Below, piece after piece: positions 1 to 64,000 of a stretch of DNA of 64,000 nucleotides; within the stretch, counting starts at the first letter, position 1, and every line of letters begins with the position of its first letter. The notes under the pieces are model-generated. The model ran no database searches. It saw only the letters and a list, made by a program, of their open reading frames with translations, and was not told the DNA's origin. The position numbers were made by a program, and so were the translations under genes. Source of the stretch: Blautia wexlerae DSM 19850 (GTDB taxonomy: Bacteria > Bacillota > Clostridia > Lachnospirales > Lachnospiraceae); contig NZ_CP102267.1 in NCBI RefSeq assembly GCF_025148125.1, positions 385,001-449,000 of the forward strand, written 5' to 3'.

Positions 1-820
<820 letters not shown>

Positions 821-889
821 GAATCGCAGGAAGAATGAATCTCAAGGAAATGTCAACATGTATGTAGTTTTGAAGGTGCAAACCTTTAT

Positions 890-962
890 TCCTCCTTAGC
901 TCAGTCGGTAGAGCATGCGGCTGTTAACCGCAGTGTCGTTGGTTCGAGTCCAACAGGGGGAG
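890..962 (+). tRNA. tRNA-Asn (GTT)
   Basis: A complete cloverleaf: acceptor TCCTCCT pairs with AGGGGGA, the anticodon loop reads CTGTTAA (GTT), and the T-loop is TTCGAGT. CCA is not encoded. It starts ~70 bp after the 23S 3' end and is first in a seven-tRNA run. Confidence 0.96.
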
Positions 963-966
963 TTTT

Positions 967-1038
967 GGCTCCATGGTCAAGCGGTTAAGACACCGCCCTT
1001 TCACGGCGGTAACAGGGGTTCAAATCCCCTTGGAGTCA
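967..1038 (+). tRNA. tRNA-Glu (TTC)
   Basis: Acceptor GGCTCCA pairs with TGGAGTC (one G-T), the anticodon loop is CTTTCAC (TTC), and the T-arm is AGGGG-TTCAAAT-CCCCT. No encoded CCA. It lies 4 bp behind tRNA-Asn. Confidence 0.96.
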
Positions 1039-1086
1039 TTTAAATAATGGAAATGTGATTTTTGAGGCTTGATTCTGTTACAACAT

Positions 1087-1159
1087 GCCGATGTGGCTCA
1101 ATTGGCAGAGCAGCTGATTTGTAATCAGCAGGTTATCGGTTCGAGTCCGATCATCGGCT
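1087..1159 (+). tRNA. tRNA-Thr (TGT)
   Basis: Acceptor GCCGATG pairs with CATCGGC. The anticodon loop TTTGTAA gives TGT, and the T-loop is TTCGAGT. No encoded CCA. Confidence 0.96.
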
Positions 1160-1163
1160 TTTT

Positions 1164-1237
1164 GGACCTTTAGCTCAGTTGGTTAGAGCAACCGGCTCAT
1201 AACCGGTCGGTCCTGGGTTCGAGTCCCCGAAGGTCCA
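1164..1237 (+). tRNA. tRNA with CAT anticodon (Met, or Ile2 read through lysidine)
   Basis: Acceptor GGACCTT pairs with AAGGTCC and the anticodon loop is CTCATAA. Elongator Met and lysidine-modified Ile2 cannot be separated by eye. The GGACCTTTAGCTCAG start resembles both Met and Ile2 tRNAs of Firmicutes. The T-stem, CTGGG against CCCCG, contains one T-C mismatch. Confidence 0.9.
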
Positions 1238-1252
1238 TTTTTAAATTATTTT

Positions 1253-1326
1253 GGCCCAGTGGCTCAGTTGGTTAGAGCGTCGCCCTGTCACGGCGAAGGT
1301 CGAGAGTTCGAGTCTCTTCTGGGTCG
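1253..1326 (+). tRNA. tRNA-Asp (GTC)
   Basis: Acceptor GGCCCAG pairs with CTGGGTC (one G-T). The anticodon loop CTGTCAC gives GTC, and the T-arm is GAGAG-TTCGAGT-CTCTT. Confidence 0.96.
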
Positions 1327-1363
1327 TTAGCATTTGCTGACGAAGTAATTGCATAAGTAGTAT

Positions 1364-1436
1364 GGAATCTTAGCTCAGCTGGGAGAGCATCTGCCTTACA
1401 AGCAGAGGGTCATAGGTTCGAGCCCTATAGGTTCCA
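1364..1436 (+). tRNA. tRNA-Val (TAC)
   Basis: Acceptor GGAATCT pairs with AGGTTCC. The anticodon loop CTTACAA gives TAC, and the T-arm is ATAGG-TTCGAGC-CCTAT. It lies 3 bp before tRNA-Leu. Confidence 0.96.
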
Positions 1437-1439
1437 TAT

Positions 1440-1525
1440 GCCGCAGTGGCGGAACTGGCAGACGCCCGGGACTTAAAATCCCGTGGGTAGTGATACCCGT
1501 ACCGGTTCGATTCCGGTCTGCGGCA
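1440..1525 (+). tRNA. tRNA-Leu (TAA), integration target of the island
   Basis: An 86-nt class II tRNA with a long variable arm. Acceptor GCCGCAG pairs with CTGCGGC and the anticodon loop ACTTAAAA gives TAA. Its last 24 bases reappear with one mismatch at 11257-11280. This 3' end is therefore the attachment site of the following element, and the gene stays intact after integration. Confidence 0.97.
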
Positions 1526-1530
1526 TGATT
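1502..1530 (+). repeat. attL: left direct repeat of the island (3' end of tRNA-Leu)
   Basis: 22 bp beginning CCGGTTCGATTCC, then one variable base (c here, t at the right end), then ATGATT. The same 29 positions occur at 11257-11285. Location in the T-arm and acceptor of a tRNA is classical for tyrosine-recombinase elements. Confidence 0.9.
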
Positions 1531-1535
1531 ATGAG

Positions 1536-1576
1536 ATGCGAGAAATGTTGATTTTTCAATGTTTCTCGCATTTTTC
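1536..1576 (+). terminator. Terminator-like hairpin inside the left end of the island
   Basis: ATGCGAGAAATGTTGA and TCAATGTTTCTCGCAT pair except for two internal positions around a TTTT loop, and a T-run follows. It would end the tRNA transcript. A related hairpin at 11288-11331 follows attR and is probably the original chromosomal terminator. Confidence 0.75.
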
Positions 1577-1590
1577 GTTATTAAATATTT

Positions 1591-1610
1591 TGATTACACT
1601 TGATTACACT
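1591..1610 (+). repeat. Left integrase arm-type sites (two tandem TGATTACACT)
   Basis: Two perfect tandem copies of TGATTACACT start 60 bp inside the left core. Two similar copies lie just inside the right core (11182-11203). This arrangement fits arm-type binding sites of a tyrosine integrase; the role is inferred. Confidence 0.6.
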
Positions 1611-1661
1611 TTTATTTTCCCCTGCTCATTGTTTGTCGCAATTTGAGCAGGGGATTTTTTA

Positions 1662-2073
1662 TTATGGATTAGCCGGATTGCTGTCTGAAAGATCTGTGTC
1701 CAAAGTATTAATCATAATTGTGCTTGATTTTGGATCAACAGACTGCTGCCGAATATAATGTAACGTAGTGCGCGTTTCAGAATGTCCTAGCATGGTAGAT
1801 AACTGATTGAGTGGAACGCCAGCTTCGTAAAGCATAGTTGTAATCGTAAATCTGATCTGATGACTGGAACGATAAGGAATATTCAATGGTTTGCATACTT
1901 TATTTTTAAGATGTTCGTTAAAAGAATCAGCATAAATGGGCTGTCCATCTTTCATAAAAAGAAAATCACAATCAGGATTTAATTTCAATGTTTTAGTGAT
2001 AATTTCCTGTGCCTGCGGAGTAAGAGGAATACTCCGAAATCGGCGGCCCTTTTGAAAATTTCTATTATTTATT
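1662..2073 (-). pseudogene. Tyrosine recombinase/integrase, C-terminal catalytic remnant
   Basis: The reading frame keeps the second half of a phage-type integrase: a KGRRFRSIPLTPQAQ segment, then HQIRFTITTMLYEAG, LSTMLGHSETRTT and the putative nucleophile in LHYIRQ. The N-terminal arm/core-binding domains and the first catalytic Arg are absent. The frame runs back only to about 2073, where a TAG and the unrelated downstream end of the next gene occur. A TTG at 1988 is the first possible start. It sits beside attL, where the element's own integrase belongs. I read it as a truncated gene that leaves the island unable to excise by itself. Confidence 0.8.
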
Positions 2074-2280
2074 TTTACCTAATTTATATATTATTCCTAT
2101 TATTATAAATGATGCACCTATGTATATTCGTACCAGATCCGAAATAACATTCTCCGCTTTTTCATTTCCATTATATATATTTACAGCTATAAGAAAAATA
2201 ATGGCTAATATACACCATAGTGCAAATATGCATCTACGAATCTTTTTTTTCTTCACTTCAATCTTCCTTCTTTCTTTCAT
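2065..2280 (-). CDS. Small two-helix membrane protein
   Basis: A 71-residue protein with a very basic start (MKERRKIEVKKKKIRR), a hydrophobic segment at about 19-35 and a second at about 51-65. No family recognised. It overlaps the end of the putative anti-sigma gene by 23 nt and is third in a sigma/anti-sigma/membrane-protein run on this strand. Its stop lies where integrase homology begins, so its C-terminus may be at a deletion junction. Confidence 0.6.
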   Translation of the reverse strand: MKERRKIEVKKKKIRRCIFALWCILAIIFLIAVNIYNGNEKAENVISDLVRIYIGASFIIIGIIYKLGKNK

Positions 2281-3037
2281 GATTAATAATGCCTTGTTTT
2301 ATTGTCAAATAATCAGAAGTTGAACTAATAATATATAAATTGTATTCACCATCCTCTTTGATAGTTAATGTGTAACTTCCGACTATATTTCTCATGCTCT
2401 CCCCTTCATACATAATTCCATCACGGATATAACCTATAACAAATGTCTGTTTTTGAACTGTTTCTGATTTATATTTTTCAAAAGAAAATGTTAAAGTATC
2501 GCCTTCTTTGCAATTCCATCCTTTGTAATTATTCACATAAAATACTGCCATGCTTCCATTAGTCATAATAATTTCAGGCGTCACTTCATTTTTTACTTCA
2601 AATTCAGAAATAGATGAAGGTAAAACAATATTTTCATTTGCAACACCTTTTATAATGTTACTGTTATCTATAGGGTTTTTATCTATTTGTTTTATACATC
2701 TTTCTCCACTATAAGTAACTTCCGGAACAGAATTATCATTTATTTCTTTTCCGATTAATGATCTATTTTCTCTTGTAACTATTTCAGTTCCAAACAACTG
2801 AGTGATCCATTGAACTATTTTTCCATGTGTAGTCGCATTAATAATACTGCCCGTTGTAAAAACAAATACAATAATCAGTATTGCAGCCACAATATGAGTC
2901 ATCCATTTATTATTGAGACATTTGTCCCTATTTAACCGATAATTTCTACCTGTGTTTTTATGTTCCAAACATTGTGCTGCTTCCAAGATGTATTTATCAT
3001 CTATCTCATTCATTGCATAAAAAATATTTGTCTTCAT
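2258..3037 (-). CDS. Putative membrane-anchored anti-sigma factor
   Basis: A 259-residue protein with a short cytoplasmic N-terminus (about 1-47) holding AQCLEH and RDKCLNN. A single membrane helix follows (about 48-67), then an extracytoplasmic domain of ~190 residues rich in beta-type sequence. Its start overlaps the stop of the sigma-factor gene by ATGA, indicating translational coupling. Location and topology suggest the partner of that sigma factor. The extracytoplasmic part would sense an unknown signal. I do not recognise the sensor domain, and the anti-sigma role rests on context. Confidence 0.6.
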   Translation of the reverse strand: MKTNIFYAMNEIDDKYILEAAQCLEHKNTGRNYRLNRDKCLNNKWMTHIVAAILIIVFVFTTGSIINATTHGKIVQWITQLFGTEIVTRENRSLIGKEINDNSVPEVTYSGERCIKQIDKNPIDNSNIIKGVANENIVLPSSISEFEVKNEVTPEIIMTNGSMAVFYVNNYKGWNCKEGDTLTFSFEKYKSETVQKQTFVIGYIRDGIMYEGESMRNIVGSYTLTIKEDGEYNLYIISSTSDYLTIKQGIINHERKKED

Positions 3038-3582
3038 AAATATTTCCTTTCCGTTAATTGTTTTTTTAACTTTTTCCTTGTTCTAAATAAAATGGATTCC
3101 ACTTTACTTATGCTCATATTAGTGCATTTTGCAATTTCTTTTACCGGCATGAAATACCAATATCTCAATATAAAAATCTGACGGTGAGATTTTGATAAAG
3201 ATGTCATGAAAATATCAATTTGTTCTTTTAATTCATTCTCCCTCCAATCATCCATATACTCTTTTGCTAAATAATTACTTAGCTCCTCATACGGCACACA
3301 CTTATCTATATCTCTTTTGGCAGCATGAATATATTCATATTTTTTTAATGCTTGATTCCTTGCAATCTTTAAAAGATAAGCTTTCAAATTATCCGGTATT
3401 ATAGGCGGAATTGTCATCCAGGCTCCTAAATATGTATCATTTCTACATTCTTCAACATCTAAAGTATTCTTTATTAATTTACAGATTAAAAAAGTTACAA
3501 TTTTTCCATACTTTTTATCTGTTTCTATCAATGCATTTTCAGATCTATAATTATATAGCTCAATGATTTTTCTGTCTTCCAT
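3034..3582 (-). CDS. Sigma-70 family RNA polymerase sigma factor (ECF-like)
   Basis: 182 residues. The N-terminal part contains a region 2-like stretch (LKAYLLKIARNQALKKYEY). The C-terminal part (about 127-178) is a clear region 4 helix-turn-helix: LSKSHRQIFILRYWYFMPVKEIA, then MSISKVESILFRTRKKLKK. ECF proteins bind core RNA polymerase and direct it to a small regulon. It is first in a coupled run with the anti-sigma-like protein and a small membrane protein. A cargo function of the island is likely, as conjugation genes are absent nearby. Confidence 0.85.
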   Translation of the reverse strand: MEDRKIIELYNYRSENALIETDKKYGKIVTFLICKLIKNTLDVEECRNDTYLGAWMTIPPIIPDNLKAYLLKIARNQALKKYEYIHAAKRDIDKCVPYEELSNYLAKEYMDDWRENELKEQIDIFMTSLSKSHRQIFILRYWYFMPVKEIAKCTNMSISKVESILFRTRKKLKKQLTERKYL

Positions 3583-4020
3583 TCATTTCCTCCTTTCACT
3601 ATATAAGTACGGATTTCAGTTTGGATTCTTGCAAATACTTTAAAATTTTTTTTATTAAAGGAAAGGGGCTATCGGTTAATGAATATGTACCCTTCTAGGT
3701 AAACAAGTGAAATAATAAAAACTTGTCACTTAGGAGGGAGCAGTTCAATTAACCGACAGCCCCTTTAGTAAAATAGAATATGGGTGAATTTTCTGTCTGT
3801 CGATAGTACTCTGTATGTTTATAGGCAGAGTACTTGACCGTAAAAAAAGAATTACTTGTGCGGTTCAGTTCTCCTGTTTCGTCCTGTTGGGAAGCAATAC
3901 TGCAGCTTGGGCTTTCCGCGGATATTACATAGTCCATGTCAGAAATATTCTATAATTAATGCTAAGAAAATTCGTCTATGTGTCCTTTGTGGAATGGAAA
4001 ATCTATAGCTAATATATTGG
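3583..4020. other. Noncoding stretch with a ~115-bp palindromic element
   Basis: No convincing gene. A possible 62-codon minus-strand frame (3749-3937) lacks a ribosome-binding site and overlaps the palindrome. The only clear structure is the nested inverted repeat listed at 3657-3770. Confidence 0.6.
3657..3770. repeat. Nested palindromic element, MITE-like
   Basis: Outer arms of ~22 bp: AAAGGGGCTATCGGTTAAT-GAA (3662-3683) against the complement of TTCAATTAACCGACAGCCCC, with one mismatch and one bulge. Inner arms CCCTTCTAGGTAAACAAGT and ACTTGTCACTTAGGAGGG also pair imperfectly. The whole could fold into one hairpin. No transposase inside and no second copy seen in the window. Confidence 0.55.
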
Positions 4021-5379
4021 TTAATGTGGACAAGGTGAATATGTTACGGTGCTGTCAAGTGAAAAATCTTTAGTGTAATTACACTTTGTACAAATTTTTC
4101 CTTTATATGTTTTTACAGTACACCCTCCATTTTTATTACGAGAATGATTTTTATGCTTACCGTTTACAAAGATATGAGAACAGCCAGCATAAGTTTGAAT
4201 ATCTCCTGGTTCAATAATTATAATATCCCCATTATCTGTAATAAAATAGTTCTCTGTATCTTTGAAATATATTTCGTCAGAAGGAATCATACTGCTTTCG
4301 TCTTCAAACGTAATACATTCTATTTCATTCCCATTATCAAAAACAGATACCTGAGCTCCTTCGGCAGGATCAAAAAAACCGGTCCATGGAACAGAACGTA
4401 AATCTGCAGTAGGAGGATTGTACGCAAACACTGGAATACAGGAAATACTTATCATAAAGATAATAATTGATACATTTAAAGCAATTTTAGGCTTAACAAA
4501 AATACCGATCCTTTTTACTCTTCTTTTAAGAAAAATCCGGTTGTTTTTTGAAAACATTAATGTAATTCTGGATTTCACTTCTGAACGTTCCTTTGCGGCG
4601 GTCATGATTAACAGATATCCATAACATCTTTGTTCTTCTCTGGAAAGATATTTCATTACATTTTCATCACAAGCAAGTTCCTGTACCTCTATTACCTCGC
4701 GAAAGAAAAAGTATACAAAAGGGTTATAGCAATGTAGCATCAGTACCAGAAAAGCCAGCTGCCGAAAAAGAAAATCGTGTGATTTTATGTGTTGCAACTC
4801 ATGTCGAATGATTAAAGGTAAGTTATTTTTATCCGATAATGAGGTTAAAACAATAGATGGATGAAAAGTACCATATGTAAATGGAGAAGATGCTAAACTA
4901 TTCTCATATACTGTAACTTTGTGCTGTAACTGCATTTCCTGTGATAACATTTCTACGATTTTTATGATTTCAGGATCTGACAACACATTTTGTGAAATTT
5001 TTCGGTGAAATCTGGAAAAATTGATTGCCTTATAAAAAATTATTATACTTAAGGAACAAATCCATAATCCTATAAATATTTTCTGTAAAGATCCCACGGA
5101 ATTTAAATAAAATCCAGTAGATGTCTGAACGATTTTTCCGGTTAAAGAAATTACAACATTTCCATTTAAAGGCTTTGGAGTACTAAAATACCGATGATAA
5201 ATAAAATACTTCAACAGTGGAAAAGGAACTAAATAAAGAAGCAGACAATATTTTAAACATCTATATCGAAACCTGGCTGAAATATAATTATCAAAAATGG
5301 TAGATAATGCCATATAAATAATAAAAGGAAAGGTTCCGGCGGCAGACATGGCAATTAATAATAAAATCAGGCTCTTCAT
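4021..5379 (-). CDS. BlaR1/MecR1-type M56 sensor peptidase with a non-beta-lactam sensor tail
   Basis: 452 residues from the ATG at 5379, 8 nt behind GAGG; an in-frame GTG lies 9 nt upstream. Several membrane helices flank an M56 zinc peptidase domain with HELQH at 193-197 and ELACDE at 234-239. In this family the peptidase cleaves a BlaI-type repressor when the outer domain senses its ligand. After the last helix (about 300-320) only ~130 residues follow. They hold a Cys/His set (CSHIF, KGKICTKCN, CPH) rather than a penicillin-binding SxxK domain, so the signal is probably not a beta-lactam. It is transcribed with the repressor gene upstream. Confidence 0.88.
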   Translation of the reverse strand: MKSLILLLIAMSAAGTFPFIIYMALSTIFDNYISARFRYRCLKYCLLLYLVPFPLLKYFIYHRYFSTPKPLNGNVVISLTGKIVQTSTGFYLNSVGSLQKIFIGLWICSLSIIIFYKAINFSRFHRKISQNVLSDPEIIKIVEMLSQEMQLQHKVTVYENSLASSPFTYGTFHPSIVLTSLSDKNNLPLIIRHELQHIKSHDFLFRQLAFLVLMLHCYNPFVYFFFREVIEVQELACDENVMKYLSREEQRCYGYLLIMTAAKERSEVKSRITLMFSKNNRIFLKRRVKRIGIFVKPKIALNVSIIIFMISISCIPVFAYNPPTADLRSVPWTGFFDPAEGAQVSVFDNGNEIECITFEDESSMIPSDEIYFKDTENYFITDNGDIIIIEPGDIQTYAGCSHIFVNGKHKNHSRNKNGGCTVKTYKGKICTKCNYTKDFSLDSTVTYSPCPH

Positions 5380-5406
5380 AATCCACACCTCATTCTTGGC
5401 AGAGTA

Positions 5407-5802
5407 TTAATCGCAAGTATTATTGTTAATAATATTTTTCAGTTCTTCAATATCTGACTCTGACAATTTTGTGTTGTACGTTAATGAAACCAGCAGATCT
5501 GAAATAGAACCATTGAAAGTATTATCTACAAAATCTGTAGCATATTTATGTGCTAATTCCTGTTCCGTAAGTTCAGGATAATAGGAACGTTTACACTTAT
5601 AGCCCTTTCCTTTCGAATGAAGAATCCCTTTTTTCACAAGACGAGTTAAATAAGTGTGTAAAGTTGGTTGAGCCCAACCATAATGTAATTCCGTATTACA
5701 ATATTTTTCCACTTCAGAAAAAGAAACAGGAGCATTGGTGTTCCAAAAATATTTCATTAGATTATATTCCATTTTCGATAAACCATAGTATGTATCACTC
5801 AT
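5407..5802 (-). CDS. BlaI/MecI/CopY-family repressor
   Basis: 131 residues, the usual family length. The N-terminal winged helix covers about 1-80 (LSKMEYNLMKYFW, then TLHTYLTRLVKKGILH and GKGYKCKRSYYPE). The C-terminal part is the dimerisation helix region. Members bind TACA/TGTA dyads and are inactivated by proteolysis from the BlaR1 partner. The BlaR1-like gene begins 27 nt downstream. Dyads matching this type lie at 6586-6597, in the divergent promoter region ahead of the operon, which suggests autoregulation plus control of the secreted-protein gene. Confidence 0.92.
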   Translation of the reverse strand: MSDTYYGLSKMEYNLMKYFWNTNAPVSFSEVEKYCNTELHYGWAQPTLHTYLTRLVKKGILHSKGKGYKCKRSYYPELTEQELAHKYATDFVDNTFNGSISDLLVSLTYNTKLSESDIEELKNIINNNTCD

Positions 5803-5844
5803 AAGATTCCTCCAATCAATTAATATTTTATTTTCATTATATTT

Positions 5845-6540
5845 CTATGATATCCACCATGTTCCATCTGGGTGTTGCTGTAAGGAACCAATCGTTTCTG
5901 ATAATACATTTCCCTTAAAATCTCTTACAATCATTTTTTCATAATATCTATATTCTTCGGTTGCACAATTGTTATCATCGTCCCAGCCTTCTTCTACCCA
6001 GGCAGAGAGATACACTTTTCCGTCTACTATCATACGTACACTCTCATTAGGAGTTGTGGGAAATCTAAAACTTTCTGGATAGTAGCTGACAAACTCATCA
6101 TCTTCACTTGTAATGTAAATATCCTCTCCGATAATACGCAGATTATAAAGGTCTACATCCGCTATATTAAATTGTATAATCAACTCTGGAATTTTATCTG
6201 GAAGATATCTGAAGAGAGTAATTTTCCCACTATTATAATCTCCTTGTAAAAACCAAAAAGAATTCTTTAAATAAACAGGTGGGCCATATAATACATTCCT
6301 CTGTTTTTGAAATGGTTCATAAATTTTACCATTATTGTAATCATAAAAAGAAATAATTGAACCTTGATACCCACCTTTTTTTGACCATTCAATCATATCA
6401 TAAAAGTCTGTTGTATCACTCATTGAATATCCGATACGAGATTGACCTGAAATTTCTTCGATATATTTTCCTGACACAACTTCAAAACGATTAAGTTTTA
6501 TAACAATCACCTTCTTATAGCTAAATTTCGATTTACCCAT
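5845..6540 (-). CDS. Uncharacterised protein, first gene of the BlaI/BlaR1-like operon
   Basis: 231 residues, no recognised family. The sequence is rich in aromatic beta-strand patterns (NSFWFLQGDYNSGKITLFRYL, PPVYLKNS, DGKVYLSAW), suggesting a propeller or similar all-beta fold. The N-terminus (MGKSKFSYKKVIVIKLNRFE) has no clear signal peptide, which is odd for such a protein, so a truncated or misplaced start is possible. It is 43 nt upstream of the repressor gene on the same strand. It may be a sensor accessory or regulon member; function unknown. Confidence 0.65.
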   Translation of the reverse strand: MGKSKFSYKKVIVIKLNRFEVVSGKYIEEISGQSRIGYSMSDTTDFYDMIEWSKKGGYQGSIISFYDYNNGKIYEPFQKQRNVLYGPPVYLKNSFWFLQGDYNSGKITLFRYLPDKIPELIIQFNIADVDLYNLRIIGEDIYITSEDDEFVSYYPESFRFPTTPNESVRMIVDGKVYLSAWVEEGWDDDNNCATEEYRYYEKMIVRDFKGNVLSETIGSLQQHPDGTWWIS

Positions 6541-6585
6541 TTATAGTATAGTATATAAATGTACATGAAATGTCAATAAATATAT

Positions 6586-6637
6586 TACATGAATGTAGAA
6601 TGATTTTATTGACATCATTGTAGAATAATGATATTCT
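6586..6637 (+). promoter_or_regulatory. Divergent promoter with BlaI-type operator dyad
   Basis: TACAT-GA-ATGTA at 6586-6597 is a perfect 5+5 dyad of the TACA/TGTA kind. A near-consensus promoter follows: TTGACA at 6609-6614, 17 bp, TATTCT at 6632-6637, with a further TTGTA inside the spacer. It would drive the secreted-protein gene at 6736 and be repressed by the BlaI-like protein (inferred). Confidence 0.7.
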
Positions 6638-6735
6638 ATAACCAAACAGAAACAAGTATAAAAGTAGTACTATCAGTTTTTTTGCAGCGAAAGGAATATT
6701 TTAACAAACTGTCAAATTTAGAAAGAGGTGGTTTT

Positions 6736-7356
6736 ATGTTGAGACAACATAAAAAAATTACAGCAGTTGTAGGGTTGACTATAAGTGCCTTGATGATTTC
6801 ATCTGCATGCTATGCTCAGGATGATCCGAATGATGGATATGTTATTCAATATGACTTTGAAACTCAGGAAACTACTTATTATGGTTACGACAAAGAAAAT
6901 CATGAATTTTACGAAGTAGATGATTATGTTGAACCTAATCGTACAGCCAGTGATGGAACTGCTGATATTGCTGATGCTCCAGATGAGATGGAGGGAGTAA
7001 ATCCGGGAAATATTTATGTGGATAATCAGTCAATAAAAGAAGACGTTGATAATCCATATACAATTCTTCTTTTCAGTGGAAGTATGCCAACTGTATACAA
7101 ATATAACAAAGAACAACCAGACGATCCATGGACTGTTGTAAGTCAGGAAAAAGTAAACTTGTTAGAAGGTAAGGTAAATAAAGTATCAAAATCCTACTTG
7201 ATTTTTACAGATCAAAATAATGATGATATTAAAGTAAAAATCAAGAAGGATGAGCAGTGGCATCCAGGTGATGAAATTAAAGTGTTCGGCTTAACGAAAA
7301 CGAAAGATGGAAAGGTTAAGCTTGCAAAGCAGTATGGATATTATAAGGTTGAATAA
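6736..7356 (+). CDS. Secreted protein of unknown function
   Basis: 206 residues from the ATG at 6736, preceded by AGAGGTGG; an ATG at 6628 lies inside the promoter and is rejected. A signal peptide (about 1-27, MLRQHKK then a hydrophobic core to ACYAQ) leads to an acidic linker rich in D, E, N and Y. The C-terminal ~70 residues (EGKVNKVSKSYLIFTDQ to KVFGLTKTKDGKVKL) look like a small OB-like beta domain. It is divergent from the BlaI/BlaR1-like operon and carries the operator-bearing promoter, so it is the likely regulated output. No antibiotic-resistance enzyme is present. Confidence 0.75.
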   Translation: MLRQHKKITAVVGLTISALMISSACYAQDDPNDGYVIQYDFETQETTYYGYDKENHEFYEVDDYVEPNRTASDGTADIADAPDEMEGVNPGNIYVDNQSIKEDVDNPYTILLFSGSMPTVYKYNKEQPDDPWTVVSQEKVNLLEGKVNKVSKSYLIFTDQNNDDIKVKIKKDEQWHPGDEIKVFGLTKTKDGKVKLAKQYGYYKVE

Positions 7357-7401
7357 TATATTAGGAAAAGAACACACATTAATAGAGTAAAATATATGAA
7401 A

Positions 7402-7437
7402 AAGGTCTTGGAACTTTTACAGTTTCAGGGCTTTTTT
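7402..7437 (+). terminator. Rho-independent terminator after the secreted-protein gene
   Basis: A 14-bp stem with four G-T pairs (AAGGTCTTGGAACT against AGTTTCAGGGCTTT), a 5-nt loop and a T-run. Confidence 0.75.
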
Positions 7438-7472
7438 CTTTTGGGTAAATTCTTGGCATATTGTTAAGCGTG

Positions 7473-7555
7473 AAAAGTAGTGGACTTTTTGGATTGTAAC
7501 TGCCGGATTTGAGCGACTAATGGCTTGCCATTAGTCGTATTGGGTTACTACTTTT
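7473..7555. other. Candidate oriT: nested inverted repeats upstream of the relaxase gene
   Basis: Outer arms AAAAGTAGT (7473-7481) and ACTACTTTT (7547-7555) enclose a perfect hairpin CGACTAATGG-CTTG-CCATTAGTCG (7514-7537). The structure lies ~85 bp before the relaxase start, where Mob_Pre elements usually keep their nick site. The nick position cannot be read from sequence alone. Confidence 0.5.
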
Positions 7556-7638
7556 GACAGAGAAAACATTGAATTGGGAGACCGAACTCTGGAGAGAGGA
7601 TACGGTCGGGAGGAAGCAGGGAAGGAGAGAGTGACTAT

Positions 7639-8760
7639 ATGCCTAAGACTGTGAGTGTGCATAATGGCAGCGCAGCAAATCGAGAGCATAACCGGCGTAA
7701 TCCCAGAACAACCGGTCAGATGCCACATATACAGCAGGATCTTGTTCATCATAATGAGACATGGATAGATATTCCTGTCCGAGAAGCCTATAAGCAGATT
7801 TTCCAGACTGCAGTCGATGATTACAATCGTCGTCAGTCAAGACCAGAGAGGAAGATTAGAGATTATTACAATCAGATTAGGAAATCAGCTAAGAAACATA
7901 CCGCCTATGAGCTGATTATCCAGATTGGAGATAAGAATGACACTGGCTTGTCGGCAGACAATGAGATTGCCTGTCTCCGAGAATATTATAATAATTGGCA
8001 GCAGCGTAATCCTAATCTTTTTCTGTGTGGGGCATATCTGCATCGGGATGAGTCTACAGTCCACCTGCATATGGACTATATCCCAGTGGCACATGGATAT
8101 ACCAGAGGGATGTGTATCCAAAACGGACTGGTACGGGCGTTGGGCGAACAGGGATTCTTCAAAGAAGGCAGACAGACTGCTCAAATTTTATGGGAGAAGC
8201 GCGAACGACAAGAACTGGAACGTATTGCCCGGGATCATGGCATTGATATCTATCATCCGGATGGTGAGAAGAGACATCACCTGGATACGGAGATATACAA
8301 GCTTACGCAGGAAATTTCGCGTCAGCATATAGAATTAGACCAAAATGCGAATGACCTTAAGACAGGAAAACAGGCCCTTGATGATGTCCAAAATGCATTA
8401 TCTGCAGATAGACAGGAATATACCATGCTCCGGCAGCAGCTTAGTAATGCCAGAAGAGCGATAGATGTTTATGAAAAGTTGAAACAGGAGTATGGGAGTC
8501 TACAGGATTCTTACAGAGAACTGCAAAATCAACATAATCAACTTATACAGGCAACTACTATAATCAAGGGTACGAGTAGAGAAGAGGTACCTCATCGTCG
8601 TTCTATTGTGAGTGGTAATTATAGTGTTCCGGAAGATGAGTACAAGCTGTTGTTGTCTGACCATCAGATTGCTGATACATACCGTAGAGAATTGGCAAAA
8701 TACCAGCAGCAGATAGAGAGGCTGGCAGATATAAGAGAGTGGGGGATATGGCTCTTGTAA
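7639..8760 (+). CDS. Mob_Pre-family relaxase (plasmid mobilisation/recombination protein)
   Basis: 373 residues; the ATG follows GGAGAGAG. The N-terminal half matches the Mob_Pre relaxase pattern: HNRRN near 18-21, RKIRDYYNQIRKS near 71-83, and the metal-binding signature HRDE at 135-138 followed by HLH at 142-144. Residues ~215-310 form a long coiled coil. The enzyme nicks oriT and pilots single-strand transfer with help from a conjugative element. The C-terminus ends abruptly (ADIREWGIWLL) where the next ORF overlaps, suggesting loss of the natural tail. It indicates that the island was a mobilisable rather than self-conjugative element. Confidence 0.9.
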   Translation: MPKTVSVHNGSAANREHNRRNPRTTGQMPHIQQDLVHHNETWIDIPVREAYKQIFQTAVDDYNRRQSRPERKIRDYYNQIRKSAKKHTAYELIIQIGDKNDTGLSADNEIACLREYYNNWQQRNPNLFLCGAYLHRDESTVHLHMDYIPVAHGYTRGMCIQNGLVRALGEQGFFKEGRQTAQILWEKRERQELERIARDHGIDIYHPDGEKRHHLDTEIYKLTQEISRQHIELDQNANDLKTGKQALDDVQNALSADRQEYTMLRQQLSNARRAIDVYEKLKQEYGSLQDSYRELQNQHNQLIQATTIIKGTSREEVPHRRSIVSGNYSVPEDEYKLLLSDHQIADTYRRELAKYQQQIERLADIREWGIWLL

Positions 8761-9275
8761 TCTACATCTTGCTATATGCAGATCAGAATAATTATAATAC
8801 GTGTCTCTGTCAAAAAGAGATAGTAGAGAACTGGGATGTATCGGAAGAGGAACTGTGGGAAGTTGCAATGCGAAATACGATGATGGATGCATTGCCGCGG
8901 ATATATTACAGACCAGATGATACTGTAAATCCACCATACACTAAAGGAGCATTTATGGCAGCAGGAACCGAAGAAAATTTCAGAATAGGTAAAGATGATA
9001 ATCCGATGGTTACAACGGTTCGTGGGATAAATGGAGCAATTGCGATGTTTTATCCGGGCGTACAAGAAGAGTTGGCGGAACTTACCGGCGGAGATTATTA
9101 TGTGGTATTTCCAAGCGTTGATGGTGCAATGATACATTCGGTAGACGGTATTCAACCAAGGGATTTGTTATGGCGATTAAAGTGTACCAGAAGTATGATG
9201 ACAGAGGGGCTCTTGAGCAAATATGTATATAAATATAATTCTGAAAAAAAGCAGTTAGAGCAAATGTATCTGTAG
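8748..9275 (+). CDS. DUF5688-like protein, probably an N-terminally truncated copy
   Basis: About 175 residues from the ATG at 8748 (a GTG lies at 8739). It opens directly with MALVIYILLYADQNN, then CQKEIVENWDVSEEELWEVAMRNTM, a pattern I associate with the second half of DUF5688 proteins in Lachnospiraceae mobile elements; whole members are roughly twice as long. The start overlaps the relaxase 3' end in another frame. The simplest reading is a deletion that removed the end of mob and the start of this gene. Function unknown; expression uncertain. Confidence 0.6.
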   Translation: MALVIYILLYADQNNYNTCLCQKEIVENWDVSEEELWEVAMRNTMMDALPRIYYRPDDTVNPPYTKGAFMAAGTEENFRIGKDDNPMVTTVRGINGAIAMFYPGVQEELAELTGGDYYVVFPSVDGAMIHSVDGIQPRDLLWRLKCTRSMMTEGLLSKYVYKYNSEKKQLEQMYL

Positions 9276-9352
9276 AAAATGTATTGTAGATTGAAAGAAA
9301 GCTGTATCTTTGATGATGCAGCTTTTTAAAAAGAAAGTTGAGAAATGTGGAA

Positions 9353-9526
9353 ATGATTAAAATCAGATTAATGGGGGAAAGAGAAGAGATAAAGATCATA
9401 ATTGAAAACATTAGTCATATTAATGATGTTAGAATTTTGTCCCTGTCAGATTTCTATGCCAATAGAGGAGGGGCAAGTGATTATGGAAGAATCTATATGG
9501 AAGTGGAGAAAAAAGATGCTGTGTAA
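9353..9526 (+). CDS. Small conserved mobile-element protein (DUF3970-like)
   Basis: 57 residues from the ATG at 9353; an upstream TTG at 9338 is in frame. MIKIRLMGEREEIKIIIENI then ILSLSDFYANRGG and YGRIYMEVE resemble the small DUF3970-type proteins of clostridial integrative elements, though the assignment is from memory. It precedes the DUF6075-like gene by 27 nt. No catalytic motif is evident. Confidence 0.6.
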   Translation: MIKIRLMGEREEIKIIIENISHINDVRILSLSDFYANRGGASDYGRIYMEVEKKDAV

Positions 9527-9553
9527 TGTTATATGGAAAGGAAGGGTATAGGA

Positions 9554-9967
9554 ATGAAAGGCAAAATGTTAAAAGAAGTACAATTTGTGGATGACGAACA
9601 TGAAAAATTTTTCTTGGATAATATTGTAAGATGCAGATATGAGGAGGTGTATCATCATGCCCTGATATATTGTCTGGGAATTAGCGAGACTACGCGAAGG
9701 AATATAGACAGTATTTATGATTTTGCAACAGGATGCATTAAAACAGAATGTCTTTGTGAAGACTGGCAGACGAGCGGGAGTATTAGAATTGTAAGATTAG
9801 CATTTTGCCTATATTGTGATGGAACACTGAGTGTAAATGATATGGAGGATGTGGATTCTAAGTTGGCAGAATGTAGAGAATACACAGTAGGACAGATTTT
9901 CTGCTGCGAATATGCTAAATATTTTTTGGAAGCGATTAAATTAAGATATCCGGAATATTGCTTATGA
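9554..9967 (+). CDS. DUF6075-like protein
   Basis: About 137 residues from the ATG at 9554, which has AAGGAAGGG upstream; ATGs at 9533 and 9563 are alternatives. The pattern FVDDEHEKFF, then YHHALIYCLGISETTRRNI, CIKTECLCEDWQTSGS and VRLAFCLYCDG is what I recall for DUF6075, a family common in Lachnospiraceae mobile elements. It contains several Cys but no recognised enzyme motif. Role unknown. Confidence 0.7.
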   Translation: MKGKMLKEVQFVDDEHEKFFLDNIVRCRYEEVYHHALIYCLGISETTRRNIDSIYDFATGCIKTECLCEDWQTSGSIRIVRLAFCLYCDGTLSVNDMEDVDSKLAECREYTVGQIFCCEYAKYFLEAIKLRYPEYCL

Positions 9968-10019
9968 TTATTTGGTCGTGGATAAAATGTGAGTATTGTC
10001 ACAAAGAGGTATAAAAGAG

Positions 10020-10312
10020 TTGCTTTTTTCGCTGAATTGAATATACTTATAAGCAGGAATAGAAATGTTCTCGATGTAAGAGCATCGTTAAAAGTTGGGT
10101 TGCAGATGGAGCAGGGTAACTTTCCATTTCATTAGATGTTTTATCTGGACATCGAGCCTGGCAGCTTGGATAAAGCTGTAGTCCACGTGGGGGACTTAAT
10201 GATTTCCACGTTGTTATGGGTATCTTAACTGGATGCCGAGGCTGACAACCAGCAGAAAACTCTTTATAAATGGATTTTCAGAGGAGTGTGGGTAGAAACC
10301 ATGCTCCTTTTT
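10020..10312 (+). ncRNA. Candidate structured noncoding RNA in the island
   Basis: A ~560-bp stretch without a gene (9968-10527) contains a promoter-like pair TTGCTT (10020-10025) and TATACT (10042-10047), 16 bp apart. Dense helices follow: CTCGATGT (10070-10077) pairs with ACATCGAG (10149-10156), CAGCTT with AAGCTG (10162-10178), GGTATC with GATGCC (10219-10237), and GCTG with CAGC (10241-10253). A terminator ends it. A rival hairpin CGATG/CATCG (10072-10087) competes with the long-range helix. No known family recognised. Confidence 0.55.
10283..10312 (+). terminator. Terminator of the island RNA candidate
   Basis: A 9-bp stem GGAGTGTGG/CCATGCTCC (two G-T pairs) with a 7-nt loop, followed by five T. 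Confidence 0.75.
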
Positions 10313-10527
10313 ATTAATTATGAAAGATGAAAGAGTAAAAAATATTAGAAATATTATTTAGTTCAAGATTAGCTTAATATAGTCTAAATAAATAGAGAGA
10401 TAATATGATATATACGCACCGCATAGTTTTCTTTATACAAATTTTATAGAATATTTTTTGTGAGAATGCTATACTGTAAGTAGTAATAGGAAAGAAATAT
10501 AATATGTAATGAAAGGGGTAATATATA

Positions 10528-10779
10528 ATGGAAGTTGTTCGTAAAATTGTAGATGCAAAAAAATTGATGTCTGTGATTCCATTGCCAGAGACTATGCGTA
10601 ACAGGCGAGTGGAAGTCATTGTATTACCTGCTGAGGAACAGAAAGTTTCTGAGAATTTAAAGAAGAGTGGCAATATAGAATCTTTAGTGGATTCATTAGT
10701 AGGAGTTATTCGGGACACGGGTATGACACTGGAGGATTATCGCGCTGAAAGGCTGGGAAAGTATGAGAATCTTGATTGA
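10528..10779 (+). CDS. Antitoxin of a VapBC-like pair
   Basis: 83 residues; the ATG follows GAAAGGGG. The N-terminus (VVRKIVDAKKLMSVIPLPETM, then NRRVEVIVLPAEE) resembles short antitoxins that pair with PIN toxins. The C-terminus (MTLEDYRAERLGKYENLD) would wrap the toxin. It overlaps the PIN gene start by 17 nt, the usual antitoxin-first coupling. It would bind its own promoter and neutralise the toxin. Such pairs stabilise integrative elements. Confidence 0.8.
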   Translation: MEVVRKIVDAKKLMSVIPLPETMRNRRVEVIVLPAEEQKVSENLKKSGNIESLVDSLVGVIRDTGMTLEDYRAERLGKYENLD

Positions 10780-11179
10780 TACAAATGTAATATTGGATGT
10801 GTTGTTGAAACGATCTCCATTTTACGAAACAGCGATAGAAGTTTTAAAGTTATCGGCAAGAGATGATATTCAGGAATTTGTTTCAGCTTCAGCAATTACA
10901 GATATTTACTACATTGCATATAAGAATTTAAGAGATAAGGCAGCAGTAAGAGAGCTTCTGAAAAAACTGCTTTTGATTGTGTCCGTGGCAGGTGTTTCGG
11001 AGGAAGAAATCCAAAAAGCACTGGAATTGGAATGGAACGATTTTGAGGATTCTGTACAGTATTCAGTAGCAGCACTAAATGAGATGGATGGAATAATTAC
11101 TCGAAATGTAAAGGATTATTCATCAGCAGAAATGCAGGTATGGGAACCGGCTCAGTTTCTTGAAAAAACAAAGTGCTGA
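10763..11179 (+). CDS. PIN-domain toxin (VapC-like ribonuclease)
   Basis: 138 residues. The PIN core starts at the first strand (RILIDTNVILDVLL, with Asp6, Asn8 and Asp12), continues through SASAITDIYY (Asp47), and has a late acidic patch (NDFEDSVQYSVA) plus GIITRNVKDY. PIN toxins are Mg-dependent RNases that often cut tRNA or rRNA. Its overlap with the upstream antitoxin gene and position just inside attR suggest an addiction module. The target is unknown. Confidence 0.88.
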   Translation: MRILIDTNVILDVLLKRSPFYETAIEVLKLSARDDIQEFVSASAITDIYYIAYKNLRDKAAVRELLKKLLLIVSVAGVSEEEIQKALELEWNDFEDSVQYSVAALNEMDGIITRNVKDYSSAEMQVWEPAQFLEKTKC

Positions 11180-11181
11180 TT

Positions 11182-11203
11182 TGCTTACACTTTTGATTAC
11201 ACT
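11182..11203 (+). repeat. Right integrase arm-type sites
   Basis: TGCTTACACT (11182-11191) and TGATTACACT (11194-11203) match the two left-end copies at 1591-1610 and lie 53 bp inside the right core, in the same orientation. Confidence 0.6.
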
Positions 11204-11256
11204 CAAAAGAAGGTGTGCTGAACCCTCCTGTTTTTCTAGGTTTGCAGACCTGAATT

Positions 11257-11285
11257 CCGGTTCGATTCCGGTCTGCGGTATGATT
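11257..11285 (+). repeat. attR: right direct repeat of the island
   Basis: Identical to 1502-1530 in 28 of 29 positions (t for c at 11279). It reproduces the T-arm and acceptor end of tRNA-Leu but no whole tRNA, so it marks the far boundary of the integrated element. Confidence 0.9.
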
Positions 11286-11287
11286 GT

Positions 11288-11331
11288 AAATAAGAGAAAC
11301 GTTGATTTTGTAGCGTTTCTCTTATTTTTTT
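11288..11331 (+). terminator. Terminator after attR (original tRNA operon terminator)
   Basis: A 14-bp perfect stem AAATAAGAGAAACG / CGTTTCTCTTATTT with a 12-nt loop and an ATTTTTTT-type run. It most likely followed tRNA-Leu before the island inserted. Confidence 0.85.
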
Positions 11332-11506
11332 GCTTACAGGTTTTGAACACACTTGAATAACTGCGCGTCGCATTCTCGTTACTTCAGCCTGCAAATAAAA
11401 AGTCAATACTAAAATTGAAGAAAGTTAAAAAACTTTACAGGTTAAAAATTAGGCATTAAAATAAGGCCACCACAACCAGTGCTGGTCTGAAAGTAAAAGT
11501 TTTGAA

Positions 11507-12718
11507 TTAGCTTGGATCAGGAAGAACAGAAAGATATTCTTTCACTCGTCCATAGTATATTCTGAGAAATTTATTAGCACCTGCAGTCATATAAACATAG
11601 TAAGGCTTACCCTGGGTGCGTTTTCTGTCCATGAATTGATATACAGGATCATCCTGAGGCATGGTTTTGATAAGAACATCCATTACTTGAAAAAGAGTCT
11701 TTCTTAAATTTGAAGATCCACGTTTGGATGTTGGGACGCTTTTTTGTGCATAGGAACCAGATTCGTTTACCCCAGGATCAACTCCGGCGAATGCAGTAAG
11801 GGCTCCTTTATGCGTGAATCTGGTTACATCACCGATCTCAGCCATAAGCTGTGGACCGAGAGATGGACCGATCCCTTTAAACTGCATGACAATTGAGTAT
11901 TCAGGAAGCTTTGAGGCAGTCTCGTTCATGAGAGTGCGTATTGTTTCGACAGTAACGGAAGTACTGTTGAGCTGATCGATAGCTTGTCTGATGATATGTT
12001 TGGTTATTTCATTCTTAGGAAATACTGGAACAAGTTCCTTTGTTTTGGTGTAAATTTCTTCCGCTTTTGATTTATTGAAGGCATATTTTTTGCGCTTGCA
12101 CCAGTTCTGATAATGTTCAACAAAAGCGTTTAGAGACATTTTACGAATGCAATCTACATGCCAGTATGTAGAGACAAAATCAACCCATTTCTGGGAACCA
12201 TCACTGCGGGTGGGACTATTGAAATAAGTATTTGCATTTGGATAGGTCTGGTCAATGAGGCCAATAAGATTATTTTTCATAGCCGTTTTTTGTTTCACAT
12301 AGAAATGGAACTGACGATTCATGACCTTTAGCTGAGCGCGTAATTCATCTGTAATACTATACGGTTCAAGACTTTGCCATTTGTCAAGAGCGTAGCGGGC
12401 AATCTTGACAGAATCAGCTTTGTCGGACTTGATTTTGCGAAGAGAATCGTTATTAAAATCTTTGACCAACTTGGGATTAACAGCACTGACAAAGAGATCT
12501 GCTGCTGAAAGCTGGTGAGCAAGTGCTTCGTAGTAGCGGCCGGTATGTTCCATTACAACCCGGGATTCACCTTCGATAGAATGAATAAGTTTAATAAGTG
12601 AATGGATATCACTGGATGTGTGCTTAATCTCAAAAGGAGAGGATACAATCTCCCCAAATGGTCTCAGAATTGTAACCATACTTTTACCTTTTGAAACATC
12701 GATACCTACTGCGTTCAT
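11507..12718 (-). CDS. IS110-family transposase (DEDD recombinase)
   Basis: 403 residues, full family length. The RuvC-like N-terminal domain has GIDVSKGK (Asp7), VMEHTGRYYEAL (Glu57) and SDKADSVKIARYAL (Asp99/Asp102). The C-terminal Tnp20-type domain has GIGPSLGPQLMAEIGD, FAGVDPGVNESG and TSKRGSSNLRKTLFQV with the family serine region. It acts through a circular intermediate guided by a bridge RNA. No frameshift is seen, so it may be active. The element has no long terminal inverted repeats, as expected, so its exact ends cannot be fixed here. Confidence 0.95.
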   Translation of the reverse strand: MNAVGIDVSKGKSMVTILRPFGEIVSSPFEIKHTSSDIHSLIKLIHSIEGESRVVMEHTGRYYEALAHQLSAADLFVSAVNPKLVKDFNNDSLRKIKSDKADSVKIARYALDKWQSLEPYSITDELRAQLKVMNRQFHFYVKQKTAMKNNLIGLIDQTYPNANTYFNSPTRSDGSQKWVDFVSTYWHVDCIRKMSLNAFVEHYQNWCKRKKYAFNKSKAEEIYTKTKELVPVFPKNEITKHIIRQAIDQLNSTSVTVETIRTLMNETASKLPEYSIVMQFKGIGPSLGPQLMAEIGDVTRFTHKGALTAFAGVDPGVNESGSYAQKSVPTSKRGSSNLRKTLFQVMDVLIKTMPQDDPVYQFMDRKRTQGKPYYVYMTAGANKFLRIYYGRVKEYLSVLPDPS

Positions 12719-13000
12719 AAATTTATCACTCCTTAAAAAATATTACAATGGATAAATACCAGTTTTACTCATTACCTGTTCAAACTACTGTGTGTGACAC
12801 GAATGCACCTAATGTGATCCAACCTGCATAAAACGAACACTGTGAATGAGGAGCCGGTTATCAGTCTAAAGTACGGACGCGAGGTCCAAGTGATGAAGTC
12901 GATATACCATTGCATCCTACATTCTAACAGTTTAAGTAATGAGATGGATAAATCCTTACTGGAAGTAAGGGGATTACCCATAAATATATTGTAGTAGTGA
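12719..13000 (-). ncRNA. Probable IS110 bridge-RNA region (5' noncoding end)
   Basis: About 300 bp without a gene lies upstream of the transposase, where IS110-group elements encode the bridge RNA. Small hairpins are visible: CCTTAC-TGGAA-GTAAGG (12954-12970) and GGAC/GTCC (12875-12887). Loop guide sequences and exact RNA ends cannot be set without the empty target site. Confidence 0.5.
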
Positions 13001-13079
13001 TGAGTTAGACGCGCAATTTTTATAAAAAATATACAGAACAAATGTTTACTTAAAGAAATGCATATGGTATAATACAGAC

Positions 13080-13523
13080 ATGGAAAAAGATATATTTAAT
13101 ATAAATAAAAATCAGCTTTCATATGGTAGAGGATATGTATATTCTCTGCAGTATCATCTGGTCTGGTGTACGAAATACAGGAAGAAAGTATTAAAAGACG
13201 GAATCGACCTGGAATGCAAAAAGATGCTGCAGGATCTGGCAGAAGAGTATCGGTTTCAGATACTGGCAATGGAAGTCATGCCGGATCATATCCACATGCT
13301 TGTGGATTGCCGGCCGCAGTTTTATATTTCAGATATGATCAAGATCATGAAAGGGAATCTTGCACGTCAGATGTTCCTTTTACATCCGGAGCTGAAAAAA
13401 GAACTGTGGGGAGGACATTTGTGGAACCCGTCTTATTGTGCCGTTACAGTCAGTGACCGGAGCCGTGAGCAGGTATCTGCCTATATCGAAGGCCAGAAGG
13501 AAAAAGAAAAGAGAAAGCCCTGA
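13080..13523 (+). CDS. tnpA: IS200/IS605-family transposase TnpA (Y1 HUH)
   Basis: 147 residues, normal for the family. The start (SYGRGYVYSLQYHLVWCTKYRKKVL) is typical. The HUH motif is DHIHML with His70 and His72, and the catalytic tyrosine is most likely Tyr135 in SAYIEGQKE. The enzyme excises and inserts single-stranded copies at hairpin ends without duplicating the target. It is intact and lies upstream of tnpB in the same orientation. Confidence 0.95.
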   Translation: MEKDIFNINKNQLSYGRGYVYSLQYHLVWCTKYRKKVLKDGIDLECKKMLQDLAEEYRFQILAMEVMPDHIHMLVDCRPQFYISDMIKIMKGNLARQMFLLHPELKKELWGGHLWNPSYCAVTVSDRSREQVSAYIEGQKEKEKRKP

Positions 13524-13575
13524 ATACAGGGATCATTCCGGAAACGTTTGTTTTTTGCGGGAAAGGTGGAAGAAG

Positions 13576-14904
13576 ATGCGGACAGTATCCAGCTATGGTG
13601 TGGAGATACGAAAACAGAATATCCCGGCCCGTCAGACAATGGAGATCTATCGTCAGGCAGTCGGTTACCTGACAGAGATCTACGCACAGGTCTGGGAAGA
13701 ACTGAGGAAGATTCCGGAGACAAAAAAGCGTTTTAATACCGCAGAGCATATGGGGCACATGACGAAGAAAAACACAGCCCGGTTTGATTTTGACCTTCGT
13801 TTTCCGAAGATGCCGTCTTACCTCCGCAGGTCCGCGATCCAGCATGCGCTTGGAAGTGTATCTTCGTATGAGACCCGGCTGGGGCAGTGGAAAGAGACCG
13901 GAGTGCTGTCCGGAAGGCCGAAACTTACCTGCAGGAACCATGCCATGCCGGTCTTTTACCGGGATGTGATGTACCGCGAAGGAGCAGAAGGAAAAGATGA
14001 AGCATATCTGAAACTGTACGACGGGCATGACTGGAAATGGTTCCGTGTATATTTAAAACGTACCGATATGGAATATCTTCGCAGGAACTGGAAAGGAAAG
14101 AAGACATCGGCCCCTGCGTTGGAAAAGAGACACCGCCGGTATTTTCTTCGTTTTTCCTGTACAGAAGAAGTAACACTGATGAAAACACCGGTAAAAGAAC
14201 AGATCATCTGCAGTGTGGATCTGGGGATCAATACTGATGCGGTCTGTACCATCATGCGCTCAGACGGAACTGTCCTGGGAAGAAGATTCATAGATCATCC
14301 CAGTGAAAAAGACCGGATGTACCGCACACTGGGACGGATCCGCAGATTCCAGAGGGAACATGGCTCTGCGCAGACACAGGGAAGATGGGCATATACGAAA
14401 CGTCTGAACACAGAACTGGGTAAAAAGACTGCAGGTGCGATTGTAAGATATGCGGAAGAAAACCATGCAGATGTGATCGTGTTCGAATATCTGGAGATGC
14501 AGGGGAAGATATCGGGAAAGAAAAAACAGAAACTGCACCTGTGGAGAAAGCGGGATATCCAAAGACGCTGTGAACATCAGGCACACAGGAAAGAGATGCG
14601 GATATCCCGGATCTGTGCATGGAATACCAGCAGACTGGCTTATGATGGTTCCGGGGCGGTAACACGTGACCGGGAAAATCACAGCCTCTGTACTTTTCAG
14701 ACAGGAAAACGATATAATTGTGACCTGTCAGCATCCTATAATATAGGAGCCAGATATTTTATAAGGGAACTTTTAAAACCCCTTCCGGCAACGGAAAGGT
14801 CTTTGCTGGAGGCAAAAGTCCCTCCTGTAAAGCGTAGAACTTCATGTGTCTATGCAGATCTGAGGAAACTCCATTCAGAAATGGAACTCTTAAAAGCAGC
14901 ATAG
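13576..14904 (+). CDS. tnpB: TnpB RNA-guided nuclease with degenerate zinc ribbon
   Basis: 442 residues from the ATG at 13576 (AAAGGTGG before it); the open frame extends back into tnpA. The RuvC-like residues are present: Asp215 in CSVDLGINTDAV, Glu304 in VIVFEYLEMQ, Asp383 in NCDLSASYNIGARYF. The zinc ribbon usually placed between the last two is poor: Cys347, Cys372 and Cys382 occur but there is no CxxC pair. TnpB uses an omega-RNA from the element's right end to cut DNA next to a TAM. The terminal domain may belong to a variant lineage, or nuclease activity may be weakened. Confidence 0.9.
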   Translation: MRTVSSYGVEIRKQNIPARQTMEIYRQAVGYLTEIYAQVWEELRKIPETKKRFNTAEHMGHMTKKNTARFDFDLRFPKMPSYLRRSAIQHALGSVSSYETRLGQWKETGVLSGRPKLTCRNHAMPVFYRDVMYREGAEGKDEAYLKLYDGHDWKWFRVYLKRTDMEYLRRNWKGKKTSAPALEKRHRRYFLRFSCTEEVTLMKTPVKEQIICSVDLGINTDAVCTIMRSDGTVLGRRFIDHPSEKDRMYRTLGRIRRFQREHGSAQTQGRWAYTKRLNTELGKKTAGAIVRYAEENHADVIVFEYLEMQGKISGKKKQKLHLWRKRDIQRRCEHQAHRKEMRISRICAWNTSRLAYDGSGAVTRDRENHSLCTFQTGKRYNCDLSASYNIGARYFIRELLKPLPATERSLLEAKVPPVKRRTSCVYADLRKLHSEMELLKAA

Positions 14905-15069
14905 ATACAGGCAGATATACAGCGGACTACCTGTAATGTGGAAAACTGCCGTATCCGGCATGGAAAAAGCGCATAATTGTGCAGACCTAAGTTACAGGCG
15001 TATCCGCCGATATTCAGTCTGACGCCTAAAGCGTCTGGAAGCATGTGACTTTAGTCATGTGAGGTTCAC
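14905..15069 (+). ncRNA. Candidate omega-RNA scaffold and right end of the IS200/IS605 element
   Basis: After the tnpB stop, the sequence forms GACGC-CTAAA-GCGTC (15021-15035) and a perfect CATGTGAC-TTTA-GTCATGTG hairpin (15042-15061), then GAGGTTCACC. A subterminal hairpin followed by a short conserved tail is how these elements end, and the guide would start just after about 15069. Boundaries are inferred. Confidence 0.6.
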
Positions 15070-15177
15070 CACAATGTTTACAGTTGTATACCTTATCTGC
15101 GTCTCTTTCTTCTTATAATTCAGAGAACAATTATTAAGACGGAGAACTGATGCCTGATAGAACAGAGATAAGAATAA

Positions 15178-15214
15178 GCCGGATAAATGCTGAATGTTAC
15201 AGCATTTATCCGGC
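15178..15214. terminator. Strong hairpin, probable terminator for the FeoA-like gene
   Basis: A perfect 15-bp stem GCCGGATAAATGCTG / CAGCATTTATCCGGC with a 7-nt loop. On the minus strand a moderately T-rich tract follows; it lies 40 bp past the stop of the FeoA-like gene. Confidence 0.7.
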
Positions 15215-15253
15215 CTTTGTCTTGTAAATTTCGCCACATTTAAATATAAAGCA

Positions 15254-15466
15254 CTATACCTGTATTCTGTCTGCAACTTCATTTCCAAGAACAATCTTTC
15301 GGTTTGCAGAAGAAATTATAAGAGAATCGTGGAATTTGCGGAGAACACGAATTGTGCTGCCTTCATGAATATCCATATCGTGCATGGATTTCATAACTTC
15401 CGGCAGTCCGAACATCCATTTAATGGTGTAAGTGTATCCCTGAGTAGAATCTGATAATGAATGCAT
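15254..15466 (-). CDS. FeoA-domain protein
   Basis: 70 residues. The single SH3-like FeoA domain shows GYTYTIKWMFGLPEV, then DIHEGSTIRVLRKFHDSLIISSANRKIVLGNEVADRIQV with the conserved basic and glycine positions near the end. AGGGAGG lies 7 nt before the ATG. FeoA proteins are cytoplasmic partners of the ferrous iron transporter FeoB; many Firmicutes carry several. No feoB is adjacent, so a stand-alone metal-linked or regulatory role is equally possible. Confidence 0.8.
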   Translation of the reverse strand: MHSLSDSTQGYTYTIKWMFGLPEVMKSMHDMDIHEGSTIRVLRKFHDSLIISSANRKIVLGNEVADRIQV

Positions 15467-15649
15467 AAAAAAACCTCCCTGTATAAAGTAATATGGTAAA
15501 TAATGTCAGATAATTTATTGCTGTTATTGAAGTAATTGTATATCTATGAGTATTAGTTCGTCAATTATAACATTATTTCATACAATACTTAAATAATCAT
15601 TCATTTATTCAGATATTTTCAGGGACTTTTTTCCGCATATACATATAAT

Positions 15650-15844
15650 TTATTCGATAAATTTCAGATTATCAAGAGCATAGCGGAGTGCCATGCACAT
15701 TAATTCATTTCTTGAGCGTCCGCTTTTGGCAGACAAGTCATCATATTGTTCTTGCAGTTCACGTTCAAGGCGAATGGTCATGGTGATTGATCTGTCTTCT
15801 TTTTTATCTGTACATTTTGGCCGGACAATAAAGTCGTTTGGCAT
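15650..15844 (-). CDS. Ribbon-helix-helix (CopG/Arc-type) DNA-binding protein
   Basis: 64 residues. RSITMTIRLERELQEQYDDLSAKSGRSRNELMCMALRYALDN fits a beta-strand plus two helices of the RHH fold. GGAGGG precedes the ATG. There is no toxin gene adjacent on this strand, so it is probably a stand-alone repressor, or the remaining half of a toxin-antitoxin pair lost to the neighbouring MITE/IS activity. Target unknown. Confidence 0.75.
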   Translation of the reverse strand: MPNDFIVRPKCTDKKEDRSITMTIRLERELQEQYDDLSAKSGRSRNELMCMALRYALDNLKFIE

Positions 15845-15906
15845 GATTATCCCTCCTGTATAAACATTTATTAGTGAATGGTTATCATAATTGATATTGC
15901 TTATTC

Positions 15907-16067
15907 TATAGCAATCCTCTGAAATAATGCATCTTAATCCAGCCCATCAGAGTGTGAAATCCTGCGTCAGATATCTTTGCCGTGCGTTAGCACGCCTGCA
16001 GATATCTTCCTTGTCTTTCGCACTCTGCTGAACTGTCTTAAATGCATTATTTACGAGGATTGCTATA
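15907..16067. mobile_element. MITE-B: 161-bp element with 26-bp terminal inverted repeats
   Basis: The left end TATAGCAATCCTCTGAAATA pairs with the complement of the right end (ATTTACGAGGATTGCTATA) over 26 bp with two mismatches. Inside are further mirror pairs (GATATC on both sides of GTGCGTTAGCACGC, and AGTGTGAAA against TTTCGCACT), so the whole folds into one long hairpin. No coding capacity. A solo arm of the same family lies at 19849-19873. Confidence 0.75.
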
Positions 16068-16271
16068 ATTTTGATCTCCGTAATCACTGTTATGATATAA
16101 AGTATAGTTACACAGGATTGACATTGATATAACACAAATTTATAATACATATTAGTATTACTTTTTTCCGCTTTGAATATAGAAAGGTTATCGTGCGAGA
16201 CTGTTGTAAGAATTAATTTGATGCGATAGTATGAGTGAGTTATGAATATGTGGGGAATACTTGTAACATTA

Positions 16272-16431
16272 GAGTGTGTCTGAAAAATCATTCCCGCAAT
16301 CTGCACGCCCCACTTTGCGGGATATTTCACCCGAATTCAGTTGCCGTAGCCCGCTACGGCGCCCTCATCCGGGCAAAATATCCCACAAATTGTGACGCAC
16401 ATCTTGCAGAAAGCCTTTTTCAGACACGCTC
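16272..16431. mobile_element. MITE-A copy 1 (160 bp, TA target)
   Basis: Terminal repeats GAGTGTGTCTGAAAAA and TTTTTCAGACACGCTC, flanked by TA on both sides (16270-16271, 16432-16433). The interior contains GGGATATTT/AAATATCCC, so the whole can form a hairpin. It is nearly identical to 61454-61614: one substitution in the left terminal repeat and one C indel. Shared ORFs on the minus strand of both copies are by-products. Confidence 0.9.
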
Positions 16432-16475
16432 TAGAATGCAGTAAATAAATATTTTCAGAGAGACTGGGTAAATAT

Positions 16476-16766
16476 ATGGAAAATGTGATTCGGAAATTGT
16501 ATGGTATGTATATGGATAATGACAATAGAGAAAAAAATGAAATGTCAGTAATGCATGATGATTTATGTAAAGAGAAAAAAGAGAAGGCATACCAGTGCTA
16601 TCAGAAATTGAGAGTTCAACTGACAGATGAGCTTGCTGAAGAACTGGATGAACTGATGAATAAACATATGGAAATATATCCACAGGAGCTGGAAGAAAGT
16701 TTTGCCATGGGATTTAAAACAGGGGCAAGGCTGATGTGCGAGATTTTCAGTGAAGAAACAGAATGA
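16476..16766 (+). CDS. Conserved clostridial protein (DUF6809-like), function unknown
   Basis: 96 residues, largely helical and charged. The pattern MENVIRKLYGMY, then YQKLRVQLTDELAEELDELMNKHMEI and SFAMGFKTGARLMCEIF is one I associate with small Lachnospiraceae proteins labelled DUF6809; the assignment is from memory. The first half contains HDDLCKEKKEKAYQC. It begins 45 bp after MITE-A copy 1, so its own promoter could be in or before the MITE. No function proposed. Confidence 0.65.
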   Translation: MENVIRKLYGMYMDNDNREKNEMSVMHDDLCKEKKEKAYQCYQKLRVQLTDELAEELDELMNKHMEIYPQELEESFAMGFKTGARLMCEIFSEETE

Positions 16767-16778
16767 TTGTAAAGCAGA

Positions 16779-16823
16779 TATGGCAATTCTCCAGATAAAG
16801 TATGATTTTAGAGGATTGCCATA
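16779..16823. repeat. Short hairpin related to the MITE-B ends
   Basis: TATGGCAATTCTC (16779-16791) and GAGGATTGCCATA (16811-16823) form an inverted repeat with one G-T. The sequence resembles the MITE-B terminal TATAGCAATCCTC. It may be a miniature derivative, or a weak terminator for the preceding gene. Confidence 0.45.
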
Positions 16824-16875
16824 GGTTTGATAAGTGGGTCTGACATATAATTTTTGATAACATGATCAGGATAAT

Positions 16876-17613
16876 TTATGGTTGTTGAACGTTATCAGAA
16901 ATTGTGAGGTTGTCAGACGTAATTTCATTCAGGAGATATTCTATAGTATGCATATGTTCGTTCATAACTTTTTCTGCAAGAGGTGCATCATTATTGGTTA
17001 TTGCCTGAACAAGCCGAGTGTGCTGGGAATCAATCTCCGGTGCATCGTTATTTTTCTGCATAAGATAGGAACGTATTCCAACGATCATATTTTCAGTAAT
17101 CTGTGCAGAGGCATTTAATACACTCAGTATTAATGGATTGGCAGAAATCTGAGCAATTTTCAGATGCAGATCACGATCCAGATCACCGCGGATTTTTTCA
17201 TCCTGAGTGCTGTCCAGTCTGGCAATGATAAGCTGGAGTTCAGCAGCATCCAGCGGTGTACAGTTTTGGGCGGCGAGAAAAGCAGCTTTGCTTTCCAGTG
17301 CGCCTCGAAGCTGCAATGCATCCTGAATTTTGCTGTTGTACATTTGAAATATGATAGACAGAGGTTCAGTAAGACAGCTGTGAAGATCAGTTGCAATATA
17401 ATTGGCACCGCCATGTACGCTGACAGTAATCCCGAGCAGGGAAAGAGCCTTCAGGACTTCTCGTAATGCTGGTCTGGAGATTCCGAATTCTTCTGCCAGA
17501 ATACGTTCAGCAGGAAGTGCATCGCCGGGTTGTAATTCTCCGTTTTGGATATTTTCGATAATTTGTTTCAGAACATCGTTGAATGTACTGGTTTTATCTA
17601 TTTTTCTAAACAT
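16876..17613 (-). CDS. GntR/FadR-family transcriptional regulator with FCD domain
   Basis: 245 residues. The winged helix at about 10-75 includes LQPGDALPAERILAEEFGISRPALREVLKALSLLG in the classical GntR arrangement. A C-terminal all-helical FCD ligand domain includes LHLKIAQISANPLI and QHTRLVQAITNNDAPLAEKVMNEHMHTIEYLL with metal-binding His. Such proteins usually sense organic acids or sugar acids and repress adjacent catabolic genes. No obvious catabolic operon is next to it, so the regulon is elsewhere or lost. The region upstream holds its promoter. Confidence 0.9.
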   Translation of the reverse strand: MFRKIDKTSTFNDVLKQIIENIQNGELQPGDALPAERILAEEFGISRPALREVLKALSLLGITVSVHGGANYIATDLHSCLTEPLSIIFQMYNSKIQDALQLRGALESKAAFLAAQNCTPLDAAELQLIIARLDSTQDEKIRGDLDRDLHLKIAQISANPLILSVLNASAQITENMIVGIRSYLMQKNNDAPEIDSQHTRLVQAITNNDAPLAEKVMNEHMHTIEYLLNEITSDNLTISDNVQQP

Positions 17614-18070
17614 TTATTTTCCTCTTTCCTGGTACATCGTTTCGTAAATAACTATACCAATCGCGTAAGATGCGGATTCGAGTGTGCAGCTCTATATCAG
17701 ATAACTGTTCCGCAGAGATTTCTTTGATTATTAAATAGTTACATACATCTAATATTATAACGGATTGAAAGGGAGATGCAACTGATTCCTGCAAAATTTC
17801 TAAAAGTGTAAAATTTTTGTGTTGCTGAGAACGGAGTGAACAGTAACAAATTTTTGCAGTTTTTTTATAAATTTTATAATTATATTAGAAATTAGACAAA
17901 TTTCTCTCACATTTATAGGTTATGATATTTACATCTTAAGGAAATGACGTACCTTAAGAGAAAATCTTTCCTTTCCCTAAAAAGTGTAAAATGAACGTGA
18001 ATCACCGCTTAGCCGACAAGATCGACGGAGAAGCGGTGATTTTATTATGTCACTGAAGCCGGATTCTTTC
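17614..18070. other. Noncoding stretch with two hairpins; possible small RNA
   Basis: AT-rich. Contains an 8-bp perfect dyad TCTTAAGG / CCTTAAGA (17934-17959) and a perfect 11-bp hairpin (18000-18041). Only tiny ORFs are present. A short plus-strand transcript from ~17930 to 18045 is conceivable but its promoter is weak. Confidence 0.4.
18000..18045. terminator. Hairpin terminator beyond the ABC-class ATPase gene
   Basis: AATCACCGCTT / AAGCGGTGATT, 11 bp perfect with a 20-nt loop, followed on the plus strand by TTTATTA. It lies 30 bp past the minus-strand ATPase stop. Confidence 0.6.
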
Positions 18071-19813
18071 TTATAAACCTCTGTAACGATTAAGACAGGC
18101 ATAAATTTCCTGAATACGGGGAGTAGCGTAACCACAGGAAATTTTTTGATTCTCCGTAAAAAAGGACAGACCATGTAAAGAGAGATTTTTCCAGAGAAAC
18201 TGCACAATTTCAGGCAGGGTACGTCTGCCGTCTGCCAGATGTTCAACTGCATATTTCAGCAGGAGACCTAAGGCAGCGGTCTGTTCTGCGTCAATAAGCT
18301 GTTCTGTATAGCGGAGATCAATCTCCTGTCTGCCGAGAGAGAAGCCATCTGTTCCGGAGATTCTGATTTTCAGGCGCTCAGGTTTTGCGGCACCGGAATC
18401 GGAATGATTTCCACGACTGTTATGTCTGAGGCGCTTAGAAGATTCGGCAGGCCTGCTCATAATGCGATGGCTGTGCGGAAGCTGAAAATCAGTAACTGAA
18501 ACAGAAGGCAGAGGATATTGACAGCATAATTTTTTGACAGAAGCTGTAATATCTTTTGGAACGTAATTGTCCATCTGGATAATTGTATCTGCAATATGAA
18601 AGAATGCCCCGGAACTTCCGGCAACAAGAATTGTAGAAATCCCTGCTTTTTTATAAAGATCTTCTGCACGCTCCAGAAACGGAGTGATCGGCTCTTTCTC
18701 ACGCTGAATAACCTGTTGCATGAAAGCATCACGAACCATGAAGTTAGTTGCGGAGGTGTCTTCGTCAAGAAGAAAAAGGTGGCTTCCGGCTTCCATGCTT
18801 TCTACGATACCGGCTGCCTGGGAAGTGCTTCCACTGGCATCCAGTGTAGAGAAACAGCGGGTATCTTTCTTGTTTGGAAGATCATTTATAAACATGGAAA
18901 TATCCACATCCTTGATAAAACGGCCATCTTCTGAACGCAGTTTGACAGCAGTTGCATCTGTGATCACGTATTCACGTCCATCTCCGGGGATATGATTGTA
19001 TACACCAAGTTCAAGTGCATTCAGAAGCGTGGATTTGCCATGATATCCACCACCTACGATCAGAGTGATTCCCTTTGGAATCCCCATGCCTGTGATTTTT
19101 CCTTTATGGGGAAGATTTATGGAAATGCGCAGACTGTCCGGAGAAGTAAAGGGAACGGAAGCTTTCATAGGGCGGGAGGAAATACCGCTTTCTCTTGGGA
19201 GGATGGAGCCGTCGGCTATGAATGCGCAGAGATTTTTTGCGGGCAGCGTCTGACGGATAAATTCCTGATCCTCTGCAAGCTCTATATAATTCTGTAATTC
19301 CTTTGCATTAAGGCTGGAATAGAAAAAGGATTTTTGAATGCATACAGGCAGAAAATCAAAAAGGATTTTCTCCAGTTCAGTGGCATTGATCGTGCGGCCA
19401 TTAGCAGGGAAGCCCACAAAAAAGCGGGCGGTTATGCCTTTTTCTGTTATTTCACAGGCTGTCCGGGAAAGAATCTCCTGACCACAATGACTGACAGTGA
19501 GCAGGCCGCTTTTGCCGGAGCCTTTTGCACGAAAGCTGTACTGACTGACCTGTTTTTCAAACTGACGTGTAAGATAGTCGCAAAGAGTAGTCCCGGTAAG
19601 CGTATCTTTATAACATTCGACGGGAAATCCGGCATCTCTGTGTGAAATCTGAATGCTGACATGAGAGGGAGAAGCAAAAGGATCTCCCTGCACATGGTCG
19701 ATGGACAGAATATAATTTCCAAAATGATACAGACTCTTCAGCCCTTTATATGCCGGATAACTTTTGCGGTTTATGGAACGAAGCTGCTGACGCAGTTCCT
19801 CTGAATTTTTCAT
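18071..19813 (-). CDS. Predicted ATPase of the ABC class (COG3044 / ABC_ATPase family)
   Basis: 580 residues, usual for the family. An N-terminal ~200-residue domain (DPFASPSHVSI, RAKGSGKSGLL, FVGFPANGRTI) leads to a P-loop GGGYHGKST at about 255-262. Later come GSTSQAAGIVESMEAGSHLFLLDEDTSATNFMVRD (signature/Walker B) and LVAGSSGAFFHIAD. The family is cytoplasmic, lacks membrane segments, and its biological role is undefined, although nucleic-acid roles have been suggested for eukaryotic homologues. It is monocistronic, with MITE-B debris just upstream. Identification is firm; function is unknown. Confidence 0.88.
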   Translation of the reverse strand: MKNSEELRQQLRSINRKSYPAYKGLKSLYHFGNYILSIDHVQGDPFASPSHVSIQISHRDAGFPVECYKDTLTGTTLCDYLTRQFEKQVSQYSFRAKGSGKSGLLTVSHCGQEILSRTACEITEKGITARFFVGFPANGRTINATELEKILFDFLPVCIQKSFFYSSLNAKELQNYIELAEDQEFIRQTLPAKNLCAFIADGSILPRESGISSRPMKASVPFTSPDSLRISINLPHKGKITGMGIPKGITLIVGGGYHGKSTLLNALELGVYNHIPGDGREYVITDATAVKLRSEDGRFIKDVDISMFINDLPNKKDTRCFSTLDASGSTSQAAGIVESMEAGSHLFLLDEDTSATNFMVRDAFMQQVIQREKEPITPFLERAEDLYKKAGISTILVAGSSGAFFHIADTIIQMDNYVPKDITASVKKLCCQYPLPSVSVTDFQLPHSHRIMSRPAESSKRLRHNSRGNHSDSGAAKPERLKIRISGTDGFSLGRQEIDLRYTEQLIDAEQTAALGLLLKYAVEHLADGRRTLPEIVQFLWKNLSLHGLSFFTENQKISCGYATPRIQEIYACLNRYRGL

Positions 19814-19848
19814 GACAGAACCTCCTGGTATTGCAGATATTTTTATAA

Positions 19849-19873
19849 CAATCCTCGTAAATAATGAATTTGA
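19849..19873. repeat. Solo terminal repeat of the MITE-B family
   Basis: ATAACAATCCTCGTAAATAATG matches the consensus MITE-B end in all but one position, with a further mismatch beyond. No partner arm nearby, so it is probably a relic left by deletion or excision between the ATPase and aminopeptidase promoters. Confidence 0.5.
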
Positions 19874-20088
19874 GAGGAGAAATATTAACCTGCCATCAAC
19901 TATAGCGGAAATGAATCCTAATGTCTACTGACAAATAAATATTAATCATATGGAAAATTTCCAGAGGATGTTTTATAATGAAAAACAGGTAATTGTTCAA
20001 TACCATTACATAATAGCGAACTGATGAATAGTTACCGTTATCAAAGCAATACTATGAATGACAGTCATAAAGAAAGGCGGAACAGTAA

Positions 20089-21480
20089 ATGGAACGTAGA
20101 AATGCATGGCTTTCTTATACAGAAGCAGAAGAAAAAGAACTGGAGCAGGTTGCAAAAGCGTATCGCAATTTCCTTAATGTGGGAAAAACAGAGCGTGAAT
20201 GTGTGACGCAGATCATCAGAGAAGCACGGGCAGCAGGTTATGAATCTCTGGAAGAGAAGACTGCGAAGGGTGAGAAACTGAAAGCAGGAGATAAAGTTTA
20301 TACAGTCGGAATGAAGAAAATCATTGCACTGTTTCATATCGGACAGGATGATATTTCTGAGGGAATGAATATTCTGGGAGCACACATTGATTCTCCACGT
20401 CTTGATGTCAAACAGAATCCATTATATGAGGATACGGATCTTGCATATCTGGATACCCATTATTATGGCGGTGTTAAGAAATACCAGTGGGTGACTCTTC
20501 CCCTGGCAATTCATGGCGTAGTGGTAAAGAAAGACGGAAGTACAGCAGAAGTAAATATCGGTGAGGATGAGGATGATCCGATCGTATATATCACAGACCT
20601 TCTGATCCATCTTGCAGGAAAGCAGATGCAGAAAAAAGCGACAGAAGTGATCGAGGGAGAGAATCTGGACATCCTGATCGGCAGCAGACCACTGAAAGAC
20701 CTGGAAGATGATAAGAAGAAAGAGGCAGTAAAACAGAATGTACTGAATATCCTTAAAGAGAAGTATGATATGGAAGAGGAAGATTTTCTTTCTGCAGAGC
20801 TGGAGATCGTACCGGCAGGAAAGGCAAGAGAGTGTGGTCTGGACAGAAGTATGATCGCTGCTTATGGACAGGATGACAGAGTGTGCGCATATACTTCTCT
20901 GCTTGCAATGCTTGGGATGGACACCCCGAAACACACTTCCTGCTGTCTGTTTACTGATAAAGAAGAGATTGGAAGCGTAGGTGCAACCGGTATGCAGTCA
21001 CGTTTCTTTGAGAACGCAGTGGCTGAACTTCTGGATGCAATGGGATGCTACAGTGATCTGAGATTGAGAAGAACTCTGAAGAATTCCAGTATGCTTTCCT
21101 CTGATGTAAGTGCAGGCTACGATCCGGCTTATGGGGAGGCATTTGAGAAAAAGAATGCAGCTTATCTTGGAAGAGGTATCGTATTAAATAAATTTACCGG
21201 AGCAAGAGGTAAATCCGGCTCGAATGATGCAAATGCAGAATATGTGGCAAGAGTCAGAAATATTTTTGACAGCCATGAAGTTGCATTCCAGACAGCTGAG
21301 CTTGGAAAAGTAGACGTGGGCGGAGGCGGAACAATCGCCTATATCGCAGCACTTTATGGAATGGAAGTTATTGACAGCGGTGTGGCAGTACTCAGTATGC
21401 ATGCACCATGGGAAGTGACAAGCAAGGCAGATATTTACGAAGCCAGGAAAGCATATAAGGCATTTTTGCTGGAAGCATAA
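20089..21480 (+). CDS. M18-family zinc aminopeptidase
   Basis: 463 residues; AAAGGCGG precedes the ATG. Metal ligands and family motifs are visible: GAHIDSPRLD (His99, Asp101), LFTDKEEIGSVGATGMQS with the catalytic Glu pair, SSDVSAGYDP, and a late SMHAPWEVTSKADIYEA with the last His ligand. M18 enzymes are cytosolic dodecamers removing N-terminal residues, often Asp/Glu or Lys depending on subgroup; the specificity here is not deducible. Single gene, ended by the hairpin at 21568-21608. Confidence 0.93.
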   Translation: MERRNAWLSYTEAEEKELEQVAKAYRNFLNVGKTERECVTQIIREARAAGYESLEEKTAKGEKLKAGDKVYTVGMKKIIALFHIGQDDISEGMNILGAHIDSPRLDVKQNPLYEDTDLAYLDTHYYGGVKKYQWVTLPLAIHGVVVKKDGSTAEVNIGEDEDDPIVYITDLLIHLAGKQMQKKATEVIEGENLDILIGSRPLKDLEDDKKKEAVKQNVLNILKEKYDMEEEDFLSAELEIVPAGKARECGLDRSMIAAYGQDDRVCAYTSLLAMLGMDTPKHTSCCLFTDKEEIGSVGATGMQSRFFENAVAELLDAMGCYSDLRLRRTLKNSSMLSSDVSAGYDPAYGEAFEKKNAAYLGRGIVLNKFTGARGKSGSNDANAEYVARVRNIFDSHEVAFQTAELGKVDVGGGGTIAYIAALYGMEVIDSGVAVLSMHAPWEVTSKADIYEARKAYKAFLLEA

Positions 21481-21567
21481 AAAGTCGGGCAGATGCAGAA
21501 TAAAAATATGAAGAAATCGTGGAAGCTGTATCGTTTCTGATAACAGAGACTTGCAGATTCCGCAGAT

Positions 21568-21608
21568 AAGGGCAGAACTTTTGGAAAACTGAAGCGCTGC
21601 CCTTTTAA
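21568..21608 (+). terminator. Terminator between aminopeptidase and ABC efflux operon
   Basis: AAGGGCAG / CTGCCCTT stem with a 21-nt loop and TTTT. Confidence 0.7.
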
Positions 21609-21720
21609 CATATAAGTGAGGTTATGATTGTAAAAGGTATTTCTGATATCTTACGAAAGACAGGTTGCGATTCTGTAAGATCTGGATTGGAGCAGGATAT
21701 TTAATAGACGGGAGGGAAAG

Positions 21721-22452
21721 ATGGAGGAAGCGCTGATCAGAGTAAAAGATTTGTGTAAAATATATAATCCCGGCGAGAATGAAGTACGGGCGCTGGATCA
21801 TATTAATCTGGAAATTAATAAGGGTGAGTTTGTTGCTATTATCGGACAGTCAGGTTCGGGAAAGTCTACATTTATGAATATGCTGGGCTGCCTGGATGTG
21901 CCTACATCCGGCGAATATTTTCTGAATGGAACTGATGTGTCCACAATGGAAGACAATGAACTCTCAGAAGTCAGAAACCGGGAGATCGGATTTATTTTTC
22001 AGGGATTTAATCTGATCTCGAATCTGACTGCAATCGAAAATGTGGAACTACCGCTGGTTTACAGAGGAGTAGACAGAAAAACGAGACATAAGCTGGCAGT
22101 AGAATCACTGACCATGGTAGGGCTTGAGAAACGTATGGATCACAGGCCAAATGAAATGTCAGGAGGACAGCAGCAGAGGGTGGCTATTGCAAGAGCAATC
22201 GCGGCCCAGCCACCGGTGATCCTGGCAGATGAACCTACAGGAAATCTGGATTCTGCATCCAGTAAGGAGATTCTTCAGATTCTTAAAAGTATGCACGAGC
22301 AGGGAAAAACGGTCATATTGATCACACATGATAATGGGATCGCTGCTCAGGCAAGGCGTGTAGTCAGAATTATGGATGGAAAGATAGAATCAGATTTTAT
22401 CAATAAAAACTATGGGAAAGAAGAATATATAAAAAACCAGCTGGATGCATAA
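21721..22452 (+). CDS. MacB/LolD-type ABC transporter ATP-binding protein
   Basis: 243 residues. Walker [10 protein letters not shown] at 42-50, Q-loop in IFQGFNLI, signature [15 protein letters not shown] and Walker [17 protein letters not shown] mark the LolD/MacB subfamily. GGGAGGG precedes the ATG. It is first of three genes with an HlyD-like adaptor and a FtsX-like permease, forming a mechanotransmission-type exporter. In Gram-positive gut bacteria such systems export peptides or antibiotics, or respond to envelope stress. The substrate cannot be told. Confidence 0.95.
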
Positions 22453-22477
22453 ATCCGGTTACAGGGAGACAGATATT

Positions 22478-24298
22478 ATGAAAAAAAAGAAAAGTAAAAA
22501 GAAAATTATTATTGGAGCAGCAGCTGTTCTTGTTGTTGCCGGCGGAGTTACAGTAGCAGGTCAGAGAAATTCAACAGAAAATCAGATTCCACAGGTTCAG
22601 GTAGTAACTGCAGAGAAAGGAGATGTTGAGGAAATCGTAGATGCCACAGGAACAGTGGGAAGTGAAGAAGAGAAGACTTATTATTCTCCTGTAAATGCAG
22701 AACTGAAAACTGTTTCTTTTTCCCAGGGCGATGTGGTAAAAAAGGGAACAAAACTGATCGAGTTTGATACAGAGAATCTGGAAAAAGATAACCGGAAAGC
22801 AGAACTGAATCTGAAATCAACAAAGTACGATACAAAAGATACAAGAAAGAAATCTGACAAAGCAGAAAAGAAGCAGAAGGATGCCAAAAAGAATGTTCAG
22901 GAAATCGAGAAGAAAATAAAGGATAAAAAGGCTTATGTCTCGTCTCTGAAAGCACAGATTTCAGCAGCACAGCGTGAAGCGGCAGCTCAGGCAAAAGCCC
23001 AGGCAGCAGCCCAGGCTCAGGCACAGCAGCAGGAAGCTCAGGCAAAAGCCCAGGCAGAGGCAAAGAAACAGGAGGAAATCCAGAGTAAATATCAGGCCGC
23101 ACTTTATACATACAAGACGGAGACTCTTCCGCAGTACCAACAGCAGCTCTCAGATCTGAATGCACAGTATAATCAGGCACAAAGCGATTATAATCAGGCA
23201 GACACCACATATCAGATGGCATTTGCAACATGGCAGGCAGATCCTTCAGATGAGAATGCACAGGCTCTGGATAACGCGGAGACTGCAAGAACACAGGCAC
23301 AGCTCACAATGCAGCAGGCACAGCAGACTTATAATGATCTTAAGCAGCAGACACCGAAAATGCCGGTACTTTCTGATTTCACAGAAAGCAGCGCAGATTA
23401 CTCATGGGGAATTTCAGACGGTTCAGATGCAGATGACAGCGATGGGGAAGATTCTTCCTACTCCGGATATGACAACAGCGGAAGTGATGGCGGGACAGTA
23501 ACTGCGAATACTTCTGCTCTGGAAAGTGCACTTGAGACAGCAAGTGATGAACTTGCAGAGCTTCAGTCAGATCTGGCTTCTGAGAAAGCTATCGCAGAGG
23601 CAGATTCCACAAGCCTGACAAAAGAAGAAAAAGAGAAACTGAAAGTAACAGATAATCTTTCCGAACTGGATGCAAAATCAGCCGAGGAGCTGGTGAAGGA
23701 AGGAAAGAAAGGAATCACCGCGGAATTTAACGGAATCATATCCAAGGCAGATATTAAGCAGGGAGCAGCAGTTACTCAGGGTATGGAACTGTTTACTATT
23801 GAGAATACAGACAAGGCAAGTGTGGATGTGACTCTCTCTAAATATGATTATAATACAGTGAAAGAGGGGCAGTCTGTTGAGATTACCTTAGGGGATAATA
23901 CTTATCAGGGTACTGTAATAAAAATGAGCCATATTGCGGTGCAGAATGAAAAAGGAACGCCGGTCATTTCAGCAACAGTAAGCATTGATGATCCGGATGA
24001 AGATATTTTCCTGGGAGTAGATGCCAAGGTTAAGATTCATGCGGCTTCTGCGAAAAATGTGGTGACTCTTCCTGTGGAAGTGATCAATATCGGAAAAGAA
24101 GGCTCCTTCTGCTATGTGATAGAAGATGGACTGGTGACAAAGAGAAATATTACCACAGGAATCAGCTCAGAGGATTATGTGGAAATTACGGACGGAATCA
24201 AAGAAGGAGAAGAAGTAATCGCAGATCTGGGTGATTACACAGAGGGAATGGAAGTACAGGCAGTTCCTGAACAGACAGGAGAGGATGCTGATGAGTAA
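22478..24298 (+). CDS. HlyD/RND-type adaptor with long coiled coil
   Basis: 606 residues from the ATG at 22478, preceded by CAGGGAGA; the frame extends back to 22445. A basic start and one membrane helix (about 7-25) anchor it. A biotinyl-lipoyl-like half follows (TVGSEEEKTYYSPVNAELKTVSF). A coiled coil of ~300 residues contains an extreme Ala/Gln tract (about 165-210), and a Ser/Asp/Gly spacer (about 310-350) precedes the second lipoyl half and beta-barrel (GITAEFNGIISKADIKQG, VDVTLSKYDYNTV). It bridges the permease to the cell wall or to partner proteins. Operon middle gene; overlaps the permease start by 8 nt. Confidence 0.9.
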   Translation: MKKKKSKKKIIIGAAAVLVVAGGVTVAGQRNSTENQIPQVQVVTAEKGDVEEIVDATGTVGSEEEKTYYSPVNAELKTVSFSQGDVVKKGTKLIEFDTENLEKDNRKAELNLKSTKYDTKDTRKKSDKAEKKQKDAKKNVQEIEKKIKDKKAYVSSLKAQISAAQREAAAQAKAQAAAQAQAQQQEAQAKAQAEAKKQEEIQSKYQAALYTYKTETLPQYQQQLSDLNAQYNQAQSDYNQADTTYQMAFATWQADPSDENAQALDNAETARTQAQLTMQQAQQTYNDLKQQTPKMPVLSDFTESSADYSWGISDGSDADDSDGEDSSYSGYDNSGSDGGTVTANTSALESALETASDELAELQSDLASEKAIAEADSTSLTKEEKEKLKVTDNLSELDAKSAEELVKEGKKGITAEFNGIISKADIKQGAAVTQGMELFTIENTDKASVDVTLSKYDYNTVKEGQSVEITLGDNTYQGTVIKMSHIAVQNEKGTPVISATVSIDDPDEDIFLGVDAKVKIHAASAKNVVTLPVEVINIGKEGSFCYVIEDGLVTKRNITTGISSEDYVEITDGIKEGEEVIADLGDYTEGMEVQAVPEQTGEDADE

Positions 24299-25523
24299 TC
24301 TGTATGAATATATCAAGATGGCAGTCCATAATATTATGGCAAATAAGGGACGTTCTTTTCTGACTATGCTTGGCATTATCATTGGCATTGCTTCTGTAAT
24401 TGCCATTGTATCTGTGGGTGAAGGAACCAAGAACCAGATGAACAGTGAAATTGATGATATCGGCGGCGGGCAGATTGCCATCAGTGTCAGCGATGAGGCA
24501 CAGACAGATGAGGAGTGGATCACTGCGGATGATGTGGAAGCAATCCGGGCGGTAGACGGTATAGAAGGAGTAAATGTTTCGGATTCATTCAGTGGAGAAA
24601 CTACCACAGGTAAGGGAAATTTTTCTCTTATGCTGACGGGTGAGGGACCGGATGCAAAGCTGTTAAATAATGCCACCATGAAGCATGGAGTATATTTCGG
24701 GGAAAATGAAGTTCAGGAAGCAAAAAATGTCTGTGTGCTTTCCGATGCAGATGCAAAAAGACTCTTTGGCACAGATGATGTGGTTGGAATGACTGTAGAT
24801 GTCAATTGTTATGGACTGACCAAAAGTCTTCGTATCTGCGGGGTGACAACCCAGAAAGAAAATGGAACCTTTGTCAGTTATACTTATGAGGGAATGCCGG
24901 TGACTATTAATGTTCCCTATACTACAATGAATGAATTCACCGGTGTATCCGATTACTTTTTCTCAGTAACAATGCAGGCAGATAAGAGCTTAAACAGTCA
25001 GGATGTTGCTGACAAAGTGGTAAAACTGATGGAAAAAAGACATCAGTGTGCAGGAAAAGATTACTTTCAGGTACAGAGCTTTCAGGATATTATGAGCTCT
25101 ATGAATCAGATGCTGGATATGGTGACTGCTTTTATCTCCTTTGTGGCGGGAATTTCCCTTCTGGTTGGCGGTATCGGCGTTATGAATATTATGCTGGTTT
25201 CCGTAACAGAACGTACCAGAGAGATTGGTATCCGTAAGTCGCTGGGAGCGAAAACCTCTTCTATTATGATGCAGTTTCTGGCAGAGGCGGCAATTCTGAC
25301 GGTGATTGGAGGGGTGATAGGAATTGTTCTGGGTGTGATTGGCGGATATGTGATCTGTTCAATCATAAGCAGCAGTATGGGAATGTCCATCACTCCGGGA
25401 ATCAGCCTGAGTACAATTATGGCGGCAACTTTGTTTTCCTGTGCAGTAGGAGTATTCTTTGGAATTTATCCTGCGAAGAAAGCAGCAAAACTGAGCCCGA
25501 TCGAGGCTTTGCGGCGGAATTAA
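24291..25523 (+). CDS. MacB-type FtsX permease
   Basis: 410 residues from the ATG at 24291; AGGAGAGG lies just before it and the frame extends back to 24231. Topology is one N-terminal helix (FLTMLGIIIGIASVIAIVSVGEG, about 20-42), a ~230-residue extracytoplasmic domain, then three helices after about 275. The first is preceded by the FtsX signature INVMLVSV-like GIGVMNIMLVSVTERTREIGIRKSLGA. The C-terminus AKKAAKLSPIEALRRN is typical. It partners the two upstream genes in an efflux complex. Confidence 0.93.
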   Translation: MSNLYEYIKMAVHNIMANKGRSFLTMLGIIIGIASVIAIVSVGEGTKNQMNSEIDDIGGGQIAISVSDEAQTDEEWITADDVEAIRAVDGIEGVNVSDSFSGETTTGKGNFSLMLTGEGPDAKLLNNATMKHGVYFGENEVQEAKNVCVLSDADAKRLFGTDDVVGMTVDVNCYGLTKSLRICGVTTQKENGTFVSYTYEGMPVTINVPYTTMNEFTGVSDYFFSVTMQADKSLNSQDVADKVVKLMEKRHQCAGKDYFQVQSFQDIMSSMNQMLDMVTAFISFVAGISLLVGGIGVMNIMLVSVTERTREIGIRKSLGAKTSSIMMQFLAEAAILTVIGGVIGIVLGVIGGYVICSIISSSMGMSITPGISLSTIMAATLFSCAVGVFFGIYPAKKAAKLSPIEALRRN

Positions 25524-25642
25524 TGAAAACAGGACTGCGATGGTATTTTGGTGTACCTGTGTACTGATATCATTACAGAATAGTTGTAAATTGTTATAAT
25601 TTTGCGAATCAAAAGAAAAAAATAAAAAATTCAAAAAAAGTG

Positions 25643-25671
25643 TTGACAAATGCTCCAGTATAGAGTAGAAT
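25643..25671 (+). promoter_or_regulatory. Promoter of tRNA-Arg
   Basis: TTGACA (25643-25648), 17 bp, TAGAAT (25666-25671), ending 43 bp before the tRNA. Near-consensus vegetative sigma promoter. Confidence 0.85.
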
Positions 25672-25714
25672 ACTCATTGTTGTGAGGGACACGAGATAAG
25701 AACTTCACAAGGAT

Positions 25715-25788
25715 GTGCGTTTAGCTCAGCTGGATAGAGCGTTTGGCTACGGACCAAAAGGCCGGGGGTTCGAATCCTCTAACGCACG
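25715..25788 (+). tRNA. tRNA-Arg (ACG)
   Basis: Acceptor GTGCGTT pairs with AACGCAC. The anticodon loop CTACGGA gives ACG (inosine wobble), and the T-arm GGGGG-TTCGAAT-CCTCT has two G-T pairs. CCA not encoded. Its last 13 bases recur at 25917-25929. Confidence 0.96.
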
Positions 25789-25797
25789 CTAATAAAA

Positions 25798-25832
25798 AAT
25801 AAGACAGTGCATTTGCACTGTCTTATTTTTTT
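25798..25832 (+). terminator. Terminator of tRNA-Arg
   Basis: AATAAGACAGTGCA / GCACTGTCTTATT stem and a long T-run, 10 bp past the tRNA. Confidence 0.9.
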
Positions 25833-25916
25833 ATTCGAGTCCGGGTCGGACTCGAACGGGTTCGATCTACGCTTCGCTCCGGTCGTTGCTAAACGCGTGC
25901 CACTGGCACGCAGCAA

Positions 25917-25929
25917 CCTCTAACGCACG
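25917..25929 (+). repeat. Duplicate of the tRNA-Arg 3' end (att-like scar)
   Basis: CCTCTAACGCACG repeats tRNA-Arg positions 25776-25788 exactly, 141 bp downstream. The intervening bases hold the tRNA terminator and a GC-richer patch (GAGTCCGGGTCGGACTCG), suggesting the remains of an element that used this tRNA as attachment site. Confidence 0.6.
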
Positions 25930-25932
25930 TAA

Positions 25933-25970
25933 AACCGCTAGAAATCAAGGCTTCTAGCGGTTATTTTTTT
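25933..25970. terminator. Terminator following the tRNA-Arg scar
   Basis: A perfect 11-bp stem AACCGCTAGAA / TTCTAGCGGTT with a 9-nt loop and a T-run on the plus strand. Probably the original tRNA terminator. Confidence 0.8.
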
Positions 25971-26030
25971 ACTTGACAAGGCTACTTGACCCTTTGGTTA
26001 GTTCCGATGGCATAGCCCCGGGAGTAATCA

Positions 26031-26549
26031 TTAAGGAGAAGAAATTTTACATTGAATGTAATTGAGTAAAGCTCTGTCATTCCGATTGTCTTCAGAAATT
26101 GTAATGATTTCAACCTTTGGGTGATTTACAATTTCAGGCCAGAAAGATTCTGCAGGTTCCTGTAATACCCCTAAAATGGGAGTCTGCCCATCCAAAAGGT
26201 TTAAGATTTTTTTACGAAATAAAGTAGCGTCTGCTTCATGTGGACCAAGTTCATCCATAACAATTAAAGAGCAGTCAGAACACATGGAAAGAATATTGCA
26301 TCCAAGAAGATCAAAGGTATCGGCAGTGTGTTCATCTGTTTTTCCGCATAAAAACAAAAGATTAGATTCGTTTGGGAATTCCTTCTCTTTTAGATGGTAC
26401 ATATGAACTGAATACTGATTCTTTAGATAGTCTTTTGTGCGGACAGTCAGGAATCCATCAGCGGTTTTCTTATAATCATCCAATATCTTTTGGGTCAATG
26501 TAGATTTTCCAATGTGTTTTTTACCAGTTAAAAATATATGTTGAGTCAT
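26031..26549 (-). CDS. THEP1-like nucleoside-triphosphatase
   Basis: About 172 residues from the ATG at 26549; 26567 is an in-frame alternative and neither has a strong ribosome-binding site. The start IFLTGKKHIGKSTLTQKIL holds the Walker A loop, and LIVMDELGPHEAD the Walker B. The overall form fits the THEP1/NTPase_1 family of small P-loop NTPases. Family members hydrolyse NTPs broadly; their physiological roles are unclear. It lies 56 nt past the importer ATPase gene on the same strand, so it may be the last gene of that operon. A role in metal-cofactor nucleotide metabolism is inferred only. Confidence 0.8.
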   Translation of the reverse strand: MTQHIFLTGKKHIGKSTLTQKILDDYKKTADGFLTVRTKDYLKNQYSVHMYHLKEKEFPNESNLLFLCGKTDEHTADTFDLLGCNILSMCSDCSLIVMDELGPHEADATLFRKKILNLLDGQTPILGVLQEPAESFWPEIVNHPKVEIITISEDNRNDRALLNYIQCKISSP

Positions 26550-26604
26550 AGTAAAGTCCCATTTCATTTTATTTTATAATAGTTCCATAATTGTAACCCA
26601 CGTA

Positions 26605-27411
26605 TCATTTCTCATGAACTGTTTTGGCTGAGCTGTTTACCGGTAAACAGATAGTTCGTTCACGGCCATAGCGGTCGTGTGTAGTTATCACATCCATTTC
26701 AATATCGTAAACAGATTGTAAGGTTTCAGATGTAATGATTTCTTTGGGAGAGCCAAATCCCATAACCTTTCCGGATTTCATGAGAAGAACTTTGTTTCCC
26801 ACGGAAAAGGGATGCTCAGGACTATGTGTTGACATAATAATGCAATATCCCTGGTTGGCCAGCCCTGAAATTACTTCCATGAGAAGCTGATGATTTGCAT
26901 AATCCAGATTGGCGGCTGGCTCGTCCATGATGAAGATTTTTGCAGACTGACAGATTGCACGGGCAATTAAAACCAATTGCCTTTGTCCTCCGCTTAAGGA
27001 AGTATATTTCCTGTTGGCAAGAGGCAGGGCATTTACTTTCTCCAAGGCAGCAAAAGCTGCTTCCTGATCAGGCTCTTTTGGGGTTTCAAATGCGGAGAAA
27101 TGAGAAGCACGCCCCATAATTACTATATCAAGAACTGTATAGGCAAATACAGGGGAATGATATTGGGGAATATATGCAATCATATTTGCCAGTGTTTTGG
27201 TTGTAAAGTCACTAATATTTTTTCCGGCTATCTTTATTTTTCCATTAGAAACAGGAAGGGAACCTAATATCATGCGGAACAGAGTGGTCTTTCCGCAACC
27301 ATTAGGACCAAGCAGACAAAGCACATCACCATAGTCTGCGCTGCAGCTGATACCTTTTAAAATATCACCATTGCCGTAACCGCCAAAAACATTTTCAATT
27401 TCCAGAAGCAT
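26605..27411 (-). CDS. FecE/BtuD-type ABC importer ATPase (metal-complex or molybdate/tungstate)
   Basis: 268 residues from the ATG at 27411 (MLLEIENVFGGYGNGDI); the frame extends further back but that part overlaps the permease gene. Walker A GPNGCGKTT, signature LSGGQRQLVLIARAI and Walker B IFIMDEPAANLDYANHQ define the FecE/FepC subfamily. Its start lies 5 nt after the permease stop. With the permease and divergent binding protein it forms a type II importer. The molybdate/tungstate assignment is inferred from the neighbouring molybdenum hydroxylase system; iron-siderophore or cobalamin is the alternative. Confidence 0.92.
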   Translation of the reverse strand: MLLEIENVFGGYGNGDILKGISCSADYGDVLCLLGPNGCGKTTLFRMILGSLPVSNGKIKIAGKNISDFTTKTLANMIAYIPQYHSPVFAYTVLDIVIMGRASHFSAFETPKEPDQEAAFAALEKVNALPLANRKYTSLSGGQRQLVLIARAICQSAKIFIMDEPAANLDYANHQLLMEVISGLANQGYCIIMSTHSPEHPFSVGNKVLLMKSGKVMGFGSPKEIITSETLQSVYDIEMDVITTHDRYGRERTICLPVNSSAKTVHEK

Positions 27412-27415
27412 ATAA

Positions 27416-28459
27416 TTACGCGCGCTCCTTTCGTTTGATGATAAGATAGATAAAGAAGGGGGCGCCCATGATACTTGTGACAACGCCAAGTGGAAGTTCC
27501 ATGGACAAAAGGGAACGGGAAATATCATCAACAAGTATCAGATATCCGCCGCCAAGGATCGCACTTGCAGGTATCAGCCTTCTGTAATCAACGCCAACCA
27601 GTGCACGTGCCAGATGGGGGATCATCAGCCCGACCCATCCAATCAATCCTCCAAGACAGACAGCAGCGGCGCTGAGTAATGTGGAAGCGACTATAAAAAT
27701 CAGACGATATTTACGCACATTGATTCCTAAACTTTTGGCTTCTTCTTCATCCAAAGTCAGCAGATTGATCTGCCATCGAAAAATAAAAATCAGACTTAAT
27801 CCAATGATCATTGGAAGAACACTCCAGGAAAAGGATTTGGTTGTGGTTTTGGTTAAGCTGCCCATAAGCCAGAAAGTAATTTGTTGGAGAACATCATTAG
27901 GGTCTGCCACATATTTGATCATTGTGACACCGGCATTGCAGAGTGACATGATCATAGTTCCGGTCAGAACAAGACTGAGAGTCTGGGAATGTGCGGATTT
28001 TCGGCTGATAAGATAGGATGCGGCTACTGCGGCTACACCACCTGCAAAAGCAGAAAGTTGAATCATCCAGTTGGAAGCTCCGTTTAAAATTGCAAAAGCA
28101 GCTCCGAGACTTGCACCGGAAGAAACTCCAAGGATATCCGGAGATACCAGTGGATTGCGAAACATTCCCTGATAGGTTGCACCTGCTACCGAGAGGGAAG
28201 CACCAATAAATAAAGCAGACAGAATACGGGGCAGACGGATATTCCAGAATATGGTAACTGCCTGGGGTAAAATATCTCCTTTAAAACCAAATTTTGATAA
28301 AAATGCATTTAGTACCTGCACTGGTGTAAGCGGATAATATCCCACCCAGAATGAGAGTACTATAATGATAAACAAAAGTACCAGCATAACCGCCAACAGC
28401 AGAACATATCGTCTTTGCCGGGCAGTAGCTGCTTTTTTTTCATTAGCTGTCAGATTCAT
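27416..28459 (-). CDS. FecCD-family ABC importer permease
   Basis: 347 residues from the ATG at 28459, which has AAGGA 9 nt upstream (28465 is an alternative). About ten membrane helices. Typical segments are VFWNIRLPRILSALFIGASLSVAGATYQGMFRNPLVSPDILGVSSGAS-like (split here as IRLPRILSALFIG, then MFRNPLVSPDILG) and VGLMIPHLARALVGVDYRRLIP. It builds the transmembrane channel with two copies per importer. Close homologues carry siderophores, cobalamin, or molybdate/tungstate. Confidence 0.94.
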   Translation of the reverse strand: MNLTANEKKAATARQRRYVLLLAVMLVLLFIIIVLSFWVGYYPLTPVQVLNAFLSKFGFKGDILPQAVTIFWNIRLPRILSALFIGASLSVAGATYQGMFRNPLVSPDILGVSSGASLGAAFAILNGASNWMIQLSAFAGGVAAVAASYLISRKSAHSQTLSLVLTGTMIMSLCNAGVTMIKYVADPNDVLQQITFWLMGSLTKTTTKSFSWSVLPMIIGLSLIFIFRWQINLLTLDEEEAKSLGINVRKYRLIFIVASTLLSAAAVCLGGLIGWVGLMIPHLARALVGVDYRRLIPASAILGGGYLILVDDISRSLLSMELPLGVVTSIMGAPFFIYLIIKRKERA

Positions 28460-28628
28460 AATCATTCATCCTTGTAACTTGACTGATCAAATTTACGGTG
28501 TTATACTCAGAAAAACCGAATTGTTTTTAAAAACTATTCGCATATACATTATAATACTTAAAAATTGTATAGTCAATTTCAATAAGCGTCAATTATGAGT
28601 AATGCGGAGAAAAGAAAGGAGAAAGTTT

Positions 28629-29753
28629 ATGAAAAAGCACAGACAACTTTTGGCTCTGCTTATATGTCTGGTGATGTCAGTCAGTCTTTTAACAGGATAT
28701 TCTGAAACGAAGGCTGCTACTGAAGAGCAGGCGCAGAGTGGGGAGCAGGATGCCACGCAGGAAACTGCTGAAACCCGTGAGATCACAGACATGGCAGGAA
28801 GAAAAGTAACGGTCCCTGCAGCAGAAAATATTGAATCTGTTTTTTCAGCAGGTCCGGTAGCTGCAATTTTTCTGTATATGGTTGCACCGGATAAGCTTCT
28901 TGGGTGGAATTATGAACTGAATGATGTTGAGAAATCTATTATTCTGGACAAATATCAGGATCTTCCTAATTTTGGAATGGGTGATGCTGTCAATTATGAA
29001 GCAGTAATTGCTGCCAATCCTACAATTGCTATTAATAGTGGAAAGATTAATGATACAATGGTTTCTGATTGCGATGCGTTATCAGAAAGCCTTGGAATTC
29101 CGGTTGTTGCAGTAGACAATGAGCTTAATAATTCTGCGGAAGCTTTTCGTTTTATGGGCGAACTTCTTGGCGTAGAAGATCATGCAGAAGAGCTTGCTCA
29201 GTATGCGGAGCAGGTATTTACTGATATTAATGCACTTTCAGATATTCCAGAAGAAAAGAAAGTCAGTGTATACTTCGGTAATGGAGAGGATTCACTGGAA
29301 ACTGCACCCAGGGGATCCCAGCATGCACAGATCCTTGATGCCATCAATGCAGTCAATGTTGCAGATCTGGAATTGGGAGATGGATCTCGTGTTCAGATTT
29401 CAGCAGAACAGCTTCTTGCATGGGATCCGGATGTGATTGTTGTAAATGGTGAACCAAAGGCAGATAAAAGCGGAAATTCTGCAGCAGAAGATATCCTGAG
29501 CAATCCTGATTATGCTTCACTAAAAGCAGTACAGGACCAAAAGGTTTATGGAACTCCTAATGCACCGTTTAGCTGGGTGGATCGTCCGGCAGGACCAAAT
29601 CGTCTGATCGGTATGCGATGGTTCTCAGCATTGATTTATCCGGAATATATTAAATGTGATATCAATGAAGAAATACATAAATTTTTCGATCTTTTTTATC
29701 ATGTTGATCTGTCCGATGAACAGTTGGAAAATGTTCTGAAAGGAACTTTATAA
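28629..29753 (+). CDS. FecB-like substrate-binding protein with altered lipobox
   Basis: 374 residues from the ATG at 28629, with AAAGGAG before it (a further in-frame ATG is at 28602). The signal peptide (LLALLICLVMSVSLLTG) ends in Tyr-Ser where a lipoprotein would have Cys, i.e. LTGY rather than LTGC. The mature part is a two-lobed FecB-type fold: REITDMAGRKVTVP, FSAGPVAAIFLYMVAPDKLLGW, LGDGSRVQISAEQLLAWDPDVIVV and SWVDRPAGPNRLIGMRW. The aromatic/Arg ending resembles MolA-type binders; molybdate or tungstate is my favoured ligand from context. Divergent from its permease/ATPase genes. Confidence 0.88.
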   Translation: MKKHRQLLALLICLVMSVSLLTGYSETKAATEEQAQSGEQDATQETAETREITDMAGRKVTVPAAENIESVFSAGPVAAIFLYMVAPDKLLGWNYELNDVEKSIILDKYQDLPNFGMGDAVNYEAVIAANPTIAINSGKINDTMVSDCDALSESLGIPVVAVDNELNNSAEAFRFMGELLGVEDHAEELAQYAEQVFTDINALSDIPEEKKVSVYFGNGEDSLETAPRGSQHAQILDAINAVNVADLELGDGSRVQISAEQLLAWDPDVIVVNGEPKADKSGNSAAEDILSNPDYASLKAVQDQKVYGTPNAPFSWVDRPAGPNRLIGMRWFSALIYPEYIKCDINEEIHKFFDLFYHVDLSDEQLENVLKGTL

Positions 29754-29799
29754 AGGTTAGGCATGGACGTGGAAAAGGGCTATACAATAAATAAATGAA

Positions 29800-29847
29800 A
29801 AAGAAACGCTGGTTCCGGTAAATACCGGTTCCGGCGTTTCTTTTTAT
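29800..29847. terminator. Bidirectional terminator between convergent genes
   Basis: AAAGAAACGC / GCGTTTCTTT with an inner CCGG-TAAATA-CCGG, T-run on the plus strand and A-run on the other side. Serves the binding-protein gene and the methyltransferase gene. Confidence 0.85.
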
Positions 29848-30704
29848 AATTTTCGGATCATTGCGCTTCCATGCAGATCGCATACAGGATCTGCAAACAG
29901 ATGGTTTTTCAGACAGAATTCCCCGACCGCTTTTCGACATCCGGAAAACTGTGTACTGTACACATCGTGGATCAGGAGAACTCCTCCGGTGGCCAGGCGT
30001 TCATAGAACAGAGGAAGTGCGGCTGCAGTTGGAGCATAGAGATCTGCGTCCAGAGATACAAAACAAAAAGTTTCATCTGTGACATCGGAAAAGGTATCCG
30101 GAAACCATCCTTTGTGGATCACAGTACGTGTAGGATCAGGCATAACATGAAGAACAGAGTCAATATCAGTAGAAGAAAAATCACCTGTTTTGGCACGGGA
30201 CAGATTACCGGAGGCTTCTATTGTGATATCCTTTTCTGAAAAGCCCTCAAAAGTATCAAAAAGATGGATTTTTCGGTCTGGAAAGGCTGCACTGATCAGG
30301 GAAGAAAATTCACCTCGAAAAACACCTAGTTCTGCAACATTTCCCGGAATATCCAATTGATAGATCTGCTCAGATAAAAGACGCATAACAGCAACCCGTG
30401 CGTCAAACATGCGAAGGACGGAGGGATCACGAAAAGGTCCGTGATAACCTAAGTTTTCCATCTGCTTTATCATAGAATTGCGCCGTTCTTCATCCAGAAC
30501 TCCCAGGATGACCAGATCCGGGAGAAGTGCTGCTGCAGTATCCGGAGAACAGACTGGAATATTTCCAATATATGATCCGTGTTTATGGGGGTCATTATCA
30601 GCAAAGCACAGGAGCTGACAGGGACTGCTGAGAAGTCTTGCGGTCATTTGTCCAATTTGTCCGGCACCAAATATTACAGTTTTATATACTGATTTTGCCA
30701 TCAT
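29844..30704 (-). CDS. TylF/MycF-like methyltransferase with N-terminal Rossmann-type domain
   Basis: 286 residues. The N-terminal ~90 residues (VIFGAGQIGQMTARLLS, CFADNDPHKHGSYIG, LPDLVILGVLDEERR) look like a nucleotide-sugar or dinucleotide-binding Rossmann unit. The rest matches macrocin-O-methyltransferase-like TylF: IPGNVAELGVFRGEFSSLI, IHLFDTFEGFS, FVSLDADLYAPTAAALPLFYERLATGGVLLIHDVYS. TylF proteins transfer methyl groups from SAM to sugar hydroxyls. It overlaps the xdhC stop by 4 nt (ATGA), so it belongs to the Mo-hydroxylase maturation operon. Its substrate there is unknown. Confidence 0.82.
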   Translation of the reverse strand: MMAKSVYKTVIFGAGQIGQMTARLLSSPCQLLCFADNDPHKHGSYIGNIPVCSPDTAAALLPDLVILGVLDEERRNSMIKQMENLGYHGPFRDPSVLRMFDARVAVMRLLSEQIYQLDIPGNVAELGVFRGEFSSLISAAFPDRKIHLFDTFEGFSEKDITIEASGNLSRAKTGDFSSTDIDSVLHVMPDPTRTVIHKGWFPDTFSDVTDETFCFVSLDADLYAPTAAALPLFYERLATGGVLLIHDVYSTQFSGCRKAVGEFCLKNHLFADPVCDLHGSAMIRKL

Positions 30705-31726
30705 TTTGATGTAGCCTTTCTGTCAGCGCGAACCTGGATCATCTGTCCTGTGATGGAGATGGCGATTTCAGCCGGTGTTTCTGCTTTGATCTCCAGTCCT
30801 ATAGGTGAGATGATATGGTTTAAATCTTGTTCATTAATGTTGTATTCTTCAATCAGACGGTGAAATACAGCAGCTTTTTTTGCACGGCTTCCAATGACGC
30901 CTATATAACATGCAGGTGTAGCGAGAAGCTGTGCCTGTACAATGGTATCATAGGAATGTCCACGTGTCATGACGCAGCAATAATCAGCAGCTGTAATAGA
31001 AACATACTGGTCCAGATGGTTGAAATCACAAAGTATTGTTTCAACTGCTCCTGGGAAAAGAGCAGGATTTGTAAATTCCGGCCGGTCATCCAGGACAACA
31101 CAGCGAAAATCAACGCTTGCAAGGATTGGGACAAGCTTTTGTGAGACATGTCCGCCGCCGAATACATAGACAGTTCCTGAGGTTCCAATCTGTTCAGAAA
31201 ACAGATCATAATCTTCACTGTGATATCGGTGTGGCTTTGTAGACAAAGAAGATAATACAGAAGAAGGAACATTGGCAGTTCCGATGAGACCGCATGCAGG
31301 ACTGTAGAGGCTCACACCGGAGGTGGTGAGAAGATCGCAGATCAGCCAGAAATCTTTTCGCTCTTCATAGAATTTTTCAGCAGTTTCCGTGATTTCCATA
31401 ATAATCGGATCGTTATGATCAAGATACTGGAAAAAGGCCGTAACATCACCACCACAGATCATACCAATATTTTCAACATCTTTATGATTCAGCCGGAATT
31501 CATGCTCGCAGGATTCCTTTTTTTCAAGAATATCCAATGCCATACATTCAGCACGATATTCTACAGCTCCACCTCCGATGGTTCCGGAAATTCTGCCGTT
31601 TTTTCCGACCAGCATGCGGGAACCGGCACCTCTTGGTGTAGACCCTGAGGATGCTGTAACGGAAACAAGTACAAGATCGTTTCCCTCCAGGAATTGTTGT
31701 TTTATTGTCTGAAATAATGTTCTCAT
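30701..31726 (-). CDS. xdhC: XdhC-family molybdenum-cofactor insertion/sulfuration protein
   Basis: 341 residues. The N-terminal XdhC/CoxI domain has VSVTASSGSTPRGAGSRMLV and GTIGGGAVE. The C-terminal Rossmann domain has VYVFGGGHVSQKLVPILAS, VVLDDRPEFTNPALFP and CCVMTRGHSYD, ending with AETPAEIAISITGQMIQVR. XdhC binds molybdopterin cofactor and promotes its sulfuration and insertion into xanthine dehydrogenase-type enzymes. It sits in the minus-strand operon and faces the divergent Mop-type oxidoreductase, which is its likely client. Confidence 0.92.
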   Translation of the reverse strand: MRTLFQTIKQQFLEGNDLVLVSVTASSGSTPRGAGSRMLVGKNGRISGTIGGGAVEYRAECMALDILEKKESCEHEFRLNHKDVENIGMICGGDVTAFFQYLDHNDPIIMEITETAEKFYEERKDFWLICDLLTTSGVSLYSPACGLIGTANVPSSVLSSLSTKPHRYHSEDYDLFSEQIGTSGTVYVFGGGHVSQKLVPILASVDFRCVVLDDRPEFTNPALFPGAVETILCDFNHLDQYVSITAADYCCVMTRGHSYDTIVQAQLLATPACYIGVIGSRAKKAAVFHRLIEEYNINEQDLNHIISPIGLEIKAETPAEIAISITGQMIQVRADRKATSK

Positions 31727-31795
31727 ATAATAAAATACCTCCTAACTAAATTAAGTGATTTTTCTGCTCCAGTTGTGTACGTCTGCCCGCCTGAA

Positions 31796-32869
31796 CTAAA
31801 GCGTGATATGGCAGAGTGATTGTATCATGTCCTGCAGTTTGCGGGCTTGTTCTAACTGCTGCTCATGAGCTTTGCGAGCTTCCGGACTTTTGCATTTACT
31901 CATGCTGTCGGCAAATCTTTTTTCTATGGTTACACGCTGTGTTTCCTGAATCAGTTTATCAGCCAGAAATACAATAGCTGCTTCATCCAGCGTGGCTTCC
32001 AACAGACCATGGTGCTGTGAAATGATCTGGCTGATCTCAGGATAACCTAACTGTAAGAAAAGTTCACCGCCTGTTTTCGCGTGATGCCTCTGAAGTCTGG
32101 CAATATCATGCAGAAGTGCACCGGAGCGAACAAGCTTCTGGTCAAAGATATAACCATTGGATTCCAGCATATTGCATAAACAACAGGCAAGTTCAGTAAC
32201 AGCATCACTGTGAGCTTGTACATGACGGGGCAGAGAAACAGCATTGCGAAGCCTGAGACATAGTCCGTCATTTAATTCAGGATGAGGCAGTATATAACTG
32301 GGATCAGAGAAAGAAATATTATTTTTTTCATTCACTTCCAGATGATAGTAAGAGCCGCAGGGCAGACGAAACCGCTGCCTGCTGTACATATCAGAATGTA
32401 ATGCATGTAAATAAGAAGAGATTACATCTGTATGAGTTACCACTGCAATATCACCTTCAGAAGCGCAAAGAATCTTATGAACTGCCTGCGAAAAGCGAAA
32501 ACCAGATGCAGCAGGAGTTTCTGCTCCCGGGATCGGATGATCAGGGTTATTCCCACGCGCTTTATAAATGTCCGGCCATCTCTGGCGTATTTCATCAAAA
32601 GAAAGGCCATCCCATTCTCCCAGATTTCGTTCTGACAGATCAGAAACAATGATATGTGGAAGCTCAGGTGCCATATGGCCTGCTGTCTCAACTGCTCTTA
32701 ACAAAGGACTGCAGTATACCCCTGATATTTTATCGGACAATTCTTCGTTAAGAAGGACTGCCTGCAGATGTCCAAGCATGGATAGAGAGAAATCTGTCTG
32801 TCCTACACAGTAAGAATGTTCATCCGGATACTGTGGTTTTCCATGCCGGACCAGATAAAGGTTACGCAT
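31796..32869 (-). CDS. Histidine phosphatase fused to HD-type domain
   Basis: 357 residues; GGAGGG lies 7 nt before the ATG. The N-terminal ~190 residues are a phosphoglycerate-mutase-like phosphatase: LYLVRHGKPQYP (His9), YCSPLLRAVETA, LSERNLGEWDG and VVTHTDVISSYL. Residues ~215-357 are an HD-like region: GALLHDIARLQRHHAKTGGELF, ISQHHGLLEATLDEAAIVFLADKL. The combination suggests two phosphohydrolase steps on one small phosphorylated metabolite. It overlaps the NTP-transferase stop by 8 nt. A role in cofactor maturation is inferred from this coupling. Confidence 0.85.
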   Translation of the reverse strand: MRNLYLVRHGKPQYPDEHSYCVGQTDFSLSMLGHLQAVLLNEELSDKISGVYCSPLLRAVETAGHMAPELPHIIVSDLSERNLGEWDGLSFDEIRQRWPDIYKARGNNPDHPIPGAETPAASGFRFSQAVHKILCASEGDIAVVTHTDVISSYLHALHSDMYSRQRFRLPCGSYYHLEVNEKNNISFSDPSYILPHPELNDGLCLRLRNAVSLPRHVQAHSDAVTELACCLCNMLESNGYIFDQKLVRSGALLHDIARLQRHHAKTGGELFLQLGYPEISQIISQHHGLLEATLDEAAIVFLADKLIQETQRVTIEKRFADSMSKCKSPEARKAHEQQLEQARKLQDMIQSLCHITL

Positions 32870-33791
32870 TTAAAAACCCTCCGAAACATTCTTCAAATAT
32901 TTTTTTTGAACAGGAACGTGTTTCTTCTGAAAAACGGGCATATCGTTTCAGAAATTCTTCGCCGTATGGTGTCAGTTCGCTATGGCTTCCCCTTGTACCG
33001 CCTTGGCTTCTGATGATCAGAGGTTCATGAAGCTGTGATTCCAGGGTATGGATCAGGTTCCAGCTGGTAGAATAGGAAATGTGCATGCGCTCACAGGCAT
33101 CGCGGACAGATCCTGTTTCATGGATCAGTGTAAGCAGCGAATAGAGTTTTTCATCAAAAAAAACTTTTTCCCGGGCTAGCTGAATATGGATTTCAGAACG
33201 GATCAGACTCTGGTTGTGTATGCGGAGAAGTTCAGCATAATCCTCTGGTGTATCAGCATCATGAATAATACCGGGATCCTTTACATTAAGATAATACATG
33301 GGTTCCCCGCAGTTATCCACAGCACCTTTAAGTCCTGATTTTCCGTCATCACTTAGGATGGAATCAATCAGTGTGGAACGGATCAGAATGGGATGACCGG
33401 GATTGCCATTACAGACCGGAGTTACAAGGGGACGCCCCAGAGAGAGCATTTGAGTGACTGTCTGGGCTGTGAACAGCGGAACATCAACAGGTGTAAAGAG
33501 TACCGTATCCACTTTGTCTTTCAGATACTCAAGTCCGATTCGGACAGAATCAAACATATGAGTGTTTGCATAGTTCTCATTTCGAAGAAAGACTACATTA
33601 TTGGAAGCCAGGTGGCATTCCAGAACATCTGCATGATATCCGGTTACCACTACTACTTTGGAGATTCCGGCCTGCCGGAAATTATTGATCACGCGCTGTG
33701 CGATGGAAATGGAGCCAAGCTGAAGCATGGGTTTAAAGTCTCCCATTCGTGATGATTTCCCCGCAGCCACGATGAGGGCGCCTGTCTGCAT
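32862..33791 (-). CDS. MocA/YgfJ-like nucleotidyltransferase fused to LysR/ModE-type HTH domain
   Basis: 309 residues; GAAGGAGG precedes the ATG. Residues 1-195 are a molybdopterin cytidylyltransferase-like domain: ALIVAAGKSSRMGDFKPML, VVTGYHADVL, LFTPVDVPLFTAQTV and GNPGHPILIRS. Residues ~205-305 match the ModE N-terminal/LysR HTH: FFDEKLYSLLTLIHETGSVRDACERMHISYSTSWNLI and EPLIIRSQGGTRGSHSELTPYG. MocA transfers CMP to molybdopterin; ModE-type HTHs bind DNA. The fusion could couple cofactor synthesis to transcription of this divergent locus. First gene of the minus-strand operon. Confidence 0.9.
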   Translation of the reverse strand: MQTGALIVAAGKSSRMGDFKPMLQLGSISIAQRVINNFRQAGISKVVVVTGYHADVLECHLASNNVVFLRNENYANTHMFDSVRIGLEYLKDKVDTVLFTPVDVPLFTAQTVTQMLSLGRPLVTPVCNGNPGHPILIRSTLIDSILSDDGKSGLKGAVDNCGEPMYYLNVKDPGIIHDADTPEDYAELLRIHNQSLIRSEIHIQLAREKVFFDEKLYSLLTLIHETGSVRDACERMHISYSTSWNLIHTLESQLHEPLIIRSQGGTRGSHSELTPYGEEFLKRYARFSEETRSCSKKIFEECFGGFLNA

Positions 33792-34001
33792 TTAGATACC
33801 TCCTTCTTTCAATGATATTATACAAATTTGATATTATTATAACATATAAAAGAATAAAAATAGTTAAAATTTTAAATAAAACAAAATAAAATTGTCTGCA
33901 ATATATAAAATAGCCAACTATTAATTATTTGTAATTTGTATAATTGTGCAAAATTATGGTAGTATGGATATATAAAATAACATGGACAGGAGAACTTTTT
34001 T
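33792..34001. promoter_or_regulatory. Divergent regulatory region of the Mo-hydroxylase system
   Basis: 210 bp, highly AT-rich, between the fused NTP-transferase/HTH gene and the plus-strand operon. A plus-strand ribosome-binding site (CAGGAGA) lies before 34002. Several T-rich/A-rich imperfect dyads are present, such as ATTTGTAATTTGTATAATTG at 33927-33946. A regulator such as the fused HTH would bind here (inferred). Confidence 0.5.
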
Positions 34002-34262
34002 ATGGATAAGATTTTTGAGATTACCGCAAAAGAAGTTACTGTACAGGTAAAAGATGAGCGTACAGGGGTTGTATATAGCCGGACGCTTCCCATCGATTAT
34101 TATGAGAATGCAAATGTTTTAAAGCTCAGCGGTGAGAATCTGGACGGGAGCAGCTCTTCCATTGTTTTCTATTCCGCCAGAGGAATAGAGAGACTGAAAG
34201 ATCTGACAGGCAGGGGAGCTGACCATGATTCGTGCGGAACACATAAGCCTGAAGATCAGTAA
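34002..34262 (+). CDS. Small protein of unknown function, first gene of the oxidoreductase operon
   Basis: 86 residues; CAGGAGA before the ATG. No family recognised. It consists of a beta-rich body (ITAKEVTVQVKDERTGVVYSRTLPIDY, VLKLSGENLDG, SIVFYSARGIERLKDLTG) and a short tail with His/Asp/Cys residues (DHDSCGTHKPEDQ) that could bind a metal. It lies 36 nt ahead of the aldehyde oxidoreductase. The position suggests an accessory or chaperone role; nothing in the sequence fixes it. Confidence 0.7.
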   Translation: MDKIFEITAKEVTVQVKDERTGVVYSRTLPIDYYENANVLKLSGENLDGSSSSIVFYSARGIERLKDLTGRGADHDSCGTHKPEDQ

Positions 34263-34298
34263 GATTGAAATGAATTTTTTTAAAAGGAGGAATGGGAC

Positions 34299-37061
34299 AT
34301 GATTAAAAAGACATTGAAGATTAATGGTGTTGAGAGAATACTTATTCTTGATAAGGATGAGACACTGGCGCAGGTGCTCCGTGATCACCTTCTTCTTACA
34401 GGATGTAAGATTGGCTGCGGTGAAGGTCACTGTGGAGCCTGTAATGTTATTATGAACGGAAAAGTCACAAGATCCTGTATCTACAAGATGAGCCGTGTTC
34501 CCGATCATGCAGAGATCACAACCATTGAAGGTGTGGGAACACTTTCTGATATGCATCCAATCCAGGTTGCATGGATGGCATATGGATGCGCACAGTGCGG
34601 TTTCTGTTCACCGGGATTTATTATTTCAGCAAAAGTGCTTCTGGACAATAATCCAAGTCCTACCCGTGAGGAGGTAAGAGACTGGTTTAACAAACAGCGT
34701 AATCTCTGCCGTTGTACAGGCTATAAGCCGCTGATCGATGCTACTATGGCTGCAGCAGCAGTTATGCGCGGCGAGATGACAAAGGAAGACCTTGTGTTCA
34801 AACAGACAGGTGATTCTATTGTTGGAACAAATTATATCCGTCCGTCAGCAGCACAGAAGGTAACAGGTACCTGGGATTTTGGTGCAGATGATGCATTAAA
34901 GATGCCATCAGGAACACTTCGCCTTGCTCTTACACAGGCAAAGGTTTCTCATGCAAATATTCTCAATATTGACACAGCAGAAGCAGAGAGTATGCCTGGT
35001 GTTGTTCGTGTTATCACAGCAAAAGATATTAAGGCAGCAGGCGGAACCAATAAGATCAATGGTCTTGTAATGCTTCCAAAACACAACAAGACAGACGGTT
35101 TCGAACGTCCTGTACTTTGCGATGAAAAAATCTTCCAGTTTGGTGATGCGATTGCCATCGTAGCTGCTGATACAGAAGAGCATGCAAGGGCAGCAGCAGA
35201 AGCAGTTAAAGTTGAGATCGAAGAGCTTCCTGCATATATGAATGCAATGGATGCCATCGCACCGGATGCGGCAGAGATTCATCCCGGTATTCCGAACGCA
35301 TTCTTTGAGACAAACTGTATCAAGGGTCCTGATTTTGACTGGGACAGCATTCCGGATTCACAGCAGGTTGAGATCGAATCTTACTGTTCACGTCAGCCTC
35401 ATCTTCATCTTGAGCCGGACTGCGGTTATGGTTACATTGACGAAGACGGTATGATAACTGTTCATTCCAAATCCATTGGTATCCATCTGCATATGCCTAT
35501 GATCGCTGATGGTATCGGTGTGCCAATGGAGAACTTACGAATTGTTCAGAACCATGCAGGAGGAACCTTTGGTTACAAGTTCTCTCCTACAAATGAGGCT
35601 CTGATCGGCGCTGCTGTTAAGATCCTTGAACGTCCTGTGTCTCTGGTATTTAATCAGTTCCAGAATATTACTTATACAGGAAAGAGATCCCCTGCATTTA
35701 TGAATATCAAGCTTGCAGCAGATGAACATGGTAAGCTTCTTGCACTCTGGGGCAATAACTATGTGGATCATGGTCCATACTCAGAATTCGGTGATCTGCT
35801 TACAATGAGACTTTCCCAGTTTACAGGTGCAGGCTATGGAATCAATTCTATCCGTAACAAATCTACAACAGTGTTTACAAACCATGCATGGGGTTCAGCA
35901 TTCCGTGCTTACGGATCTCCTCAGTCTTATATGGGATCTGAGATTGCGATAGATGTTCTGGCTGCAAAGATGGGAATCGACCCCTTCGATATCCGTGAAA
36001 TGAACTGTTACAAAGAATCAGAAGGCAGTACGATCCCTACAGGTTATCCGCCTGAAGTATACTGTGAAGAAGAACTGTTCAAGACAGCTCGTCCACTGTA
36101 TGAAGCAGCTAAGAAACGTGTGGCTGAAAAGAATGCAGCTTCTGATGGCAAGATCAAATATGGTATCGGTGTATCTCTCGGTGTATATGGCTGTGGTCTT
36201 GATGGTGTTGATACATCAAACGCATTTGCAGAGCTGAATCCGGATGGAACAGTTACAATGTATGCTGCATGGGAAGATCACGGACAGGGCGCTGATATGG
36301 GGGTTCTTGTATCATCACATGAAACACTTCGTCAGGCAGGAATCAGACCGGAACAGATCAAACTTGTTATGAATGATACCAAGACATGTCCTAATGCAGG
36401 TCCTGCAGGTGGATCACGTTCACAGGTTATGTCAGGTAATGCATGTCGTCTGGCAGCAGAAAACCTTGTGGCAGCCATGAAGAAAGAAGACGGAACCTTC
36501 CGTACTTATGATGAGATGGTGGCTGAGGGTCTTGCAACAAAATATGAAGGTAACTGGGTGACAACCTTCTGTGCAGATCATCCGATCGATCAGGATACAG
36601 CACAGGGTGATCCGTTTGCAACCTACATGTATACGATCTTCCTTCCGGAAGTTGCTGTTAATACAGAAACAGGTAAAGTTAAAGTTGAAAAATTCACCTG
36701 TGTGGCTGACGTAGGTACCATCATGAACAGACTTCTTGTAGAAGGCAACTTCTACGGCGGCCTTGTACAGGGTATTGGTCTTGCTCTTACAGAAGATTTC
36801 GAGGATCTGAACCATGATACTTCTCTGAAGAACTGTGGCATTCCGTATCCAAATGATGCGCCGGATGATATTGAACTTCATTTCAATGAAACATATCGCC
36901 CAAGCGGTCCTTACGGTGCTGCCGGCTGTGGGGAGGCTCCGCTGGATGCTCCTCATCCTGCAATCCTGAATGCGATCTACAATGCTACAGGCGCACGTAT
37001 CACACGTGTTCCTGCCCGTCCTGAAAAGGTTCTTGCAGCATTAAAGGAACTTGAGAAATAA
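34299..37061 (+). CDS. Mop-type molybdenum aldehyde oxidoreductase
   Basis: 920 residues, close to the ~907 of Desulfovibrio Mop. The N-terminal ferredoxin-like domain has Cys40, 45, 48 and 60 (CGEGHCGACN), and a second 2Fe-2S domain has Cys100, 103, 137 and 139 (CGFCSPGF, LCRCTGYKPL). The rest is the two-part molybdopterin domain with QPHLHLEPDCG, GGTFGYKFSP and the catalytic Glu879 in GAAGCGEAPLDAPHPA. No FAD domain. It oxidises an aldehyde or N-heterocycle with water-derived oxygen; the natural substrate is unknown. AAAGGAGG precedes the ATG. The flanking genes are typical maturation and electron-transfer partners. Confidence 0.93.
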   Translation: MIKKTLKINGVERILILDKDETLAQVLRDHLLLTGCKIGCGEGHCGACNVIMNGKVTRSCIYKMSRVPDHAEITTIEGVGTLSDMHPIQVAWMAYGCAQCGFCSPGFIISAKVLLDNNPSPTREEVRDWFNKQRNLCRCTGYKPLIDATMAAAAVMRGEMTKEDLVFKQTGDSIVGTNYIRPSAAQKVTGTWDFGADDALKMPSGTLRLALTQAKVSHANILNIDTAEAESMPGVVRVITAKDIKAAGGTNKINGLVMLPKHNKTDGFERPVLCDEKIFQFGDAIAIVAADTEEHARAAAEAVKVEIEELPAYMNAMDAIAPDAAEIHPGIPNAFFETNCIKGPDFDWDSIPDSQQVEIESYCSRQPHLHLEPDCGYGYIDEDGMITVHSKSIGIHLHMPMIADGIGVPMENLRIVQNHAGGTFGYKFSPTNEALIGAAVKILERPVSLVFNQFQNITYTGKRSPAFMNIKLAADEHGKLLALWGNNYVDHGPYSEFGDLLTMRLSQFTGAGYGINSIRNKSTTVFTNHAWGSAFRAYGSPQSYMGSEIAIDVLAAKMGIDPFDIREMNCYKESEGSTIPTGYPPEVYCEEELFKTARPLYEAAKKRVAEKNAASDGKIKYGIGVSLGVYGCGLDGVDTSNAFAELNPDGTVTMYAAWEDHGQGADMGVLVSSHETLRQAGIRPEQIKLVMNDTKTCPNAGPAGGSRSQVMSGNACRLAAENLVAAMKKEDGTFRTYDEMVAEGLATKYEGNWVTTFCADHPIDQDTAQGDPFATYMYTIFLPEVAVNTETGKVKVEKFTCVADVGTIMNRLLVEGNFYGGLVQGIGLALTEDFEDLNHDTSLKNCGIPYPNDAPDDIELHFNETYRPSGPYGAAGCGEAPLDAPHPAILNAIYNATGARITRVPARPEKVLAALKELEK

Positions 37062-37094
37062 CTGTCAGTATAATTTTATCATGTGATATAATAA

Positions 37095-37120
37095 GGGGAG
37101 ACGGGAGACTGTCTCCCCTT
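37095..37120 (+). other. Intra-operon hairpin
   Basis: GGGGAGAC / GTCTCCCC, 8 bp perfect, TTT after it, between the oxidoreductase gene and the next ORF. It could trim expression of the downstream genes or stabilise the upstream mRNA. Confidence 0.55.
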
Positions 37121-37144
37121 TGGAAATGAAAGGAGTATCGGGTT

Positions 37145-39439
37145 ATGACATATATACAGGAAAGAGGTTCCACTCATGTTTATCACGTAAATCGAATGTC
37201 AAAGGAAGAGATGGATCATATGATCAGCCTCTGTGTTCATGAACAGCCGGCGTACTGTGTTGCAGCCTGTCCTTTCAAAGCAGATACAAAAGAAATGCTG
37301 TTTTATGCTGCAAAAGGAAACTTTAAGAAAGCTCTGGCTATCTATGAAAAGATCACACCATTTCCCATGATCCTCTGTAACGGATGTACTGCACCATGTG
37401 AGGAAAAATGCAGACTCTGTGAGCTGGGTGATGGCATATCCATACGTGAAGTAGAGCGTGCCATTGTACGATATGGGGAACCTGGAAAACGGAGCAGTGT
37501 ATTTCGTATCAGAAAGAAAAAAAAGGCTGTGATCTTTGGCTCAGGATTGTTCCCGCTGTTTCTTGCAGGGGAACTGGAAAAGAAGATGTATCCTGCAACC
37601 ATTTACTGTCAGGAGAAAGATTATGAAGCCTATATTGCAGCAGCAGCTCCGGAGCTTTTGGAATCAGATCGCAAAAATGAGGTAAAACGTCTCAGTTCCA
37701 TGGACCTTTCCTTTGAATTCGGATGCAGTCTTGACCTTCCGTTTATCAGAGCGAAAATGAAGGAGGCAGATGTGGTCTGTGCTTCAGAGGAGGTGGCCAA
37801 AAAGCTGGCTCCAGAGGAAACAGCAGACGCAGAGATCATGCTGAGAGAACAGGCGGGAATTGTCAGCGGTCCGGTCCGGTCTGTGATGGATGCAGCTTTT
37901 GCTGCAAAGAGAGCTGCCCTGACTGTAGACCTCCTTGTACAGAATCTTTCGCCCCACAGCAACAGAGGCAGTGAAGGAGCAGTTACCACCAGGCTCTATA
38001 CAAATATGGACGGGATGAAAGGCTCCAAAAAGATTCCCTGCAGCACAGATGGATATTCAAAAGAAGAAGCTGTTGAGGAAGCAAAGCGATGCATTCAGTG
38101 TCACTGTGATGAGTGTATGAAAAGCTGTGTCTATTTAAGGGAATATAAAAAGCATCCGGGTCTTCTTGCACGTGAGATTTATAATAATACCCAGATCATT
38201 ATGGGAGATCACCAGATGAATAAACCGATGAATTCCTGTTCACTCTGCGGACAGTGTACTGTAACCTGTCCAAATGGGTTTGATATGAGCCAGGTCTGCA
38301 AATCTGCAAGAGAAAACATGGTATCTACAGACAAAATGCCTCTGGCACCTCATGAATTTGCACTGATGGATATGCTGTTCTCCAATTCGGAGGCTTTCTT
38401 ATGCAGACCTCAGCCGGGATATGAAACCTGCAGATATGTATTTTTCCCAGGATGTCAGGCAGGAGCTATAGCGCCGGATGTTGTCACAGAGGCATATGAG
38501 GATCTGTGCAGGAGGACAGAGGGCGGTGTTGCTCTGATGCTGGGATGCTGTGGTGCTATCAGTGAATGGGCAGGACGCTATGAAATGACAGAAAAGGTAA
38601 ATGAACAGCTGAAGCAGGAGCTTGCAAAACTGGGAGATCCTATGATTATAGCAGGCTGTCCAAGCTGTATGAAACAGTTAAAAGAGAGTCTTGGCGCCAA
38701 AGTCACAGGAATCTGGGAGATCTTAAAGGAAATCGGACTTCCCGGACAGGCAAAAGGACTGGAGATACCTGTTGCAATACATGATGCCTGCGGTGCCAGG
38801 GGAGATACACAGACACAGGATACAATAAGAGAGCTTCTTGCAGATATGGGGTGCACTGTTGTAAATACAGAATATTCCAGAGATCTGTCTCCCTGCTGCG
38901 GATACGGCGGACTGACTGCCTACGCTAATAAAGAGATGGCAGATAAAATGACAGAAAAGTGTCTGGAACGATCCGATTCCCCATATATAACGTACTGCAT
39001 GGCATGCAGGGACCGATTTGTCAGGGAAGGCAGGGAATCCAGACATATCCTGGAACTTCTGTATGGTATAAATGCCGCCAATATGCCGGATATCAGTGAG
39101 AAACGCTACAACCGGCTTGAGCTAAAAGAGAAGCTTTTAAAAAATATATGGAATGAGGAACTGATGATGGAGAAAAAAGATTATACCGTTGCATATACAG
39201 AAGATGCCATCAGTATGATGGATGAACGTATGATCCTGAAAAGCGATGTGGAGCGTGTATTATCAGATTACAGAGAAAATCAGGAAGCGATCTTTGATGA
39301 AGAGACAAAAGAACTGGTGACAAGGAGCAGACTTGGAAATGTTACATTCTGGGTGAGATTTGTGGAAACAGAAGAAGGGTATCTGGTACGCAGAGCATAC
39401 AGTCATAGAATGAATATTATGAAAAGGGTGGGACAGTAA
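37145..39439 (+). CDS. Iron-sulfur dicluster / CCG-domain electron-transfer protein (DVU_1558-like)
   Basis: 764 residues. The N-terminal part resembles the glutamate-synthase small-subunit 4Fe-4S domain (CVHEQPAYCVAACPFKADT, CNGCTAPCEEKCRLC). It is followed by a reduced pyridine-nucleotide-disulfide-oxidoreductase-like stretch (KKAVIFGSGLFPLFLAGELE) and a two-cluster ferredoxin (CIQCHCDECMKSCVYL, CSLCGQCTVTCPNGF). Two heterodisulfide-reductase CCG regions follow (FFPGCQAG, MLGCCGAISEW; DACGARGDTQ, CCGYGGLTAYANKEMA). The C-terminal ~70 residues form a small extra domain. It fits electron transfer to or from the Mop-type enzyme. Overlaps the next gene by 1 nt. Confidence 0.85.
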   Translation: MTYIQERGSTHVYHVNRMSKEEMDHMISLCVHEQPAYCVAACPFKADTKEMLFYAAKGNFKKALAIYEKITPFPMILCNGCTAPCEEKCRLCELGDGISIREVERAIVRYGEPGKRSSVFRIRKKKKAVIFGSGLFPLFLAGELEKKMYPATIYCQEKDYEAYIAAAAPELLESDRKNEVKRLSSMDLSFEFGCSLDLPFIRAKMKEADVVCASEEVAKKLAPEETADAEIMLREQAGIVSGPVRSVMDAAFAAKRAALTVDLLVQNLSPHSNRGSEGAVTTRLYTNMDGMKGSKKIPCSTDGYSKEEAVEEAKRCIQCHCDECMKSCVYLREYKKHPGLLAREIYNNTQIIMGDHQMNKPMNSCSLCGQCTVTCPNGFDMSQVCKSARENMVSTDKMPLAPHEFALMDMLFSNSEAFLCRPQPGYETCRYVFFPGCQAGAIAPDVVTEAYEDLCRRTEGGVALMLGCCGAISEWAGRYEMTEKVNEQLKQELAKLGDPMIIAGCPSCMKQLKESLGAKVTGIWEILKEIGLPGQAKGLEIPVAIHDACGARGDTQTQDTIRELLADMGCTVVNTEYSRDLSPCCGYGGLTAYANKEMADKMTEKCLERSDSPYITYCMACRDRFVREGRESRHILELLYGINAANMPDISEKRYNRLELKEKLLKNIWNEELMMEKKDYTVAYTEDAISMMDERMILKSDVERVLSDYRENQEAIFDEETKELVTRSRLGNVTFWVRFVETEEGYLVRRAYSHRMNIMKRVGQ

Positions 39440-39660
39440 TGGCAGTAGAGAGAACATATTATACCATTGATCCTGAGGGAAAGCTGACCTGCATGAAATG
39501 CAAGGTTCCTCTTGTAAAGGGAAAAGCAAAATTTATGTATCTGGAGAACGGTTTTCCTGTTGAGATGCCGGTCTGTCCCAAATGTGGCTTTGTCTATGTT
39601 CCGGAAGAGCTGGCTCTTGGAAAGGTTTTGGCAGTGGAACGTGCACTGGAGGATAAATAG
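39439..39660 (+). CDS. Small redox protein, Cys-rich (DVU_1557-like)
   Basis: 73 residues. Two Cys pairs, MKCKVPL and VCPKCGFVYVPEEL, suggest a zinc-ribbon or rubredoxin-like metal site; related proteins in other bacteria are reported as selenoproteins. Here Cys codons are used throughout, no in-frame TGA. The start overlaps the previous stop (TAATG), and the next gene starts directly after its TAG. Likely a component of the same pathway; biochemical role unknown. Confidence 0.8.
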   Translation: MAVERTYYTIDPEGKLTCMKCKVPLVKGKAKFMYLENGFPVEMPVCPKCGFVYVPEELALGKVLAVERALEDK

Positions 39661-40194
39661 ATGAACAGACACCCCGGAGGGGAAGAGCAGACAATTCATC
39701 TTCTGAAAAGCATAGAATTGAAAAAAGGAATGAAAGCTCTGGATCTGGGAGCAGGAGAGGGAGAGACCGTGCGGATCATGAAAGCATTTGGTCTGAATGT
39801 GCAGGGTGTGGATCTTGCTCCGCGAAGCAGTGAGGTGCAGCAGGGAGATTTTCTGACCCTTCAGTATGCAGCAGACAGTATGGATCTCTGTATCAGCCAG
39901 TGTGCATTTTTTGTCAGCAGAGATCAGAAAAAGGCAGTCTCTGAATGCTGGCGTGTACTGAAAAAGGGAGGATTTCTTTTGCTGTCAGATCTGGATCCGG
40001 GCAATCTTCTGGAAATTGTGAAAGAAACAGGGTTTACGATTCTCTGTCAGGAGGATCAGACTGCTCTCTGGAGAGAATATTATCTGGAAGCAATCTGGAA
40101 TGATTCATTCTGCTGCGAGGATCATAAGCTTCTGCAGAAAGAATACAAAGGCAGAAAAATAGGCTATACCATGGTGGTTGGCAGAAAGGAGTAA
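39661..40194 (+). CDS. SAM-dependent methyltransferase (DVU_1556-like)
   Basis: 177 residues with a class I Rossmann fold: motif I LDLGAGEGETVRIM near 27-40, acidic motif QGVDLAPRS, and later MDLCISQCAFFVS and CWRVLKKGGFLLLSDLDPG. It starts with NRHPGGEEQTIHLL, which I recall from the DVU_1556 family. It lies between the small redox protein and the C-GCAxxG-C-C protein without gaps. The methyl acceptor is not known; a small thiol or pathway intermediate is a guess. Confidence 0.85.
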   Translation: MNRHPGGEEQTIHLLKSIELKKGMKALDLGAGEGETVRIMKAFGLNVQGVDLAPRSSEVQQGDFLTLQYAADSMDLCISQCAFFVSRDQKKAVSECWRVLKKGGFLLLSDLDPGNLLEIVKETGFTILCQEDQTALWREYYLEAIWNDSFCCEDHKLLQKEYKGRKIGYTMVVGRKE

Positions 40195-40197
40195 TGT

Positions 40198-40629
40198 ATG
40201 GATCTTTACGAAAGAATAATGGAATTAGGTAGCATGGGATATCATTGTTCACAGATCATTATGATCATGACTCTGGAAACCATAGGAGAGGAAAATCCAC
40301 AGCTTGTAAAGGCAATGGGAGGCCTTGGCGGAGGAATCGGTTACTGTGGAGATACCTGCGGATGTCTGACAGGAAGTGCCTGTGCCATCGGATATTTTCT
40401 CGGAAATCTGGCTCCTGAGGAGAAGGAAGATGCACAGATGAAACCGGCTGTACAGGAATTATATCAGTGGTTCCGCCAGAAGACAGAGGAAGAATTCGGA
40501 GCTTTTTACTGTAAGGATATCACTCATCTGGACTGGGGTGTGATCATGGAGAAATGTCCTGGACTTATTGCAGATACTTATACAAAAGTTATGGAAATTC
40601 TGACAGAGCGGGAGGTACTGAAGCTTTGA
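40198..40629 (+). CDS. C-GCAxxG-C-C family protein (DVU_1555-like)
   Basis: 143 residues; AGAAAGGAG lies before the ATG. The family Cys pattern is present: YHCSQIIM near the start, then GGLGGGIGYCGDTCGCLTGSACAIG, and a late FYCKDITHLDWG and KCPGL. These proteins probably bind a metal or cluster and are often found near redox or selenium-linked enzymes. The start of the radical SAM gene overlaps its stop by 4 nt. Confidence 0.88.
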   Translation: MDLYERIMELGSMGYHCSQIIMIMTLETIGEENPQLVKAMGGLGGGIGYCGDTCGCLTGSACAIGYFLGNLAPEEKEDAQMKPAVQELYQWFRQKTEEEFGAFYCKDITHLDWGVIMEKCPGLIADTYTKVMEILTEREVLKL

Positions 40630-41951
40630 TCACCATCGGCAAAACAAAGAGTGTCTGTCCGGAATGTATGAAGGTAGTTCCTGCCATAAAAGGTATCGGT
40701 GAAGACGGGATCTATCTGGTAAAGGAATGCAATGCTCATGGAAAATTTCAGACCCTGATCTGGGAAGGAAATGCAGCAGATTATCTTTCCTGGGGAAGAG
40801 AAAATCTCTCAGCAGAAACGCCTGTAAATCCGAAGGTTAAAGAAAAATCCTGTCCGGATAATTGCGGACTCTGTGAGGAACATGAAAGAAAAGGCTGCTG
40901 TATGATCCTGGAAGTTACAAAACGCTGTAATATGCATTGTCCTGTCTGCTTTGCTTCAGCAGGAGAAGACAGGGAAAAGGGAGATATTCCCATCTGTGAA
41001 ATAGAAAAACAGTATGATTTTCTGATGGCTCACGGAGGTCCCTTTAATATACAGCTTTCAGGAGGAGAACCAACCATGAGGGACGATCTGCCTGAAATCA
41101 TACATATGGGAAGAGAAAAAGGATTTACATTTTTTCAGTTAAATACCAATGGGATCCGGCTTGCCAGGGAGGAGGGGTATGCCGGAAAGCTGAAAAAAGC
41201 AGGACTGAATACAGTATTTCTTCAGTTTGACGGTGTGACAGATCAGGTTTATGAGACTTTACGTGGACAGGCTATGATGGAACTGAAGAAAAAGGCGGTC
41301 TTAAACTGCTCAGAAGCAGAGCTTGGTATTGCTCTTGTGCCGGTCATTGCGCCGGGAGTAAATGATATGCAGGTAGGGGATATCCTGAAATTTGGTCTGG
41401 ATCATATGCCCTTTGTTCGTGGCGTACATTTTCAGCCTATCAGTTATTTTGGCAGATGTTCCCAGAAGCGCCCCCAAAATCCCATCACCATACCAAAGAT
41501 GCTGAGGCTTATTGAAGAACAGACAGAGGGACTGATGAAAATTGAGGATTTTGCAGGCGGCGGCGCAGAGAATCCCTACTGCTCCTTTCATGCAAGTTAT
41601 CTGAGAAAAGGAGAGCAGGAACTGAAGCTTCTTGAAAAAAAATCAGGAAAAGGATGCTGCTGTACTACCAGTGATGATTCCAGGCAGTATGTGGAAAATC
41701 AGTGGAGCTACAGTACAAAAACCTATGATGAGGGAGAAATGACACAGACAGATGCGCTAGATGAGTTTCTGATCCGGATACATAATGAAACCTTTGCAGT
41801 ATCAGGTATGATCTTTCAGGATGCCTGGAATCTGGATCTTGACCGTCTGAAACGCTGTTATATCTGTGAAGTGGATCCTGATCACGGAATGGTACCGTTC
41901 TGTGCATATAATCTGACTAATCTGAAAGGAACATATTTATACAGAAAGTGA
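40626..41951 (+). CDS. Radical SAM protein of the Mo-hydroxylase gene set (TrsS-like)
   Basis: 441 residues from a TTG at 40626, which follows GGGAGG and overlaps the previous stop; the open frame runs back to 40554. A Cys-rich N-terminus (SVCPECMKVVP, SCPDNCGLCEEH, GCCMILEV) precedes the radical SAM loop CNMHCPVCFA and GGEP-type LSGGEPTMRDDL. A second cluster region (ENPYCSFHA, GKGCCCTTSDD) and CYICEVD/FCAYN follow. A similar family in other genomes is named radical SAM (seleno)protein TrsS; here only Cys. It probably makes or modifies a small molecule used with the oxidoreductase. Chemistry unknown. Confidence 0.85.
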   Translation: MITIGKTKSVCPECMKVVPAIKGIGEDGIYLVKECNAHGKFQTLIWEGNAADYLSWGRENLSAETPVNPKVKEKSCPDNCGLCEEHERKGCCMILEVTKRCNMHCPVCFASAGEDREKGDIPICEIEKQYDFLMAHGGPFNIQLSGGEPTMRDDLPEIIHMGREKGFTFFQLNTNGIRLAREEGYAGKLKKAGLNTVFLQFDGVTDQVYETLRGQAMMELKKKAVLNCSEAELGIALVPVIAPGVNDMQVGDILKFGLDHMPFVRGVHFQPISYFGRCSQKRPQNPITIPKMLRLIEEQTEGLMKIEDFAGGGAENPYCSFHASYLRKGEQELKLLEKKSGKGCCCTTSDDSRQYVENQWSYSTKTYDEGEMTQTDALDEFLIRIHNETFAVSGMIFQDAWNLDLDRLKRCYICEVDPDHGMVPFCAYNLTNLKGTYLYRK

Positions 41952-43144
41952 AACGATCCAATATAGATGCAATGATCTGTAGGCAGGAAAAAATTACAGA
42001 TATTACAAGGGAAACAATAAACAAAATACAGCTGGATAAACTGAATGCTGTTCTGAAAAGAGAAAAAGAAAGGCAGGGATTTTATAGAGATCTGCCGGAA
42101 AGGCTGGAAAGCCTTGATGATCTGAAAACCCTTCCCTTTACAACGGAATCCGACCTTGCTCAGAAAGGGGGCAGGATGTTACTGTGCTCTCAGGGAGAAA
42201 TACAGAGGATCATTTCAGAACAGACAAGCGGAACAACAGGTGCAGGTAAACGTGTATTTTATACAGAAGGAGATTGTGAACATACCATAGAACTTTTTAT
42301 GGCCGGACTTGGTGAGTTTATTTATCCGGGAAGCAGGACTATGGTTGCCATGCCGTTTTCAGGTCCTTCTGGACTGGGAGAACTGATCGCAGACGCAATC
42401 AGACGTATAGGAGCACATCCCCTTTTAACCGGGAACAATAAAACCTATGGTGAGTTAAAAACAATTCTGGAAGAGGAGCGGCCGGATACTTATGTAGGTA
42501 TGCCGACAGCACTGCTTTCCATGCTCAGAATGTGTGGAAAAGGCAGTATAAAGAGAGCACTGATATCAGGGGATGCCTGTCCGGAAACAGTAATGAAAGC
42601 AATAGAAAAAATTTTGGGAACACCACTCTGGCCTCATTATGGTTCCAGAGAGATGGGACTTGGGGGTGCGATTTGCTGTCAGGCTCATGAGGGCATGCAC
42701 ATGAGGGAGAATCATTGTATCACAGAGATCATAGATAAAGAGGGAAATGTTCTGCCTGACGGTCAATGGGGAGAACTGGTGATCACAACCATTGGGATGG
42801 AGGCACAGCCTCTGATCAGATACAGGACCGGCGATCATACACGTATCATCCCCGGAAAATGTATCTGCGGAAGTGAGGTAAGGCGTCTGGATTTTGTAAG
42901 GCGCATCGACCAGTCCAAAAGTATGAGAGAAATGGATGAATTACTGTTTCAGTTTCCGAAACTGGTAGATTACTGTGTAAGGAGTGTTGGAGGGAAAAAA
43001 GAAATCACAGCACTTTTTATATCAGATAACGGAGAAGAACTGATCAGAAATGTCTGCACAGAGAAGAATATTATTTCTTTGGACTGCAGAAAAGCAGAAT
43101 GGAGCGATAGGGCATTGTATCCTGCGAAACGTATTATTTTATAG
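41948..43144 (+). CDS. AMP-dependent ligase / phenylacetate-CoA-ligase-like enzyme (DVU_1553-like)
   Basis: 398 residues from a GTG that overlaps the preceding stop (GTGA). Adenylate-forming motifs: EQTSGTTGAGKRVFYTEGD (P-loop), HYGSREMGLGG, GELVITTIGMEAQPLIRYRTGD and KSMREMDELLFQFPKLVDY. It activates a carboxylic acid with ATP and probably joins it to CoA or another nucleophile. Aldehyde oxidation by the Mop-type enzyme would produce an acid, so a link is plausible but inferred. Last plus-strand gene before the shared terminator. Confidence 0.87.
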   Translation: MKRSNIDAMICRQEKITDITRETINKIQLDKLNAVLKREKERQGFYRDLPERLESLDDLKTLPFTTESDLAQKGGRMLLCSQGEIQRIISEQTSGTTGAGKRVFYTEGDCEHTIELFMAGLGEFIYPGSRTMVAMPFSGPSGLGELIADAIRRIGAHPLLTGNNKTYGELKTILEEERPDTYVGMPTALLSMLRMCGKGSIKRALISGDACPETVMKAIEKILGTPLWPHYGSREMGLGGAICCQAHEGMHMRENHCITEIIDKEGNVLPDGQWGELVITTIGMEAQPLIRYRTGDHTRIIPGKCICGSEVRRLDFVRRIDQSKSMREMDELLFQFPKLVDYCVRSVGGKKEITALFISDNGEELIRNVCTEKNIISLDCRKAEWSDRALYPAKRIIL

Positions 43145-43156
43145 AGAAACTATTAG

Positions 43157-43206
43157 AAAACAGAACGAAACCCATTGACTATCAGTCGGATTTCGTTCTG
43201 TTTTTT
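43157..43206. terminator. Bidirectional terminator
   Basis: AAAACAGAACGAAA / TTTCGTTCTGTTTT, 14 bp with a 20-nt loop; T-rich on both sides. Separates the convergent ligase and DUF5714 genes. Confidence 0.88.
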
Positions 43207-43219
43207 ATTTTATGAATAG

Positions 43220-43957
43220 TTATTTGTTCACAGGATAATACGGACAGTCCTCTCTGATACATTCTTTATTATCTTCAAAATATTTACATAGTACAGAAGA
43301 CAGCGGAATCTTTACAGAGCTGAACTGCCTGTAAAACCTGATCGCTTCTTCAATAGCAATTCTGCTGGTGCGTTTACAGCAGCGCGGACCACCAACATCA
43401 GCCAGTTTGGATAAAATAACAGAGACAAGCTTCTGAGGAAAGGGCCATGCATCCTTATGGAGGGGACCGGATCCGGTCATAACAGACATAAAGATTCCGG
43501 CACCTGCTGCTGCACCACACACTCCCCAGTAACCGCAGGTACCACCGGGAACCTGCCTCGCTCTTTTACAGATTTCAGATAATGCGGTATCGTAATTCAT
43601 ACGCTCTCCATTATTGCGAAGTGCAGTCAGAAGAACACTGGGAACAATGGCATGATGTTCAGGTCCATGCATGTGGACAGAAGGAAGGTCCATGATCTCT
43701 TCCAGAAGCAGCAGGGGATCCTTCTCTGTGCTGCTTCTGAGGGCTATGATCACCGGTATATAAGTACCATAGCTGTGACAGGCATCACAGACAAAATGGC
43801 CATTTTCACAGACAGCATTTGTCAGCTGCTCTTTGTGGCAGATGCTGCAGGTTTTCACAGAACTTTCGACGCTATATGTGACCGGTGCTCCACAGATCAG
43901 GCAGCCTGAAAAATGTTCTGTCTCTCCACAACAGCAGGAATTATTTGTATTATCCAT
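43220..43957 (-). CDS. DUF5714-like Cys-rich protein
   Basis: About 245 residues from the ATG at 43957 (43969 is in frame and overlaps the upstream stop). The start is Cys-rich: CCCGETEHFSGCLICGAP, then CSICHKEQLT, CENGHFVCDACHS, a double zinc-ribbon arrangement. The main part has LPSVHMHGPEHHAIVPSVLLTALRN, RQVPGGTCGYWGVCGAAAGAGIFMS and RCCKRTSRIAIEEA, as I recall for DUF5714. Such genes often accompany the DVU_1551-1558-like set. Role unknown. It lies 5 nt after the DAHP synthase gene and could be co-transcribed with it. Confidence 0.8.
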   Translation of the reverse strand: MDNTNNSCCCGETEHFSGCLICGAPVTYSVESSVKTCSICHKEQLTNAVCENGHFVCDACHSYGTYIPVIIALRSSTEKDPLLLLEEIMDLPSVHMHGPEHHAIVPSVLLTALRNNGERMNYDTALSEICKRARQVPGGTCGYWGVCGAAAGAGIFMSVMTGSGPLHKDAWPFPQKLVSVILSKLADVGGPRCCKRTSRIAIEEAIRFYRQFSSVKIPLSSVLCKYFEDNKECIREDCPYYPVNK

Positions 43958-43962
43958 AAAAA

Positions 43963-44994
43963 TCAGCATTTCTCAGCAATATCATAGATAAGCCGTTCTG
44001 TATCTTCCCATCCGAGGCAAGGATCTGTGATGGAACAGCCAGGAGTCATATGATCACTGATATCCTGGCGGCCTTCGAGAAGGTAACTTTCGATCATAAC
44101 ACCTTTAACCAGCTTTCTGAGGTCTGGATTATAGTTGCGGCTGTGAAGTACTTCTGAAACAATACGGATCTGTTCCTTGTATTGTTTGTTGGAGTTTGAG
44201 TGGTTGGCATCTATGATGATGGCAGGGTTCTTAAGATCTTTTTTTGCATACAGAGCAGACAGACTCATCAGATCTTCATAGTGGTAGTTAGGAATAGTCT
44301 GTCCGTACTGGTTTACACCACCTCTGAGAATAGTGTGTGCCAGATCATTTCCTGAAGTTTCCACATCATTTCCTCTGTAGATGAAGTGGTGTGGATGCTG
44401 TGCAGCAGTGACGGAATTCAGCATAACAGAGAGATCACCGCTGGTAGGATTCTTCATACCGACAGGAATATCCATGCCACTGGCAGTGAGACGATGCTGC
44501 TGGTTCTCCACAGAACGTGCACCTACAGCTTCATAGGAGAGAATATCATCCAGATAGCTGCGGTTTTCAGGATAAAGCATCTCATCTGCAGAAGAGAGTC
44601 CTGTCTCCTGCATAACTCTCATGTGCATCTTGCGGATAGCAATAATTCCGGCAAGAAGGTCAGGAGCCTTATCAGGATCTGGCTGATGAAGCATTCCTTT
44701 GTAACCGTCACCTGTGGTACGGGGCTTATTTGTATAGACTCGCGGGATGATCATCAGTTTGTCAGAGACTTTATCTGCCACTGTTTTCAGTTTGCGTACA
44801 TATTCGCAGACTGTATCTTCGTTATCAGCGGAACAAGGTCCTACAAGGACGATAAATTTATCTGATTCACCGGTGAAGATACGGCGTATTTCTTCATCGC
44901 GCTGTTTTTTTACTTCTTTGAGTTCCTGGCTGAGAGGGTACTGAGATTTCAGAACCTCCGGTAAAGGGAGCTCGTGATTGATTTTCATAGACAT
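43963..44994 (-). CDS. aroF: 3-deoxy-7-phosphoheptulonate synthase (DAHP synthase, class I alpha)
   Basis: 343 residues; GGAGGAAA lies 8 nt before the ATG. Family landmarks: LVGPCSADNEDTV, PRVYTNKPRTTGDGYKG, GARSVENQQHR, GMKNPTSGDL, IIIDANHSNSNKQ and ESYLLEGRQ. The enzyme condenses phosphoenolpyruvate and erythrose 4-phosphate to start the shikimate pathway. It is of the E. coli AroF/G/H type, usually feedback-inhibited by an aromatic amino acid; which one is not readable. Possibly an operon with DUF5714, which would be an accidental pairing. Confidence 0.95.
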   Translation of the reverse strand: MSMKINHELPLPEVLKSQYPLSQELKEVKKQRDEEIRRIFTGESDKFIVLVGPCSADNEDTVCEYVRKLKTVADKVSDKLMIIPRVYTNKPRTTGDGYKGMLHQPDPDKAPDLLAGIIAIRKMHMRVMQETGLSSADEMLYPENRSYLDDILSYEAVGARSVENQQHRLTASGMDIPVGMKNPTSGDLSVMLNSVTAAQHPHHFIYRGNDVETSGNDLAHTILRGGVNQYGQTIPNYHYEDLMSLSALYAKKDLKNPAIIIDANHSNSNKQYKEQIRIVSEVLHSRNYNPDLRKLVKGVMIESYLLEGRQDISDHMTPGCSITDPCLGWEDTERLIYDIAEKC

Positions 44995-45285
44995 GATCTG
45001 TTTCCTCCATATAAGTACATGCAGGTCTTTGATAATGCCGGAACTCAGGAATACTTTATACCTGACCGGACTGCCTGCACATTTTCCTTTATAAGTATAA
45101 CATGGTGTTATCTAAAATTCCAGTACTTTAACACTTTAAACTGACATATTTTGAGAGGATGTAATCAGACCGTTTTTTATGCCTGTTTCTTAGCTTCACA
45201 AAAATGCTTTCAGATGTTACAATCAAATAAAAGATATGAGGAAAGAAATATCAAAAGAATACCAAAGAAAGTCGGGGTGAAGATT

Positions 45286-45522
45286 ATGGAGATTAAGAGT
45301 ATTTTGATAAAGGACACAACCAGAGAAGAAAGAAAACAGATTGTGGAGGAATCTTTTGGGAATATTTCTGCAAGCTGTGATGGCTGTATGGCGGGACTGG
45401 CAGAGATGTATCAGGAATATATTGATGGTACGAAGGAAATCCGCGACATTAACATGGAGTTTAATGCACACTACGTACGGGAAGATCTGGATGAGAAATC
45501 AAAGAGAAGCTGCCCGATGTAG
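45286..45522 (+). CDS. Small conserved CxxC protein, function unknown
   Basis: 78 residues from the ATG at 45286 (GGGGTGAAG before it); the frame is open back to 45151 without a better start. ILIKDTTREERKQIVEESFG, then SASCDGCMAGLAEMYQEYIDGTKEIRDINMEF. The CDGC pair could bind a metal or be redox active; a third Cys is near the end (RSCPM). I have a vague memory of similar Lachnospiraceae proteins but no function. Upstream of a GNAT gene by 76 nt. Confidence 0.7.
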   Translation: MEIKSILIKDTTREERKQIVEESFGNISASCDGCMAGLAEMYQEYIDGTKEIRDINMEFNAHYVREDLDEKSKRSCPM

Positions 45523-45598
45523 ATAAAACAACTATATGGGAAACTTGCAGATTTTGAATATGCAGGAAACAACAAGATAACAGGAGAAGGATATAAAA

Positions 45599-46117
45599 AT
45601 GAGTACAAACAATATGGATAGATTTGAATTCAGATGTATCAGACCGGAGGAGACACAGCAGGCGATAGAGATCGAGCAGATCTGTTTCCCGCCAAATGAG
45701 GCATGTTCCCCGAAAAGTCTGACAGAGAGAATAAAAGCAACAGCAGAAACATTTCTGGTAGCTGAGGATAAGGAAACCGGAAAGCTGGCTGCATTTCTTA
45801 ATGGAGTTCCTACAGATGAGGAGGCTTTCAGAGATGAATTCTTCACAGATATTTCCCTGAGTAATCCTGAAGGCAAAAATATCATGCTTCTGGGTCTGGA
45901 TGTCCGTCCGGAATATCGTATGCAGGGACTGGGACGTGAACTGGTATCCCGATACTGCCAGAAGGAAGCGCAAAAAGGACGAAAGAAACTTTTCCTCACC
46001 TGTCTGGATGAAAAAGTGAAGATGTATGAGAAATTTGGCTTTACAGATCTGGGCCAGGCAAATTCCACCTGGGGCGGAGAAGCCTGGCATGCTATGAGCA
46101 TCAAGATTGAAAAATAA
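45599..46117 (+). CDS. GNAT-family N-acetyltransferase
   Basis: 172 residues. The acetyl-CoA-binding motif is LLGLDVRPEYRMQGLGRELVSRYCQKEAQ near 102-130. The N-terminal RFEFRCIRPEETQQAIEIEQICFPPNEA and C-terminal VKMYEKFGFTDLG complete the fold. The acceptor is unknown; the general type resembles small-molecule or protein N-terminal acetyltransferases. It begins a run of similarly oriented genes. Confidence 0.9.
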   Translation: MSTNNMDRFEFRCIRPEETQQAIEIEQICFPPNEACSPKSLTERIKATAETFLVAEDKETGKLAAFLNGVPTDEEAFRDEFFTDISLSNPEGKNIMLLGLDVRPEYRMQGLGRELVSRYCQKEAQKGRKKLFLTCLDEKVKMYEKFGFTDLGQANSTWGGEAWHAMSIKIEK

Positions 46118-46148
46118 TTAACAATCAGAACAGACAGGAGAGTGTACA

Positions 46149-46847
46149 ATGAGCCTATACGCAATCGGTGATTTTCATCTTTCGTTTACAGTCAATAAAC
46201 CTATGGATGTATTTGATAAAAGATGGAAGAATCATGTAGTTAAGATTGAGAAATACTGGAAGAAGAGAGTGACAGAGAATGATACAGTAGTGATTACCGG
46301 AGATCATTCCTGGGGGAGAGATCTTGCAGAGTGTCAGGCGGATCTGGATTTTATTATGGCTCTGCCGGGCAGGAAGATTCTGCTTCGGGGAAATCACGAT
46401 ATGTTCTGGGATGCAAAGAAGACAGAAGATCTGAATGAGATGTTCTGGGGAAAGCTGGAATTTTTGCAGAATAATTTTTATACATATGAGGATTATGCGC
46501 TGGTGGGAACCAAGGGCTACTGTTATGAAGGAAAAGACAGCTATGAGCATTTCTTGAAGATCCGGGAGCGGGAGCTGGGGCGGCTGCGCTGCTCTTTTGA
46601 AGGGGCGAAGGCTGCAGGATATGAGAAGTTTATCATGTTTCTTCATTATCCGCCTACAAGTATTGGAGAGATGGAGAGTCCGTTTACCCTGATGGCACAG
46701 GAATTTGGCGCCGAGAAGGTAATCTATTCTCACTGTCATGGAGAGAAGCGATATGATGACAGCTTTAAAGGCTATGTGGATGGAATAGAGTACAAGCTGG
46801 TGTCAGGAGACTATCTGAATTTTAAACCGGAGTTGGTTTTACGCTAA
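46149..46847 (+). CDS. Calcineurin-like metallophosphoesterase
   Basis: 232 residues. The five metal motifs are readable: GDFHLSF, TGDHSWGRD, LRGNHDMFW, FLHYPP and YSHCHGEKR. They coordinate a binuclear metal centre that cleaves phosphoesters. GACAGGAG precedes the ATG. Substrate not deducible. It is upstream of the LRR-VWA-MoxR run but separated by a hairpin. Confidence 0.92.
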   Translation: MSLYAIGDFHLSFTVNKPMDVFDKRWKNHVVKIEKYWKKRVTENDTVVITGDHSWGRDLAECQADLDFIMALPGRKILLRGNHDMFWDAKKTEDLNEMFWGKLEFLQNNFYTYEDYALVGTKGYCYEGKDSYEHFLKIRERELGRLRCSFEGAKAAGYEKFIMFLHYPPTSIGEMESPFTLMAQEFGAEKVIYSHCHGEKRYDDSFKGYVDGIEYKLVSGDYLNFKPELVLR

Positions 46848-46865
46848 TTATATTGTCTGGAAAAA

Positions 46866-46902
46866 ATCCCTGGGAAGTATTATACTTTTCAGGGATGATT
46901 TT
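46866..46902 (+). terminator. Possible terminator after the phosphoesterase gene
   Basis: ATCCCTG (46866-46872) and CAGGGAT (46890-46896) enclose a 17-nt loop; GATTTTA follows. Confidence 0.5.
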
Positions 46903-46943
46903 ATGTGCTTTGAGAGAAAATATCTTCGGGGAGAAATGAGAAA

Positions 46944-48029
46944 ATGAAGATTTACTACAGAGAGAAATCTGGCGGGATTGAAATTCTGCGGTGTTTTGGA
47001 ATAGAAAGCAGAGTTGAGATTCCGGGAATGATAGATGACAAATTGGTAATTAGTGCGGCACCGTATGCATTCTCCAGTCATATGGATGAGAAAGAAGAAC
47101 TGAAAAATGCCAGCCTGTGGGAAGTGTCAGAGGGTCTTGGGTTTGGCAGAGAAGAGCATGTTCTGGCAGGAAATGACGTGGAGGAGATTGTTTTTCCTTA
47201 CACTTTAAAAGAGATTGGACGATATATTTTTTATGGCTGCGGGAATCTGAAAAAGCTGGAGTTTTCTGACAGCCTGATGCAGATAGGCTGTGGTGCATTT
47301 ACAGGCTGCCATGCATTGGAGAAGCTGACTGTTCATATGAGACAGGGAAAGAAGTCAGGCGTTAAGGAAATGCTGGGCGAGATGTGGCAGAGGATAGATG
47401 TAAACTTTCTTTATGAGTATGAAGAAGCCAGACTTGTATTTCCGGAGCATTATGATGAGGCGGTTGAGAACACTCCGGCGCGTATTTTGTATACGGAATA
47501 TCATGGATCAGGCAGTAATTACAGGCAGTGTTTTTATGATAAGGAGCTGAATTATCAGGAATATGACAGGCTTTTTGAAATGGCGGTAGCCATGGATAAG
47601 CTGGAAGTTCTGGTTGATATGTCATTTGGCAGACTGGAGTTTCCTTATGAACTGACCGGGAAAGCCAGGGAGAATTACAGGGAATATATCCGTAAGAATC
47701 TGGGAGATATTGCAGAATATCTGGTAAAGCAGGAGGATATGCACAGATTGGAAGTGATATCCTCGCAAAAACTCTGGACACTGGAAGGAATTGATTCTGC
47801 GTTAGATTGTGCATCTAAGAGAAAAGAAACGGAAGTATCCGCATTTTTGATGAATGAAAGAGCAAATCTGGTGGATAATACGGCAGGAAGTGAACGTATA
47901 GATGTGGATAAGCTGCAAAATAGTCAGGAAGCTGACAGGACAGAGCAGGGGAAAAATGAACAATCACAAACTACAGAAAAATCTTTGAATAGAAGAACTA
48001 TACTAAGAAAAAAGAGGTTTGAACTGTGA
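46944..48029 (+). CDS. Leucine-rich-repeat (BspA-type) protein, MoxR/VWA partner
   Basis: 361 residues without signal peptide or membrane helix. Residues ~70-115 show two LRR_5/BspA-like units (EEIVFPYTLKEIGRYIFYGCGNLKKLEF, DSLMQIGCGAFTGCHALEKL). The middle is a helical region of unknown type and the last ~60 residues (RTEQGKNEQSQTTEK) are disordered. It is the first of three closely spaced genes with the VWA protein and the MoxR ATPase. An adaptor role for substrate recognition is inferred. Confidence 0.75.
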   Translation: MKIYYREKSGGIEILRCFGIESRVEIPGMIDDKLVISAAPYAFSSHMDEKEELKNASLWEVSEGLGFGREEHVLAGNDVEEIVFPYTLKEIGRYIFYGCGNLKKLEFSDSLMQIGCGAFTGCHALEKLTVHMRQGKKSGVKEMLGEMWQRIDVNFLYEYEEARLVFPEHYDEAVENTPARILYTEYHGSGSNYRQCFYDKELNYQEYDRLFEMAVAMDKLEVLVDMSFGRLEFPYELTGKARENYREYIRKNLGDIAEYLVKQEDMHRLEVISSQKLWTLEGIDSALDCASKRKETEVSAFLMNERANLVDNTAGSERIDVDKLQNSQEADRTEQGKNEQSQTTEKSLNRRTILRKKRFEL

Positions 48030-48047
48030 TAGATATAGAGGAAAATA

Positions 48048-49418
48048 ATGATGCAGCCAGAGGATAAAATACAGGAAATAGCAGAAAGAGCAGAGCGTTT
48101 GCAGGAAATCGGCAGCAGTATTCTCAGGGCTGCGCGGGATGAATTATATCTGGGAATGCGGTTTTTGGATGTGGCGCTGAGCAGTTTTTCTTATCAGATG
48201 GATGGTCAGGTCCATGGATTTGGAACGGATGGAAGAGTGATGTATTTCCAGCCGCAGATGCTGGGAGGCTTATATAGAGAGAACAGGATTCTGGTGAACA
48301 GAGGGTATCTGCATATGGTATTCCACTGTATTTTCCGGCATTTTGCATGGAGCGGTACAGAAAGTAAGAAGAGGGCAGACGATGGAATCACAATCCAGGA
48401 ACGTATGCGTGATCTGAGTTGTGACATTGCAGTGGAGCATATGATAGATGGGATGAGCTATCGGAGTATCCGTTTCTCACGCAGTCTTCTGCGAAGGGAA
48501 ACCTACCGTCTCCTTGAAAAAGAGGGAAAAACCCTCAACGCACAGAGAGTATATAAAATATTGTCAGAATGGAATCTGAACGAAAAGGATCTTACAAATC
48601 TGGAACAGGAATTTCGCACAGATGACCACAGATACTGGGAAAGTAAGAAACCGGATCAGAAACCGAATCCCATGCTCAGCCGCAAATGGGGGGAGATCAA
48701 TGATGGAATCGAGACGGACCTGGAAACCTTTTCACAGGAGGCAGGTGAGCGGGACGGAGATTTCCTGGAGCAGATAAAAACAGAGAACAGAAGTCGGTAC
48801 GATTACAGAGAATTCCTGCGGAAATTTGCAGTTTTTCATGAAGAACTGGCAGTGGATGATGACAGTTTTGATTACAATTTCTATACTTACGGTCTGCGTC
48901 TTTATGGAAATATGCCGTTGATCGAACCATTGGAATCCAAAGAAGTTAAGAAGATAGAGGAGTTCGTGATCGTCATTGATACCTCCATGTCCTGTTCAGG
49001 AGAACTGGTGAGAAAGTTTCTGGAGGAAATCTATGGTGTACTTAGTGAGAGTGAGAGCTTTTTTACAAAAATCAATGTGCACATCATTCAGTGTGATGAG
49101 AAAGTCCACACAGATAAAAAGATTACCTCCCGGAAAGAAATGAAAGACTATATGGAACATCTGGAACTGTATGGAGATGGCGGAACAGATTTCAGGCCTG
49201 CATTTGAATGGGTGGACAAACTGCTGGAACAGCATGAATTTCATAACCTGAAAGGGCTGATCTATTTTACGGATGGATTCGGGATTTACCCGAAGAAAAT
49301 GCCACCATATAAGACTGCATTTGTGTTTATGCAGGATAATTACAGAGATGTGGATGTGCCGGTATGGGCTATGAAACTGATCCTGGATGAGGATGATTTT
49401 GAGAAGCCAGACAGGTAA
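48048..49418 (+). CDS. DUF2201-like protein with VWA domain
   Basis: 456 residues. The N-terminal half resembles the putative metallopeptidase part of DUF2201; where a HExxH would stand it reads HMVFHCIFRH, so the catalytic Glu is missing. The C-terminal ~170 residues are a VWA-like domain with the MIDAS start FVIVIDTSMSCSGELV (DxSxS) and later GDGGTDFRPAFEW and LIYFTDGFG. Such proteins work with MoxR ATPases as metal-insertion or protein-maturation chaperones. The MoxR gene follows 116 nt downstream. Confidence 0.85.
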   Translation: MMQPEDKIQEIAERAERLQEIGSSILRAARDELYLGMRFLDVALSSFSYQMDGQVHGFGTDGRVMYFQPQMLGGLYRENRILVNRGYLHMVFHCIFRHFAWSGTESKKRADDGITIQERMRDLSCDIAVEHMIDGMSYRSIRFSRSLLRRETYRLLEKEGKTLNAQRVYKILSEWNLNEKDLTNLEQEFRTDDHRYWESKKPDQKPNPMLSRKWGEINDGIETDLETFSQEAGERDGDFLEQIKTENRSRYDYREFLRKFAVFHEELAVDDDSFDYNFYTYGLRLYGNMPLIEPLESKEVKKIEEFVIVIDTSMSCSGELVRKFLEEIYGVLSESESFFTKINVHIIQCDEKVHTDKKITSRKEMKDYMEHLELYGDGGTDFRPAFEWVDKLLEQHEFHNLKGLIYFTDGFGIYPKKMPPYKTAFVFMQDNYRDVDVPVWAMKLILDEDDFEKPDR

Positions 49419-49534
49419 TGAAGAGAGAAAATTATAATTGCGGGAGCTGCAAATCGCGGAGCAATTCGTGGATATCAAGGAAATGAGAAAACTGAGTAAA
49501 AGTAAGAAGTGTTCAGCAGGAAAGGATTTACATT

Positions 49535-51088
49535 ATGGATATAAAACGAGCAAAACAGGAGATAAAGGACTCAATAGAAGCATACCTTGCGAAGGATGAA
49601 TTTGGAGAATATCTGATTCCGGCCATACGTCAGAGACCAATTCTCCTTATGGGGGCACCGGGTATTGGAAAGACGCAGATTATGGAACAGATCGCCAGGG
49701 AATGTAAGGTAGGTCTGGTATCTTATACTATCACACATCACACCCGTCAGAGTGCAGTAGGACTGCCGTTTATCAAAGAGAAAACCTTTGGTCAGGAGAC
49801 TTTTTCTGTCACAGAATATACTATGAGTGAGATTATTGCCTCTGTCTATGAAAAGATGGAGAAGACAGGCCTGAAAGAAGGGATTCTTTTTATTGATGAG
49901 ATTAACTGCGTATCAGAGACCTTGGCGCCTATGATGCTGCAGTTTCTTCAGGGAAAGACATTTGGCAATCAGAAAGTACCGGAAGGATGGGTGATCGTGA
50001 CAGCAGGAAATCCGCCGGAATACAATAAATCTGTCCGCGAATTTGACGTAGTAACCCTTGACAGAATCAAGAGGATTGATGTGCAGCCGGATTTTGAAGT
50101 GTGGAAAGAATATGCCTATGAGCAGGGAATCCATCCGGCTGTTATCTCTTATCTGGAGCTTCGCAGAAAGAATTTCTACAGAATGGAGAACACAGTAGAC
50201 GGACGGATTTTTGCCACTGCCAGAGGCTGGGAAGATCTTTCAAGGCTGATACAGGTATATGAAACACTGGATAAAGAAGTGGACAGAGAGGTGGTATATC
50301 AGTATATCCAGCATCCAATGATCGCAAAAGATTTTGCCGCATATCTGGCATTATACAATAAGTATAAGACAGACTATGCAGTGGAGGATCTGCTTCAGGG
50401 TAAATGGACACCCATCACTCTGGGTAAGATCCGCAATGCTTCACTGGATGAGCATCTGAGTATTGTTGGTCTGCTGAACGGAAAGCTCAGCCAGTTATTT
50501 GCAGACTGTTATTTTATGGATGCCTATGTGACAAAGCTCTATGGTTACATGACAGAATACAGAGATAACCTTCCGGAAATGACGCTGGAATCCATTTATA
50601 AAAAGGCAGAAAATGATTTTCAGACTGCAAAAAAATCTGAGCTTCTCACTAAAAATGAAGAAAAAGTATTTATCCGTACAGTGGATTTTCTTGAGAAATT
50701 ATGGATAGAACTGAGGGGAGAAACTGGTTCTGAAGATAAAACAGAGAATAATAAAGCTATTGAAATTTCAGAAAAAGATACCTATGAGCAGACAAAAACT
50801 GCTTTTACAGCGGAGGCAGACAACCTGGAAACTCAGACAGAATATATCTCTCAGACGCTTCAGAATGTTTTTGATTTTATGGAAGCAGCCTTTGGTGACA
50901 GTCAGGAAATGGTAGCTTTTATCACAGAACTGAATGCCAATTATTACAGTCTCTGGTTTATCCGTGAGAATGGTTCAGATCAGTATTACCGTCACAACAA
51001 GGGACTACTGTTTGATGACAGACAGAAACTGATCTTGGGACAAATGGAGGAACTGGAGAACACGATGAAGCGGGGACTAAAAAATTAA
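49535..51088 (+). CDS. MoxR-family AAA+ ATPase
   Basis: 517 residues. Walker A LLMGAPGIGKTQIMEQIA near 35-52, Walker B GILFIDEINCVSETLAP, then QVPEGWVIVTAGNPPEYN-like KVPEGWVIVTAGNPPEY and the sensor region VVTLDRIKRIDV. The C-terminal ~170 residues are charged helices. MoxR proteins act with VWA partners to remodel or load cofactors onto client proteins. The preceding VWA and LRR genes make a three-part unit; clients are unknown. Confidence 0.9.
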   Translation: MDIKRAKQEIKDSIEAYLAKDEFGEYLIPAIRQRPILLMGAPGIGKTQIMEQIARECKVGLVSYTITHHTRQSAVGLPFIKEKTFGQETFSVTEYTMSEIIASVYEKMEKTGLKEGILFIDEINCVSETLAPMMLQFLQGKTFGNQKVPEGWVIVTAGNPPEYNKSVREFDVVTLDRIKRIDVQPDFEVWKEYAYEQGIHPAVISYLELRRKNFYRMENTVDGRIFATARGWEDLSRLIQVYETLDKEVDREVVYQYIQHPMIAKDFAAYLALYNKYKTDYAVEDLLQGKWTPITLGKIRNASLDEHLSIVGLLNGKLSQLFADCYFMDAYVTKLYGYMTEYRDNLPEMTLESIYKKAENDFQTAKKSELLTKNEEKVFIRTVDFLEKLWIELRGETGSEDKTENNKAIEISEKDTYEQTKTAFTAEADNLETQTEYISQTLQNVFDFMEAAFGDSQEMVAFITELNANYYSLWFIRENGSDQYYRHNKGLLFDDRQKLILGQMEELENTMKRGLKN

Positions 51089-51246
51089 TTTTCATGCCAA
51101 TTAGCATTGGATTTTCAGATAAATCGTGGTATGCTATGATGAATAGAATTATTATTTGAGTGAAAAATATCAGGAATGCAGGCGCATTTGACTGTGCAGC
51201 AGTAGAACGATATGGAATCACTAGAAAAAACGAGGAGGAATATAAA

Positions 51247-51684
51247 ATGGAATTAGAAGTATTAAGAAAAGATATGGTTGCAGCTATGAAAGCCAAAGAT
51301 AAAGTAACAAAAGAAGCAGTCTCCTCTCTGATCTCTGCAGTAAAAAAAGTAGCGATCGATGAGGGATGCCGTGATGAAATTAAGAGCGATCTGGTGGACA
51401 GAGTTATTTTGAAGGAGTTGAAAACTGTAAAAGAACAGCTGGATACCTGTCCGGAGAGCCGCGAGGATCTGAAGGCTGAATATCAGGCAAGGTATGATGT
51501 GATTGCCAAATATGCACCAAAACAGATGGATGCAGCAGAGGTAAAGACATATCTGGAAGAAAAATTTGCAGATGTGATTGCAACGAAAAATAAGGGTCAG
51601 ATCATGAAGGCTGTTATGGCTGATATGAAAGGAAAAGCAGACGGAAAGGTGATTAATCAGGTTGTGGCAGAGCTCTGCAAATAA
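51247..51684 (+). CDS. yqeY: GatB/YqeY-domain protein
   Basis: 145 residues from the ATG at 51247, directly preceded by GAGGAGG; the frame is open from 51160 but without a start signal. LRKDMVAAMKAKDKVTKEAVSSLISAVKKVAIDEG and YAPKQMDAAEVKTYLEEKF, then GQIMKAVMADMKGKADGKVINQVV match YqeY. The domain is related to the tail of the amidotransferase subunit GatB; the stand-alone protein may bind tRNA. Monocistronic. Confidence 0.92.
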   Translation: MELEVLRKDMVAAMKAKDKVTKEAVSSLISAVKKVAIDEGCRDEIKSDLVDRVILKELKTVKEQLDTCPESREDLKAEYQARYDVIAKYAPKQMDAAEVKTYLEEKFADVIATKNKGQIMKAVMADMKGKADGKVINQVVAELCK

Positions 51685-51709
51685 TGTGTTATCTTAACCG
51701 AATCAAGTA

Positions 51710-51755
51710 AGTCCCCTGCTTCAATTGCGAAAAGCAATAAGCAGTGGGTGGGACT
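51710..51755. repeat. Multi-segment hairpin between yqeY and the AraC gene
   Basis: AGTCCC/GGGACT outer (51710-51715, 51750-51755), CTGCTT/AAGCAG middle and ATTGC/GCAAT inner pairs enclose a GAAAA loop. Reads like a stable palindromic repeat or RNA stem; no T-run follows. Confidence 0.5.
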
Positions 51756-51818
51756 ATATGAAGAATAGGATCATCCAGCAGATTTGGTATGCAGAAAGCT
51801 GGATAGTTATCAAAATAG

Positions 51819-51856
51819 CCGCAGTATGCTGGAATGTCCGGATACTGCGGTATTTT
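51819..51856 (+). terminator. Terminator before the AraC-type gene
   Basis: CCGCAGTAT (51819-51827) / ATACTGCGG (51842-51850), 9 bp, then TATTTTATT. Confidence 0.75.
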
Positions 51857-51880
51857 ATTAGGAGGTGAATATATATATAT

Positions 51881-52729
51881 ATGGAGTTTCAGCATGAACT
51901 GATCATTCCTAATGAGGGATTTCCGTTTAAGGTTTTTCTTTTTGAAGGAGGAAATGGCAATTATGTGCGTGAGAAGCACTGGCATACGTCTGTAGAGATT
52001 TTTGCTGTGATGGAGGGGCGCCTGGATTTTTTTGTAAATAAGGATGAATATCCGCTGAAAGCTGGAGAGCAGATAATCATTAATTCCAATGAGATCCACT
52101 CTATCCATGCTGTGGAGAAAAATAAAACGGTAGTTCTGCAGATTCCTCTGAAACAGTTTGAGAATTATTTTACTGCCCAGAGATATATCCGTTTTCGGGG
52201 GCAGGAGGAGCTGGTGGATAAGAAACTGGCTTCTTTGCTTCGTAAATTATATCATGTGTATTCCGAGCGGAAAATTGGATATGAGTTCCGGACAATTTCT
52301 ATTTTTTACGAGATCATGTATATCCTGGTGAAGGATTACCGTGTGACAGAGACCAGGGAGAAGGACATCCGACACAGCCGCCGTCTGGATGCATTGTCAA
52401 AAATCACCACATATATGCGTGAACATTACAGGGAGGAACTGAAGCTTTCTGATGTGGCGGCTACTTTTGGATACTCGGATGCATATTTGTCGCGAATGTT
52501 CCAAAAATATGCAAAAATAAACTATAAAACCTATCTGCAGGATATTCGTATGGCATATGCGTACAGAGATTTGCTGAATACAGACCATACGATTAGTCAG
52601 ATTGCACTAGATAATGGATTCTGCAGCAGCAGGGGTTTTTCCGGGGAATTTCAGAAAAGATATGGGGTACTTCCAAGTGAGATGCGAAAACAGATAAATG
52701 AAAAAGGTCAAAAAAACGCTATAGATTAG
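51881..52729 (+). CDS. AraC-family regulator with cupin domain
   Basis: 282 residues; AGGAGG lies 13 nt before the ATG. The N-terminal cupin-like ligand domain contains KHWHTSVEIFAVMEGRLDFFVN and LKAGEQIIINSNEIHSI. The C-terminal ~100 residues contain two HTH motifs (LKLSDVAATFGYSDAYLSRMFQK; TISQIALDNGFCSSRGFSGEFQKRYGVLPSEMRK). It is next to the DUF4867-isomerase-kinase genes in the same direction and is the likely sugar-responsive activator for them. Confidence 0.93.
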   Translation: MEFQHELIIPNEGFPFKVFLFEGGNGNYVREKHWHTSVEIFAVMEGRLDFFVNKDEYPLKAGEQIIINSNEIHSIHAVEKNKTVVLQIPLKQFENYFTAQRYIRFRGQEELVDKKLASLLRKLYHVYSERKIGYEFRTISIFYEIMYILVKDYRVTETREKDIRHSRRLDALSKITTYMREHYREELKLSDVAATFGYSDAYLSRMFQKYAKINYKTYLQDIRMAYAYRDLLNTDHTISQIALDNGFCSSRGFSGEFQKRYGVLPSEMRKQINEKGQKNAID

Positions 52730-52823
52730 ACAAGAAAACTGGCGAAAAGTACCATTTATTCTGATATATTCTAAGCACAGTCAAGAAAACGTAATATCTA
52801 CAGAATATAAGGAGGTTTTTGAA

Positions 52824-53441
52824 GTGAAAATTCAGAATGTAACAGATGCTTCCTTCCGTAAATATGGAAAGGTGCTTGAAGGGTATGACTTCAGTGCTCT
52901 TCTCAAAGAAATGAAACATACACCGGTTCCGGATGATGTGGTTTATGTACCATCTGTTGAGGAGCTGGAAGCTCTGGATGTAGCAAAAGCACTGCAGAAT
53001 AAAGGATTTGGCGGAATCCCGATCGAAATTGGATACTGCAACGGACATAATAAGAAATTAAATGCAGTAGAATATCACCGCAGTTCAGAGATCAATGTAG
53101 CGGTAACAGATCTGGTGTTGCTTATCGGAAGCCAGCAGGATATCACAGATGATTTTACATATGATACTTCTAAGATCGAAGCATTCCTGGTACCTGCAGG
53201 AACAGGTATTGAAGTATATGCAACTACACTTCATTATGCGCCATGCAATGTACAGGATGGCGGTTTCCAGTGTGTAGTCGTACTTCCGGCAGGAACCAAT
53301 ACAGATCTTACATTTGAGACAGCTAAGACAGGCGAGGACAGCCTGCTGACAGCTAAGAACAAATGGCTCATTGCACATGAAGATGCGGCAATCGAGGGTG
53401 CAGTAAACGGACTTCGTGGAGAGAATATCACCATTGACTGA
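52824..53441 (+). CDS. DUF4867-like protein linked to sugar isomerase
   Basis: 205 residues from a GTG preceded by AAGGAGG. The middle includes GFGGIPIEIGYCNGHNKKLNAVEYHRSSEINVA and IEAFLVPAGTGIEVYATTLHYAPCNV, with His/Glu positions of a cupin-like fold (EYHRSSE, LHYAPC). The DUF4867 label is from memory. Gene order (regulator, this, isomerase, kinase) indicates a carbohydrate role such as an epimerase or mutarotase, which is inferred. Confidence 0.8.
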   Translation: MKIQNVTDASFRKYGKVLEGYDFSALLKEMKHTPVPDDVVYVPSVEELEALDVAKALQNKGFGGIPIEIGYCNGHNKKLNAVEYHRSSEINVAVTDLVLLIGSQQDITDDFTYDTSKIEAFLVPAGTGIEVYATTLHYAPCNVQDGGFQCVVVLPAGTNTDLTFETAKTGEDSLLTAKNKWLIAHEDAAIEGAVNGLRGENITID

Positions 53442-53553
53442 TAGCAAATCTCGGTCTGAGTACTGCTGACAGAAATAGATGAGGTAATGAATGAAACCCC
53501 AAATAAATAATAAATTAACCCCAAAATCGTATTAAGAAAAAGGAGAATCTATC

Positions 53554-55041
53554 ATGATCGATAACATGCCAAAAGTAAAAGTCGGAATTGTAGCAGTAAG
53601 CCGTGACTGTTTCCCGGAAAGCCTTTCCGTAAACAGAAGAAAAGCACTTGTAGAGGCTTATACAAAGAAATATGATGCAGCAGACATTTATGAATGTCCG
53701 ATCTGTATCGTAGAGAGCGAGATCCATATGGTTCAGGCTCTTGAAGATATCAAGAAAGCGGGATGTAATGCACTTTGTGTATATCTTGGAAACTTCGGAC
53801 CGGAAATTTCCGAAACACTTCTTGCAAAGCATTTCGAAGGACCGAAGATGTTCTGTGCAGCAGCAGAAGAAACACAGGATAATCTGATCCAGGGACGTGG
53901 AGATGCATACTGCGGTATGTTAAATGCAAGCTATAACTTACAGCTTCGCAATGTAAAAGCATATATTCCGGAATACCCGGTTGGTGACGCAGAAGACTGC
54001 GCAGATATGATCCATGATTTCCTTCCGATCGCAAGAGCAGTAGAAGGACTCAGCAACTTAAAGATCATCAGCTTCGGACCTCGTCCCACAAACTTCCTTG
54101 CTTGTAATGCACCGATCAAACAGCTTTACAACCTTGGAGTTGAGATTGAAGAGAATTCCGAACTTGACCTGTTTGAAGCATTCAACAAACATGCCGGAGA
54201 TGAGAGAATCCCTGCAATTGTTAAAGAAATGGAAGAAGAACTGGGTGCAGGAAACAAGAAACCTGAGATTCTTGCAAAACTTGCTCAGTATGAACTGACT
54301 CTGAAGGACTGGGTAGAGGCTCACAGAGGATATCGTAAATATGTAACCTTAACAGGAAAATGCTGGCCTGCATTCCAGACACAGTTTGGATTTGTTCCTT
54401 GCTACGTAAACAGCCGTCTGACTGCTCAGGGCATTCCGGTATCTTGCGAAGTTGATATTTATGGTACATTAAGTGAGTTCATTGGAACTGTTGTAAGCCA
54501 GGATACAGTTACACTGCTTGACATCAACAACTCTGTACCGAAGGATATGTACAAAGAGTCTATTGAGGGCAAATTTGATTACACACTGAAAGATACATTT
54601 ATGGGATTCCACTGCGGAAATACAGCTTCCAGCAAGCTTTCTTTCTGTGAGATGAAGTATCAGATGATCATGGCAAGATCTCTTCCGGTAGAAGTTACAA
54701 ACGGAACTCTTGAAGGAGATATTGTTCCTGGAGATATCACTTTCTATCGTCTGCAGAGCACTGCTGATAACAAACTCCGCGGATATATTGCACACGGTGA
54801 AGTTCTTCCGGTTGCAACAAAATCTTTCGGTGCGATCGGCGTATTTGCAATTCCTGAAATGGGACGTTTCTACCGTCATGTACTGATTGAGGGAGGATAT
54901 CCACATCACGGAGCAGTTGCATTCGGACATTATGGAAAAGCTTTGTTTGAAGTATTCAAATACATCGGTGTTCCGGTTGAAGAGATCGGATACAACCAGC
55001 CGGCAGGTGTAAGATACCCGACAGAAAATCCATGGGGTTAA
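53554..55041 (+). CDS. L-fucose/L-arabinose isomerase-family enzyme
   Basis: 495 residues; AAAGGAGA before the ATG. The fold family is recognised from VGIVAVSRDCFPESL, CLGNFGPE-like VYLGNFGPEISETL, SFGPRPTNFLACNAPI and FQTQFGFVPCYVNSR, then FMGFHCGNTASSKL and HHGAVAFGHYG. These enzymes interconvert aldoses and ketoses with a divalent metal. Given the xylulokinase-like gene behind, the product is probably a pentulose. The exact sugar (arabinose, xylose, fucose or another) is undecided. Confidence 0.85.
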   Translation: MIDNMPKVKVGIVAVSRDCFPESLSVNRRKALVEAYTKKYDAADIYECPICIVESEIHMVQALEDIKKAGCNALCVYLGNFGPEISETLLAKHFEGPKMFCAAAEETQDNLIQGRGDAYCGMLNASYNLQLRNVKAYIPEYPVGDAEDCADMIHDFLPIARAVEGLSNLKIISFGPRPTNFLACNAPIKQLYNLGVEIEENSELDLFEAFNKHAGDERIPAIVKEMEEELGAGNKKPEILAKLAQYELTLKDWVEAHRGYRKYVTLTGKCWPAFQTQFGFVPCYVNSRLTAQGIPVSCEVDIYGTLSEFIGTVVSQDTVTLLDINNSVPKDMYKESIEGKFDYTLKDTFMGFHCGNTASSKLSFCEMKYQMIMARSLPVEVTNGTLEGDIVPGDITFYRLQSTADNKLRGYIAHGEVLPVATKSFGAIGVFAIPEMGRFYRHVLIEGGYPHHGAVAFGHYGKALFEVFKYIGVPVEEIGYNQPAGVRYPTENPWG

Positions 55042-55073
55042 TTCAGATAAACAGACTGACACTATAAATTTTA

Positions 55074-55104
55074 ATACATCCCGGGGGTTTACCCTGGGAT
55101 GTAT
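55074..55104 (+). other. Intercistronic hairpin between isomerase and kinase
   Basis: ATACATCCC / GGGATGTAT, 9 bp with a GGG/CCC inside and no T-run. Probably mRNA processing or partial attenuation. Confidence 0.5.
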
Positions 55105-55133
55105 TAGATTAGAAATAGAAAAGGAGAGCACTT

Positions 55134-56591
55134 ATGTATTATATCGGTATTGATCTTGGTACTTCCGCTGTAAAACTTCTTCTTATGGAAGAATCAGGAA
55201 AAATCTGTAACATCGTATCCAGAGAATATCCTTTATTCTTCCCACATCCGGGCTGGTCTGAGCAGAAACCGGAAGACTGGTTTGCGCAGAGTATGGAAGG
55301 CATGAAAGAGCTGACAAAGGATATCGACAGAGCGCAGGTAGCAGGAATTGGTTTTGGCGGCCAGATGCATGGTCTGGTAACACTTGACAAGGATGATAAT
55401 GTGATCCGTCCTGCAATCCTCTGGAATGACGGACGTACAGGCGAAGAGACAGAATATCTGAATACAGTGATCGGAAAAGACAAACTTTCACAGTATACAG
55501 CAAATATTGCTTTCGCAGGCTTCACAGCACCGAAGATCCTCTGGATGCAGAAAAATGAGCCTGAGAACTTTAAGAAGGTAGTAAAGATTATGCTTCCTAA
55601 GGATTATCTGGCATATCGTCTGTCCGGTTCTTTTTGTACAGATGTTTCTGATGCTTCCGGTATGCTTCTTCTTGATGTGAAGAACCGCTGCTGGTCAAAA
55701 GAAATGTTGGAGATCTGTGGAATCACAGAAGAGCAGCTTCCGAAACTGTATGAGAGTTGGGAAGTAGTAGGAACTCTGAAACCTGAGATTGCGAAAGAAC
55801 TTGGATTCAGTGAGAATGTAAAAGTTGTTGCAGGTGCAGGTGACAATGCGGCAGCTGCTGTAGGAACAGGTACAGTTGGTGACGGTCAGTGTAATATTTC
55901 TCTTGGAACATCCGGAACTGTGTTTATTTCCAGTAAAAACTTTGGTGTGGACGAAAATAACGCACTTCATTCTTTCTGTCATGCAGATGGAAGCTATCAT
56001 CTGATGGGATGCATGCTCAGCGCAGCTTCCTGTAACAAATGGTGGGCAGAGGAGATTCTTCAGACAAAGGATTTCGCAGCAGAGCAGGCTCCAATTCAGA
56101 AGCTGGGAGAGAATCATGTATTCTTCCTTCCATATTTGATGGGAGAACGTTCACCTCATAATAATCCTGATGCAAGAGGTGTATTCTTCGGAATGTCCAT
56201 GGACAGCACAAGAGCAGACATGACACAGGCTGTTCTGGAAGGTGTTGCCTTTGGTCTTCGTGATTCCCTGGAAGTTGCAAGAAACCTTGGAATCAAGATT
56301 GAGAGAACCAAGATCTGCGGTGGTGGAGCTAAGAGCCCACTGTGGAAGAAGATCATTGCAAACGTTATGAACCTGAAGGTTGATGTTCTGGAGAACGAAG
56401 AAGGACCGTCCATGGGTGGAGCTATGCTGGCAGCAGTAGGCTGTGGTGCTTACCCGGATGTAGAAACCATCGGTAAGAAATTTGCCAAAGTTGTTGATAC
56501 GGTAGAACCGGATCCTGAACTGGTTGCAAAATATGAAGAGAGATATCAGAAGTTCAGAACTCTGTATCCGGCGATGAAGCCATTGTTCTAA
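55134..56591 (+). CDS. xylB: Xylulokinase-type FGGY sugar kinase
   Basis: 485 residues; AAAGGAGAG precedes the ATG. The N-terminal ATP site YIGIDLGTSAVKLLLMEESG, then GIGFGGQMHGLV, ILWNDGRTGEET, AGAGDNAAAAVGTG and CGGGAKSPLWKKIIANV are typical of xylulokinases in FGGY. It phosphorylates a ketopentose to enter the pentose-phosphate pathway. Paired with the isomerase and DUF4867 genes upstream. The sugar is inferred as D-xylulose, although L-ribulose cannot be excluded. Confidence 0.9.
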   Translation: MYYIGIDLGTSAVKLLLMEESGKICNIVSREYPLFFPHPGWSEQKPEDWFAQSMEGMKELTKDIDRAQVAGIGFGGQMHGLVTLDKDDNVIRPAILWNDGRTGEETEYLNTVIGKDKLSQYTANIAFAGFTAPKILWMQKNEPENFKKVVKIMLPKDYLAYRLSGSFCTDVSDASGMLLLDVKNRCWSKEMLEICGITEEQLPKLYESWEVVGTLKPEIAKELGFSENVKVVAGAGDNAAAAVGTGTVGDGQCNISLGTSGTVFISSKNFGVDENNALHSFCHADGSYHLMGCMLSAASCNKWWAEEILQTKDFAAEQAPIQKLGENHVFFLPYLMGERSPHNNPDARGVFFGMSMDSTRADMTQAVLEGVAFGLRDSLEVARNLGIKIERTKICGGGAKSPLWKKIIANVMNLKVDVLENEEGPSMGGAMLAAVGCGAYPDVETIGKKFAKVVDTVEPDPELVAKYEERYQKFRTLYPAMKPLF

Positions 56592-56613
56592 TCGAATATC
56601 TGCCTGACATACT

Positions 56614-56650
56614 GGGGTTGTTGTGCTTATTTAGCACAACAACCCCATTT
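56614..56650. terminator. Bidirectional terminator after the kinase gene
   Basis: GGGGTTGTTGTGC / GCACAACAACCCC, 13 bp perfect with a 7-nt loop, then ATTTT. Confidence 0.9.
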
Positions 56651-56702
56651 TGACGTACATCTGATGATGACCAATCACCATAGCCTATTTGATTATGACA
56701 TA

Positions 56703-57638
56703 TCAGGAAAAGGGCAGCTTCAGGAATTCTTCCATGGCTCTGCTGATATAGCGGCCTTTCTTCCAGTAAAAAAACACAGTGCGTTTACTGCTCTGACCGG
56801 GCAGCTTATAAAAAACAAGTTCTGAATTTGTTGGAACTCTGGAGAGCAGAAGATCCCCGATGAAAGTGATACCCATTCCCAAACATGCAATATTATAGGC
56901 AGTCATCTGCTGATCCAGGCGAAATACTACAGAAGGCGAAAAGTGATTTTCCTGACAAATGGTAAGTGCACGCTTACCGGTATCATTATCTGAACGAAGA
57001 ATAATAAATGGTTCGTTCTCGAATTTGTTTAATGGAACAGAAGGAATATGAGAAGAACGGAACTGCCCGTTCCGGATTTCCTCAATAGGAATCTGATATT
57101 CCTGCAGTCTGGTATTTACTGAATAATTTTTGGGAACCGCTAGAAGAAGTTGTTCTTTCTGGTAGATATAATGTTCAAAAATCTGGTTATCCAGAATACA
57201 GTTATCAATTACCAGATCTAACTTTCCGGCCTGGAGAAACTGGGATAGCTTTGCTGTACTTTCTTCTACAAGAGAAATTTGAACATGGGGGAATTTTTGG
57301 GAAAAATCAGCAATAAGGGGAGGCAGAATCCACGAAGAAAAAAAGTTACTGCCACCTACATTAAGAGTTCCTGTTTTGAGATTTCCCAGATCCAGTAGGT
57401 AGTTTTCGAGATTATTTTCAATATCCATGACTTTTTCAACAGCCTGTATATAATGTTTTCCAACTTCAGTTAACTGCAAAGGTTTGGTACTTCGATCAAA
57501 AATAGGATAGCCAATACGGTTTTCCACACGTTTTACATTGGCGCTTAAAGAAGGCTGCGAAATGAAAAGAGCAGCAGCAGCTTTGGAAAAGCTTTTTTCC
57601 TTGTAGACCTCATAGATGTATTCCATTCCCTGAAACAT
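56703..57638 (-). CDS. LysR-family regulator
   Basis: 311 residues from the ATG at 57638 (GGAGGAG before it); a further in-frame start at 57668 lacks one. The winged HTH (KSFSKAAAALFISQPSLSANVKRVENRIGYPIF) fills residues ~10-55; the ligand domain follows with LNVGGSNFFSSWILPPLIADF. It is divergent from aspA, with ~115 bp between, and therefore the likely regulator of aspartate degradation. Confidence 0.92.
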   Translation of the reverse strand: MFQGMEYIYEVYKEKSFSKAAAALFISQPSLSANVKRVENRIGYPIFDRSTKPLQLTEVGKHYIQAVEKVMDIENNLENYLLDLGNLKTGTLNVGGSNFFSSWILPPLIADFSQKFPHVQISLVEESTAKLSQFLQAGKLDLVIDNCILDNQIFEHYIYQKEQLLLAVPKNYSVNTRLQEYQIPIEEIRNGQFRSSHIPSVPLNKFENEPFIILRSDNDTGKRALTICQENHFSPSVVFRLDQQMTAYNIACLGMGITFIGDLLLSRVPTNSELVFYKLPGQSSKRTVFFYWKKGRYISRAMEEFLKLPFS

Positions 57639-57753
57639 ATAAACTCCTCCAATATATAATTTAAACACTATATATTTTATAAAAATATATGTATTTGATT
57701 ATATTATAGCAGAGATATATAATGAGGGCAAATACATGGGAGGGCGAATAACT

Positions 57754-59178
57754 ATGAAAAAAACAGACTATCGTGTAGAAAGGGATTCTATTGGTGTAAA
57801 GGATATTCCGGAAGATGTATATTATGGAGTACAATCCTTACGTGCGGCTGAAAATTTCCACATTACGGGGCTGAATATGCATCCGGAAATTATTAACAGT
57901 CTTGCATACATAAAAAAAGCAGCAGCGATAACCAATTGTGAGGTGGGGCTTCTTGAGAAGAAAAAAGCACAGGCGATTGTCCAGGCATGTGATGAAATTG
58001 TTTCAGGAAAATTCCATAATGAATTTATTGTGGATCCTGTTCAGGGAGGAGCTGGCACATCTTTAAATATGAATGCCAATGAAGTAATTGCAAATCGCGC
58101 GATTGAGATACTGGGAGGAAAAAAGGGCGATTATACAATTATAAATCCTAACGATGATGTGAATTGTGGACAGTCTACCAATGACGTTATTCCTACTGCC
58201 GGTAAAATGACTTCTCTTCGTTTGTTGCAGAATCTGAAAAAACAGCTTCTTCGCCTCTATGATGCTCTTAATGAAAAAGCTACAGAGTTTGATCACATAA
58301 TAAAAATGGGGCGTACACAGATGCAGGATGCAGTACCAATTCGTCTGGGACAGGAATTTAAGGCATATTCGGTAGCAATCATGCGTGATATCCACAGAAT
58401 GGATAAAGCAATGGATGAAATGCGGACTCTTAATATGGGAGGTACTGCTATTGGAACAGGAATTAATGCAGATGAGGGCTATCTGAGAAGAATTGTTCCA
58501 AATCTCACTGAAATATCGGGAATGGACTTTATACAGGCTTTTGATCTGATTGATTCCACTCAGAATCTGGATCCATTTGTAGCCGTTTCCGGTGCTGTGA
58601 AAGCATGTGCGGTAACTCTTTCCAAAATGTCAAATGATCTCCGTCTGATGTCCTCCGGTCCACGTACTGGTTTTGGGGAGATTAATCTTCCGGCAAAACA
58701 GAATGGTTCCTCTATTATGCCAGGTAAAGTTAATCCGGTTATTCCTGAAGTAGTGAATCAGGTTGCTTTTAATATTATTGGTAATGATGTTACCATTACC
58801 ATGGCTGCAGAGGCTGGTCAGCTGGAATTAAATGCGTTTGAGCCGATTATTTTCTATTGCATGTTCCAGTCTATCGATACTCTTGGCTATGCAGTCCAGA
58901 CATTGGTGGATAATTGTATTGTAGGAATTACGGCAAATGAAGAAAGATGCCGTTATCTGGTAGAAAACAGTGTAGGTATTATCACTGCAATCAGCCCCCA
59001 TCTTGGATATCAGAAGGCTGCGGATATTGCAAAAAAGGCAATTAAGACAGGTGAATCTGTAAGAAGTCTGATTCTGAAAGAAAAGCTTATGGACGAGGAT
59101 GAACTTAATCGCATTCTGGATCCGATCCATATGACGGAACCTGGTATTTCCGGAAAAGATTATCTTATAAAAAAATAA
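57754..59178 (+). CDS. aspA: Aspartate ammonia-lyase
   Basis: 474 residues from the ATG at 57754, GGGAGGG before it. Family motifs: VERDSIGVKDIPEDVYYGVQ, DDVNCGQSTNDVIPTA, MGRTQMQDAVPI and GSSIMPGKVNPVIPEV with the catalytic Ser. The enzyme reversibly turns aspartate into fumarate and ammonia; fumarate would enter anaerobic reduction or succinate formation. Ends at the hairpin at 59187-59212. Confidence 0.95.
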   Translation: MKKTDYRVERDSIGVKDIPEDVYYGVQSLRAAENFHITGLNMHPEIINSLAYIKKAAAITNCEVGLLEKKKAQAIVQACDEIVSGKFHNEFIVDPVQGGAGTSLNMNANEVIANRAIEILGGKKGDYTIINPNDDVNCGQSTNDVIPTAGKMTSLRLLQNLKKQLLRLYDALNEKATEFDHIIKMGRTQMQDAVPIRLGQEFKAYSVAIMRDIHRMDKAMDEMRTLNMGGTAIGTGINADEGYLRRIVPNLTEISGMDFIQAFDLIDSTQNLDPFVAVSGAVKACAVTLSKMSNDLRLMSSGPRTGFGEINLPAKQNGSSIMPGKVNPVIPEVVNQVAFNIIGNDVTITMAAEAGQLELNAFEPIIFYCMFQSIDTLGYAVQTLVDNCIVGITANEERCRYLVENSVGIITAISPHLGYQKAADIAKKAIKTGESVRSLILKEKLMDEDELNRILDPIHMTEPGISGKDYLIKK

Positions 59179-59186
59179 AGAAAAAA

Positions 59187-59212
59187 ACAGGCGGGAAAAT
59201 CTTCCCGCCTGT
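59187..59212. terminator. Bidirectional terminator between aspA and fhs
   Basis: ACAGGCGGGAA / TTCCCGCCTGT, 11 bp with a 4-nt loop; A-rich on the left, adequate T on the reverse strand. Confidence 0.88.
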
Positions 59213-59286
59213 AAAATCGTCTGGACACATATCATATATAAATATGATTTTTATATTTTTGAATTATTCGATTGATTTCAACTGGA

Positions 59287-60972
59287 TTAGAACAGACCTG
59301 TGATCTTACCTGTCTCGTCTACATCGATTCTCTCAGCAGCCGGAACTTTAGGAAGACCTGGCATTGTCATGATCTCGCCTGTAAGAGCTACGATGAATCC
59401 TGCACCAGCGGAAATCTTCAGGTTACGTACTGTAACTTCGAAGTCAGTAGGAGCACCCAGTTTGGTCTGGTCATCTGTTAAGCTGTACTGAGTCTTAGCT
59501 ACACAGATCGGGCAGTTGCCGAATCCAAGAGCTTCTAACTGTTTCGCCTGTTTCTGAGCGTTAGCTGTCAGAACTACTTTCTTACCGCCATATACTTTCT
59601 GAACGATCTGGTTCAGTTTGTCTTCGATAGAACCTTCCAGTTCATATGCATAGGAGAAGTCGTTTGGTTCTTCAACAAGACGGATAACTTCTTCTGCAAG
59701 TTTGATTCCGCCTTCGCCGCCTTTTGCCCATACTTCAGAAAGAGCAACGTTAACGCCCAGTTCTTTACATTTAGCTTCTACAAAGTCAAGCTCTGCTTTT
59801 GTATCTGTAGGGAATGCGTTGATAGCAACAACACATGGAAGTTTGTATACGTTTTTGATGTTGGAAACGTGTTTTAACAGGTTCGGGATACCTTTTTCAA
59901 GAGCTTCCAGGTTTTCATTGTTAAGGTCAGCTTTAGCAACGCCGCCGTTGTATTTCAGGGCACGTACTGTAGCTACGATTACAACTGCGCTTGGTTTTAA
60001 ACCAGCCATACGGCATTTGATATCAAGGAATTTCTCAGCACCAAGGTCAGCACCGAAACCAGCTTCTGTGATTGCATAATCAGCAAGCTTCATAGCCATC
60101 TTTGTAGCTGTTACAGAGTTACATCCATGAGCGATGTTTGCGAATGGTCCGCCATGTACGATTGCAGGAACGTGTTCCAGAGTCTGTACAAGGTTTGGTT
60201 TCAGAGCATCTTTTAACAGGGCTGTCATAGCGCCTTCTGCGTGAAGGTCACCTGCTGTTACAGGTTTCTGCTCGGAAACTTTTCCGTATGTATATCCGAT
60301 GATGATCTTGGATAATCTTTCTTTCAGGTCTTTGATGTCGCTTGCAAGACAGAGAACTGCCATGATTTCAGATGCAACTGTGATGTCGTATCCGTCTTCA
60401 CGAGGCATACCGTTTGTTCTTCCGCCAAGGCCGTCTACTACGTTACGAAGCTGACGGTCGTTCATATCCACACATCTTCTCCATGTGATCTTACGTGGGT
60501 CAATGTTTAATGCGTTGCCCTGGAAGATATGGTTATCGATCATAGCTGCCAGTAAGTTGTTAGCTGCGCCGATTGCATGGAAGTCACCTGTGAAGTGAAG
60601 GTTGATGTCTTCCATAGGAACAACCTGTGCATATCCGCCGCCTGCTGCACCGCCTTTAACACCGAATACCGGTCCTAAGGATGGCTCACGAAGAGCTACC
60701 ATAACACTCTTGCCAAGTCTCTGCATACCATCTGCAAGACCTACAGTAGTAGTAGTTTTACCTTCTCCTGCAGGAGTTGGGTTGATAGCTGTAACGAGGA
60801 TTAATTTTCCGTCCTTCTTATCGCTTTCTTTCAGAAGATTGTAGTCGATTTTTGCTTTGTATTTTCCGTACTGCTCCAGATATTTGTCGTCAATACCTGC
60901 TTTTTCTGCAATCTGAGTAATTGGAAGCATCTCGCATTCCTGTGCAATTTCAATGTCTGATTTGAATCCCAT
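59287..60972 (-). CDS. fhs: Formate--tetrahydrofolate ligase
   Basis: 561 residues from the ATG at 60972, preceded by AAAGGAGAA; the frame is open further upstream. [22 protein letters not shown], the P-loop [53 protein letters not shown] stretch (visible as [14 protein letters not shown]) and [14 protein letters not shown] [12 protein letters not shown]. It makes 10-formyl-THF for purine synthesis and, in acetogens such as Blautia, the methyl branch of the Wood-Ljungdahl pathway. Preceded by a ZTP riboswitch. Confidence 0.97.
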
Positions 60973-61109
60973 AATTGTTTTTCTCCTTTCGTTTCCGCAT
61001 AACATGAAAAACTTCTGTTGCTGTTCACTCCGCGATCAGCAACAATTATTAATTGAAAGAAGTATTGGCCGATCTGCCTGGTATTCCTGATTTCTGCCCT
61101 GAAAGTTAT

Positions 61110-61147
61110 AAAAAAAGGCCAGTATCTGAATATTTCAAATACTGCCC
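61110..61147 (-). terminator. Riboswitch-controlled terminator before fhs
   Basis: On the minus strand GGGCAGTATTTG pairs with CAGATACTGGCC around a 7-nt loop, followed by seven T. The first arm includes the conserved 3' GGGC of the riboswitch, so ligand binding would prevent the terminator, turning fhs on. Confidence 0.85.
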
Positions 61148-61214
61148 AGACGGTCGGCTCCCACAAACCTCCGACTCCACGTGGTTTGCACTCCACTCTT
61201 TCCGTCAGTACTCG
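61141..61214 (-). promoter_or_regulatory. ZTP (pfl) riboswitch in the fhs leader
   Basis: On the minus strand the conserved core is readable: GAGTACTGACGGAAAGAGTGG, then (after the variable helix with AAACCACGTGG) GGGAGCCGACCGTCTGGGC. CTGACGG...CCGACCGTCTGGGC is the pfl/ZTP signature with its pseudoknot partner sequences. ZTP/ZMP accumulate when 10-formyl-THF is limiting. The switch placed before the 10-formyl-THF synthetase gene closes that feedback loop. Confidence 0.92.
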
Positions 61215-61453
61215 AAGGTTCTTTCAATTGATGAATACAATATATCATTTTGAGAAAAAAATGTCAAGAAAATTTTTGTTGAAACGTCAAAAAATGTGAG
61301 TAAACTGGATAAAAGTTGTGCAAATTGATAAGAGAAGAGAATCGTAATCCCTGGTAATGAAAGAAAATACGTTTTCTCAAGGGAAGAAATTGTTAAAAAA
61401 TAGACACAGTTTTCCCTGATAAATGAAGAAAATATAAAAAGCGGGTAAAGCTA

Positions 61454-61614
61454 GAGCGTGTCTGAAAAATCATTCCCGCAATCTGCACGCCCCCACTTTG
61501 CGGGATATTTCACCCGAATTCAGTTGCCGTAGCCCGCTACGGCGCCCTCATCCGGGCAAAATATCCCACAAATTGTGACGCACATCTTGCAGAAAGCCTT
61601 TTTCAGACACGCTC
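61454..61614. mobile_element. MITE-A copy 2 (161 bp, TA target)
   Basis: Perfect 16-bp terminal repeats GAGCGTGTCTGAAAAA / TTTTTCAGACACGCTC, flanked by TA (61452-61453, 61615-61616). Differs from copy 1 at 16272-16431 by one substitution and one extra C. Sits upstream of the ncRNA candidate. Confidence 0.92.
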
Positions 61615-61638
61615 TAGTGCAAAATATGGAAAATGGAA

Positions 61639-62071
61639 TTGACAACAGTTCAGAAGATATGTTATTCTCATCTTTAGTATGAAAAGACACTATCGTTTTC
61701 ATGCAAATATTTGCTCACATTCAGAGACAGTTTCTGAATGTTAAGCCATACGGACAGGCGGGGCAGTTGCCGGGTGGGAGACACCACATTATTGATTGAG
61801 TTAGAAGCTCAAATTTTATAAGTTGATTACTTTATAATAATCAGTGCGTAAGCACACATCATCTTGTGAAACGGTCAATAAGAGCATAGCATATATTTGC
61901 CAGCGATTGAAGACGACAGCAGTCATGAATATTTCAGAATACGGGAACAGGCACAGGATACAGACGGATTTATACGGGAAATCCGGTCAGTATATAAAGA
62001 GACAGAGCCTGAGAAATTCTATAGATCATGAGAGAAGCAGATGGTGAATGAACTTATCTGCTTCTTTTTTT
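61639..62071 (+). ncRNA. Candidate ~400-nt noncoding RNA upstream of speA
   Basis: TTGACA (61639-61644), 18 bp, TATTCT (61663-61668) gives a start near 61675. The stretch then holds ACATTCAGA/TCTGAATGT, GGTG-GGAGA-CACC, TGAG/CTCA, GTGC-GTAA-GCAC (a GNRA loop) and CGGATTT/AAATCCG helices, and ends in the terminator at 62033-62071. No open reading frame with a start signal. No Rfam family recognised; not RNase P, tmRNA or SRP RNA by their conserved cores. Confidence 0.55.
62033..62071 (+). terminator. Terminator of the ncRNA candidate
   Basis: AGAAGCAGAT (62033-62042) / ATCTGCTTCT (62056-62065) with a 13-nt loop and a T-run. Confidence 0.85.
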
Positions 62072-62261
62072 GTGCAGATATAGCAAATATAAAGGATATG
62101 GTTGGAGATAAACGTTTTGCGAGGATGTGTCTCACATGCGTTCGACTTGAATATATAGAGAAATAATTGAATCATTGTGCCGGTTTGAGGCAGTATACAA
62201 TTGCTGAATGATAGAACTGTATTTGCCGGTACATGACGACAGGAAAAGAGGAACATGTCAA

Positions 62262-63719
62262 ATGGATTATGAAAGACAACAGCATGCGCCCATATATGAA
62301 GCACTGGAACGTTTCCGAAAGAAGAGAGTCGTTCCCTTTGATGTGCCGGGACATAAAAGAGGAAGAGGAAATCCGGAGCTTGCACAGTTGCTGGGAGAGA
62401 AATGTGTGGGGCTGGATGTTAATTCTATGAAGCCGCTGGACAATCTCTGCCACCCGGTTTCGGTGATCAGAGAAGCGGAGGAGCTTGCAGCAGATGCTTT
62501 TGGCGCAGCGCATGCATTCCTTATGGTAGGAGGAACCACATCTGCAGTGCAGAGCATGATCCTGTCTGTCTGCAAGGCAGGGGATAAGATCATTCTGCCG
62601 CGAAATGTACATAAAAGTGCCATCAATGCCCTGGTACTGTGCGGTGCAATTCCGGTTTATGTAAACCCGGAGGTGAATGCGCAGCTGGGCATTTCCCTTG
62701 GCATGGAAGTCAGTCAGGTGGAGAAGGCTATGGATGAGAATCCGGATGCGGTGGCAGTTCTTGTAAATAACCCTACCTATTATGGAATTTGTTCGGATCT
62801 GCGGACTATCGTAAAGAAGGCTCATGCAAGAGGAATGAAGGTGCTGGCAGATGAGGCTCATGGAACCCATCTTTATTTCGGCAGAAACCTTCCTGTATCC
62901 GGAATGGCGGCAGGTGCTGACATGGCGGCAGTTTCCATGCACAAATCCGGCGGAAGTCTGACACAGAGTTCGCTGCTGCTTTTGAATAAGAGTATGAATG
63001 CAGAGAAAGTGCGCCAGATCATCAATCTGACTCAGACCACAAGCGCTTCTTATCTTCTGTTGTCCAGTCTGGATATCTCCAGAAGAAATCTGGCACTCAG
63101 AGGAGAGGAATCCTTTGAAAAGGTTGCAGGGATGGCGCAGTATGCCAGAGAGGAGATCAATGAGATCGGCGGTTATTATGCATATGGTATGGATCTGATC
63201 AATGGAACCAGTGTTTTTGATTTTGATGTTACAAAACTCTCCATTTATACACTGGGAAATGGGCTGGCAGGTATTGAAGTTTATGATCTTCTCAGAGATG
63301 AATATGATATTCAGATCGAGTTTGGAGATATCTGTAATATTCTGGCTTACATTTCCATTGGAGACAGGCTTCAGGATATTGAGAGGCTGGTAGGGGCATT
63401 GGCTGATATTGAACGTCTGTATAAGAAGGACAGCACAGGTATGCTTTCCGGGGAATATATCGCACCTGCAGTGGTGGCGTCTCCACAGCAGGCATTTTAT
63501 GCGGAGAAAGAATCTCTGCCCATGGAACAGGCGGCAGGCAGGATCAGCGGTGAATTTGTTATGTGTTATCCTCCGGGAATCCCGATTCTTGCTCCTGGAG
63601 AAATGGTGACACAGGAAATTGTAGAATACATTCTTTATGCAAGAGACAAAGGCTGTTCCATGCAGGGAATGGAGGATCCGAAGGTAGAACATCTTCAGGT
63701 CCTGAAAGGGGGTATCTGA
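62262..63719 (+). CDS. speA: Arginine/lysine/ornithine decarboxylase-family enzyme
   Basis: 485 residues from the ATG at 62262 (AAGAGGAA upstream); the frame starts earlier at 62208. PLP fold type I: PFDVPGHKRGRG, FGAAHAFLMVGGTTSAVQ, ADEAHGTHLYFG and SMHKSGGSLTQSSLLL with the PLP lysine. The C-terminal portion (CYPPGIPILAPGEMV) matches the small clostridial Orn/Lys/Arg decarboxylases. With spermidine synthase following 2 nt downstream, arginine decarboxylase (SpeA) is the likely role: the first step towards putrescine and spermidine. Substrate choice is inferred from context. Confidence 0.9.
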   Translation: MDYERQQHAPIYEALERFRKKRVVPFDVPGHKRGRGNPELAQLLGEKCVGLDVNSMKPLDNLCHPVSVIREAEELAADAFGAAHAFLMVGGTTSAVQSMILSVCKAGDKIILPRNVHKSAINALVLCGAIPVYVNPEVNAQLGISLGMEVSQVEKAMDENPDAVAVLVNNPTYYGICSDLRTIVKKAHARGMKVLADEAHGTHLYFGRNLPVSGMAAGADMAAVSMHKSGGSLTQSSLLLLNKSMNAEKVRQIINLTQTTSASYLLLSSLDISRRNLALRGEESFEKVAGMAQYAREEINEIGGYYAYGMDLINGTSVFDFDVTKLSIYTLGNGLAGIEVYDLLRDEYDIQIEFGDICNILAYISIGDRLQDIERLVGALADIERLYKKDSTGMLSGEYIAPAVVASPQQAFYAEKESLPMEQAAGRISGEFVMCYPPGIPILAPGEMVTQEIVEYILYARDKGCSMQGMEDPKVEHLQVLKGGI

Positions 63720-63721
63720 TC

Positions 63722-64000
63722 ATGGAATTATGGTATTCTGAGTTCCATACAGGAAATGTAAAGCTTTCTGTCCGGATTAACCGACAGTTATTTTCAGGGG
63801 AAAGTGAATTTCAGAGAATCGATGTGTTTGAGTCTGAAGAATTTGGGAGATTTGTGGCTCTGGACGGTGAGATCGTATTCTCTGATAAAGATGAATTTAT
63901 TTATGATGAGATGGTTACGCATGTGCCAATGACAGTACATCCCAATGTAAAAAATGTTCTGATCATCGGCGGCGGTGACGGTGGAGTTGCCAGAGAACTG
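63722..64000 (+). CDS. speE: Spermidine synthase, N-terminal part (cut by window end)
   Basis: The visible 93 residues start MELWYSEFHTGNVKLSVRI, continue FQRIDVFESEEFGRFVALDGEIVFSDKDEFIYDEM, and reach the SAM-binding loop VLIIGGGDGGVARE. It transfers aminopropyl from decarboxylated SAM to putrescine. 2 nt behind speA. Confidence 0.94.
   Translation, partial: MELWYSEFHTGNVKLSVRINRQLFSGESEFQRIDVFESEEFGRFVALDGEIVFSDKDEFIYDEMVTHVPMTVHPNVKNVLIIGGGDGGVAREL

Follow-up and report, generated by a model that had tools for sequence, protein, structure and literature searches.

The gene for a molybdenum-dependent aldehyde oxidoreductase (AOR) in the genome of Blautia wexlerae DSM 19850 is surrounded by genes for cofactor maturation, electron transfer, methyl transfer, radical SAM chemistry and acid activation, which raises the question of whether these genes assemble one enzyme or make up a pathway. 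Crystal structures of the AOR of Desulfovibrio gigas are available and its enzymology has been studied for decades, yet the accessible portion of PMC3877041 offers no more than proposals for its physiological role. The window analysed here is a stretch of 64,000 nucleotides (contig NZ_CP102267.1, positions 385,001 to 449,000), to which all coordinates refer. We estimate a probability of about 0.5 that the cluster within it encodes one aldehyde-to-activated-acid pathway around a cytoplasmic MOP-type AOR.

Organization of the Cluster

Based on open reading frame calls and Pfam and NCBIfam profiles, the cluster (29844-43969) consists of 12 genes in two divergent arms, four on the minus strand (29844-33791) and eight on the plus strand (34002-43144), together with a convergent DUF5714 gene. 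These agree in kind with the at least twelve genes on two divergent arms claimed in a preliminary description of this DNA. Paired bit figures below give the score and the NCBIfam curated cut-off.

The minus arm comprises a TylF-type (Methyltransf_24) methyltransferase with a NeuD-like N-terminal stretch (29844..30704; PF05711, 74.5 bits; PF13578; a weak match to TIGR03570, 24/161 bits), an XdhC-family AOR maturation factor (30701..31726; NF045664, 299/350 bits; PF13478, PF02625), a CobC-like histidine phosphatase (31796..32869; PF00300, PF01966) and a MocA-like NTP transferase (32862..33791; PF12804; TIGR03310, 125/186 bits). DVU_1551 is not intact in this arm: its first, NTP-transferase half (NF045665 profile 2-200, 197/315 bits) is fused to a ModE-type helix-turn-helix (TIGR00637, 54/98.5 bits; PF00126), and its HD half (profile 202-358, 131/315 bits) to the histidine phosphatase. 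Both domains of the MocA-helix-turn-helix fusion are present in 115 of 120 relatives among the matches listed, and no paper on it was found among the matches listed in the literature search. The TylF-type methyltransferase was found only in Blautia among the loci compared; its start adjoins XdhC in L007 and L008. The intergenic region between the arms (33792..34001) is AT-rich, and a repeat search and a six-sequence alignment revealed short AT-rich inverted repeats only, with no assignable operator for the fusion protein. Promoter-like sites over 29700-45100 numbered 31, against 30.0 expected from shuffled sequence, and there was no Rfam match in 26000-46500.

The plus arm begins with an 86-aa protein of unassigned function directly upstream of AOR (34002..34262), which has no Pfam or NCBIfam match; ten copies were aligned, and its AlphaFold model (pLDDT 65) gave no Foldseek match at E <= 0.001. 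The seven core genes follow contiguously (34299-43144), and six of them exceed their cut-offs. They encode AOR (34299..37061; NF045668, 1519/1100 bits); a dicluster/CCG iron-sulfur electron-transfer protein (37145..39439; NF045663, 798/530 bits; PF14691, PF13534, PF02754); the DVU_1557 family protein, a small four-Cys redox protein or zinc ribbon (39439..39660; NF045645, 94/60 bits); a DVU_1556-like SAM methyltransferase, the one below its cut-off (39661..40194; NF045667, 123/155 bits; PF08241); a DVU_1555 family C-GCAxxG-C-C protein (40198..40629; NF045669, 157/103 bits; PF09719); the radical SAM protein TrsS (40626..41951; NF045646, 606/490 bits), whose probable start is the TTG at 40626 and not the mechanically called ATG at 40554; and a DVU_1553 family PaaK-like AMP-forming ligase (41948..43144; NF045666, 344/300 bits). 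The four Cys of DVU_1557 are invariant in 15 sequences, and its AlphaFold model (pLDDT 70) gave weak zinc-finger fold matches only and no Foldseek match at E <= 0.001; it could be a plain zinc ribbon. The preliminary description called the set complete and DVU_1551-1558-like, which holds for the adjacent core genes and fails for the divided DVU_1551 and the sub-threshold XdhC factor.

The convergent DUF5714 gene (43220..43969, minus strand; PF18978, 212 bits) encodes an MbdU-like protein without Sec, below the MbdU cut-off (NF045648, 147/600 bits). It is a probable associate of the cluster and adjoins the ligase gene in L005-L008, L010, L011 and L062. On the other side, an adjoining FecCD-type ABC transporter (26605..29753; ATPase and permease on the minus strand, binding protein on the plus strand; PF00005, PF01032, PF01497) is a possible associate; in L092, roughly 0.6 kb separates the ligase from a transporter of this type.

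The Aldehyde Oxidoreductase

The NF045668 model covers AOR from end to end (profile 1-905 of 905), and full-length PDB matches were obtained to 1dgj (1123 bits), which we take to be the D. desulfuricans aldehyde oxidoreductase, and to 1sij/1vlb (1093 bits). By homology, the enzyme is predicted to carry two [2Fe-2S] clusters and a molybdenum cofactor of the molybdopterin cytosine dinucleotide type. Residues F425, F494, L497, R533 and Y535, presumably the aldehyde pocket in D. gigas numbering, are identical in the Blautia AOR. In the alignment, the catalytic Glu869, named as such for D. gigas AOR in the part of PMC3877041 consulted, is also kept. Because the Blautia enzyme is homologous over its full length to Desulfovibrio aldehyde oxidoreductases of known crystal structure, aldehyde oxidation is well supported by sequence. 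The 'unknown substrate' of the preliminary description is therefore too strong and applies only to the physiological aldehyde. D. gigas AOR accepts aromatic aldehydes. A 2026 preprint, as far as its accessible text goes, deals with a different enzyme, PaoABC (PMC13404670).

Conservation and Co-occurrence

AOR and TrsS were scored at their NCBIfam cut-offs in 291 Clostridia genomes and 64 Blautia genomes. Among the Clostridia, the genomes in which AOR passes are also those in which TrsS passes, 11 in all (Fisher P 4e-20, with no correction for kinship); in the Blautia sample there are 7 such genomes, again identical for the two proteins. The dicluster protein and the ligase are found in those 11 Clostridia genomes plus G101. 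Since AOR and TrsS mark the same genomes in both samples, the cluster is regarded as one unit, and its genes are not scattered in other genomes, as the preliminary description had allowed that they might be. The seven core genes stand together in all eight bacterial TrsS loci L005-L012 (in L010, AOR runs into a contig end and is split into three fragments), and 10 of the 15 over-cut-off TrsS loci of the Clostridia sample, the Blautia window counted, also have them together; their linkage is therefore not due to chance. Molybdopterin-synthesis-domain proteins adjoin some clusters (four tested, TIGR00177, 65-69 of 85 bits), as do modABC-type genes in L061 and a MOSC/MoCF protein in L012.

It might be proposed that AOR simply clears aldehydes in general and that the methyltransferase, the C-GCAxxG-C-C protein, TrsS and the ligase, hereafter the module, are loosely linked passengers. 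Such a role is considered for the D. gigas homologue, whose aldehyde range is broad, in the accessible text of PMC3877041, but module and AOR are conserved together in seven Clostridia families, and this explanation appears very unlikely.

Separate placements were also observed. L062 and L064 contain TrsS pairs and a ligase with no AOR alongside, the AOR being elsewhere in both genomes; an extra AOR copy in G090 (L093) is accompanied by the dicluster protein and DVU_1557 only, and one in G184 (L094) by XdhC only, about 22 kb from that genome's TrsS. These arrangements count against the pathway reading.

The preliminary description argued that the gene set is more than one enzyme needs and looks like a pathway. 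The shared occurrence of AOR and TrsS bears out the first point, a conserved unit with more genes than a single enzyme requires; the pathway itself is inferred from it, and co-occurrence taken by itself would equally fit a role in maturation. On a maturation or repair reading, the whole cluster would assemble one enzyme, with the module modifying or protecting AOR, the pterin cofactor or the redox partner. The genome-level pairing of AOR with TrsS and the adjacency of the module to cofactor genes are consistent with this explanation, and in this sample the over-cut-off AOR copies that lack an adjoining module (G090 and G184) belong to genomes with the module elsewhere. However, TrsS is the least fixed part of the cluster, G101 having the cluster without it, and the module proteins diverge faster than AOR: between L009 and the window, identity is 88 percent for AOR, 81 for DVU_1557, 67 for TrsS, 64 for the dicluster protein, 61 for the ligase, 58 for the 86-aa protein, 49 for the C-GCAxxG-C-C protein and 42 for the methyltransferase. 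Moreover, the D. gigas homologue contains pyranopterin cytidine dinucleotide and works without a sulfido ligand, with no further modification mentioned in the portion of PMC3877041 available; D. gigas may itself carry the module. A maturation or repair function is thus considered somewhat unlikely.

TrsS and the Tes Family

TrsS contains the radical SAM cysteines in a CNMHCPVC motif and is a close homologue of tetraether lipid synthase (Tes): the match to PDB 7tol spans residues 1-305 (E 4e-77), and the cysteine motifs and a C-terminal block are retained. At the C-terminus, Tes and L056-L059 have a CC pair whose second Cys is Tyr in Blautia. Such proteins are common in public collections of genomes and metagenomes: two clusters of close TrsS relatives, 99 and 89 percent identical, represent 4,107 and 10,004 member sequences. 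A plasmid search returned only relatives of about 32 percent identity, in six records.

This homology invites the proposal that TrsS joins alkyl chains as Tes does, with AOR oxidising long-chain aldehydes and the ligase activating fatty acids for a membrane-spanning lipid. Long-chain aldehydes are taken by D. gigas AOR according to the accessible part of PMC3877041, and the TrsS pair of L062 has a glycolipid synthase-like gene (211/400 bits) nearby. Against it, the tree separates TrsS from both archaeal Tes and the Tes-like proteins encoded in L069-L071 (support 94/88), and the neighbours of the latter include Lgt-type, ICMT/PEMT-type and DUF4395 proteins (L069 was scanned, the other two were assigned by similarity). 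TrsS also falls below the cut-off of the Tes model NF045702 (342/450 bits). Lipid synthesis is accordingly judged improbable.

Selenium

In the accessible part of a 2026 review citing Haft and Tolstoy (2025), TrsS is listed as a selenoprotein, and its NCBIfam model is named (seleno)protein. A selenocysteine form of TrsS was considered for Blautia and rejected: the frame is open without TGA, and no selA was found in the genome. When 15 proteins of the window were aligned to 46 loci by tblastn (E up to 1e-3), the 272 alignments contained no in-frame TGA, a count that a TGA ending an alignment would escape; a stricter pass over 39 loci also gave none, and for 19 TrsS entries the stretch after the stop codon was read as well. 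The in-frame stops seen were a TAG within the AOR of L090 and, close to one edge of the dicluster match in L068, a TAA. The preliminary description held that the Cys form separates this cluster from selenium versions. This did not survive comparison, as non-selenocysteine versions are ordinary and selA is missing from 6 of the 11 genomes with the cluster.

The Blautia genome is not selenium-free and encodes selD (404/125 bits), YqeB (361/220 bits), YqeC and a selenium-dependent xanthine dehydrogenase. A labile selenium supplied to AOR by this SelD/YqeB system would suit the presence of selD without selA and the second-best NCBIfam model of AOR, the selenium-dependent xanthine dehydrogenase TIGR03311 (406/830 bits, below cut-off). 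Yet YqeB, YqeC and the xanthine dehydrogenase lie together about 1.9 Mb from the cluster and selD about 1.0 Mb away, and the D. gigas enzyme, as noted, does without a sulfido ligand; a selenium-dependent AOR is therefore highly improbable.

The Proposed Pathway

In the aldehyde-to-acid pathway, the MocA-like, HD, phosphatase and XdhC genes would, by homology, make and deliver the cytosine-dinucleotide cofactor. AOR would oxidise an aldehyde to the acid, and electrons would pass via the two [2Fe-2S] clusters to the dicluster/CCG protein, possibly through DVU_1557. The PaaK-like ligase may then convert the acid to an acyl-AMP or acyl-CoA; its best PDB match is phenylacetate-CoA ligase (4r1l, E 8e-30), which fits the aromatic aldehydes accepted by D. 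gigas AOR. The methyltransferase, the C-GCAxxG-C-C protein and TrsS might modify this compound too, either ahead of the AOR step or following it, with TrsS attacking an unactivated carbon by radical chemistry in the manner of Tes. Its contribution would be an accessory one, because one genome, G101, has the cluster but lacks TrsS.

More specifically, and only tentatively, in human-gut Blautia the Tes-family TrsS may build or cut the carbon skeleton of a compound that enters or leaves via AOR and the PaaK-like ligase. If true, the Tes family would extend beyond lipid chemistry, and a classic MOP-type enzyme would gain a physiological route. The cluster places a radical SAM enzyme of the Tes family, and one with no obvious role as a lipid synthase, in a defined gene neighbourhood, and the pairing of an AOR relative with TrsS, ligase and methyltransferase across Clostridia makes the question of physiological role testable by gene deletion.

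Comparison with Known Systems

The system had been called insufficiently described, which is half right: NCBIfam models exist for most of its parts and TrsS is already listed in a review, and no paper assigning a product to the cluster was found among the matches listed, in a literature search that took in few subscription papers. The string 'DVU155' is absent from the main text of the D. vulgaris fitness paper, and the accessible part of the D. gigas genome paper gives no mop neighbourhood.

The Blautia cluster corresponds, in rearranged form, to a block known from other bacteria and modelled in NCBIfam, the DVU_1551-DVU_1557/Trs block, whose gene order in Desulfovibrio vulgaris was inferred from locus tags. 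The DVU_1553, DVU_1555, DVU_1557, TrsS, dicluster and AOR models are passed in Blautia, whereas DVU_1551 is split and re-fused, DVU_1556 and XdhC are under cut-off, the TylF-type methyltransferase and the 86-aa protein are added, and the Rossmann motif of the dicluster protein is degenerate (alignment of 11). Tes (7tol) shares with TrsS the radical SAM core, the N-terminal ribbon, further cysteine motifs and the C-terminal PFCxYN block, but it has 526 residues against 441, and TrsS, unlike Tes, has molybdenum genes as its neighbourhood. Selenium-dependent molybdenum hydroxylase loci likewise contain a MocA-like NTP transferase, an XdhC-type factor and a fused Fe-S/Mo enzyme, but also SelD, YqeB and YqeC, which in Blautia are located elsewhere in the genome. 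The AORs of D. gigas (1vlb/1sij) and 1dgj are, like the Blautia enzyme, single chains with 2Fe-2S and Mo domains, although Blautia belongs to a different phylum.

Layout of the Cluster

The window covers 385001-449000 within one 4.69 Mb contig, and the cluster occupies 29844-43969 of it in two divergent arms. From the centre outwards, the minus arm encodes a MocA-like NTP transferase-HTH protein, a histidine phosphatase-HD protein, XdhC and a TylF-type methyltransferase. The plus arm starts, in order, with an 86-aa protein, the molybdenum aldehyde oxidoreductase (AOR), the dicluster protein and DVU_1557; its remaining genes encode a DVU_1556-like methyltransferase, a C-GCAxxG-C-C protein, the radical SAM protein TrsS and a PaaK-like ligase. 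A DUF5714 gene follows the ligase in the opposite direction and adjoins a DAHP synthase gene. The 86-aa protein (34002-34262, plus strand) is kept directly upstream of the AOR, and searches for family (Pfam, NCBIfam) and fold matches to it found none. The probable start of TrsS is the TTG at 40626, the start seen also in a 441-residue database relative. The window TrsS shares 96 percent of its residues with its counterpart in a Blautia wexlerae strain, and four named Blautia records have AORs 98-99 percent identical to the window's, which places the host in Blautia.

A FecCD-type ABC transporter adjoins the cluster (26605-29753), and the same type lies beside a TrsS/ligase pair of genome G244 (locus L092, 4450-7426). 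In a PDB search, its binding protein matched HI_1472 (3psa, E 4e-11), a molybdate binder. A better match was 4pag (E 6e-35), and the better matches bind an iron-type or unstated ligand, so import of molybdate by this transporter is speculative.

Co-occurrence and Linkage

Linkage was assessed by tblastn of the window proteins against fetched loci. All eight named bacterial loci brought in by the TrsS search hold the seven core genes (AOR, dicluster protein, DVU_1557, methyltransferase, C-GCAxxG-C-C protein, TrsS and ligase) together, counting L010, in which the AOR runs off a contig end and is split into three fragments. The 13 other loci of this search are archaeal relatives, taken as Tes (tetraether synthase), and no other cluster gene was found in them with the window proteins.

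Among 291 Clostridia genomes, TrsS and AOR exceeded their cut-offs in the identical 11, spread over seven families (Fisher P 4e-20, kinship uncorrected), and among 64 Blautia genomes both were present in the identical seven. Two further genomes gave AOR-like matches short of the cut-off: one of 793 of 1100 bits in G101, where a contig end truncates the gene, and one of 520 bits in G199, which contains internal stops. The ligase and dicluster protein exceeded their cut-offs in the 11 and G101. Weaker matches to TrsS (E <= 0.001; 279/291) and to the ligase (E <= 1e-50; 181/291) are attributed to different radical SAM proteins and to relatives of PaaK, respectively.

All seven core genes are held by 10 of the 15 TrsS loci over the cut-off in the Clostridia sample, the window included. 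The ligase is absent from the fetched stretch of L060 and the AOR from that of L067; the 4 kb TrsS contig of G277 has no other cluster gene. L062 (586-7202) and L064 (4655-12282) carry two tandem TrsS genes and a ligase with no AOR beside them; L062 also holds an HGD-D-like protein, with a 24 percent relative in L064.

Several arrangements argue against a tight unit. G101 has the order AOR, dicluster protein, DVU_1557, methyltransferase, C-GCAxxG-C-C protein and ligase, with only 165 bases at the TrsS position, and no TrsS over the cut-off was found elsewhere in this draft (99 percent complete, 270 contigs). TrsS and the cluster lie on separate contigs in G277; in G244 the AOR contig carries five core genes up to its end, with TrsS on other contigs. 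An additional AOR in G090 is accompanied by the dicluster protein and DVU_1557 only, and one in G184 by XdhC only, about 22 kb from the TrsS of that genome. TrsS is therefore the least fixed member of the cluster, and the AOR and electron-transfer genes can duplicate alone.

In the G263 cluster, a gene resembling cysteine desulfurase (TIGR01977, 304 of 377 bits; L066, 7843-8976) lies between the C-GCAxxG-C-C gene and TrsS. The G277 AOR (L090, 2315-5041) has one in-frame TAG, a sequencing error or decay.

TrsS and Its Relatives

TrsS aligns with Tes (7tol) in two stretches, residues 1-305 and the C-terminus, yet its score on the Tes model, 342 bits, is below the cut-off of 450. In a 31-row tree, whose long branches and open forks support a grouping and not a rooted history, the TrsS rows form one side of a branch (support 94/88) that excludes archaeal Tes and three Clostridia proteins (L069, L070, L071). 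The genes of these three lie beside Lgt-type, ICMT/PEMT-type and DUF4395 proteins, and their Tes-like products are candidate bacterial membrane-lipid coupling enzymes.

Aldehyde Oxidoreductase, Ligase and Electron Transfer

The AOR compares end to end with the Desulfovibrio structures 1dgj (1123 bits) and 1sij/1vlb (1093 bits). In the alignment, it keeps the D. gigas AOR residues F425, F494, L497, R533 and Y535. Glu869, named in PMC3877041, is kept as well. According to the same paper, the D. gigas enzyme oxidises aromatic aldehydes and aliphatic ones, both short and long, contains a cytidine dinucleotide cofactor and needs no sulfido ligand; according to PMC10223205, it does not accept heterocyclic compounds, a statement under which heterocyclic aldehydes may still be substrates. 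The predicted oxidation of aldehydes by the window AOR is well supported by homology. Three MoCF_biosynth proteins in the window's genome match what cofactor synthesis would need. We infer that the ligase activates the acid formed by the AOR, which fits its closest PDB match, a phenylacetate-CoA ligase; for the methyltransferase, the C-GCAxxG-C-C protein or TrsS, we likewise infer any role.

Alignment of 11 dicluster proteins revealed 25 invariant cysteines. The Rossmann motif GxGxxG is intact in only six (L056, L057, L059, L061, L067, L093), whereas the proteins of the window, L009, L011, L089 and L066 have a degenerate form and no later GG motif. The NCBI name pyridine nucleotide-disulfide oxidoreductase therefore probably misfits the protein of the window's lineage, and NAD(P) is unlikely to be its direct acceptor.

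In most loci, though not in L068 (39 percent), the identity of DVU_1557 to the window is second to or level with that of the AOR; it reaches 81 percent in L009 and 44-64 percent in the majority of distant loci. This high identity and four cysteines invariant in 15 sequences suggest contact with the AOR. A structural role may apply instead, because the fold matches are weak (E 0.4 and worse) and are zinc ribbons.

Selenium

The preliminary description set the cysteine version in the window apart from selenium versions and proposed profiling with selA. In the 291 Clostridia genomes, selA is commoner in cluster genomes (5/11 vs 41/280 over the cut-off, P 0.018), but six of the 11 carry the cluster without it, which leaves the contrast weak. 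In the window's genome, selA was not found; selD lies near 1.45 Mb (L103, 404 of 125 bits), and one locus near 2.33 Mb (L101) encodes YqeB (361 of 220), YqeC (199 of 73), a selenium-dependent xanthine dehydrogenase (1204 of 830) and YgfK (1382 of 835 bits). SelD with YqeB/YqeC and without selA is the orphan-SelD trait, as described in PMC2276186 and PMC2432076. This selD may serve a selenouridine system too.

Cofactor Genes and Comparison With Known Systems

The MocA-like NTP transferase-ModE-type HTH fusion (32862-33791, minus strand) has a BirA-like layout. This form is common, both domains being present in 115 of the best 120 of 2109 relatives (E <= 1e-30). By analogy with BirA, the fusion could repress its own divergent operon by sensing cofactor supply; repeats and alignment revealed no operator in the divergent intergenic region.

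Among the papers listed, a targeted literature search did not bring up the MocA-HTH fusion, nor did general searches bring up the count of genomes that hold both AOR and TrsS, the DVU_1551 rearrangement, the degeneration of the Rossmann motif, a cluster lacking TrsS or the correction on selenium. Most cluster parts already have NCBIfam models, and a 2026 review (PMC13188914) citing Haft and Tolstoy 2025 gives TrsS as a selenoprotein. The DVU_1551 model combines NTP transferase and HD domains in one protein, whereas the window has two fusions, one of the first half with the ModE-type HTH and the other of the second half with a histidine phosphatase; L056, L057 and L059, unlike the window, have NTP transferase and HD in one gene and a separate phosphatase. 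Such domain swapping suggests that these domains all act in one process.
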